The notes beneath the pieces were generated by a model. The model did not search any database and had not been told where the DNA came from. It saw only the letters and a program-made list of their open reading frames with translations. From positions 50,270-84,944 of the forward strand of contig NZ_LR734861.1 in the NCBI RefSeq assembly GCF_900010725.2: DNA of 34,675 nucleotides, written 5' to 3'. Below are positions 1 to 34,675 of the stretch, piece after piece. Position 1 is the stretch's first letter. The number at the start of each line of letters is the position of its first letter. Made by a program: the position numbers and the translations under genes. The DNA comes from Planktothrix serta PCC 8927. GTDB lineage: Bacteria > Cyanobacteriota > Cyanobacteriia > Cyanobacteriales > Microcoleaceae.

Positions 1-351
1 GAGAAATCGAGGTTGACGATAGCGAGTTTTACGGTTTCTTCGGGAACGACGTAATGAACGTCGAGATTCCAAAGACATTTTAATCGTTTGACCCCGATGG
101 GTTAATTCTGCACCCCAAATTACTTTGTTTCCTTGAACTAATGCAATTCCAGTGGTTTTTGAACCCGGATCAATTTTGAGGGTTATTTGTTGTATTTCTG
201 GTTCGGGTTTTGACTCCTTTAAGATAATAGTAAACGGATAACGACGATAAACAGCAGCTTGACCTTGATTCAATAACAATCGAGCTTGAGCAGGATGTAT
301 TGGGCTTTGAGGTTGTTTATTCGGAGCAATTACAAAGACGTAATTGGACAT
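1..351 (-). CDS. iscB: IscB-type RRXRR/HNH RNA-guided nuclease, N-terminal part (cut by window edge)
   Basis: The first 117 residues are visible, reading from ATG at 351 towards position 1 with no stop; the rest lies outside the window. The start carries the PLMP-like region typical of IscB (NPxHPAxARxLLxxGxAAV-like, residues 11-34). It is followed by the RuvC-I strand DPGSKTTGIA with its catalytic Asp at residue 61, and an Arg-rich bridge helix at 97-112 that contains the RRXRR signature (RRSRR, 101-105). IscB proteins are the OMEGA-family relatives of Cas9. They have a split RuvC around an HNH domain and cut DNA under guidance of an omega RNA encoded just upstream. That RNA is present here at 361-603, ending 9 bases before the start codon. 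HNH, RuvC-II and RuvC-III cannot be checked, so whether the gene is intact is unknown. No transposase is visible nearby. Confidence 0.9.
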   Translation of the reverse strand, partial: MSNYVFVIAPNKQPQSPIHPAQARLLLNQGQAAVYRRYPFTIILKESKPEPEIQQITLKIDPGSKTTGIALVQGNKVIWGAELTHRGQTIKMSLESRRSLRRSRRNRKTRYRQPRFL

Positions 352-360
352 AAAATAACT

Positions 361-603
361 CCTATTTCTAGGGTAATGTTCGCTTCGCCAATGTTTTCTG
401 AACTTTTGGCGCTAACAACACTGTCTTACCCCTCGTAAAACTGTTTAATTGTTAACAATAGAGCCACAAACTAGCGTCGCATTCGTGGGTATTATGATCC
501 AGAAAACGTAGCCGTTAGGCTGAGGCGGGTACGAGCTATCTAAAGTTGGAGGCATGAAGCCCCGTCTCTTCAGAGCGGGGTGCTGACTGATAGTTTTACT
601 TTA
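361..603 (-). ncRNA. Omega RNA / HEARO RNA, copy 1 (iscB-linked)
   Basis: This structured RNA lies immediately upstream of iscB and is read in the same direction, as in OMEGA/HEARO loci. The scaffold is 361-587 and the putative guide is the roughly 16 bases at 588-603. Reading 5' to 3' on the minus strand, it starts GTCAGCA and forms a hairpin (ccccg 560-564 with cgggg 576-580). It then has conserved blocks (CTACGTTTT, ATGCG, GCTAGT, GGCTCT) and a long-range stem of 449-456 with 411-418. It ends with TTGGCGAAGC and TTACCCTAGAAAT. The same blocks occur at 1989-2242 and 8217-8449 with compensating changes in the stems. The exact 5' end and guide length are inferred. Confidence 0.82.
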
Positions 604-650
604 TGCCATTGCCGGGGGAATTGGGCTTAAATTTTACATTTTTGTTAGAG

Positions 651-1901
651 TTAGACTCGTCCTCGTAACATTTGACTCATCTCGTTAGGGAACGGAGAGA
701 CCTCTAAACAAATTTCTTCGGTAATCCGTCCTTCCTGATAGAGATTGTAAAGGGATTTGTTCATTGTTGTCATCCCTTCATAGGTATCTTTGAGCATAAT
801 TTGATTAATTTCTTCAAACTTGTCTTTAACGATGTATTCCTTAATTACATCGGTATTGATCAAAACATCGTGAAAAGCCGCCCGTTTACCATCGGTAGTT
901 TTACACAACAATTGAGCAATAATCGCCACTAGAGATTCGGAAATAGATACTTTAATCGAAGGTTGTTCCTCGGCGGTAAACATATCTAAAATCCGAGTTA
1001 ACGTTTTCACCGCACTATTGGTGTGTAACGTTCCAGAGACTAAGTGACCCGTTTGTGCTGCTTTTAAAGCAATTTGCATCGTTTCCTTGTCCCGAATTTC
1101 CCCTACCAGTAAAACATCGGGGTCTTGACGCAACGCTCCTTTAAGCGCATTAAAAAACTTTAAGGTATGGCGTCCGACTTCTCGGTGTTTAATCAGGGAT
1201 TTTTTACTTTCATGAACAAATTCTACCGGGTCTTCAATGGTAATAATATTGTAGGCATAGTTGCGGTTCATGTAGTCAATCATCGCCGCCAGGGTGGTAG
1301 ACTTACCCGAACCCGTTGGCCCTGTAACTAGAATTAACCCTTTGTGATATTGACAGATTTTTTTAAACACCTCTGGTAACTTCAACTGTTCCAAAGTCAA
1401 AATCGTGGAACCAATTAACCGCAATACCAGTGAAGGGCCATTGAGGGCATCAAAGATACTAATCCGAATTCGCACAAAGCCCAAATCTGCCGCGCCGTCA
1501 AAGTCGAGATTTTCTTGAAATTGGTGGATTTCCTCATCGGTTAACACCTCCATCAACCAACTCATAAACGTATTTAAGTCGGTGTTCGGCCACTCTAAAG
1601 GGACAATATCCCCCCGTTTACGAAAGCGTGGGGGTTCATTAACGCCTAAGTGAACGTCCGAAGCCCCCTCATCGTTGGCTCGTTTGACAATTTCATGTAA
1701 CGTCGGATTACCAGGGCTAGGGCCTTTGTTTCTGGGTGTCGCCATCACCGTTACTTTAGTCGCCGCAGCTTGAGCCGATGCAGCAACAGCACCACTGACA
1801 ACAGTAGCCCCAGGTGGGGGAGGTGCTTTCGGTGCAGGTGGACGTGGCGGAACCCCAGGCACTGGTGGACGAGGAACAGGTGGACGCTCTGATTGTGTCA
1901 T
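651..1901 (-). CDS. pilT: PilT-family twitching-motility ATPase (PilT2-like)
   Basis: This is a hexameric type IV pilus ATPase that powers pilus retraction, or modulates it, at the inner membrane. The core is complete: Walker A GPTGSGKST at residues 194-202, Asp box TIEDPVEF at 221-228, Walker B DVLLVGEIRD at 262-271, His box GHLVSGTLHT at 285-294. Two things separate it from the canonical retraction ATPase. It has a Pro-rich N-terminal extension of about 60 residues, and its C-terminal region lacks the usual AIRNLIRE motif (the comparable stretch reads INQIMLKD). It also does not neighbour pilB or pilC. This fits the second cyanobacterial PilT (PilT2, linked to phototaxis in Synechocystis) better than PilT1; the paralogue assignment is inference. 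An omega-RNA copy lies upstream (1989-2258) and another downstream (361-603), both in the gene's own orientation. Confidence 0.9.
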   Translation of the reverse strand: MTQSERPPVPRPPVPGVPPRPPAPKAPPPPGATVVSGAVAASAQAAATKVTVMATPRNKGPSPGNPTLHEIVKRANDEGASDVHLGVNEPPRFRKRGDIVPLEWPNTDLNTFMSWLMEVLTDEEIHQFQENLDFDGAADLGFVRIRISIFDALNGPSLVLRLIGSTILTLEQLKLPEVFKKICQYHKGLILVTGPTGSGKSTTLAAMIDYMNRNYAYNIITIEDPVEFVHESKKSLIKHREVGRHTLKFFNALKGALRQDPDVLLVGEIRDKETMQIALKAAQTGHLVSGTLHTNSAVKTLTRILDMFTAEEQPSIKVSISESLVAIIAQLLCKTTDGKRAAFHDVLINTDVIKEYIVKDKFEEINQIMLKDTYEGMTTMNKSLYNLYQEGRITEEICLEVSPFPNEMSQMLRGRV

Positions 1902-1988
1902 CGGAAAAATGGGTAGAAACCCCTAACTTCTAGTTAGGCTTTACATTTCCCCTTCCGGGGAGGAGGGTATGGTTGCCCTCCTAACACA
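1902..1988 (-). promoter_or_regulatory. Hairpin-rich leader between omega RNA copy 2 and pilT
   Basis: This 87-base spacer holds three short inverted repeats: 1922-1927 with 1933-1938 (CCTAAC/GTTAGG), cccc/gggg around 1950-1960, and AGGAGGG 1961-1967 with CCCTCCT 1976-1982. They could end the omega RNA or form the pilT 5' leader. No strong ribosome binding site is seen directly before the pilT start. Role unproven. Confidence 0.35.
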
Positions 1989-2258
1989 CCTATTTCTAGG
2001 GTAAAGTTAGCTTCGCCAAGGTTTTAAGAGCTTGCTAGGTTAGTGGCACTTCCTTAACCCGATAAAGATGTTTAACCACTAACGACAGAGCCTGGGACTA
2101 GCTACGCATCCACAGGGTGTCATGACTCAAAAAACGTAGTCAATTAAGACTTAGGCTGGTCAACTAATGCTGAAGGTGAGGCATTACTTCGCGTAGCCTG
2201 CGCTCCGCCCATAGCCCCTTTACTTCAGTACGGGTTGCTGACATCGCGTGACCTTCAG
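1989..2258 (-). ncRNA. Omega RNA / HEARO RNA, copy 2 (standalone, upstream of pilT)
   Basis: This is a second scaffold (1989-2242) with all the conserved blocks of copy 1. Its 5' hairpin is made of different bases (2216-2223 with 2228-2234), and its long-range stem 2076-2083/2039-2046 (gttagtgg with ccactaac on the top strand) replaces the copy 1 pairs. The putative guide (about 2243-2258) is unrelated to the guides of copies 1 and 3. It carries a GC-rich insert at 2188-2210, a sequence of the kind repeated in cyanobacterial intergenic DNA. No iscB follows; instead pilT starts 87 bases downstream in the same orientation. It is likely a trans-acting or relic omega RNA. Confidence 0.78.
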
Positions 2259-2340
2259 TAGAAAAAATCAATTCGGGCTGAAATATCGAATACTCTCAGT
2301 CTACCGCTTTGGGAAGCCTACAACAAGTTAGCTGTTGATG

Positions 2341-2443
2341 GTTGACTGTTGACTGTTGACTGTTGACTGTTGACTGTTGACTAATTACTGATTACTGATT
2401 ACTATTTATTCCCTGTTCCCTGTTCCCTGTTCCCTGTTCCCTC
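2341..2443. repeat. Heptanucleotide tandem repeats (STRR type)
   Basis: There are six copies of GTTGACT (2341-2382), then degenerate ATTACTG units (about 2384-2404), then five copies of TTCCCTG-like units (2409-2443). This matches the short tandemly repeated repetitive sequences typical of filamentous cyanobacteria. It ends seven bases before the amidase start and leaves no clear ribosome binding site. The rest of the gap (2259-2340) shows nothing recognisable. Confidence 0.85.
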
Positions 2444-2449
2444 ATTAAT

Positions 2450-3859
2450 ATGAATTCAGTGGATTTAGCCTTTACATCTGCTTTAGAACAAGCACGATTA
2501 ATTCGCACAAAAGTTTTATCTCCTTTAGAATTAATTGATTTTTATTTAGATCGAATTCAACGCTTAAATCCGCAGTTGGGTTGTTATTTTACCGTCATTG
2601 CAGAAACTGCTATAGAACTCGCCCAAACCCAAACGGAACAACTCACCCAAGCTTCTGATATTAACGAATTACCGCCCTTTTTTGGGGTTCCTATTTCAAT
2701 CAAAGATTTAAACCCCGTTGCGGGAGTAGCCTGTACTTATGGTTCACGGGCATTACTCGATAAAATAGCAACTTATGATGATGGAGTTGTTAGTCGCATT
2801 CGTCAAGCGGGATTTAATATATTAGGCAAAACCGCCACTTCAGAAGTCGGCTCATTACCCTACACCGAACCCGATGGCTTTCCTCCCGCTCGTAACCCTT
2901 GGAATTTAGATTATACCCCCGGTGGTTCCAGTGGAGGCGCAGCCGCAGCCGTAGCCGCCGGATTATCCCCCGTTGCTCATGGGTCGGATGGCGGGGGTTC
3001 AGTTCGTGGCCCTGCCTTTTGTTGTGGTTTAGTCGGAATTAAACCTACGCGGGGGCGAGTGTCCCATGCTCCAGTCGGAGACTTTCAAAGTGGGATTTCT
3101 AGCGATGGCCCCCTAGCCCGTACCGTTGCCGATGCTGCGGCATTATTAGATGTAATGTCAGGATATATTTTAGGTGATCCCTATTGGTTGCCTGATCCGA
3201 ATCCTTCCTTTTTAGCTGCGACAAAACAGCCTCCCAAGTCTTTAAAAATTGCAGTAGCAACGTCTATTTTACCCGTTGGTCAAGCCTCCCCAGACTGTGA
3301 ACAAGCGGTTAAAAATACCGTTAAGCTTCTGGAACAATTAGGTCATCAAATAGAAGTTATTAACCCCGATTTTACTGATATTATTGAACCGTTTACTTTG
3401 GTTTGGAAATCGGGAGTCGCAGCAGCCGGAATTCCTTCAGAGTATTTAGGTTCGGTGAATCAATGGTTAATGGAAACCCAAATAACAGCCGGACAATATT
3501 TGCAAGCGGTGTCTAAAATGCAGGTGGCAGGTCGTCAAATTGTCGCTTCATTAAGTCCCTTTGATGTTATTGTTTTACCCACCTATATGCACCCAGCAAT
3601 TTCTGTGGGAGAATATGCTCAACTTTCGCCAGAAGAAACATTACAGCGTATTATTGAATGGATCGCTCCCTGTCCCGCTTTTAATGTTAGTGGTCAACCG
3701 GCGATCGCTATTCCCACAGGTTTCACGTCTGAAGGTTTACCCGTTGGGGTGCAATTAGTGGGAAAACCCGCAACGGAAGCCACTTTAATCGCCTTAGCAG
3801 CACAACTAGAGGCGGCACAACCCTGGGAACACCATCGCCCCCCCATAGGAATGACGTAA
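2450..3859 (+). CDS. Amidase signature family enzyme
   Basis: This 469-residue enzyme of the amidase signature family hydrolyses a carboxylic amide bond; the substrate cannot be read from sequence. The Ser-cisSer-Lys triad is intact. Lys85 lies in SIKDLNPVAG, the cis-Ser is Ser160 in GGSSGG (158-163), and the nucleophile is Ser184 in SDGGGSVRGPA. The 24-residue spacing of the two serines equals that in GatA. Overall length also resembles GatA, but there is no gatB or gatC nearby and the C-terminal region is generic, so a stand-alone amidase is more likely than the tRNA amidotransferase subunit. The alpha/beta hydrolase gene follows after 44 bases on the same strand and may be co-transcribed. 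Confidence 0.88.
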   Translation: MNSVDLAFTSALEQARLIRTKVLSPLELIDFYLDRIQRLNPQLGCYFTVIAETAIELAQTQTEQLTQASDINELPPFFGVPISIKDLNPVAGVACTYGSRALLDKIATYDDGVVSRIRQAGFNILGKTATSEVGSLPYTEPDGFPPARNPWNLDYTPGGSSGGAAAAVAAGLSPVAHGSDGGGSVRGPAFCCGLVGIKPTRGRVSHAPVGDFQSGISSDGPLARTVADAAALLDVMSGYILGDPYWLPDPNPSFLAATKQPPKSLKIAVATSILPVGQASPDCEQAVKNTVKLLEQLGHQIEVINPDFTDIIEPFTLVWKSGVAAAGIPSEYLGSVNQWLMETQITAGQYLQAVSKMQVAGRQIVASLSPFDVIVLPTYMHPAISVGEYAQLSPEETLQRIIEWIAPCPAFNVSGQPAIAIPTGFTSEGLPVGVQLVGKPATEATLIALAAQLEAAQPWEHHRPPIGMT

Positions 3860-3903
3860 TTCGATGTTAAACTTTTGAGATTGTTTAACCCAGACATTTG
3901 ATT

Positions 3904-5580
3904 ATGCCTGAAATTCCGGGATCTGGTTTTTCTATTCTTTCTCAACTCCAGGGGAAAAAATTGTTCTTTCCCTTGAGTTTTTTAACGTCTACAATTGTTA
4001 GCAGTTTTCTGCTGTTTCCTCTTTCAGTGCGTGCAGCAGAATCTGTTGTGATCAGACAAGGATTTATTTATGCTACGGTTTCGGTAAAAGACTTAAAAGA
4101 ATTTGCAGAAACCGGAAAAGTTCCTTTAGGATTATTGGGTTATTTTAGTTTTTTAACTCCCGAACAAAAGCAACAGGCTTTAGGAGCTTTAAACATTAAA
4201 ATTAAAATCCAAGATGAAACGGTAGATGCCATTGTTAATAGTCAAGTCGGAACTCGACTTTTAACTGATATTGATACCATTATTTCTTCTGAACAATCCC
4301 AAGGAGGGACTGCAATTAAAGAAGCGATTTTGTTGTCTGGTAAATCTCCCCAAGGGTTATCGGTTATTAATTTTTTAGAAAACTATCCCCTATCTAAAAT
4401 TGAGATTAATGTTCCTAAAGCCTTTCAGGTTTTAAAACGATTAAATCAAGGATTTTGGCAAACTCAAAGATTACTATTAGAAGTTTTACCCAAATTTCCC
4501 ACCGGAGACTTTCAACCTCCACCAATTACCTTTGATCCAACTCAAGCAGGGCCAGGAAAAGTTGAAATTACCCAAATAGAATTGCTGGATCAACAACGAA
4601 ATCGTAATATTCCTGTTTATATTTATTCATCCTCCGCAGCCACACCCGATAAACCCCTAATTCTTTATTCTCACGGTCGGGGTTCAGATTATCAAGAATT
4701 ACGCTATTTAATGGAACATTTAGCCTCCTATGGCTATACTGTTATTGTTCCTGAACATCCTGGGAGTAACGCCACTTATGTAGATAAGAATTTGTTTTTA
4801 TCTCCCACAGAAATTATTGAACGCCCCCAAGATTTGATTTTTACGTTGGATGAATTAGAAAAATTGAATACCAATGATCCGAGATTTAAAGGTAAATTTA
4901 ATACAAATAATACTTTAGTTTTTGGCTATTCTTATGGAGGAGCAACGGCTTTAGCTTTAGCGGGAGGAGAGTTTCAAATTGATGAACTCAGGAAAAATTG
5001 TGATCAAAGCTTTATTACTTTTAGTTTAGGAAAAGCTACCCAATGTTTAGCCGCAGAACTTCCGAAAGATCGCTATCACTTTAGTGATCCTCGAATTAAA
5101 CGGGCGATATCCTTTGCTCCGACCGCTTCTGTTTTATTTGGAAAAACTGGATTAAATAAAGTTCAGGTTCCCACATTGATTTTAACACAATCTTCCGATA
5201 AAGTCACTCCGGCTTTACCTGAACAAATCGCCATTTTTCCTCAAATTAAAACCGAGAAATTATTATTAGGGGTTTTAGGAGCGACCCATTTAAGTGTTCG
5301 AGATCCTGGAACAATTGGGGATCAAAGTTGGATTCCCATTACTCCGATTTCTGGCGGTGAAGTAATTGCTGAGGCTTCAAAAGATGTCCGTAATTATGCT
5401 AAAATAATTGCCTTAGCAACCGCAGCACAGTTAACTCCAGAAGCAGAAAAATATCAGGTATTCCTGACACCCGAATATTATCGCTCTATTTCAACTCAAG
5501 CTTTTCCCGCGCGTTTAATTACGGATATTCCTCCAGAAACTCAAGTTTTTATTGAAGAGTTATTAGAAACTCAATATTAA
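3904..5580 (+). CDS. Exported DUF1400-type alpha/beta hydrolase
   Basis: The ATG at 3904 is preferred over the in-frame TTG at 3898, giving 558 residues. An N-terminal hydrophobic stretch (about 18-42) ending SVRAAES looks like a signal peptide. Residues 45-200 match the cyanobacterial DUF1400 N-terminal region, with alternating sequences that start AESVVIRQGF. The alpha/beta hydrolase fold follows: oxyanion region YSHGRGSD near 256, nucleophile elbow GYSYGG with Ser343, probable Asp in QSSDKVTP, and probable His in GATHLS. The family is common in cyanobacteria and contains PAF-acetylhydrolase-like enzymes. The substrate is unknown; a lipase or esterase acting in the periplasm is a reasonable guess. 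It follows the amidase closely. Confidence 0.85.
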   Translation: MPEIPGSGFSILSQLQGKKLFFPLSFLTSTIVSSFLLFPLSVRAAESVVIRQGFIYATVSVKDLKEFAETGKVPLGLLGYFSFLTPEQKQQALGALNIKIKIQDETVDAIVNSQVGTRLLTDIDTIISSEQSQGGTAIKEAILLSGKSPQGLSVINFLENYPLSKIEINVPKAFQVLKRLNQGFWQTQRLLLEVLPKFPTGDFQPPPITFDPTQAGPGKVEITQIELLDQQRNRNIPVYIYSSSAATPDKPLILYSHGRGSDYQELRYLMEHLASYGYTVIVPEHPGSNATYVDKNLFLSPTEIIERPQDLIFTLDELEKLNTNDPRFKGKFNTNNTLVFGYSYGGATALALAGGEFQIDELRKNCDQSFITFSLGKATQCLAAELPKDRYHFSDPRIKRAISFAPTASVLFGKTGLNKVQVPTLILTQSSDKVTPALPEQIAIFPQIKTEKLLLGVLGATHLSVRDPGTIGDQSWIPITPISGGEVIAEASKDVRNYAKIIALATAAQLTPEAEKYQVFLTPEYYRSISTQAFPARLITDIPPETQVFIEELLETQY

Positions 5581-5668
5581 TATCTAGCAGTCCTAAATAG
5601 GTTGTAATATTTTATCGTAGGGTTTGGTTTCCAAACCCAGGCGCAAAGAGGGTTTGGAGGGACACATT

Positions 5669-5826
5669 GGTGTCAACTTAAGTCATAATGCCCTGAAATA
5701 AATTTCGGGCTAAGAAGCGATCGGCATCTAAAGATGACTCAAGACTTGTCTTTCTTAACCCGTTTTAACGGGTTTAAGCTTTTAGCCTGAAATTTATTTC
5801 AAGGCTTTTGGCGTTAAGTTGACACC
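5669..5826. repeat. MITE-like nested palindrome
   Basis: Terminal inverted arms GGTGTCAACTTAA (5669-5681) and TTAAGTTGACACC (5814-5826) match perfectly. Inside are two small hairpins of the same design, 5690-5710 and about 5784-5806 (GCC..TGAAAT.. mirrored by ..ATTTC..GGC), and a central AACCCGTT/AACGGGTT palindrome near 5758-5774. It could be a non-autonomous mobile element or a strong transcript end after the hydrolase gene. No coding sequence lies within it. Confidence 0.7.
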
Positions 5827-6160
5827 GATGGGAGGGACATCACCCCTACAGGTTTTGATCACAAATCCTTTAGGATTGCTATAGTATACTTTCAGGGGTA
5901 AACTCTAGTCATTGAGGATATTGACATTGCAACTGCTCATTCCTTTTGAATTGCAGTGTTCTCCCTCTCAAACCCTCTTAATGTACAAACTGCTCAAATC
6001 CGATGATAGCAGTTGTATAAATACAGTGATTGACTGATACTAATCCAGCGAGCGTGAACCGTAAAATCTGTTTCTTTCAGTTAAGCTGTTCCCTATTCCC
6101 TATTCCCTGTTCCCTGCTATACAATAAATTCCCATAAATATGGTTATCTAAAAATTGCTT
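5827..6160. other. Intergenic stretch without recognisable gene
   Basis: No convincing reading frame or RNA is seen. A TATAAA-like box occurs near 6015. TTCCCTA/TTCCCTG tandem units fill about 6089-6116. The piece from about 6035 to 6120 (actgat.ctaa, then an aaccgta-like block, then the TTCCCTG units and ctatac) resembles 10875-10936, so it is a repeated intergenic module. Confidence 0.5.
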
Positions 6161-6385
6161 ATGACTCCTAAAAAAATTCTAGGCTGGGGCGCTGTTGCTT
6201 TAGTTGTTGTATTTATTTCCTCTGGCGATACGTTTAAATTTTTGCCCAAACCCGCCAGAGAAGCGAGTAAAACCAGTCGTGAGTTTGTTGTGAGTTTATG
6301 GCCGAAATGGTTACGGCCTAAAGACACCAATGAAAAACGAGAGAAAGAACTAGAAAAAATTGAAAAAGGTCAGGGAGCGAAATAG
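6161..6385 (+). CDS. Small membrane-anchored protein of unknown function
   Basis: The 74-residue product starts at ATG 6161; the TTG six bases earlier is less likely. Residues 6-22 (WGAVALVVVFISSG core) form one probable membrane helix. A basic, then strongly charged tail (NEKREKELEKIEKGQGAK) is probably a short coiled coil in the cytoplasm or lumen. There is no recognised domain. It is single and convergent with ilvC. Coding is supported by the helix/charged-tail layout and a clean stop; conservation could not be checked. Confidence 0.55.
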   Translation: MTPKKILGWGAVALVVVFISSGDTFKFLPKPAREASKTSREFVVSLWPKWLRPKDTNEKREKELEKIEKGQGAK

Positions 6386-6405
6386 GGTGTCAGGTGTCGG
6401 TTGTT

Positions 6406-6434
6406 GGTTGGCTGTTAACCGTTAACAGTCAACC
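6406..6434. terminator. Bidirectional terminator-like hairpin between convergent genes
   Basis: Arms 6406-6419 and 6421-6434 pair over 14 positions (one G-T wobble) around GTTAAC.GTTAAC. The hairpin is built from the same GTTGACT/AGTCAAC heptamers seen elsewhere and lies between the ends of the small plus-strand gene and ilvC. Confidence 0.5.
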
Positions 6435-6454
6435 GTCAACCGTCAACACATCCT

Positions 6455-7501
<1,047 letters not shown>

Positions 7502-7509
7502 TCATGCTC

Positions 7510-7518
7510 TGGTATGAT
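7510..7518 (+). promoter_or_regulatory. Possible extended -10 promoter for ridA
   Basis: TGGTATGAT fits the extended -10 form TGnTATnnT. A start about 7 bases downstream would leave a short leader before the ridA ATG at 7549. There is no well-spaced -35 box. Confidence 0.35.
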
Positions 7519-7548
7519 GTTACGGTTCATCGCACCGAGTCAGAAATT

Positions 7549-7938
7549 ATGCTGGAGTATATTACCCTCCCGAATCAAGTTTTACCTCCTGTAGCCCCCT
7601 ATTCCCATGCGGTCAGGGCCGGAGATTTTTTGTTTGTGACTGGACAACTCGCTGAAAATCCTGAAACTGGGGAAGTGATTAAGGGAGCGATTGAACAACA
7701 AACTCAGCAAGTGATGGAAAACTTAAAATTAGTCCTAAATCATGCAAAAACCAGTTTTAATCGAGTTGTCATGGCTCGAATTTTTGTAACGGATTTTCGA
7801 TACTATGAAACGGTCAATACCATCTATGCTTCTTATTTTCAAGCGGAACATTTACCCTGTCGAACCACCGTTGGCGTGATGGGACTGGCGGGTTTGGGAG
7901 ATGTTGAGATTGATTTAATTGTGTATTGTGGAGACTGA
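7549..7938 (+). CDS. ridA: RidA (YjgF/UK114) enamine/imine deaminase
   Basis: RidA hydrolyses reactive 2-aminoacrylate and related imines that leak from PLP enzymes such as threonine dehydratase. That protects branched-chain amino-acid synthesis, so the divergent ilvC neighbour fits. The frame is open far upstream into ilvC, but ATG 7549 gives a 129-residue protein that starts like the family, with the conserved VAPYSHAV at 15-22. Arg105 (PCRTTVGV), needed for substrate binding in active RidA proteins, is present, followed by the DVEIDLI end strand. It is expected to be a cytoplasmic trimer. Confidence 0.93.
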   Translation: MLEYITLPNQVLPPVAPYSHAVRAGDFLFVTGQLAENPETGEVIKGAIEQQTQQVMENLKLVLNHAKTSFNRVVMARIFVTDFRYYETVNTIYASYFQAEHLPCRTTVGVMGLAGLGDVEIDLIVYCGD

Positions 7939-8036
7939 ACTGTTAACGACTCCACAATTGTATCAAATCATCAAATCATGTAAACATATATATAGTTAGT
8001 GTTATAGTCTGTAATGCTATCAAGGGTTACAACACT

Positions 8037-8045
8037 TGTTATAAT
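8037..8045 (+). promoter_or_regulatory. Extended -10 promoter TGTTATAAT
   Basis: This is a perfect TGnTATAAT element. No good -35 box is seen (CTATCA at 8017-8022 is weak). It would start transcription near 8051, right at the candidate small RNA that follows. Confidence 0.5.
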
Positions 8046-8050
8046 GAGTT

Positions 8051-8119
8051 TGTGGCAAGGTTGTGTGCAGTTTAAGTTAGACAAACTGTTATTAAGTCTT
8101 GTTTCAGCTTGCCTTTTTT
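8051..8119 (+). ncRNA. Candidate small RNA with intrinsic terminator
   Basis: About 69 bases lie between a perfect extended -10 and a T6 run. The arms GGCAAG (8054-8059) and CTTGCC (8108-8113) close the molecule directly before TTTTTT (8114-8119). Inside, CAGTTT (8068-8073) pairs with AAACTG (8083-8088). It does not carry the ACTCCTCACAC core of Yfr1 and I do not recognise it. There is no reading frame. It could alternatively be an attenuated leader of the omega RNA that begins about 80 bases further on. Confidence 0.42.
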
Positions 8120-8200
8120 CTTTAAGAAAGAGGATGGGATGATGAATACTAGAAGATAAGCCCTCTATCCCAGGGTAGAGAAAAGCGATCTAGGACTCAA

Positions 8201-8449
8201 TACTAGCGGTGAGGATGTCAGTAACTCATGGCTAAAGCCACTGAGCTTGTAAGAGCAATTGAAGCAAGCTGTACTGACCAGCCTAAGACTGTAAAGGTCT
8301 ACGTTTTTGGAGTCACGACACCCTAGAATGCGTAGCTAGTTCCAGGCTCTGTCACTTGTAATTAAACAGTTCTAAAGTCACTGGAACAGTGTTACAAGTC
8401 TAAAAAGCTCTTAAAACATTGGCGAAGCTAACTTTACCCCAGAAATGGG
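8201..8449 (+). ncRNA. Omega RNA / HEARO RNA, copy 3 (standalone, no iscB)
   Basis: The scaffold runs 8217-8449, on the opposite strand to copies 1 and 2. It begins GTCAGTAAC and has a 5' hairpin (ctca 8225-8228/tgag 8242-8245 and ggc 8230-8232/gcc 8237-8239). The shared blocks CTACGTTTT, ATGCG, GCTAGT, GGCTCT, TTGGCGAAGC and AGAAAT follow. The long-range stem 8355-8362 with 8393-8400 (ACTTGTAA/TTACAAGT) differs in sequence from both other copies but keeps pairing. The putative guide is about 8201-8216. No IscB-like frame follows; the next gene is an unrelated small protein. Confidence 0.78.
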
Positions 8450-8689
8450 AGTGCTATGCGTACAGGAATGGTTGATTGGGGAATGGTAATTGTCCCGTTT
8501 TTAAGTGCAATACAAAGGTACACCTGATTGAGTATTCCCAAGGCGGTAGCAAATTTAATATTTCACGGGGAATTTATTCCCCTGAGTCTATTTTCCTCTG
8601 CTGGTCTGAAGCACGCAAAGCATGAAAACCTTGTCTCCGTGAAAACGGGCAGGGGGACGCGCCAGTTTCCAATCTCCCATGAGGTTTTT

Positions 8690-8974
8690 ATGAAACAACC
8701 TTCACAGTTAACTCGGCTGATTTGGGATTTTTATCGGGAAAACCAACAGGAGTTAGACCAACTTCAACTCCTGAGAAACTGTAAAGTATTCCGGCGGTGG
8801 GGGGTGTTACATATTCAGTGTCTGACCCAGGAAATGGGTGAAGCCATCGCGGAGGTTTACAGTTTAATCCGAGAACCTGTATCTCAAATGCGGCTCGCGC
8901 CCAAAATTAAAATATCTGTTAAGAACATAACAGTTGCTGTATTTTGTGTTAAACCCAATCAAATTATGGCTTAA
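8690..8974 (+). CDS. Hypothetical protein, 94 residues
   Basis: The frame is open from a TTG at 8528, but the first 54 codons look non-coding and contain an inverted repeat (8567-8582). ATG 8690 has a GAGG ribosome binding site seven bases upstream and is preferred. The product is soluble with a short amphipathic N-terminal half (TRLIWDFYRENQQELDQLQ) and a beta-rich second half (VFRRWGVLHIQC, then a helix with EMGEAIAEVYSLI). I do not recognise a family. It follows omega RNA copy 3 in the position where iscB would sit, but it is not IscB. Confidence 0.5.
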   Translation: MKQPSQLTRLIWDFYRENQQELDQLQLLRNCKVFRRWGVLHIQCLTQEMGEAIAEVYSLIREPVSQMRLAPKIKISVKNITVAVFCVKPNQIMA

Positions 8975-9020
8975 ACAACTCAGGATGTTTTGGACATCTT
9001 TGCAGGAATTTAAGTCTCAA

Positions 9021-9059
9021 CAAGTTCCCTGCTATTTCCCCAGAAGTGCAGGGAACTTG
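9021..9059. terminator. Strong hairpin after the hypothetical gene
   Basis: The 12-base arms CAAGTTCCCTGC (9021-9032) and GCAGGGAACTTG (9048-9059) are perfectly complementary around a 15-base loop. They lie 47 bases after the stop at 8974. There is no T run, so it is either a factor-dependent end or a repeat. Confidence 0.55.
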
Positions 9060-9138
9060 CTGAAAAGGGGAAGGGAATTAACCCAAATTGTTAACGAGAA
9101 TACGAATTAGTGCCTGATCCTAACTTGAAACAAGAATT

Positions 9139-9276
9139 ATGGAACTATCGAAAACCCAACGGAAAAAGCAACAAGTGAAACAAGCTCTCAAAGAAACCCC
9201 AACGCCTAAATATGTTGATCACTATATTACCGTAGCCAATCTCAGCTACTATCTGCAATTGCAGCAGCAATATTAG
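9139..9276 (+). CDS. Very small hypothetical protein (45 residues) or gene remnant
   Basis: The frame starts at ATG 9139 and has a Lys/Gln-rich N-terminus (KTQRKKQQVKQALKE) followed by YVDHYITVANLSYYLQLQQQ. The same frame stays open for 30 more codons after the TAG at 9274-9276, which could mean a former longer gene interrupted by a nonsense change. No family is recognised; coding is uncertain. Confidence 0.3.
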   Translation: MELSKTQRKKQQVKQALKETPTPKYVDHYITVANLSYYLQLQQQY

Positions 9277-9375
9277 AGAATTGTCTTGAAATCTGGAGAA
9301 AGGGTGTTGAAGGAACTGACAAAGAACAAGATCACCTTTACAATTGGGGGTCTACAATCAATGATTTGACTCAGT

Positions 9376-10767
9376 ATGGTTAGCTTAACACCGAATCCTA
9401 GTTTTAGCGTTACAATTCGTCTGGAACTGCCCAATCGCGCCGGAATGTTGGCGAGTGTTGTCCAAGCGATCGCATCAGTGGGGGGGAATTTAGGCCAAAT
9501 TGACTTAATTGAACAAACCCTGCAAAAAACACTTCGAGAAATTAGCGTGGATGCTTCAAGTGGCGAACACGCGGAACAAATTGTCCAAGCGGTGAAAGAC
9601 TTACCCGACTTAAAAGTATTAGCGGTTTATGACCGAACTTTTAATCTGCATCGGGCCGGAAAAATTAGTATTCAGAGTAAAATTCCCCTCAAATCTCAAT
9701 CGGATTTAGCCATGGCCTATACTCCGGGTGTGGGTCGGATTTGTAAGGCGATCGCCGAAGATCCTCAACAGATTTATAGCTTGACGATTAAACAAAATAC
9801 TGTTGCTATTGTCACCGATGGTAGTGCGGTTTTAGGTCTAGGAAACTTGGGGCCAGGTGGAGCTTTACCCGTGATGGAAGGGAAGGCTATGTTGTTTAAA
9901 GAATTTGGGGATATTGATGCGTTTCCGATTTGTTTGGATACTCAAGATACAGACAAAATTATCGAAACTGTTAAATATATTGCCCCTGTTTTTGGGGGAA
10001 TTAATTTAGAAGATATTGCCGCACCTCGATGTTTTGAAATTGAAGCCAAACTGCGGGAAGCTTTGGATATTCCCATCTTTCATGATGATCAACATGGTAC
10101 GGCAATTGTCAGTTTAGCCGCGTTAATTAATTCCCTGAAATTAGTCAAGAAATCAATGGAAGAAATTCACCTGGTTTTAAACGGGGCGGGGGCTGCGGGA
10201 GTCGCAATGGCGCGTTTATTCAAAAAAGCCGGAGTTCGTTATATTACGATCTGTGATTCTAAAGGAATTGTTTCCCATAATCGCACGGATATTAATGATC
10301 AAAAACGAGAATTTGCTGTTGATTTATCAGGAACTTTAGCCGATGCGATGAAAGATGCGGATGTATTTATGGGAGTTAGTGCCCCTGGTGTGGTGACACC
10401 GGAAATGGTACGTTCGATGGCAAAAGATCCGATTGTTTTTGCGATGGCGAATCCTATTCCTGAAATTCAACCGGAATTAATTGTTGATGATGTGGCGGTG
10501 ATGGCAACCGGACGCAGTGATTATCCGAATCAAATTAATAACGTTTTAGCGTTTCCGGGTATTTTCCGAGGGGCGTTAGATTGTGGGGCAAAAAGTTTAA
10601 CGATTTCCATGTATTTAGAAGCAGCAACAGCCATCGCTTCTTTAGTGTCTCCAAGTGATTTAGATCCCGAACATATTGTTCCTTCAGTGTTTGATAAACG
10701 GGTTGCCACTGCTGTTGCCAGTGCCGTTGCCCATACCGCCCGTCAAGAAGGGTTAGCTCGTCATTAA
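9376..10767 (+). CDS. Malic enzyme with N-terminal ACT domain
   Basis: This is an oxidative decarboxylase turning malate into pyruvate and CO2 with NAD(P)+ in the cytoplasm. Residues 10-85 form an ACT domain (RLELPNRAGMLASVVQAI...), which normally binds an amino acid or other small effector, so allosteric control is likely. The catalytic part follows: Tyr115 in AYTPGVG, Lys170 in MEGKAMLFKEF, metal ligands around Glu212/Asp213 (LEDIAAPRCFEIE) and Asp237/Asp238 (FHDDQHGTAIV), and the Rossmann motif NGAGAAG at 269-275. The 463-residue length fits the short bacterial form. The coenzyme cannot be settled by eye. Confidence 0.93.
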   Translation: MVSLTPNPSFSVTIRLELPNRAGMLASVVQAIASVGGNLGQIDLIEQTLQKTLREISVDASSGEHAEQIVQAVKDLPDLKVLAVYDRTFNLHRAGKISIQSKIPLKSQSDLAMAYTPGVGRICKAIAEDPQQIYSLTIKQNTVAIVTDGSAVLGLGNLGPGGALPVMEGKAMLFKEFGDIDAFPICLDTQDTDKIIETVKYIAPVFGGINLEDIAAPRCFEIEAKLREALDIPIFHDDQHGTAIVSLAALINSLKLVKKSMEEIHLVLNGAGAAGVAMARLFKKAGVRYITICDSKGIVSHNRTDINDQKREFAVDLSGTLADAMKDADVFMGVSAPGVVTPEMVRSMAKDPIVFAMANPIPEIQPELIVDDVAVMATGRSDYPNQINNVLAFPGIFRGALDCGAKSLTISMYLEAATAIASLVSPSDLDPEHIVPSVFDKRVATAVASAVAHTARQEGLARH

Positions 10768-10783
10768 TCCTTTGTTATAACAC

Positions 10784-10842
10784 TCGTAGTGAGGCGTTTA
10801 CGCCTCTATTTACTATTTAGAGGCGTGAACGCCTCACTACGA
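10784..10842. repeat. Long palindromic repeat / terminator between convergent genes
   Basis: The 25-base arms 10784-10808 and 10818-10842 pair fully with one wobble around a 9-base loop. Each arm is itself near-palindromic (GAGGCGTTTACGCCTC). It lies 17 bases after the malic enzyme stop and faces the convergent signalling operon. It is either a dispersed cyanobacterial palindrome used as a transcription barrier or a small mobile repeat. TTCCCTG tandem units follow at about 10908-10932. Confidence 0.75.
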
Positions 10843-10937
10843 TTATATAGCAGTCGCGCCTGGGGTGTTAGGACATAGACTGATGCTAAAACGTAAACCG
10901 TACACCCCTGTTCCCTGTTCCCTGTTCCCTGCTATAC

Positions 10938-12005
10938 CTAAATAGTGACTGTAAAAATAGAACCTTGAGGATAGTTATTATCTACAGAAATTGTGCCTCC
11001 GTGTGCTTCAATGGCTATTTTACAAAAAGCTAAACCTAATCCCGTTTGAGCAATTCCTTTGTGAAAGGTGCCCACATCATATTTTTCAAAAATGCGTTGT
11101 TGAAGTTCTTCGCTGATGCCAGAGCCCGAATCTATCACCTGAATTTTAACTGCTTTTTCTGGGGGATAACTAATTCTTAAAATAATTTGACCTCCGGGTG
11201 GGGAAAATTTAATGGCGTTGGATAATAAATTCTCCATAACTCGTCGTAAAATCACCGAATCGACTTCAATCTGTTTCCCAGGTTCTGGTAATTCACACAC
11301 CAATTTCATCTGACTATGGACTGCCACAGGTTCAAAATCCGTTGCAATTGCTTGACCCATTTCATACATATCTACAGGATCATAATTTAGAACTAATTGA
11401 TCGGCTTGAACTTTAGCAATAATTAATAAACTATCGACTAACGATACCATGCGTTGGCTAAGTCTAAAAATATCTTCAATTTTTTGGCGTTGTTTGGGTT
11501 GTAACTCTGAACGCCTAAGAAGTTCACAACTAAATAAAATTCCTGCTAAAGGATTATTCAAATCATGAATAATCATATTGGATAAATCATCTCTGACTTG
11601 AAGTAAGGCTTGTAATTCATCATATTGCTGTTTAATTCTTAACATAGATCGAACCCTAGCTCGGAGTTCTATCCCATTCACGGGTTTACTAATAAAATCA
11701 TCCGCACCTGCATCTAAACAAAGGGCTAAATCTTCTTTTGCGGTTAGAGCCGTAACCATAATAATTGGAATATGACACCACAAAGAATTAGCTTTAATCT
11801 GATGACAAAGTTGAATGCCATCTAACTCTGGCATCATCACATCCAATAAAATTATGTCCGGGAAATGAAGCGATAAACGTTCTAATGCTTCAGCACCACT
11901 ACCAGCAAAACTCAGATGATAGCCTTCTCTAAATAAGAGAATTTCGATGACATCAAAGTTATCGGGTTCATCATCAATCACAAGTACAGAGGGGGATGAA
12001 GCCAT
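10938..12005 (-). CDS. Receiver-histidine kinase (REC-HisKA-HATPase)
   Basis: This is a soluble 355-residue protein with the receiver first: acidic pocket IDDEPD, phospho-acceptor Asp55 (LLDVMMPELDG), and Lys107 in ISKPVN. A HisKA domain follows with His147 (MIIHDLNNPLAG), then a full ATPase domain with ENLLSNAIKFSP (N box), DSGSGI (G1) and GLGLAF (G2). The layout suggests a kinase whose activity is set by phosphorylation of its own receiver, placing it downstream of another kinase. It is the last gene of the phytochrome operon. A GGAG site lies inside the end of the upstream gene and only two bases separate the stop and start, so translation is probably coupled. Confidence 0.93.
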   Translation of the reverse strand: MASSPSVLVIDDEPDNFDVIEILLFREGYHLSFAGSGAEALERLSLHFPDIILLDVMMPELDGIQLCHQIKANSLWCHIPIIMVTALTAKEDLALCLDAGADDFISKPVNGIELRARVRSMLRIKQQYDELQALLQVRDDLSNMIIHDLNNPLAGILFSCELLRRSELQPKQRQKIEDIFRLSQRMVSLVDSLLIIAKVQADQLVLNYDPVDMYEMGQAIATDFEPVAVHSQMKLVCELPEPGKQIEVDSVILRRVMENLLSNAIKFSPPGGQIILRISYPPEKAVKIQVIDSGSGISEELQQRIFEKYDVGTFHKGIAQTGLGLAFCKIAIEAHGGTISVDNNYPQGSIFTVTI

Positions 12006-12007
12006 TG

Positions 12008-15000
12008 TTAACTCCTTTTAATTGACAATAAATTCTGTATCGTTTCTAATAATTTTACAAGACGAATTGGTTTTGTTAAATACGCATTTGCCCCAACAGC
12101 TAAACATCGTTCTTCATCTCCAGGCATAGCCAAAGCTGTTAATGCAATAATCGGAATTGTGGCAATTTCTGAATTAGCGCGAATTTGACAAATAGCAGTC
12201 AATCCATCCATTTCGGGCATAGAAATATCCATTAAAATTAATTCAGGTCGTTGCTGTTGTGTAATTTCAATCGCTTCTAAACCATTTTTAGCGACCAAAA
12301 CACGATAACCTTTACAATCCAAATATTCAGAAACCATGATAATATTTGACTCATTATCTTCAGCTAATAACACTAAGGGAGAATTTGCTAACGAGATAGT
12401 GGGTGGCGGATGGATATCCCTTAAACCCAGAGTTCTCAAGGGTGAACCCGCTACAATAGCCAAGTCTTCCCCAGGAAGTTGCGAAGTTCTATAGGGGATT
12501 TTTACAGTAAAACAACTGCCTTGATCCAGGTTGCTGCTAACACTAACACAACCTTGATGTAACTCAGTAATGCGTCGCACCATTGCTAACCCTAATCCGG
12601 TTCCCGAATGGGTTCGACTTAAACGATTATCTAACTGTACAAAAGACTGAAATAGTTTATCTTGATCCGAGGGTGCAATCCCAATTCCTCTATCTTCGAC
12701 TTCAAAAACTAACATTTCTGAAACATCAAGATTCGGGCAGGCTTCTGGGGTCTTTGGGTTGCTTTCAATTCTAACACGCAAGGTAATTTTTTCCCCTTCT
12801 GGGGTAAATTTAACAGCATTGCTTAACAAATTAATTAAAACCTGTCGAATTTGTCGTTGATCGAGGAAAACAATACAATCCTTCGGTAACAATTCCGTGA
12901 TTAATTGCATCCTTTTTTTATGAGCTTGGGGACGAATAAACGCTAGGCTATAGTCACATAATTGGTAAAGAGAAACGGCAGACATTTCCAATTTAACTTG
13001 ACCGGATTCAATTTTAGCTAAGTCTAAAATATCATTAATTAGTTCTAAAAGGTGTTGACCACTGCGTTGAACGATTGTCAGAGATCTGCGTTGTTTTTCG
13101 GTTAGGGAACCATAAACTTCTTCTAATAACCCTTCTGACATTCCTAGAATTGCATTTAAGGGCGTTCTTAATTCATGGCTCATATTCGCTAAAAATTCAT
13201 CTTTGAGGCGCGTCGCTTGAGCTAAGGCTTGGTTGGTTAACTTTAATTGCTCATTGGTGGTTTGGAGTTGTAATTCAGTTTCCTGTCGTTCTTTTAATTC
13301 AATTTTAAGTTTTTGATAAAGTTCCGATTGTTGAATGGCGATCGCTAATTGACTAGCTAACTGTTGTAATAAATTAATTTCCCAAGGTTGCCACTGTCGA
13401 GGTTGAAAACACTGATGTGCCACTAATAGCCCCCAAAGTCGATCATTTTGCACAATCGGAACCACTAATTTTGCTTGAATTTGATAGGTTTCCATAAATT
13501 CTTGTAAGCAAATCGGTTCCGTTTTCAGGCTACGATCTGCCAAGTTATAAATTTTTCCTTGTCGATATTGTTGATAACAAGATACAGGAAAGGTTTCCAT
13601 ATCGAAAACATGATCAAATAAACAGATGCAACCCGGTGAGCAGGTTTCAGCAATTACTTTTCCGCGATTATCCTCCATAATTTGATAAATTAACATCCGA
13701 TCAGATTGCAAAATTTTATAGGTTTCGTTTGCTGCTTTATTCAGAATGTCCTGCAAGTTTAAAGATTCTCGTAAACGCTGGGTGACAGTATTTAATAATT
13801 GTTCCCGTTCTATTTGTTGTTGGAGGGCATTTTCGATCAATTGACGTTCTGTGATATCGGAAACGATTCCTAATCGTCCTTTAACCTGACCCTCAGCATC
13901 GGTCAATAGAAACTTAACCCCTTGAAAATACCGTTCTTCTCCTGTCGTTGTTATCATTGATAATTCAAAATTCTGCCGAGTTTCCTCTGGAATCTGGGCG
14001 GTAAACAACGGGCTCATTTGTTGAGACGAATTTTGCTGAATGGGAGCGGGAATTTCGTCTAATTTTTTATGAATAATATCTGAAATCTTTTTGCTATAGA
14101 AACGAGCCATTGTTTCGTTGACTAACAACACTTTCCCCTGTAAATTAGTCACAAAAATCCAACTAGGATTGGCATCAATAATCCTATATAAAAATGATTT
14201 CTGTTCTAATAATTCCTGTTCGGCTTCTTTGCGATCGCTAATTTCTTGTTGTAAACGTTCATTTGTATATTGTAAAGCCAGTGTTCGACCTTGCACCCGG
14301 TCTTCAAGTTGTTGATTCAAGCTTCGCAATTCAGCTTCAATCTGTTCTCGTTCAGTAATATCTAATCCCGTGGCAATAATATATTCAATTTCGCCGTGTT
14401 GATCAGATAAAATCGTATTAGACCAACTGATCAAGCGACGATTTCCCCGTTTTGTGACCCAGTAATTATCATGACGATCAGAACATTCTCCCTTGCATAA
14501 GTTTTGAAATACAACTCTAATCTGTTGTTGTTCTTCTGGGAGAATTAAAAAATCCCAAAAATATTTTCCCTCTAATTCCTGAGTAGAATACTCCGTTAAT
14601 TGCTCACAGGCTTGATTAAATCGGACAATTCTCCCTTGACGATCCAAAACAATGATTAAAGCGGCAACTGATCCTAAAACTGCCGATATAAAGTTCCGTT
14701 CTTGTGTTAAAGCTTGTTCTATTTTCTGTCGTTTTTGTAATTCTTTTTGCGCTTGATCATATAATTCCCCATGACGAATAGCGATCGCTAATTGTACCCC
14801 AATTCCCCGAAGAACATTAAATTCTCCCTCTGTCCATTTCCGAAAATTAGCACATTGATGCACAATTAATAGTCCCCAAAGATGAACCTTGGAAGTAGAA
14901 ATTGGTTCGTTATCATCATTGAGTAAAATGGGTGTAATCAAACTCGATTTGATTTGCCATTCTTCTAATAATTCAATATGACAATTCGCTAATTCCGCCT

Positions 15001-15703
15001 GGTAAATATTAGCAATTCCCCGTTGTTTTCGATGGCGATATTGCTGCTTTTGTTCTTCGGGAAAACAATGGCTACCTAAATATAAACCTAAACAGGATGA
15101 CCAAGACGGTAATACAGACTCGGCAATAATCCGACCTCCTCCTAGGGGTAAAAACTGATAAACCACCACTCGGTCTGCCTTTAAACATCGGCTAACTTCT
15201 GCCACTGCGGTGGTTAAAATATCATCTAGGTTCAAAAATTGCAAAATCCGCAACGCCACATTCGCAACTAATTGTTGTTGTTCTTGTTGCTGTTGAATTT
15301 GTCTAACTAAAAATATTTGTTCTAATACCAAATGGACTCTGTGGCAGAGATCATCGCAGGTAATCTGATCCTTAATAATATAATCTTTTACCCCATTTTT
15401 GAGGGCTTGAACCGCTACATTTTCATTTCCTTGTCCTGTAATCATCAGGATCGGTAGAGTCGGAATTGGAATAAACTGTTGTAGCTGTTCTAAAAACTCT
15501 AACCCATCCATATCTGATAGTAAATAATCTAGTAACATCAGGTCAGGAGGGGATTTGCGGCAGTATTCTAAGGCAATTTCAGCAGAATTAGCATCAATAA
15601 TTGTATAGGAATAATGGGGATCAGATTGTAAGTAACGACGATAAGCAACTCGATCTTCTGTCGAATCGTCAAGGAGCAAAATAGTAACATGAGGATGTGG
15701 CAT
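12008..15703 (-). CDS. Hybrid histidine kinase with cyanobacteriochrome-like GAF (REC-GAF-PAS-PAS-GAF-HisKA-HATPase-REC)
   Basis: The 1231 residues are soluble. The domains are an N-terminal receiver (Asp59), GAF1 (about 145-315), PAS (335-455), PAS (505-620), GAF2 (635-800), HisKA with His843 (ANMSHELRTPLN), HATPase (945-1070: LINLLSNAVKFTP, DRGIGI, GTGLGLA) and a C-terminal receiver (Asp1159, LILMDISMPEMDG). GAF1 has the canonical cyanobacteriochrome Cys-His (Cys241-His242, NCHIELLEEW) and a second Cys in SHCF (Cys213). The two cysteines are 28 residues apart, as in DXCF-type photoreceptors, but the motif Asp is Ser211. GAF2 keeps a Cys at the canonical place with Leu instead of His (Cys732-Leu733). 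A blue/green-type light sensor is likely but not proven. It is third in the operon. Confidence 0.9.
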   Translation of the reverse strand: MPHPHVTILLLDDSTEDRVAYRRYLQSDPHYSYTIIDANSAEIALEYCRKSPPDLMLLDYLLSDMDGLEFLEQLQQFIPIPTLPILMITGQGNENVAVQALKNGVKDYIIKDQITCDDLCHRVHLVLEQIFLVRQIQQQQEQQQLVANVALRILQFLNLDDILTTAVAEVSRCLKADRVVVYQFLPLGGGRIIAESVLPSWSSCLGLYLGSHCFPEEQKQQYRHRKQRGIANIYQAELANCHIELLEEWQIKSSLITPILLNDDNEPISTSKVHLWGLLIVHQCANFRKWTEGEFNVLRGIGVQLAIAIRHGELYDQAQKELQKRQKIEQALTQERNFISAVLGSVAALIIVLDRQGRIVRFNQACEQLTEYSTQELEGKYFWDFLILPEEQQQIRVVFQNLCKGECSDRHDNYWVTKRGNRRLISWSNTILSDQHGEIEYIIATGLDITEREQIEAELRSLNQQLEDRVQGRTLALQYTNERLQQEISDRKEAEQELLEQKSFLYRIIDANPSWIFVTNLQGKVLLVNETMARFYSKKISDIIHKKLDEIPAPIQQNSSQQMSPLFTAQIPEETRQNFELSMITTTGEERYFQGVKFLLTDAEGQVKGRLGIVSDITERQLIENALQQQIEREQLLNTVTQRLRESLNLQDILNKAANETYKILQSDRMLIYQIMEDNRGKVIAETCSPGCICLFDHVFDMETFPVSCYQQYRQGKIYNLADRSLKTEPICLQEFMETYQIQAKLVVPIVQNDRLWGLLVAHQCFQPRQWQPWEINLLQQLASQLAIAIQQSELYQKLKIELKERQETELQLQTTNEQLKLTNQALAQATRLKDEFLANMSHELRTPLNAILGMSEGLLEEVYGSLTEKQRRSLTIVQRSGQHLLELINDILDLAKIESGQVKLEMSAVSLYQLCDYSLAFIRPQAHKKRMQLITELLPKDCIVFLDQRQIRQVLINLLSNAVKFTPEGEKITLRVRIESNPKTPEACPNLDVSEMLVFEVEDRGIGIAPSDQDKLFQSFVQLDNRLSRTHSGTGLGLAMVRRITELHQGCVSVSSNLDQGSCFTVKIPYRTSQLPGEDLAIVAGSPLRTLGLRDIHPPPTISLANSPLVLLAEDNESNIIMVSEYLDCKGYRVLVAKNGLEAIEITQQQRPELILMDISMPEMDGLTAICQIRANSEIATIPIIALTALAMPGDEERCLAVGANAYLTKPIRLVKLLETIQNLLSIKRS

Positions 15704-15725
15704 AGTAACAGCTTACAGAAAAGTT

Positions 15726-16160
15726 TCAGAGCAGCAGAGAAACTTCTAGCCAATAATGAATAAAATGCTGGATAGTCTGTTTAAAGGCATCTATTCCTAC
15801 CGGTTTTAACAGATAGCTGTTAGCTCCATAGAGATAGGAGGTTTGTACATCTTTAGGGTTAGAAGAAGATGTTAGCACAATAATCGGGATACTTCTTAGA
15901 ATTGTATCTTGTTTGACTTGTTGAATCACCTCCCGACCATCGGTTCCAGGTAAGTTAAGATCCAGAAGAATTAAATCAGGAGTGGGTGTAAATTCTGTGT
16001 TAGCATAAACACCCTGATGATAGAGATAGGCTAACGCATCATCTCCATCAATGGCTCGATAAATCGGATGAGCGTAGCGTAACTGTCGCATCACCCGTGT
16101 TAACGCCGTAAAATCTTCATCACTATCTTCAACGACTAATATAGTTCTTGGTTCACCCAT
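15726..16160 (-). CDS. rcpB: Single-domain response regulator, Rcp1/RcpB-like
   Basis: The 144-residue stand-alone receiver has its acidic pair in VVEDSDED, phospho-acceptor Asp67 in LILLDLNLPGTDG, Thr/Ser in VLTSSSNPKDV and Lys in LLKPVGIDAF. The LNLPGxDG motif and the longer beta3 loop are typical of the receivers that pair with cyanobacterial phytochromes. Its position 37 bases after the phytochrome gene gives the direct partner; it should accept phosphate from His539 of that kinase. There is no output domain, so it probably relays to the kinases further along the operon. A weak AAGGA ribosome binding site precedes the start. Confidence 0.88.
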   Translation of the reverse strand: MGEPRTILVVEDSDEDFTALTRVMRQLRYAHPIYRAIDGDDALAYLYHQGVYANTEFTPTPDLILLDLNLPGTDGREVIQQVKQDTILRSIPIIVLTSSSNPKDVQTSYLYGANSYLLKPVGIDAFKQTIQHFIHYWLEVSLLL

Positions 16161-16197
16161 TCAATGTCCTTGGTCTTTTCATCTTTTTCAATCCTAA

Positions 16198-18471
16198 CTA
16201 ATAAGGGAGGGTAAAGTAAAATGTTGTTCCTTCACCTGCAATTGAGTTAAGCCATAAAATTCCCCCATGTCGCTCAATAATTTTTTTAACAATCGTTAAT
16301 CCGGCTCCTGTCCCGCCACCATATTTTCCCGGTGCATGGAGACGCTTGAAAATTCTAAAAATTGTCTCATAATGTTTTTCAGGAATTCCAATACCATTAT
16401 CTCGAATATAAAACGTTAAAAAGAATTTTTCCTCCTGATCTAATACAGGTTCGGGATCTAAATAGCCAATTTCAATCCCCTTAGTTGCATGGTCATTATA
16501 TTTTAATCCATTACTGATTAAATTCGTAAAAATTTCTTGAATTAAATTTTTATCCCCTCGAATCATAGGAAAAGAACGGGGAATTTTAATATCGATTTGC
16601 TCGGCTCGATAACTCATCCGAAAAACTTCTACAATTCCCGGAATTAATTCATTCAAATCCAGAGGATTGAGGTTAAGTTCTTGTCGTCCGAGACGAGAAA
16701 AATGCAGTAGAGAATTGATTAAATCCTCCATCCGTTTCGTTAATCGTACTAAGGTTTCTAGTTTAGAGATACCCTCTTGATCAAGAACTTGACTATAATC
16801 TTCTAATAAAAAGGTAGAATAATTATGAATTCCTCGCAAGGGTTCTTTTAAATCATGGGACGCAATATAAACAAAGGAATCTAATTCACTATTCGAGCGT
16901 TGTAATTCTAAATTAATTGCAGCTAGTTCGTCCGCTTTTCGCAAAATAATTCCGACTAATGCGCTTCTGAGTTCGATTGCGCCTTCAATTTCAAAGGGTT
17001 GCCAAGGTAAGGATTTTCCGAGAACCGTTTCTCGCCACAGTGCAAAAGATTTGCGCGGAAAAATCGTAAAACTGCCGTCTGCTTCGATTTGTTTGGGTTT
17101 ATCAGGATTTCCCGCCCAGTTAACATATTGTAATTGTTCAGGACGAAACCATAACACAAAGTTTCGTTGAATTTTGGTAATACAAATTGCTAATAGCCCA
17201 CTAGCAACATCCTGAAAACTAGCCGCCGGAGGGTAAACTTCTGATAAGGAATTCGTCGCAAAAAAATGATGATCAAATTGTTCAGAAAGCCAAAGAATTA
17301 GTCCTTCTAGTTCTGAATCGTTAGGGATTTTTCCAATTCCCATTAAATCATCCCCTTGAACAATTACCGCGCCTTCCGCCCCGACTAATTTCAGGAGATT
17401 GTTTTGATTTTGAAGTAAGGCGTCGGTAACACTTCCGGCCTGAGCAATAATATCAGTAAATTGGGTTTGTAGGGATTTCAAAGAAAATTTATAGTCTAAA
17501 TTTTCATTTTCTTCTTTACAGGGTAATTCTAAAGACATCGCTTGCCCTAAAAATTCACAGACTATTCTTAGATCATAGGATATAAATTTAGGGCTATAAT
17601 GATGACAAGCAATTAATCCCCACAGTTGATTGTTTTTAACAATAGAAATGGACAGAGATGCACCTACGCCCATATTGTGTAAATATTCAATATGAATTGG
17701 GGAGACACTACGGAGAACACTAAAGCTTAAGTCCAGGGGATCTTCTGGCTGATTAGACGGACTAGAAACAAGGGGAATAGGTTGATAGTTAATATCAGGA
17801 ATTAATCGTAATCCATTCAGGACATAAAGTTTTTTTGCTTGTTGAGGAATATCAGAATCAGGATAATGTAATCCGAAATAAGGTTCTAATTCTTCTGGTT
17901 TATCTTCTGCTATTACTGTTCCTGAGCCATCAGTTTCAAACCGATAGACCATGACTCGATCAAACCCCGTAATTTTTCGGATTTGTTGGACTAAAACAGT
18001 ACACATTTGATGAAGGGTTGTTGTTTTCTGCATTTTCAACAACGCCCCTTTGGTAAGTTCATAAAACCTAAAAAAATCGGGTGTTTCTAAAGCACTTGAG
18101 GGTTCTAATTCTAAAATAAAATAATCTTGAGGAGATTGATGAATAATCCCCTGAAAAAATTTGATATCTTGGTTTACCTGCAAATGAATTTTAACCGGAT
18201 TGACCTGTTCAAAGATTTTCCCTAAACAGGCTTGAATTGCTAATAGTTCTTTGGGGGTTAGAAGCCAGGAAAGGGGTTGTCCTAAACACTGTTCTGTAGA
18301 TATACCTAAATGAACCTCTGTATTAGCGCTAACTTGAAGAATATTGAGGTCAGGATTGGATAATACAAACAGAACACCGTGAGATTGAATTGCACCCGGA
18401 ATATGAATCGCTTCTCGATCACAATTGGTTAAACTTAAAGGTTCGTTAGCAGGTAAGTTGGTCAAGCTCAT
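16198..18471 (-). CDS. cphB: CphB-type bacteriophytochrome histidine kinase
   Basis: This is a red/far-red photoreceptor kinase, 757 residues, PAS-GAF-PHY-HisKA-HATPase. The chromophore Cys is at the N-terminus (Cys17, TNCDREAIHIPGAIQ), the biliverdin-binding site of bacteriophytochromes. The GAF position used by Cph1 (Cys259) is Ile here (Ile259-His260), so biliverdin rather than phycocyanobilin is expected. Other signatures are PDSDIP at 204-209, the tongue PRKSF with FALWRE at 472-481, phospho-acceptor His539 (IASHDLKEPLRG), and DNGIGIP and GTGAGL in the ATPase domain. This arrangement with a following receiver matches the CphB/RcpB pair described in Calothrix. It is the first gene of a four-gene operon, divergent from the plus-strand signalling genes. 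Confidence 0.93.
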   Translation of the reverse strand: MSLTNLPANEPLSLTNCDREAIHIPGAIQSHGVLFVLSNPDLNILQVSANTEVHLGISTEQCLGQPLSWLLTPKELLAIQACLGKIFEQVNPVKIHLQVNQDIKFFQGIIHQSPQDYFILELEPSSALETPDFFRFYELTKGALLKMQKTTTLHQMCTVLVQQIRKITGFDRVMVYRFETDGSGTVIAEDKPEELEPYFGLHYPDSDIPQQAKKLYVLNGLRLIPDINYQPIPLVSSPSNQPEDPLDLSFSVLRSVSPIHIEYLHNMGVGASLSISIVKNNQLWGLIACHHYSPKFISYDLRIVCEFLGQAMSLELPCKEENENLDYKFSLKSLQTQFTDIIAQAGSVTDALLQNQNNLLKLVGAEGAVIVQGDDLMGIGKIPNDSELEGLILWLSEQFDHHFFATNSLSEVYPPAASFQDVASGLLAICITKIQRNFVLWFRPEQLQYVNWAGNPDKPKQIEADGSFTIFPRKSFALWRETVLGKSLPWQPFEIEGAIELRSALVGIILRKADELAAINLELQRSNSELDSFVYIASHDLKEPLRGIHNYSTFLLEDYSQVLDQEGISKLETLVRLTKRMEDLINSLLHFSRLGRQELNLNPLDLNELIPGIVEVFRMSYRAEQIDIKIPRSFPMIRGDKNLIQEIFTNLISNGLKYNDHATKGIEIGYLDPEPVLDQEEKFFLTFYIRDNGIGIPEKHYETIFRIFKRLHAPGKYGGGTGAGLTIVKKIIERHGGILWLNSIAGEGTTFYFTLPY

Positions 18472-18517
18472 GGTTGTCTGAGTTTTGAATGGATATAATC
18501 ACTAAGATACACCTGAA

Positions 18518-18871
18518 ATGGCGATTAAATATTCCCCGAAGAGTGGTATAATCAAACTGGAGATTATGCAGGATTTCCAACAAATCATTCTACAAGTCCA
18601 GGATCGAGGGATTGGAATTCCTGAAGCCGAGCAAGCAAAAGTCTTTGATAGATTTTATCGAGGTTCCAATATCGGAAATATTTCCGGCACTGGCTTAGAT
18701 TTAGCACAGGTTAAAGGCTTTGTCGAGGCTCATTGGGAAAACATTTCAATTCACAGCAAACTGGGTTCAGAAACTCAATTTACCGTTCAATTGTCTCGAA
18801 TTCCTGATATCAAGGATTATACCATTATCACCAAATTACAAAAACACCCCCTAAACTCCAAAAAATATTAA
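18518..18871 (+). pseudogene. Truncated histidine kinase ATPase-domain fragment
   Basis: Only the C-terminal half of a HATPase domain remains (117 codons). It starts at what would be the end of the N box (AIKYSP). The G1 box DRGIGIP is intact, but the G2 region reads GTGLDLAQVKGFVEAHWEN where families have GLGLA and HGG. Sensor, HisKA and most of the N box are missing, and an upstream in-frame stop (TAA at 18503-18505) excludes a longer frame. It precedes a receiver gene, the usual place of a cognate kinase, so it is best read as the 3' remnant of a deleted kinase. The breakpoint lies in the 46 bases next to the cphB start. Confidence 0.75.
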
Positions 18872-18909
18872 ACGGATTCGGAAAATAAATTGATTTGAGA
18901 GAAACAACC

Positions 18910-20676
18910 ATGTCTAAAATTCTTGTGATTGAAGATGAAGACTTAATTCGGGATAATATTGTAGAACTTCTCGAAGCTGAAGACTTTGAAGTGTTCAATG
19001 CTGAAAATGGCAAAATCGGTGTTCAATTAGCTTTTCAACATCAACCCGATTTAATTTTGTGTGATGTGATGATGCCAGAACTTGATGGTTATGGAGTGCT
19101 TACCGCTTTACAAGAAAATTCGATCACCGCGACTATTCCTTTCATTTTTTTAACAGCAAAAGCGGATTTAGGCGACGTGCGAAAGGGAATGCAGCATGGG
19201 GCGGATGACTATATCACCAAACCCTGCACAGCAACAGAATTACTCAAATCCATTGTAATTCGTTTGGAAAAACACGCTACTTTAAAAGCTCGTTATAGTA
19301 ATGAATTAAAATTAGCTGAATCTAAACTTAATCAATTAATTTATCAAGATAGTACCACCAACTTACCGAACCGTTTATCCTTGTTAGAATACTTTCAAGA
19401 AATTTTACATCAGTTTTTATCCCTGTCTGTTGCCGATAAAAATTGGCAGCAAAATGGCATGATTCCCATTTTATGTTTAGGAGTAGATCGGTTTAGTCGA
19501 ATTAACGATATTTTAGGTTATGAAGGAGGAGATTTACTCTTAAAAGCCGTCGCCGAACGGTTAAGAAATAGTTTACATTCTGAGAATATTATTACTCATC
19601 TTAATGGGGATCAATTTGCTGTTTTATTAAAACCTGTTCTGGAAGAACAACCGATTAAAACAGTTATTGAAGGGTTACAACAGGCAATTTCTGACCCTTT
19701 TGTTTTAACAAACCGGGAAGTTTTGATCACCGTTAGTGCTGGAATTGCCCTTTATCCGCAAGATGGTCGGGATATTCAACAACTCCTGCGGGGGGCCAAA
19801 CAGGCGATGAATCAAGTTAAACAACAAGGAGGAAATCATTATAGTTTTTATACCCCCGCTTCCGACAATGAACTCTCAGAACGGATTGATTTAGAAGTTG
19901 CTCTGCGCTATGCTTTAGAACGAGACGAATTTCAACTTTACTATCAACCCCAAGTCAGTTTAAAAACCGGAAATATTGTCGGGGCTGAAGCTTTAATTCG
20001 CTGGAAACATCCCCAAAAAGGTATGATTTCCCCGATGAAATTTATTCCAATTGCGGAAGAAAATGGTTTAATTGAACCGATTGGGGAATGGGTTTTACAT
20101 CAAGCCTGCCAAGATAGTAAAGGATGGCGATCGCAAGGGTTGGGAAGTTTGCGCGTAGCGGTGAATTTATCCGGTCGGCAATTCCGAACTCCTAATCTGC
20201 GCCAAAAGTTGGTGCAAATTTTACTCAGTACAGGTTGTGAACCCGATTATTTAGAATTAGAATTAACAGAAAGTTTGTTAATTCGAGATGCGGAATTATC
20301 CATCCAACAGTTACAAGCTTTAAAAGCTCTAGGATTAAAAATAGCAATTGATGATTTTGGGACTGGATATTCTTCTCTTAACTATTTACAAAAATTCCCT
20401 TTCGATGTGCTAAAAATAGATCAATGTTTTGTTCGCAATCTCCATACTAATAAAATCAATGTAGCCATTACAAAATCCTTGATTTCAATGGCCCATCTTT
20501 TGAATTTAAAAGTGATTGCTGAAGGGGTAGAAACTCAAGAAGAATTACAGATTCTGGATGAGTTTAACTGTGATGAAATTCAGGGTTATCTCTTTAGTCG
20601 TCCTCTCAGTTTAGAGGATTTTAAAGCCTTCGTTAAAAGTGGAACTCAACTGAAGGTTTCTCAACCTCATTCTTAA
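18910..20676 (+). CDS. Receiver-GGDEF-EAL protein, probable c-di-GMP phosphodiesterase
   Basis: ATG 18910 is preferred over a TTG at 18895, giving 588 residues. The receiver has Asp52 (LCDVMMPELDG) and Lys104. The GGDEF domain (about 145-315) has lost its signature: the loop reads NGDQF at 232-236, so cyclase activity is unlikely, though it may still bind GTP. The EAL domain (325-580) looks active: EAL at 360-362 (EALIRWKHP), ELTES, IDDFGTGYSSL, LKIDQCFV and AEGVET all retain the metal and catalytic residues. It is probably a phosphorylation-controlled phosphodiesterase that lowers c-di-GMP, a molecule linked to motility and aggregation. Its receiver is very similar to that of the next gene. 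Confidence 0.92.
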   Translation: MSKILVIEDEDLIRDNIVELLEAEDFEVFNAENGKIGVQLAFQHQPDLILCDVMMPELDGYGVLTALQENSITATIPFIFLTAKADLGDVRKGMQHGADDYITKPCTATELLKSIVIRLEKHATLKARYSNELKLAESKLNQLIYQDSTTNLPNRLSLLEYFQEILHQFLSLSVADKNWQQNGMIPILCLGVDRFSRINDILGYEGGDLLLKAVAERLRNSLHSENIITHLNGDQFAVLLKPVLEEQPIKTVIEGLQQAISDPFVLTNREVLITVSAGIALYPQDGRDIQQLLRGAKQAMNQVKQQGGNHYSFYTPASDNELSERIDLEVALRYALERDEFQLYYQPQVSLKTGNIVGAEALIRWKHPQKGMISPMKFIPIAEENGLIEPIGEWVLHQACQDSKGWRSQGLGSLRVAVNLSGRQFRTPNLRQKLVQILLSTGCEPDYLELELTESLLIRDAELSIQQLQALKALGLKIAIDDFGTGYSSLNYLQKFPFDVLKIDQCFVRNLHTNKINVAITKSLISMAHLLNLKVIAEGVETQEELQILDEFNCDEIQGYLFSRPLSLEDFKAFVKSGTQLKVSQPHS

Positions 20677-20710
20677 AGGGGTTTGATTAAAAATTATTAA
20701 GGGAGTCAAA

Positions 20711-21811
20711 ATGACAAAAGTTTTGGTAATTGAGAATGAAGAATCCATTCGAGAGAATATTTTAGAACTGCTAGAAATTGAAGATTTTGAAACCCTAGCA
20801 GCCGAGAATGGAAAAATCGGTTTAGCCATTGCCCAAAAATCCCATCCCGACTTAATTTTATGTGATGTGATGATGCCAGAATTGGATGGGTATGGGGTAT
20901 TAGAAGCCCTACGGCAAGACCCAGAAACAATGATGATTCCGTTTATTTTCCTAACAGCTAAAGCCGATAAATTAGACCTGCGAAAGGGGATGGAACTGGG
21001 GGCAGATGATTATTTAACCAAACCATTTACCCCCCATGAATTGTTGAAAGCGATCGCAACTCGACTTGAAAAACAAGCCGTTGTTCAAAAAGTATCTCAA
21101 CAACAACTTGATGAACTTCGCAGTAATATTACCCATTCTTTACCCCATGAATTAAGAACGCCTCTGAATGGAATTCTGGCATCAACGGAACTTCTTCTCC
21201 ATGAATTAGACTTTATGGAAACCTCTGAAATTCGTGAAATTGTCGAGCAAATTTCCTTATCGGGTCAACGCTTATATCGGTTGACAATGAATTTTCTTCT
21301 CTATGCAGAATTAGAACTAATTGCCGCCGAACCCCAACGGGTTGCTAGTTTACGTCAGCAGAAAACCACATCCTCCGAAACCGTCATTACCGAAAAAGTT
21401 ATGGCTCAGATTCAAGAGGCACAACGGGAAACTGATGTATCCCTGCATCTGCAAGATGTCGCTATAGCAATGGCAGAAATGAGACTGGAAAAACTGGTTG
21501 AAGAATTAGTTGATAATGCTCTCAAGTTTTCCCCCATCGGAAAACCGATTGAAATTAACGGATTTGTTAAAGACAATCAATTTATTTTATCTGTTAAAAA
21601 CGCTGGACGAGCAATGACGGCTCAACAAATTGCTCAAATTGGTGCCCATATGCAATTTGAACGCAAACTTTATGAACAACAGGGTTCTGGATTAGGATTA
21701 GCCATTGTCCAAAAATTAATAGAACTTCATCAAGGTCAATTGATCATAGAAAGTCCCACCGAGCAGCAAACAATTGTAACCGTTTATTTACCTCTATTCG
21801 GCGATTTATGA
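20711..21811 (+). CDS. Receiver-histidine kinase (REC-HisKA-HATPase)
   Basis: This is a 366-residue soluble protein. The receiver has Asp52 (LCDVMMPELDGYG) and Lys104 (LTKPF), and shares long blocks with the preceding protein's receiver, so the two arose by duplication. HisKA has His146 in SLPHELRTPLNG. The ATPase domain has VDNALKFSP and a normal GSGLGLA, but the G1 box reads KNAGRAM in place of DxGxG, so ATP binding or turnover may be altered. A GGGAG ribosome binding site precedes the start by about 6 bases. The stop overlaps the next start (ATGA), indicating translational coupling with the giant kinase. Confidence 0.92.
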   Translation: MTKVLVIENEESIRENILELLEIEDFETLAAENGKIGLAIAQKSHPDLILCDVMMPELDGYGVLEALRQDPETMMIPFIFLTAKADKLDLRKGMELGADDYLTKPFTPHELLKAIATRLEKQAVVQKVSQQQLDELRSNITHSLPHELRTPLNGILASTELLLHELDFMETSEIREIVEQISLSGQRLYRLTMNFLLYAELELIAAEPQRVASLRQQKTTSSETVITEKVMAQIQEAQRETDVSLHLQDVAIAMAEMRLEKLVEELVDNALKFSPIGKPIEINGFVKDNQFILSVKNAGRAMTAQQIAQIGAHMQFERKLYEQQGSGLGLAIVQKLIELHQGQLIIESPTEQQTIVTVYLPLFGDL

Positions 21812-24800
21812 TGAAAAATGATCAGGATTCGGAAGCGGAGAAACAATCCCTCCTTGACCAACAAGAGCAGATGATTGAACAACGGGTACAACAACGTCTG
21901 CGGGAACTCCAAACCTTCCCTAACTCCTCAACAGAACAACAACACACAGAAGCCAAGTTACAAAAAGCCCACCAACAGTTAACATTTCATGTCGAAAATT
22001 CTCCTTTAGCTGTGATTGAGTGGGATGAGCAATTTCGGGTGAAACGATGGTCGCCCCAAGCTGAAAAAATCTTTGGTTGGAAGGCGGAAGAACTGCTCAA
22101 TCGTCATTGGAATCAGTGGGAGTTTGTACATCCAGAGGATTTAGAACAGGTGAATGCGATCGCCTCGCGGTTGCTTAATGGCCAGGAAAGTCGGAATACT
22201 TGTTGCAATCGCAACTACACGAAACAGGGTTCTTTGGTGTATTGTGAATGGTATAACTCAGTTTTAACCGACACAAATGGGCAAGTTATATCTCTTTTAT
22301 CTCTAATACAGGATGTCACCCTCCGTCAAACCGCCCAACAGGAACTCAAGCGTCGCGCCCGACAACAACAGGTGATTGCAGAATTAGGTCAATATGCCCT
22401 TTCCCAAACTAACTTAGATGCCCTCTTACAACAGGTTGTGACCCTAGTTGGACAGACATTAGGGATCAAATATGTTCAAATTTGGGAATTACTTCCCAAC
22501 GAAAGCACATTTTTGTTAACGGCGGGATTAGGTTGGCGTTCGGGTTCAGTCAGACAAGTCACCGTTGGCAATGGCCGCAAATCCCAACCGGGCTATACAT
22601 TGTTGCTCAAAGAACCTGTCATTGTTGAGGATTTACGAGTCGAAACCCGCTTTAGTAGTGGGTGTGCCTTTTTTTATAATCATAATATTGTTAGTGGCGT
22701 TACCGTTTTAATTGCCGGAAAAGACAAGCCTTTTGGGGTGTTAGGAATTCATTCTGAAGATGAACGAACCTTTAGCCCCGATGAAATTAATTTTTTACAA
22801 GCGAGTGCGAATATTATTGCTTCTGGTGTAGAACGGCAACAAGCTGAAGATGAATTAAACCGCTTTTTTAATCTCTCCTTAGATATCTTTTGTATTGCCA
22901 CTACCCAAGGATATTTTAAACGAGTAAATCCTCAGATGATCAGTCTATTAGGCTATACAGAAGATGAACTTTTAGAGCAATCTTTTTTAACCTTAATTCA
23001 TCCCGATGATTTGGATTCTACCGTATTGGAATTAGAAAATTTATCGTTAGGAATTCCTTGCTACAATTTTGAAAATCGCTATCAATCTAAAAATGGTTCC
23101 TATCGTTGGTTATCGTGGACAGCAATGCCCTTTGATGAAACTCAATATTATGCAGTGGCGAGGGATATAACCGAAAGTAAACAAACAGAAGCCGCATTAC
23201 GAAAAAGTGAAAAACGTTATGCCACCTTAGCAGAAGTTTCTCCTGTGGGGATTTTTCACTGCGATATTGAAGGGAATTGTTTATATGTCAATCAACGTTG
23301 GTGTGAAATTGCGGGACTAACACCAGAAGAGGCATTAGGAAAGGGTTGGGCGCAGGCAATTCATCCTGAAGATCAACAAAGTGTAGCGGAAGCATGGCAT
23401 CGATTACAGATACCCCCTGTAGAGACACAGCAGGGCGCATCTCTACAAGAAATTCAGTTTGGTTCTGAATATCGGTTTCAGCGCCAAGATGGTCAAATTA
23501 CCTGGGTTTTTGGTCAAGCCGTTGGGGAATTAAATGATCAAGGTGAAATCATTGGTTATGTGGGAACAATTACGGATATTAGTGCTCAAAAACAAGCCGA
23601 AGCCGAGTTAAAAACCCTCAATGAAGAGTTAGAAGTTAGAGTCGCTGACCGGACAACAGAATTGAGTTTTATGAATGAAAAACTGCACCGCCAAGTTGTA
23701 GAGTTACAGGAAATTGAATCTCAATTGGAAGATAAAGCTGATCAACAAGCAATTGTTGCTGAATTAGGTCAAAAAGCTCTATCAGAAACGAATTTAATCG
23801 CCCTAGTTAATGAAATTGTGGTGCAGATATCCCAAGATTTAAACGTTGAATATTGCAAGATTTTAGAATATAATTCAGAGGGGGGGTTTCTCACCTTAAC
23901 TGTTTGGGATGAACCCTCTCAAAATTATACCCTTTTGAGTCATGAACCCCTGGTTTTAAAACCTTTAGTTAGAAATCAAGTCTCCCACACTCAGGATAAT
24001 TTAAAATCTAACTTCTCTTCTGATAGCTGCAAATTTGAGCGGAATTTAGAGCAAAGGGAGCTTGATTATGGCAACTATAATTTTTTAAATCAAGGAATTT
24101 GTATTCCGATTTTTGGACAAAATTATTATCATTTAGGACAGATAGAAATTTATGGAAAACAAATCCAACTATTTAGTGAAGATGATATCAATTATTTGCA
24201 AAGTGTGGCGAATATTTTAGCAACAGCAATTGAACGAAAACAAGCCGAAGAAGTGATCCGTCAGAGTGAACAGCTTTATCGTTTAATGGCGGATCATTCT
24301 ACGGATTTAATTAGCCGACATACCCCTTTAGGGGTCTATCTTTATGCTTCGCCAGCCTCCCGTTCATTGTTAGGTTATGAACCAGAGGAGTTAGTGGGAC
24401 GTTCAGCCTATGAATTGTTCCATCCTGAAGATTTAGCTAAAATTAATCGTCTCCATCAAAACTCAATGACAACAGCCAATATTAATACTATTGTTTATCG
24501 AATTCTGCGAAAAGATCAACAATATGTATGGTTTGAAACGACTCAAAAAATGGTACGAGATGCAACGGGGAATATTCAAGAAATTGTAGCTGTTTCCCGC
24601 GATATTACTGCTCGGAAACAAACGGAAGAAGCTCTACGGTTTAGTGAAGAACGATTCAAAATTACGCTCAAAAATTCGCCTATTGTTGTGTTTAATCAAG
24701 ATTTAGAGTTACGCTACACTTGGATTTATAATCCGGCGGGAGGATATGAACCTGAAGCGGTCGTGGGTCGATTGGATATTGATATCTTTCCCCTGGAAAA

Positions 24801-27800
24801 TGCCATTAAACTCACCCAACTGAAACAACAGGTTTTGAATACAAGAATAGGGTTGCGAGCAGAAGTGATTACCAATATACAGCAAGATATTCAATGCTAT
24901 GATTTAACGATTGATCCTTTATTAGATTTAGAAGGAAACATTATTGGAATTACAGGAGCAGCATTAGAGATTACGGATCGCAAAAAAGCTGAATTGAAGT
25001 TACAAGAAAGTCAACGGTTTATTCAACGAATTACCGATGCTAGTCCTAATATTTTATATATTTATGATTTAATTGACAATTGCAATATTTATGTGAATCA
25101 AGAAATTAGTAAAGTTTTAGGATATACGCGAGAACAAATTTTAGAAAAGGGTTCAAATTTACTCCCGGATCTAATTCATCCAGACGATTATATCAGATTG
25201 GAAAAACATTACCAGAAATTTACAACCGCCAATGAGGATGAGATTTTAGAGTTTGAATACCGCATGAAAGATATTCAGGGAAATTGGCATTGGTTAGTCA
25301 GTCGAGATACGATTTTTGCTCGGACTTCTGAGGGTAAAGCGAAACAAATTTTAGGCGCCGCCACGGATATTACAGAACGTAAAAAGGTAGAAGAACTATT
25401 ACGTCTTAGTGAACGAGCGATCGCCTATAGTAGTAATGGGATTGTGATTGCTGATGCTCGACAGCCGGATAATCCCATTGTTTTTGTCAACCCAGCTTTT
25501 GAAAAAGTTACCGGATATTCTGCTCAAGAAGCTATTGGTAGAAATAGCCGTTTTCTTCAAGGAGAAGATCATAAACAATCGGAGTTACAGCAAATTAAAG
25601 CGGCATTAAAACAGAAAACAAACTGTAATGTAATCTTAAAAAACTACCGTAAAGATGGATCTTTATTTTGGAATGAATTAAATATTTCTCCGATTTATGA
25701 TGATGCGGGAAACCTCACCCATTATTTGGGAATTCAGAATGATATTACCGAAAGTAAATTAGCTGAGGAACGTTTAGGTCAGCAAGTTATTCGAGAACGA
25801 TTAATTGCCACCATTACCCAACGAATTCGAGAATCTTTGGATCTCAAATCAATTTTATCAACAATGGTCACAGAAGTTAAACAATTTTTGAAAGCTGATC
25901 GGGTCTTAGTTTATCGAATTTACTCCGATCACACTGGGAGTGTTATTTCTGAAGCCGTTAATCCTGAGTGGTGTTCTCTTTTAGAAAAAACTTTTGCTGA
26001 AGAAATCTTTCCTTCAGAATGTCATCACCTTTATATTCAAGGTAAAATTGCTTCAATTACTAATATTAACGAAGAGCAGATTTTACCTTGTTTAGTTGAA
26101 TTTTTAACTCAATTTCGAGTGCAAGCTAAAGTCGCAGTTCCTATTATTGAAAATGAAACATTATGGGGTTTATTAATTGTCCATCAATGCAGTCAACCTC
26201 GACAATGGGAAGAATGGGAAATTGCCCTACTGGAACAAATTACCAGTCAACTCGCCATTGCGATCCAACAATCGGAATTATATGAACAATTACAAACAGA
26301 ATTAAAAGAAAGATCTCTAGCTCAACACGCTTTATTAGTGAGTCAAGAACGATTAAGATATTTACTCTCTTCTAGTCCCGGAATTATTTATAGTGCGAAA
26401 CCGATCGGCGACTATCAAGCCACATTTATTAGTGATAATATTAAGACCCTTTTAGGTTATGATGTTTCAGACTTTACTCAACCTGAATTTTGGTCAAGTC
26501 ATATTCATCCAGAGGATAGCGGGAAAATTACAAATCAGACATTATCTCCATTATTTGAGCAAGGATATTGTAGTTATGAATATCGGTTTCAACATCAAGA
26601 TGGTACTTATCATTGGATGTATGATCAAGCTAAATTAATTCGAGATTCCGAAGGAAATCCTTTAGAAATTGTGGGATATTGGATTGATATTAGCGATCGC
26701 AAACAAGCAGAAGAACGCCTCAAAACTACCTATGAACAATTACAAGCAGTATTAGATGCTGTTCCCGGATTTGTATCTTGGATTAGTAACGATTTACATT
26801 ATTTAGGTGTGAACCGACATTTGGCTAATACTTATCATCTACAACCGGAAGACTTTGTGGGTCAAGAAATTGGATTTCTTCAGGGGAGTCATGAATTTGC
26901 CGAATTTATGGAAAAATTTATGCGTGAACCCTATCTCAATACCAGTGAAGTTACCCTAGAAACCCAAATTGAAGATACCACTCGCTATTATTTATTAGTA
27001 GCTCAAAAATATAATCAAGATCAAGCGGCAATTTTTATCGGAATTGATATTACTGAACGCAAAGGAATTGAAGAACAATTGTGGGCTACCACATCTCGAT
27101 TAAGTACATTAATTGAAAATTTACAGTTAGGCGTTTTAGTCAAAGATGAATTTTACAAAATTGTCTTAATTAATCAAGCTTTTTGTGATTTATTTAATAT
27201 TAAAGAATCCCCGGATCAACTGATCGGCTTGGATGGCCCCACATTTTCCTTTGAATATCAAAATCTCTTTAGTGATCCCACACAATTTATTATCCGCAAT
27301 CAAGAGGTTATGCGAAGAAAGCGAGTAGTTGCTAATGAAGAACTCTCTTTAGTTGATGGACGGACTGTAGAACGAGATTATGTTCCGATTATGATTCAAG
27401 GCGCTTCTCAAGGGCATTTATGGATGTATCGAGATATTACTGAACGCAAAAAAGCAGAAGATACTCTAGTAACATCTTTACGAGAAAAAGAAGTTTTACT
27501 CAAAGAGATTCACCACCGGGTTAAAAATAACTTGCTCGTCGTCTCTAATCTTTTGGAGTTTCAGTCTGACTATGTTCAAGAACCCGGATTAATTAAGGTT
27601 TTAGAAGATAGTCGAAATCGGATCTATTCGATGGCTTTAATTCATGAAAAACTCTATCGTTCAACGAATTTGGAAAAAATTAATTTTGGAGATTATTTAG
27701 AAGATTTAATTGAGAATTTATTTGAATCTTATAATATTCAAGATGGTCGAGTTCAGTTTGAGTTGGATATTGAACCCGTTGGTTTAAATATTGAAACGGC

Positions 27801-28107
27801 TCAACCCTGCGGTTTAATTGTCAATGAATTAGTATCTAATACCTTAAAACACGCTTTTCCTAATAACCGCTCAGGTATTATTTATCTGGGACTACACCAA
27901 AATCAGGAAGATAAAATTATTGTTACGGTTCGAGATAATGGCATCGGTTTTCCCGAAGGAGTAGACTTTAGAAATGTTGAATCTTTGGGAATGGAATTAG
28001 TTTGCACTCTCACTGACCAACTCGAAGGAACTATCACCCTAGACCGAGAAAATGGAACTGTATTTACTGTTAGCTTTTCCGAACTCCAATATCGACATCG
28101 GTTGTAA
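21808..28107 (+). CDS. Giant multi-PAS/GAF histidine kinase (2099 residues) with LOV-like domain
   Basis: No membrane segment is seen. The rough order is PAS1 (57-171), GAF1 (184-344), PAS2 (350-463), PAS3 (470-598), coiled coil (598-645), GAF2 (647-816), PAS4 (823-942), PAS5 (949-1061), PAS6 (1070-1196), LOV-like PAS7 (1203-1325), GAF3 (1330-1498), PAS8 (1515-1638), PAS9 (1645-1758), PAS10 (1765-1886), HisKA_2 with EIHHRVKNN (likely His1903), HATPase to the end. PAS7 has the LOV pattern GRNSRFLQG with Ser1247 where photoactive LOV domains have Cys, while the flavin contacts NYRKDG, FWNEL and GIQND remain. GAF3 resembles cyanobacteriochrome GAFs with Cys1428-Leu1429 in place of Cys-His. The receiver-kinase downstream is of the type that often works with HisKA_2 kinases. 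Confidence 0.9.
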   Translation: MMKNDQDSEAEKQSLLDQQEQMIEQRVQQRLRELQTFPNSSTEQQHTEAKLQKAHQQLTFHVENSPLAVIEWDEQFRVKRWSPQAEKIFGWKAEELLNRHWNQWEFVHPEDLEQVNAIASRLLNGQESRNTCCNRNYTKQGSLVYCEWYNSVLTDTNGQVISLLSLIQDVTLRQTAQQELKRRARQQQVIAELGQYALSQTNLDALLQQVVTLVGQTLGIKYVQIWELLPNESTFLLTAGLGWRSGSVRQVTVGNGRKSQPGYTLLLKEPVIVEDLRVETRFSSGCAFFYNHNIVSGVTVLIAGKDKPFGVLGIHSEDERTFSPDEINFLQASANIIASGVERQQAEDELNRFFNLSLDIFCIATTQGYFKRVNPQMISLLGYTEDELLEQSFLTLIHPDDLDSTVLELENLSLGIPCYNFENRYQSKNGSYRWLSWTAMPFDETQYYAVARDITESKQTEAALRKSEKRYATLAEVSPVGIFHCDIEGNCLYVNQRWCEIAGLTPEEALGKGWAQAIHPEDQQSVAEAWHRLQIPPVETQQGASLQEIQFGSEYRFQRQDGQITWVFGQAVGELNDQGEIIGYVGTITDISAQKQAEAELKTLNEELEVRVADRTTELSFMNEKLHRQVVELQEIESQLEDKADQQAIVAELGQKALSETNLIALVNEIVVQISQDLNVEYCKILEYNSEGGFLTLTVWDEPSQNYTLLSHEPLVLKPLVRNQVSHTQDNLKSNFSSDSCKFERNLEQRELDYGNYNFLNQGICIPIFGQNYYHLGQIEIYGKQIQLFSEDDINYLQSVANILATAIERKQAEEVIRQSEQLYRLMADHSTDLISRHTPLGVYLYASPASRSLLGYEPEELVGRSAYELFHPEDLAKINRLHQNSMTTANINTIVYRILRKDQQYVWFETTQKMVRDATGNIQEIVAVSRDITARKQTEEALRFSEERFKITLKNSPIVVFNQDLELRYTWIYNPAGGYEPEAVVGRLDIDIFPLENAIKLTQLKQQVLNTRIGLRAEVITNIQQDIQCYDLTIDPLLDLEGNIIGITGAALEITDRKKAELKLQESQRFIQRITDASPNILYIYDLIDNCNIYVNQEISKVLGYTREQILEKGSNLLPDLIHPDDYIRLEKHYQKFTTANEDEILEFEYRMKDIQGNWHWLVSRDTIFARTSEGKAKQILGAATDITERKKVEELLRLSERAIAYSSNGIVIADARQPDNPIVFVNPAFEKVTGYSAQEAIGRNSRFLQGEDHKQSELQQIKAALKQKTNCNVILKNYRKDGSLFWNELNISPIYDDAGNLTHYLGIQNDITESKLAEERLGQQVIRERLIATITQRIRESLDLKSILSTMVTEVKQFLKADRVLVYRIYSDHTGSVISEAVNPEWCSLLEKTFAEEIFPSECHHLYIQGKIASITNINEEQILPCLVEFLTQFRVQAKVAVPIIENETLWGLLIVHQCSQPRQWEEWEIALLEQITSQLAIAIQQSELYEQLQTELKERSLAQHALLVSQERLRYLLSSSPGIIYSAKPIGDYQATFISDNIKTLLGYDVSDFTQPEFWSSHIHPEDSGKITNQTLSPLFEQGYCSYEYRFQHQDGTYHWMYDQAKLIRDSEGNPLEIVGYWIDISDRKQAEERLKTTYEQLQAVLDAVPGFVSWISNDLHYLGVNRHLANTYHLQPEDFVGQEIGFLQGSHEFAEFMEKFMREPYLNTSEVTLETQIEDTTRYYLLVAQKYNQDQAAIFIGIDITERKGIEEQLWATTSRLSTLIENLQLGVLVKDEFYKIVLINQAFCDLFNIKESPDQLIGLDGPTFSFEYQNLFSDPTQFIIRNQEVMRRKRVVANEELSLVDGRTVERDYVPIMIQGASQGHLWMYRDITERKKAEDTLVTSLREKEVLLKEIHHRVKNNLLVVSNLLEFQSDYVQEPGLIKVLEDSRNRIYSMALIHEKLYRSTNLEKINFGDYLEDLIENLFESYNIQDGRVQFELDIEPVGLNIETAQPCGLIVNELVSNTLKHAFPNNRSGIIYLGLHQNQEDKIIVTVRDNGIGFPEGVDFRNVESLGMELVCTLTDQLEGTITLDRENGTVFTVSFSELQYRHRL

Positions 28108-28112
28108 GAGCA

Positions 28113-28238
28113 GTCGGGGAAGTCGGGGAAGTCGGGGAAGTCGGGGAAACAGGGGAAGCAGGGGGAGAGAAGAAAATAATTAACACCTGAAACCCGACAC
28201 CTGAAACCCGACACCTGTTAACAGTCAACAGTCAACGA
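28113..28238. repeat. Tandem repeats behind the giant kinase
   Basis: Four copies of the 9-mer GTCGGGGAA (28113-28148) are followed by AGGGGAAGC units, a 14-base unit (acacctgaaacccg) repeated near 28185-28214, and AACAGTCAACAGTCAAC. The gap to 28332 holds nothing else I can name apart from a GAGGG ribosome binding site before the next gene. Confidence 0.75.
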
Positions 28239-28332
28239 TCAGATGTTAATATAGTTGTTAGAATTTACCCTTGTACAGCCGTAAAAAATCCAGGTAACTT
28301 TTTGACCTTTTAAATAGGAAAATGAGGGAAAA

Positions 28333-29424
28333 ATGGGAGAAATTAAGATTTTAATTGTAGAAGATGAATTGCTAATTGCCAAAGGATTAGCTAGAAAGTT
28401 AGAAAAACTGGAGTATCTTGTCGTTGGAATTGCATCTTCTAGTGAAGCCGCTTTACAAAAAGTTGAAGAAACTCAACCGGATTTAATCTTAATGGATATT
28501 GTGATTAAGGGAGATTTAGATGGAATTGAAACCGCAAAACTGATTCAAGAAAAGTTTAATATTCCGATCATTTATGTCACCGCCTATGCTGATGATGAAA
28601 CCCTAGAACGAGCCGAAGAAACTGAATCCTATGGATATATTCTTAAACCCTTTAAGGAGCGAGAAGTTCATGCCGCTATTAAAATCGCCTTAAAAAAACA
28701 TCAAGCCACATTACAAATGCAGAAGTCTTTGAAAGCAGCACAAGCGGTTACTGATGAAAAATCGCGGTTTTTATCGATTGCTTCCCATGATTTAAAAACG
28801 CCCTTAACCGCTATTCAAATGTCCGCCGGAATGTTGAAAGATTATAGTCAAAAATGGACAGAAGATAAGAAGCAAAAACATTTTGATCGGATTCAAACCT
28901 CGGTACAAAATATGAACAACCTTTTAGAAGAGTTGTTAGTCTTAAGTCGGGCTGAATCTGGAAAACTCACCTTTAGTCCTGAACCTACTTGTGTTGTCAC
29001 ATTTTGTCAATCCATTATAGAGGAAGTCAAACCCATTGCTAATTCGACGCATCGGCTAGTATTTATGAGTTCTCAAGAAGTTATTCAGGGAAATTTAGAT
29101 CAACATTTACTACGCCATATTTTGATAAATTTGTTATCCAATGCCATAAAATATTCTCCTGATGGGGGTACAGTTAGCTTAAAAATTTACCAAGAGGAGC
29201 AATTAGTTGGGTTTGAAGTAGCAGATGAAGGAATTGGTTTACCCAGGGATTATCAAGATAAACTATTTCAACAATTTGAACGGGCTTCTAACGTGGGAAA
29301 TATTAAAGGGACAGGGTTAGGATTATCGATTGTGAAACAAGCTGTTGATTTACACCAAGGTAAAATTACAGTCCAGAGTGAAGTCGGAAAGGGAACAATA
29401 TTTACGGTGATATTGCCTTTGTAG
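28333..29424 (+). CDS. Receiver-histidine kinase (REC-HisKA-HATPase)
   Basis: The 363-residue protein starts 4 bases after GAGGG. Its receiver is of the IVEDELLIAKGLA type (Asp55, LMDIVIKGDLDG; AYADDETLERA; Lys105 in LKPFKE), a group commonly found next to HisKA_2 kinases such as the preceding giant protein. HisKA has His152 (IASHDLKTPLTA). The ATPase domain is complete: LINLLSNAIKYSP, DEGIGLP, GTGLGLSIVK. It probably receives phosphate from the upstream kinase and passes the signal on through its own kinase domain. It ends 11 bases from the convergent rluD end, leaving almost no room for a terminator. Confidence 0.93.
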   Translation: MGEIKILIVEDELLIAKGLARKLEKLEYLVVGIASSSEAALQKVEETQPDLILMDIVIKGDLDGIETAKLIQEKFNIPIIYVTAYADDETLERAEETESYGYILKPFKEREVHAAIKIALKKHQATLQMQKSLKAAQAVTDEKSRFLSIASHDLKTPLTAIQMSAGMLKDYSQKWTEDKKQKHFDRIQTSVQNMNNLLEELLVLSRAESGKLTFSPEPTCVVTFCQSIIEEVKPIANSTHRLVFMSSQEVIQGNLDQHLLRHILINLLSNAIKYSPDGGTVSLKIYQEEQLVGFEVADEGIGLPRDYQDKLFQQFERASNVGNIKGTGLGLSIVKQAVDLHQGKITVQSEVGKGTIFTVILPL

Positions 29425-29435
29425 ACTGGATTTTT

Positions 29436-30389
29436 TTAACGACGACGTAAAACCTCTAAAAGTGTTTTTAAAGTATCGGGAATAGGGGCGATCGCTTCAA
29501 TTTGTTCTCCCGAAATAGGGTGTTTTAATGTTAATTTCCAAGCATGAAGCGCCTGTCCGGGTAAATTGACACCAATCGCTTTTCCCCGACTATATTCAGG
29601 ATCACCCACAATTGGATTTCCCATAAACGAACTATGCACGCGAATTTGGTGAGTGCGTCCGGTTTCTAGGGTAAATAACATTAACGTATAGTTCCCGATC
29701 CGTTCTTGAATTTGCCAATAAGTAATCGCTTCCCGTCCGCCTTTTTCTATCGGAATAATTGCCATTTTTTTGCGATCAATCGGATGACGACCGATGGGTT
29801 GATTAATTGTTCCTGATTGGGTTTTAGGAACCCCATAAACCACCCCTAAATATTGACGATGGGCGGTTTTAGATTTAATTTGTGCTTGTAAACTTTGCAA
29901 AGCAAAATCTGTTTTAGCAACTACAATTGCCCCTGTGGTATCCTTATCTAAACGATGCACAATTCCAGGGCGTTGTACCCCGCCAATTCCTGCTAAGTGA
30001 TCACAATGGGCTAATAGCGCATTTACTAAGGTATCATTTTGATGTCCGGGTGCGGGATGAACCACTAAACCCGCAGGTTTATTCAGGATTAAAAGACAAT
30101 CATCTTCATATAAAATATCCAGGGGAATATCTACCGCTTCTAGTTCTAAAGGTTGGGGTGGAGGGAGAATAATTTCTAAGCGATCGCCCCCGTGTACAGA
30201 CACTTTTTTCGCCGTACAAACCTGTTGATTGACTTTTACCCATCCCTGACTAATTAAGGTTTGAATTCGAGAGCGAGATAAATCAGGAATCTGTTGAGAT
30301 AACCACAGATCTAAGCGTCGATTTTGTTTATCTGGGGGTAAATTTTCGGGATCTACTGTTAACTCAATTAACGTGGAATCATTCATCAT
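29436..30389 (-). CDS. rluD: RluD-type (RluA family) 23S rRNA pseudouridine synthase
   Basis: This converts specific uridines of large-subunit rRNA to pseudouridine in the cytoplasm. The 317 residues have an N-terminal S4 RNA-binding domain (about 25-85, RLDLWLSQQIPDLSRSRIQ) and the catalytic domain with HRLDKDTTG at 145-153, where Asp148 is the nucleophile. ILNKPAG at 101-107 and the C-terminal GRTHQIRVH complete the family pattern. The S4 domain and motif form favour RluD over RluA or RluC, but the exact uridines are not predictable. The start (ATGATG at 30389) overlaps the end of the tolC-like gene, so the two are probably co-transcribed. Confidence 0.93.
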   Translation of the reverse strand: MMNDSTLIELTVDPENLPPDKQNRRLDLWLSQQIPDLSRSRIQTLISQGWVKVNQQVCTAKKVSVHGGDRLEIILPPPQPLELEAVDIPLDILYEDDCLLILNKPAGLVVHPAPGHQNDTLVNALLAHCDHLAGIGGVQRPGIVHRLDKDTTGAIVVAKTDFALQSLQAQIKSKTAHRQYLGVVYGVPKTQSGTINQPIGRHPIDRKKMAIIPIEKGGREAITYWQIQERIGNYTLMLFTLETGRTHQIRVHSSFMGNPIVGDPEYSRGKAIGVNLPGQALHAWKLTLKHPISGEQIEAIAPIPDTLKTLLEVLRRR

Positions 30390-32367
30390 TTTGCAAGGGT
30401 TGTTGTTCTAGGGTAATATCCAAGTTGTCTAAGGTTATACCCAGGCTTTGTTCTAAATTGGTTAAAGCATTAAAATACTCTATTATAGCATTTAATTCGT
30501 TATTTTTGGCTTGATTTAACTGAGATTGAAAATCAACTAAATTCACGAGGGAAGAATTCTCTACACCTAACTTAACTTTATCGGCTTCGTTGCGAAGCTG
30601 TTGTTCAGCTAACTGTGTTTCCCGTCGAGATAGCTCAACTTTTTTCAAGTTTGCTTGAATATCTTCTAAACTCTTACTCAGATCAATTTCAATTTTTTGC
30701 ACAGCTTCCGTTAAATTATTCTCAGCTTGTAAAACATCAACGCGGCTGCGTTGAAACTCTCGCTCTAAATTGCGATCACCCAGGGTTTTACTGAAGGTTA
30801 ATCCTGCTCTTAAATCCGTTTGATTGTCGATAATATCGGGTGCAGGTTGATGTATTACCCGAGTTTCCAAATTAATATTCCAACGGCGATTATTTTCGGC
30901 AATAATTAAGTTCGTTTTTACCCTTTCCAAATTCAACTTTGCTTGCAAATAACTGGGTTGGTTATCAAGACCTAACTGTCTGAACTGATTCCAGTCAAAG
31001 GTTTGGGGCTTAATTTCCAAATTTTCAGAGACGATAATATTAACATCTTCATCAATATCTAATAATTCTAATAAATTGAGTCGCTGTTGTTTCAAATTAT
31101 TTTCAGCAGTTAATAAAGATATTTCTTGCCTTGTTACCTGAGTCTGTGGAGTAATTAACTCGGCTCTAGCTCTCCGTCCGGCTTCTATCCAAACTTTTGT
31201 ATTTTCTACTTCTTGTTGAGCAATTTCTAAAGATTCCAGAGCAATTTTAACCTGCTCTTGCGCTTGTAATAAATTGCGATAGGCTAAAATTATTTCAGTA
31301 ATTTTATTGATTAAAATAGATTTTAAATCTAATAAATTAATTGTTTCTGTAATTCGAGCAACTTCAATAGAAGCCCGATTAACTTCTGCACCTGATCCCT
31401 TTAATAAAGGTTGTGTAAAAACTAATTCTAAATTTTGTCTTAAAATATCTCGATCCGAAAGTCCTGAACCTTGATTATTTTCCCGTTGTCCTCGTCCGAC
31501 CCAACCGAAATTGAACTCTCCTCCCGTTGGAATTTTTATTACGACTTTCGCCCCTAATACTAAGCCACTGGTAATCACCGTAGAAGTTCCCTGACTAATA
31601 TTGTCCCATCCTATTGATAAACTGGGTGTAAAATCAGGATTAAATTTATCTTCAGCTACGATTAAATCCTGACGTTGTACAATTCGTTCTAAATGTTGAT
31701 TTTTAATCGTGCGGTTATTTTCTAACGCTAAAATAATCACATCCCGCAACGTCAATTCAACCCCATCCGGTTCAGAAACATCGGGAACTGAGGGAGAAGG
31801 TTGAACATCAGTAGATTGTTGTGTAATCATCTGATATTGGGGACGATTAGCCGTTAAATTCAGAGTATTAACATTATTCTCAATAATTCCCGTAGGGGCG
31901 GGGTCTTCCCGCCCATCTTCCGAAGAATAATCATCTATATTTAGTTGTTCAGCATGGGGGATTAAATCTATATTTCCCTCTAAAAAATTAGGTTGAATTC
32001 CTGCCGAATGATCACGGCTATTCTCCTCTAATATCTTAACATAATTATTGGTTTTTAGTTCAGATGTAGCCATTAAATTTCCCCGAATAAACGGAGTTGA
32101 AATTACCGGAGAAGGTTGAGAAACTGGAGAAATAGTTTGTGTATTTTTAGTGGGGGAAATCAGGGGAGAAAATAACTCTAGGTTTGATCTAGGTGAAGCG
32201 GATTGATTGTTGATGGGTTGAGAGGGAAGTGCTATAATTAGAATTCCTCCTAAACCCGATATTAAAGTTAAAATCATACCCAAAGGTAAAAACCTTAAAG
32301 GTTCCGGTTCCGGGGAATGTTCGGAGTTGAGTGATGATTCTAACTCTAAGTTTTGCTGTTCCTCCAT
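30379..32367 (-). CDS. TolC-family outer membrane efflux protein with N-terminal extension
   Basis: The 662 residues are longer than typical TolC. The first 26 residues are acidic, then comes one hydrophobic helix (27-47, a signal anchor or uncleaved signal). A Ser/Pro/Thr-rich, low-complexity region follows to about 200. The rest is the duplicated TolC outer-membrane-efflux domain (about 205-420 and 430-650) with long Gln/Glu/Leu-rich helices such as ALESLEIAQQEVENTKVW. TolC trimers form the outer channel for ABC, MFS and RND pumps or type I secretion. The permease gene lies 42 bases upstream, so a MacB-like efflux path is suggested. Residues near 153-162 (GREDPAPTGI) are encoded by a palindromic intergenic-type repeat at 31896-31914. 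A GAGGAA site precedes the start. Confidence 0.88.
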   Translation of the reverse strand: MEEQQNLELESSLNSEHSPEPEPLRFLPLGMILTLISGLGGILIIALPSQPINNQSASPRSNLELFSPLISPTKNTQTISPVSQPSPVISTPFIRGNLMATSELKTNNYVKILEENSRDHSAGIQPNFLEGNIDLIPHAEQLNIDDYSSEDGREDPAPTGIIENNVNTLNLTANRPQYQMITQQSTDVQPSPSVPDVSEPDGVELTLRDVIILALENNRTIKNQHLERIVQRQDLIVAEDKFNPDFTPSLSIGWDNISQGTSTVITSGLVLGAKVVIKIPTGGEFNFGWVGRGQRENNQGSGLSDRDILRQNLELVFTQPLLKGSGAEVNRASIEVARITETINLLDLKSILINKITEIILAYRNLLQAQEQVKIALESLEIAQQEVENTKVWIEAGRRARAELITPQTQVTRQEISLLTAENNLKQQRLNLLELLDIDEDVNIIVSENLEIKPQTFDWNQFRQLGLDNQPSYLQAKLNLERVKTNLIIAENNRRWNINLETRVIHQPAPDIIDNQTDLRAGLTFSKTLGDRNLEREFQRSRVDVLQAENNLTEAVQKIEIDLSKSLEDIQANLKKVELSRRETQLAEQQLRNEADKVKLGVENSSLVNLVDFQSQLNQAKNNELNAIIEYFNALTNLEQSLGITLDNLDITLEQQPLQNDE

Positions 32368-32409
32368 AGCTGTCTATTCCTCTTTTTTGTCTCAATTTTT
32401 GATTTTTCC

Positions 32410-33606
32410 CTATTCTCCTCTTAAAGCTTTCACTGGGTCAAGTTGACTGGCGCGTAAAGCGGGGAAAAATCCGGCTCCTACTCCTACTAATATAGCTGAA
32501 CTCAGAGCAATTATCGCTGTTTGACGTTCAAATTTATAAGGTAACTTAAATTGTTGAGCTACCACAACCGTCGCCCCATGAACGGTAATAATCGCAATTG
32601 TTCCCCCAATTAAACTTAAAATAGCGGCTTCTAAAATAAATTGCAACATAATATCTAATTGGGTCGCACCGACCGCCCTCCGTAACCCAATTTCTGGGGT
32701 ACGTTCAATTACCGATGCGATCGTAATATTAGCAATACCAACTCCGCCGACAATTAAAGCGATCGCACCCACAACTAATAACGCTTTAGAAACAGAATCC
32801 ATTGTTTTTTGTTGTTGTACAATTTCCTCAACTGTATTCCCAATGTAAAATTCATACCCCGGAAATCGTTGTTCTAATTGTTTTTTAAACTCTTCAGCTA
32901 TAGTCTCTAAATCTTCAATCCTATCGGGACGTAATAACAACATCATCATCTCTTGTTCTCCTGTCACTGCACTATAAATAGCCATGGGAAGATAAACAAC
33001 ACCTTTTGGTTCTTCCTCCTCACGGTATTTACTCGCAATAATCCCAATCACAATATAAGGTCTAAAATTCAGATAAATACTTTGTTCTAAAGGATTGACA
33101 TTTTTGAATAGTTTATCTACTAAAAATTGATCAATAATAATTACAGGTTTATAATTTTCAAAATCACTGGATGTAAAAGCACGTCCCGCAACTAATTTAC
33201 GTCCTGATGTGTTTAAAAAATCGACAGTCATCGCTCTGGCGGTAGGATTAGCTTGCTGATTCTGAAAAACAACCTCTGGAGATTCCATCCAATTCATGCC
33301 ACTAATAGATTTTAATCCATGTAGCTGTTTTTGAAAGAGGGTAATATCTTCTAAACTGAATTGTACTGATTCTTTTGTAATAGAGTTCCAGCCTGAATAA
33401 GTAAAGATTTGTGGCGCGTCCCGTTCAGCCAATTGTTGCTCAATAACCGCACGGCTAATTGTTCCCACTTGTAACGTTGCACTCACCGCAGCTACCCCCA
33501 TAAATACCCCAATTCCCGATAGAAAAGAACGGACGGGATTACCTAATAAGGAACTACCACTTAATTTAATTAAGCTTAAAATAGAAAGACCCATAATGCT
33601 ATTCAT
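32410..33606 (-). CDS. MacB/FtsX-type ABC transporter permease
   Basis: The 398 residues have the MacB-like four-helix plan: helix 1 at about 25-47 (FLSGIGVFMGVAAVSATL), a large periplasmic MacB core domain (48-270), then three C-terminal helices starting at ALLVVGAIALIVGGVGIANI. The typical end RASQLDPVKALRGE is present, as is the coupling stretch RTPEIGLRRAVGA. Such permeases use ATP to drive a periplasmic piston that pushes lipoproteins, lipids, peptides or drugs into a TolC channel. A TolC-like gene follows directly. No ATPase and no HlyD/MacA-type adaptor are seen in the window, so partners must be encoded elsewhere. ATG 33594 is an alternative start. Confidence 0.88.
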   Translation of the reverse strand: MNSIMGLSILSLIKLSGSSLLGNPVRSFLSGIGVFMGVAAVSATLQVGTISRAVIEQQLAERDAPQIFTYSGWNSITKESVQFSLEDITLFQKQLHGLKSISGMNWMESPEVVFQNQQANPTARAMTVDFLNTSGRKLVAGRAFTSSDFENYKPVIIIDQFLVDKLFKNVNPLEQSIYLNFRPYIVIGIIASKYREEEEPKGVVYLPMAIYSAVTGEQEMMMLLLRPDRIEDLETIAEEFKKQLEQRFPGYEFYIGNTVEEIVQQQKTMDSVSKALLVVGAIALIVGGVGIANITIASVIERTPEIGLRRAVGATQLDIMLQFILEAAILSLIGGTIAIITVHGATVVVAQQFKLPYKFERQTAIIALSSAILVGVGAGFFPALRASQLDPVKALRGE

Positions 33607-33755
33607 TAAAAGGGAACAGGGAACAGTAAGCCGTAACTCTCGTTTCTAGGTTCGACCTAGAAATGATATTAAGCAGGCTCTGCCTCCTCAAAATGCAGGC
33701 GGAGCCTGCTAGTCGGTATTCCCAGCAAGATGCTAGGAACAAGAAATAAAAAGTT
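33607..33755. repeat. Intergenic palindromic repeats
   Basis: Two hairpins are clear. The first is TTTCTAGGT 33643-33651 with ACCTAGAAA 33655-33663 (a 3-base loop). The second is AGCAGGCTCTGCCT 33672-33685 with its mirror at 33697-33710 (one wobble). They lie between udg and the permease and could end the udg transcript. GGGAACA units lie at 33612-33627. Confidence 0.65.
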
Positions 33756-34457
33756 TTAATTGGAGATCAATTCATTCAATTTATCACGAACTGCTTGAAT
33801 ATCTTGCCACATTAACCATTTTGGTGATCCGGTTTCCTTAGAAGGATTTCTTAATAAATAAGCGGGATGAAAAATCGGCATACATAATCGTCCTTCCCAT
33901 TCCATCCATTCACCCCTAATTTTAGTAATTCCCCGTTTATCCCCTAAAATAGATTTAACAGCAGTAGCTCCTGTTAATAAAATAATTTGGGGATTAACTA
34001 AACGAATTTGTTCTAATAAATAGGGTTTACAAGCTTCCATTTCTTGAGGGGTTGGGGTGCGATTATTCGGAGGACGACAGCGAATTGCATTAGAAATATA
34101 AACCTCTTGATCTGTACTCAAACCAACGGATTCTAAAATTTTTTCTAATAGTTGTCCCGATCTTCCCACAAACGGTAAACCCTGTTCATCTTCATTTTGA
34201 CCGGGTGCTTCCCCTACAATCATAATTGGCGCTTGAATATGACCTCGACCAATAACAGCATGGGTGCGATTTTGTCCTAATTCACAACGAAAACAATGAT
34301 TACAATGGTTAGAAATTTCTTCTAAAGTTTGATAAGTTCCCACAGGAATTGGAACTTTAGCATCCGTCGGAATTAAATCCCGATTTACCTGGGATGAGGG
34401 AGGAGAAGGTTCAGAATTGTTGAAATCGAATAAACTTAATTGTTCGTGATTGGACAT
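33756..34457 (-). CDS. udg: Family 4 uracil-DNA glycosylase (4Fe-4S)
   Basis: This removes uracil from DNA to start base-excision repair. The frame is open to 34520, but the first 21 codons come from a repeat-like sequence, so ATG 34457 (MSNHEQLSLF) is preferred, giving 233 residues. The four cluster cysteines are Cys55 and Cys58 (HCFRCEL), Cys127 (AIRCRPP) and Cys143, spaced as in thermophile family 4 enzymes. Motif 1 is GEAPGQNEDEQG at 82-93 and motif 2 is HPAYLLRNP at 197-205. PFVGRSGQLL is also typical. The N-terminal 45 residues are low-complexity and not part of the fold. Confidence 0.93.
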   Translation of the reverse strand: MSNHEQLSLFDFNNSEPSPPSSQVNRDLIPTDAKVPIPVGTYQTLEEISNHCNHCFRCELGQNRTHAVIGRGHIQAPIMIVGEAPGQNEDEQGLPFVGRSGQLLEKILESVGLSTDQEVYISNAIRCRPPNNRTPTPQEMEACKPYLLEQIRLVNPQIILLTGATAVKSILGDKRGITKIRGEWMEWEGRLCMPIFHPAYLLRNPSKETGSPKWLMWQDIQAVRDKLNELISN

Positions 34458-34588
34458 AGGAAGTGTGTAGGGTGTTCGGTTTCGGTTTCGGTCAACAGTC
34501 GTAGGGGCGGGGTTACCCAAAGTCCGTCAACTTTAAGGCTAAAAGTAAGCCGAAAAACCAAAAGTTCGTTGATTTTTTTAAGCGTCCT

Positions 34589-34666
34589 AGATCCCCCCTA
34601 ACCCCCTTGAAAAGGGGGGAACAGGAGATCAAAGTCCCCCTTTTTAAGGGGGATTTAGGGGGATCT
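34589..34666. repeat. MITE-like palindromic repeat with GATCCCCC ends
   Basis: The ends AGATCCCCC (34589-34597) and GGGGGATCT (34658-34666) are inverted copies. Inside, CCCCCTTGAAAAGGGGG (34603-34619) and CCCCCTTTTTAAGGGGG (34636-34652) are further hairpins. Cyanobacterial genomes carry many such dispersed elements. It contains no gene. From 34458 to 34588 only a partial GTAGGGGCGGGG repeat (34501-34512) and nothing else is recognised. Confidence 0.75.
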
Positions 34667-34675
34667 AATCTGGGC

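Follow-up and report, generated by a model that had tools for sequence, protein, structure and literature searches.

Stand-alone HEARO/omega RNA elements inserted upstream of RTGA in Planktothrix serta PCC 8927: candidate guides for IscB in trans

Results

The window analyzed here, 34,675 nt of contig NZ_LR734861.1 from Planktothrix serta PCC 8927, contains three HEARO/omega RNAs, two of which (copies 2 and 3) belong to short elements that lack iscB and end directly before the tetranucleotide RTGA; across eight genomes, elements of this kind are preferentially oriented with the neighboring genes. Taken as a whole, these are probably mobile omega RNA elements that insert 5′ of RTGA and whose guides would be served by IscB in trans. 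We propose further, with somewhat less than even confidence, that RTGA could combine three roles, as the site of insertion, as presumed TAM and as a start codon plus one base. The nuclease-less elements would then supply guides transcribed by the host throughout the genome, each protecting the leader of its own gene and all served in trans by a few copies of IscB.

Three HEARO/omega RNAs and their relation to iscB

An earlier note on this DNA had claimed three diverged HEARO/omega RNA copies and advised running the corresponding covariance model; Rfam cmscan returned RF02033 for all three intervals, copies 2 and 3 included, with 142–157 bits against a curated cut-off of 83 bits. The scaffold of copy 1 occupies 361..587 on the minus strand (RF02033 at 373–587, 142.2 bits), that of copy 2 spans 1989..2242, also on the minus strand (2001–2242, 151 bits), and that of copy 3 lies on the plus strand at 8217..8449 (8217–8437, 157 bits), both of the latter including the terminal hairpin. 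The 3′ ends that had been proposed (361, 1989, and 8449) fall 12 nt past the Rfam model and take in the terminal hairpin exactly. This hairpin is CCTAgaaaTAGG in copies 1 and 2 and CCCAgaaaTGGG in copy 3, with the GAAA hairpin CCTAGAAATAGG of copy 1 at 361–372 (minus strand), inside the 3′ end of its scaffold. The long-range stems quoted previously do pair, and all three correspond to helix 13 of the covariation count described below. All three copies resemble the HEARO/omega RNA family in sequence and secondary structure across the entire model, and in a terminal hairpin followed by purines; copies 2 and 3 differ from it in having no neighboring nuclease gene, the gene after which the family is named.

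HEARO RNAs are expected directly upstream of iscB or isrB, and iscB is found directly downstream of copy 1 but not of copies 2 and 3, whose elements (341 and 462 bp) have no nuclease gene inside, as previously claimed. Stand-alone omega RNAs functioning with IscB were reportedly described by Altae-Tran et al. in 2021. PMC9581776 states, citing its reference 4, that stand-alone omega RNAs can work with IscB; because such RNAs are known, we did not take the missing neighbor as disqualifying copies 2 and 3. These copies resemble them in being loci without iscB in a genome having iscB sequence elsewhere; here, the sequence also gives the boundaries of the elements, their empty sites, the junctions with RTGA and the orientation relative to host genes.

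The iscB of copy 1 is represented in the window by its N-terminal 117 codons only (1..351, minus strand; PF14239 RRXRR, 153.5 bits), because a scaffold gap of a single N (position 6270 of L049) cuts the gene at the window edge, position 1. Split RRXRR matches had suggested that a 4-kb insertion divides this gene, but the break is the single-N gap and the C-terminal codons follow directly across it. That only one copy adjoins iscB holds within the window; genome-wide, however, there are 41 HEARO matches (31 above the cut-off and 10 below) and nine RRXRR (IscB) matches, so that the idea of a single IscB does not apply to the genome. In the present assembly all nine RRXRR matches fall short of the complete profile, owing to N gaps, truncation or a stop: one contains a TAG and several are interrupted at N gaps. 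Relatives contain open iscB frames of about 434–464 codons, and the IscB ORF in L052 shows, by eye, an HNH-like motif. Stand-alone HEARO copies reach 160.9 bits, and the seven elements with pieces of iscB score 42–166 bits, five of them 134–166.

Element ends, empty sites and putative guides

Copy 2 is a complete element of 341 bp (1902..2242, minus strand), with the left end, GTCAG, at 2242 and the right end at 1902. Its empty site is precise in the relative G006, where positions 1901 and 2243 are joined, and there is no target duplication; the same element is present in G002, and the ortholog in G003 has suffered an internal deletion of 205 bp. The ATGA at its right end (1898..1901, minus strand) contains the start codon of a gene for a pilT-like T2SSE ATPase of 416 aa (651..1901, minus strand; PF00437, 193.5 bits), which is situated between copies 1 and 2 and shares their strand. 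The start and the open 416-codon frame of this gene are kept in G006, with the empty site, and in G003, with the deleted element, and therefore the copy 2 element is not required there.

Copy 3 is also a complete element, of 462 bp (8217..8678, plus strand), followed by ATGA at 8679–8682. No empty site for it was seen in relatives, and its ends rest on a replacement in G006: here the site is occupied by another element, of about 340 bp, with host homology ending at 8216 and restarting at 8679. In G002, one stem of the copy 3 ortholog is broken and 24 bp are inserted at its pseudoknot.

For copy 1, relatives G002 and G003 have an empty site that reads GTGAATC. Its right end lies beyond the window and its placement is ambiguous over 23 bp: the canonical right end of the family is followed by CTGA, not RTGA, whereas placing the end 23 bp further, at ATGA, gives a better alignment to the empty sites. 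In summary, RTGA lies directly 3′ of copies 2 and 3, and copy 1 is followed by CTGA or ATGA depending on placement, with GTGA in the empty site. Insertion of the IS200/IS605 type is seen precisely at copy 2, at the left end of copy 1 and, through the replacement in G006, at copy 3. A further copy, C58_143664, has its empty site in G002.

The guide of an IscB omega RNA is expected 5′ of the scaffold, and we assigned candidate guides of 16 nt, which we take to be the length given in the IscB literature. These would be 588..603 (minus strand) for copy 1, in host DNA flanking the left end just 3′ of the pilT-like gene; 2243..2258 (minus strand) for copy 2, where the left-end flank is the 5′ leader of the pilT-like gene; and 8201..8216 (plus strand) for copy 3, a flank that the alignment shows kept in G002 and G006. 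The last 14 bases of the copy 2 guide followed by ATGA had no match in the genome within two mismatches other than the junction of the element itself, at which GTCA stands in place of ATGA.

The best explanation is that copies 1–3 all belong to a single IS200/IS605-like family, which is matched about 41 times in the genome. As with non-autonomous (MITE-like) IS200/IS605 elements, they are short, precisely bounded and multi-copy; one end abuts a fixed tetranucleotide, copy 2 shows no target duplication, and hairpins can be seen by eye near the ends. They differ in bearing a conserved guide-RNA scaffold. The genome has nine Y1_Tnp matches, and none of the nine Y1 loci searched had a transposase with both element ends matching. 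The Y1 transposase at L040/L048, the one such place with a sequence resembling the alpha right end, was considered as the mover and rejected, as GTGT follows this end and tnpB lies next to the transposase.

Insertion at start codons and orientation

Weinberg, in 2009, is said to have described insertion of HEARO upstream of ATGA or GTGA. We examined this in 157 elements from eight genomes, comprising all the listed matches of G000, G006, G002, and G001 and part of those from G018 (39 of at least 44), G017 (10 of 11), G039 (7 of 13), and G032 (3 of 6). Of the 113 right ends that were called automatically, 107 are followed by RTGA, a count in which only the first base was free because the calling procedure required NTGA. 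By hand, four more ends were set (copy 1 included), five were moved to an adjacent RTGA, one was placed at the closer of two alternatives and three were dropped as unreliable. Counts of context took 112 of the 157 elements, those with a called right end, 400 bp or more to either side and no long N runs near the site; neighboring genes came from a scripted ORF call with a minimum of 100 codons, not from annotation, and background sites were drawn from the same loci.

In 43 of these 112 elements, an ORF of 100 codons or more begins at the RTGA; considering only intergenic sites, this is so in 37 of 100 versus 118 of 1,120 background sites. This docking at start codons is uneven among genomes, with 2/38 in G018, 9/28 in G000, and 13/16 in G006. 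Some right ends from the delta family place GGAGGAAGAAAG immediately ahead of the ATG. Additionally, there is an orientation bias: neither neighbor is co-directional in only 4 of 95 elements, versus 221 of 884 background sites, and this persists without four orthologous duplicates (4 of 91, p = 7e-7); likewise, sense-sense contexts outnumber anti-anti contexts by 41 to 4. A flank comparison revealed that 3 of 41 G000 loci are shared or adjacent with G006; C24_234421 (G000) and C225_4653 (G006), which could be taken for one site with different elements, are actually two neighboring ATGA sites upstream of one gene.

According to PMC9581776, DtIsrB prefers NTGA TAMs, and the PLMP domain stabilizes the base of the terminal omega RNA hairpin in IsrB. 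Our elements resemble DtIsrB and its omega RNA in a presumed TAM of the NTGA type and in a terminal omega RNA hairpin beside a Shine-Dalgarno sequence. The difference lies in the HNH-like motif seen by eye in the IscB ORF from L052, since IsrB proteins are not known to contain HNH. The HEARO family and stand-alone omega RNAs are already known, and what is new is the pattern of start codons and orientation; start-codon docking was not recognizable as a subject in the literature on IscB and HEARO among the matches listed, which left most subscription journals outside. This pattern suggests a source for guide transcripts and offers a testable account of how guides for IscB might be produced. It also directs attention to a lineage of cyanobacteria in which guide loci occur by the dozen and whose sites are found filled, empty, deleted, and swapped in close relatives.

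Selection on the RNA fold

The earlier note had read compensating base changes among the three copies as selection on RNA structure. At the level of the HEARO family this reading stands, on strong evidence from comparison of sequences: among 28 copies of this genome, double-sided changes occur in 29 of 71 pairs, the covariation score is 0.264 versus 0.129 in shuffled alignments and at most 0.083 with the partners slid, and the helix of the terminal hairpin is paired in 97% of cells. This hairpin is retained and covaries in iscB-less copies as well. For these three copies now, such selection is not shown by their differences: copies 1–3 fall in different subfamilies of the tree, and therefore most of the stem differences are older than the insertions, separate old subfamilies and are no proof of present selection on these particular copies.

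Evidence for selection in place on copies 2 and 3 is thin. Over a 160-column core, where copy 2 and its G002 ortholog differ, one pair is fully compensated, another is a wobble and a third is broken, and the core of a delta ortholog pair from G002 and G006 has two broken pairs and none compensated. In the beta family, which lacks iscB, four pairs show double changes versus 3.4 in shuffles, with a covariation score (0.061) above that of every shuffle.

Proposed mechanism and alternatives

In the explanation that we favor, each element would have inserted 5′ of an RTGA tetranucleotide, and the guide would be the host DNA immediately 5′ of its left end, outside the element. We infer that a host promoter transcribes through guide and scaffold, and that IscB from another copy would bind the resulting omega RNA; by analogy with stand-alone omega RNAs, it is plausible that copies 2 and 3 supply guides in trans in this way. 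The RNP would then recognize the reunited empty site, with the guide followed by RTGA as TAM, and cut it, and the element-less allele would be repaired from the element-bearing one, favoring retention; the filled allele would be spared because in it the guide is followed by GTCA, not RTGA. Since the guide is outside the mobile element, this cannot bring its own promoter for it, and an element inserted at an RTGA start codon, in the same direction as the host gene, would have its guide behind a host promoter. This account gives a clear prediction of the DNA that IscB should cut. In the DNA flanking copies 2 and 3, a scan for sigma-70-like promoters returned one match versus 0.9 in shuffles and two versus 1.6, respectively, and the sole match at copy 2 is on the wrong strand.

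Copies 2 and 3 could instead be inert, MITE-like relics without functional guides, moved by a transposase that recognizes their ends, with a fold that persists only through youth or as DNA hairpins needed by the transposase. Decay is indeed common, as seen in the 10 HEARO matches below the cut-off and in the deletion, the insert and the broken stems of the G003 and G002 orthologs, and both the scarce double covariation of the beta family and the broken pairs of the delta orthologs agree with it. Nevertheless, we consider this unlikely, because stand-alone copies score on par with those linked to iscB, the helices of the interior and the 3′ terminal hairpin, distant from the ends of the DNA, have for the most part been preserved, and an orientation toward host transcription is unexpected for inert DNA elements. 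It is very improbable that the elements were co-opted as cis-acting 5′ leaders or regulators of the abutting genes, such as the pilT-like gene, rather than as guides: the frequency with which RTGA starts an ORF, and the GGAGGAAGAAAG supplied right before ATG by some delta-family ends, would fit such a role, but the pilT-like frame is open in relatives with copy 2 missing or internally deleted, and most sites are apparently not common to genomes.

A different question is whether the start-codon and orientation bias reflects a need of the guide for a promoter, or else purifying selection that acts on the host genes or a general preference of IS200/IS605 transposases for certain insertion sites. 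The latter, which concerns only the capture of promoters and is compatible with our favored explanation of mobile omega RNAs served in trans, is a serious possibility, although we hold it to be on the doubtful side. TnpB elements, whose guide is situated at the opposite end of the element, lean likewise, with a co-directional downstream gene in 14 of 20 hand-picked tnpB elements, and docking at start codons is rare in G018. Conversely, a sense and an antisense insertion in one leader should harm the host equally, yet sense-sense contexts largely prevail among HEARO elements; additionally, neither neighbor is co-directional in 3 of the 20 TnpB elements, which is closer to background, in a small sample whose difference from HEARO is not significant (p = 0.07–0.10).

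Surroundings of copy 3

Tandem insertion was considered as the origin of the element swap at copy 3 and discarded, as the 30 bases directly upstream of each element never contained another element's right end (by exact match of 15 bases). Downstream of copy 3, an ORF of 94 aa (8690..8974, plus strand) has its start codon 11 nt 3′ of the element end; a Pfam search with its longer frame (8528–8974) found no family. Relatives of the 94-aa ORF occur at 10 loci, in Lyngbya, Arthrospira, Roseofilum, Spirulina, and others.

HEARO RNAs and their terminal hairpin

The three intervals read as omega RNA scaffolds in the earlier note were confirmed with the Rfam HEARO covariance model (RF02033; Infernal, Rfam 15), which matched each of them over the full model and above the cut-off of 83 bits: copy 1, adjoining iscB, at 373–587 (−; 142.2 bits), copy 2 at 2001–2242 (−; 151 bits) and copy 3 at 8217–8437 (+; 157 bits). 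No other Rfam family reached its own cut-off in the whole window. The 3′ ends first proposed extend 12 nt past the model, taking in a hairpin with a GAAA loop; both arms differ between copies (CCTA/TAGG, CCCA/TGGG), and it is paired in 97% of cells across 28 copies from the genome of the window (G000). PMC9581776 describes that the PLMP domain of IsrB stabilises the base of the terminal omega RNA hairpin, and also contacts a Shine-Dalgarno sequence; the 3′-terminal GAAA hairpin is therefore probably a part of the RNA that the Rfam model omits. Small palindromic inserts of about 24–28 bp (TTCGCG...GCGAAGC type) interrupt several HEARO scaffolds, either within loops or at the pseudoknot, among them copy 2 (about 2186–2210), copy 3 of genome G002 (locus L144) and beta-subfamily copies in G001 and G002.

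Subfamilies and covariation

In a tree built on 70 scaffolds of four genomes, copy 1 fell among iscB-bearing elements and copy 2 in the beta group, which lacks iscB; copy 3 grouped with its G002 ortholog and with an element of G006 that starts like iscB, beside the delta group. The three copies thus lie in separate subfamilies and the stem differences among them, initially taken as a sign of selection on RNA structure, are old and of subfamily level. That reading does hold across the 28 G000 copies, which strongly support the HEARO structure: 29 of 71 pairs were doubly changed, with a covariation score of 0.264 vs. 0.129 in shuffles and at most 0.083 in slid versions. Among 20 beta copies the score was 0.061 vs. 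0.043, a value attained by 0 of 500 shuffles, and double changes occurred in 22 cells vs. 10.3; nevertheless, only 4 pairs were doubly changed vs. 3.4 in shuffles, two of them with the same ten-to-ten split. The copy 2 ortholog pair showed one compensated, one wobble and one broken pair, and a delta ortholog pair (G002/G006) two broken and no compensated pairs. It is thus likely, short of proof, that the individual stand-alone copies are under structural selection at present.

Element ends and empty sites

The copy 2 element spans 341 bp (1902–2242, −): host homology in G006, which is empty at this site, stops at 1901 and restarts at 2243, while G002 carries the same element and G003 a version that has lost 205 bp internally. 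At the right end of copy 2, ATGA serves as start codon for the pilT-like gene (651–1901, −), and this start and an open frame of 416 codons are kept in G006 and G003. The copy 3 element spans 462 bp (8217–8678, +), followed by ATGA at 8679. The left end of copy 1 is at 587 (−), where G002 and G003, without the element, read TATCG-GTGAATC. Two candidates exist for its right end: the canonical end of the family (6113 in the extracted locus L049), followed by CTGA, and a position 23 bp further, before ATGAATC (L049 6089–6086), which fits the empty sites better in alignment. An additional empty site, for element C58_143664, was found in G002.

HEARO RNAs are known to insert by an RTGA rule. Of 157 elements taken from eight genomes, 117 were given a right end, four of them by hand; leaving these four out, RTGA followed the right end in 107 of 113. 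Because calling demanded NTGA, this count tests independently no more than the first base. The independent evidence for RTGA junctions is the empty sites. Some delta right ends (e.g., loci L011 and L015) end in GGAGGAAGAAAG immediately 5′ of ATGA, which would supply the downstream gene with a ready Shine-Dalgarno sequence.

At the copy 3 site G000 and G002 share their element, whereas the place in G006 is filled, at the same base and between the same flanks, by another element, from the beta family and about 340 bp long (L146 1371–1710); guide flank and ATGA are shared. This is despite G006 being nearer to G000 than G002 is (94% vs. 91% for the pilT-like gene). Exact coincidence would be expected by chance about 0.016 times over 41 × 32 elements, rising to 0.16 were just a tenth of the RTGA sites usable, and in-place replacement of the element is thus likely.

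Host-gene context and orientation

Among 112 elements with a called right end and sufficient flanks, an ORF of at least 100 codons begins at the RTGA of the element in 43. Considering intergenic sites only, this holds for 37/100 elements vs. 118/1120 background sites, i.e., other intergenic RTGA sites from the same loci (Fisher p 5e-11). The rate varies between genomes: 13/16 in G006, 9/13 in G002, 5/5 in G017, 3/6 in G001, 9/28 in G000, 1/4 in G039, 1/2 in G032 and 2/38 in G018.

The strands of the upstream and downstream genes relative to the RNA were ++ 41, −+ 38, +− 12 and −− 4 for the 95 elements with both neighbours, and 270, 285, 108 and 221, respectively, for 884 background sites. The −− context is thus depleted at elements (4/95 vs. 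221/884, p 2.8e-7), also without start-codon sites (4/58 vs. 219/780, p 1.6e-4), and stands at 4/91 after dropping four orthologous duplicates. Twenty tnpB elements (++ 4, −+ 10, +− 3, −− 3), hand-picked from the many more existing in three genomes (8 G000, 8 G002, 4 G006), did not differ significantly from HEARO (p 0.10; p 0.07 when restricted to these three genomes); some of the bias may therefore be generic. The HEARO family is already known, and so is the ability of stand-alone omega RNAs to work with IscB (PMC9581776). The start-codon and orientation bias did not turn up in searches of part of the literature on HEARO and on IscB insertion, which is no proof of novelty.

Supply of IscB and a possible role of the guide

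The notion of a single IscB was not borne out genome-wide, as the 6.27-Mb G000 assembly holds nine matches to RRXRR, the IscB N-terminal domain, together with 41 HEARO matches (31 above the cut-off). By tblastn, seven of these 41 elements contain iscB pieces, and the start of an eighth (C66_79232) resembles iscB by eye. The window lies at a contig end, and its iscB is cut at position 1 by a single-N scaffold gap, with C-terminal codons just beyond. None of the nine RRXRR matches spans the whole profile, one having a TAG and others being gap-cut or truncated, so an intact iscB is not demonstrated in the G000 assembly; relatives have open iscB frames of about 434–464 codons. HEARO is present in 29 of the 40 genomes searched (G000 included), with 1 to at least 44 matches per genome. 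G018 is especially rich in elements of RNA-guided nucleases, with at least 150 TnpB zinc-ribbon and at least 44 HEARO matches.

In IscB systems the guide precedes the scaffold, and the target is followed by the TAM on its 3′ side. Parts of this layout are described in PMC9581776 and PMC9755519, the former giving NTGA as the TAM preference of DtIsrB. From both features it would follow that IscB naturally targets the empty site (guide plus RTGA), the filled site being spared because GTCA, not RTGA, stands 3′ of the guide. A search of G000 for the final 14 bases of the copy 2 guide followed by ATGA, allowing two mismatches, matched only the protected junction. Cutting of alleles that lack the element might then lead to its retention, and for copies 2 and 3 the IscB would act in trans. 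As the guide lies outside the element, so would its promoter. Copy 2 sits in the pilT-like gene's leader, copy 1 lies 3′ of this gene in the same orientation, and copy 3 is between two genes, both on its strand, a placement that fits read-through from host promoters. A promoter search in the flanks of copies 2 and 3 found no excess over chance.

Other features of the window

Region 6454–9066 (ilvC, a RidA-like gene, copy 3 and a 94-aa ORF) is absent from the orthologous place in G003, and among 10 genus genomes only 3 have a DNA match to the RidA-like gene. Short tandem repeats of the TTGACTG and TTCCCTG types lie at 2341–2440, in the intergenic stretch separating copy 2 from the amidase gene, and similar stretches recur elsewhere in related genomes. 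By eye, 10938–29424 is a long cluster of large putative sensor kinases and response regulators, one of 2099 aa.
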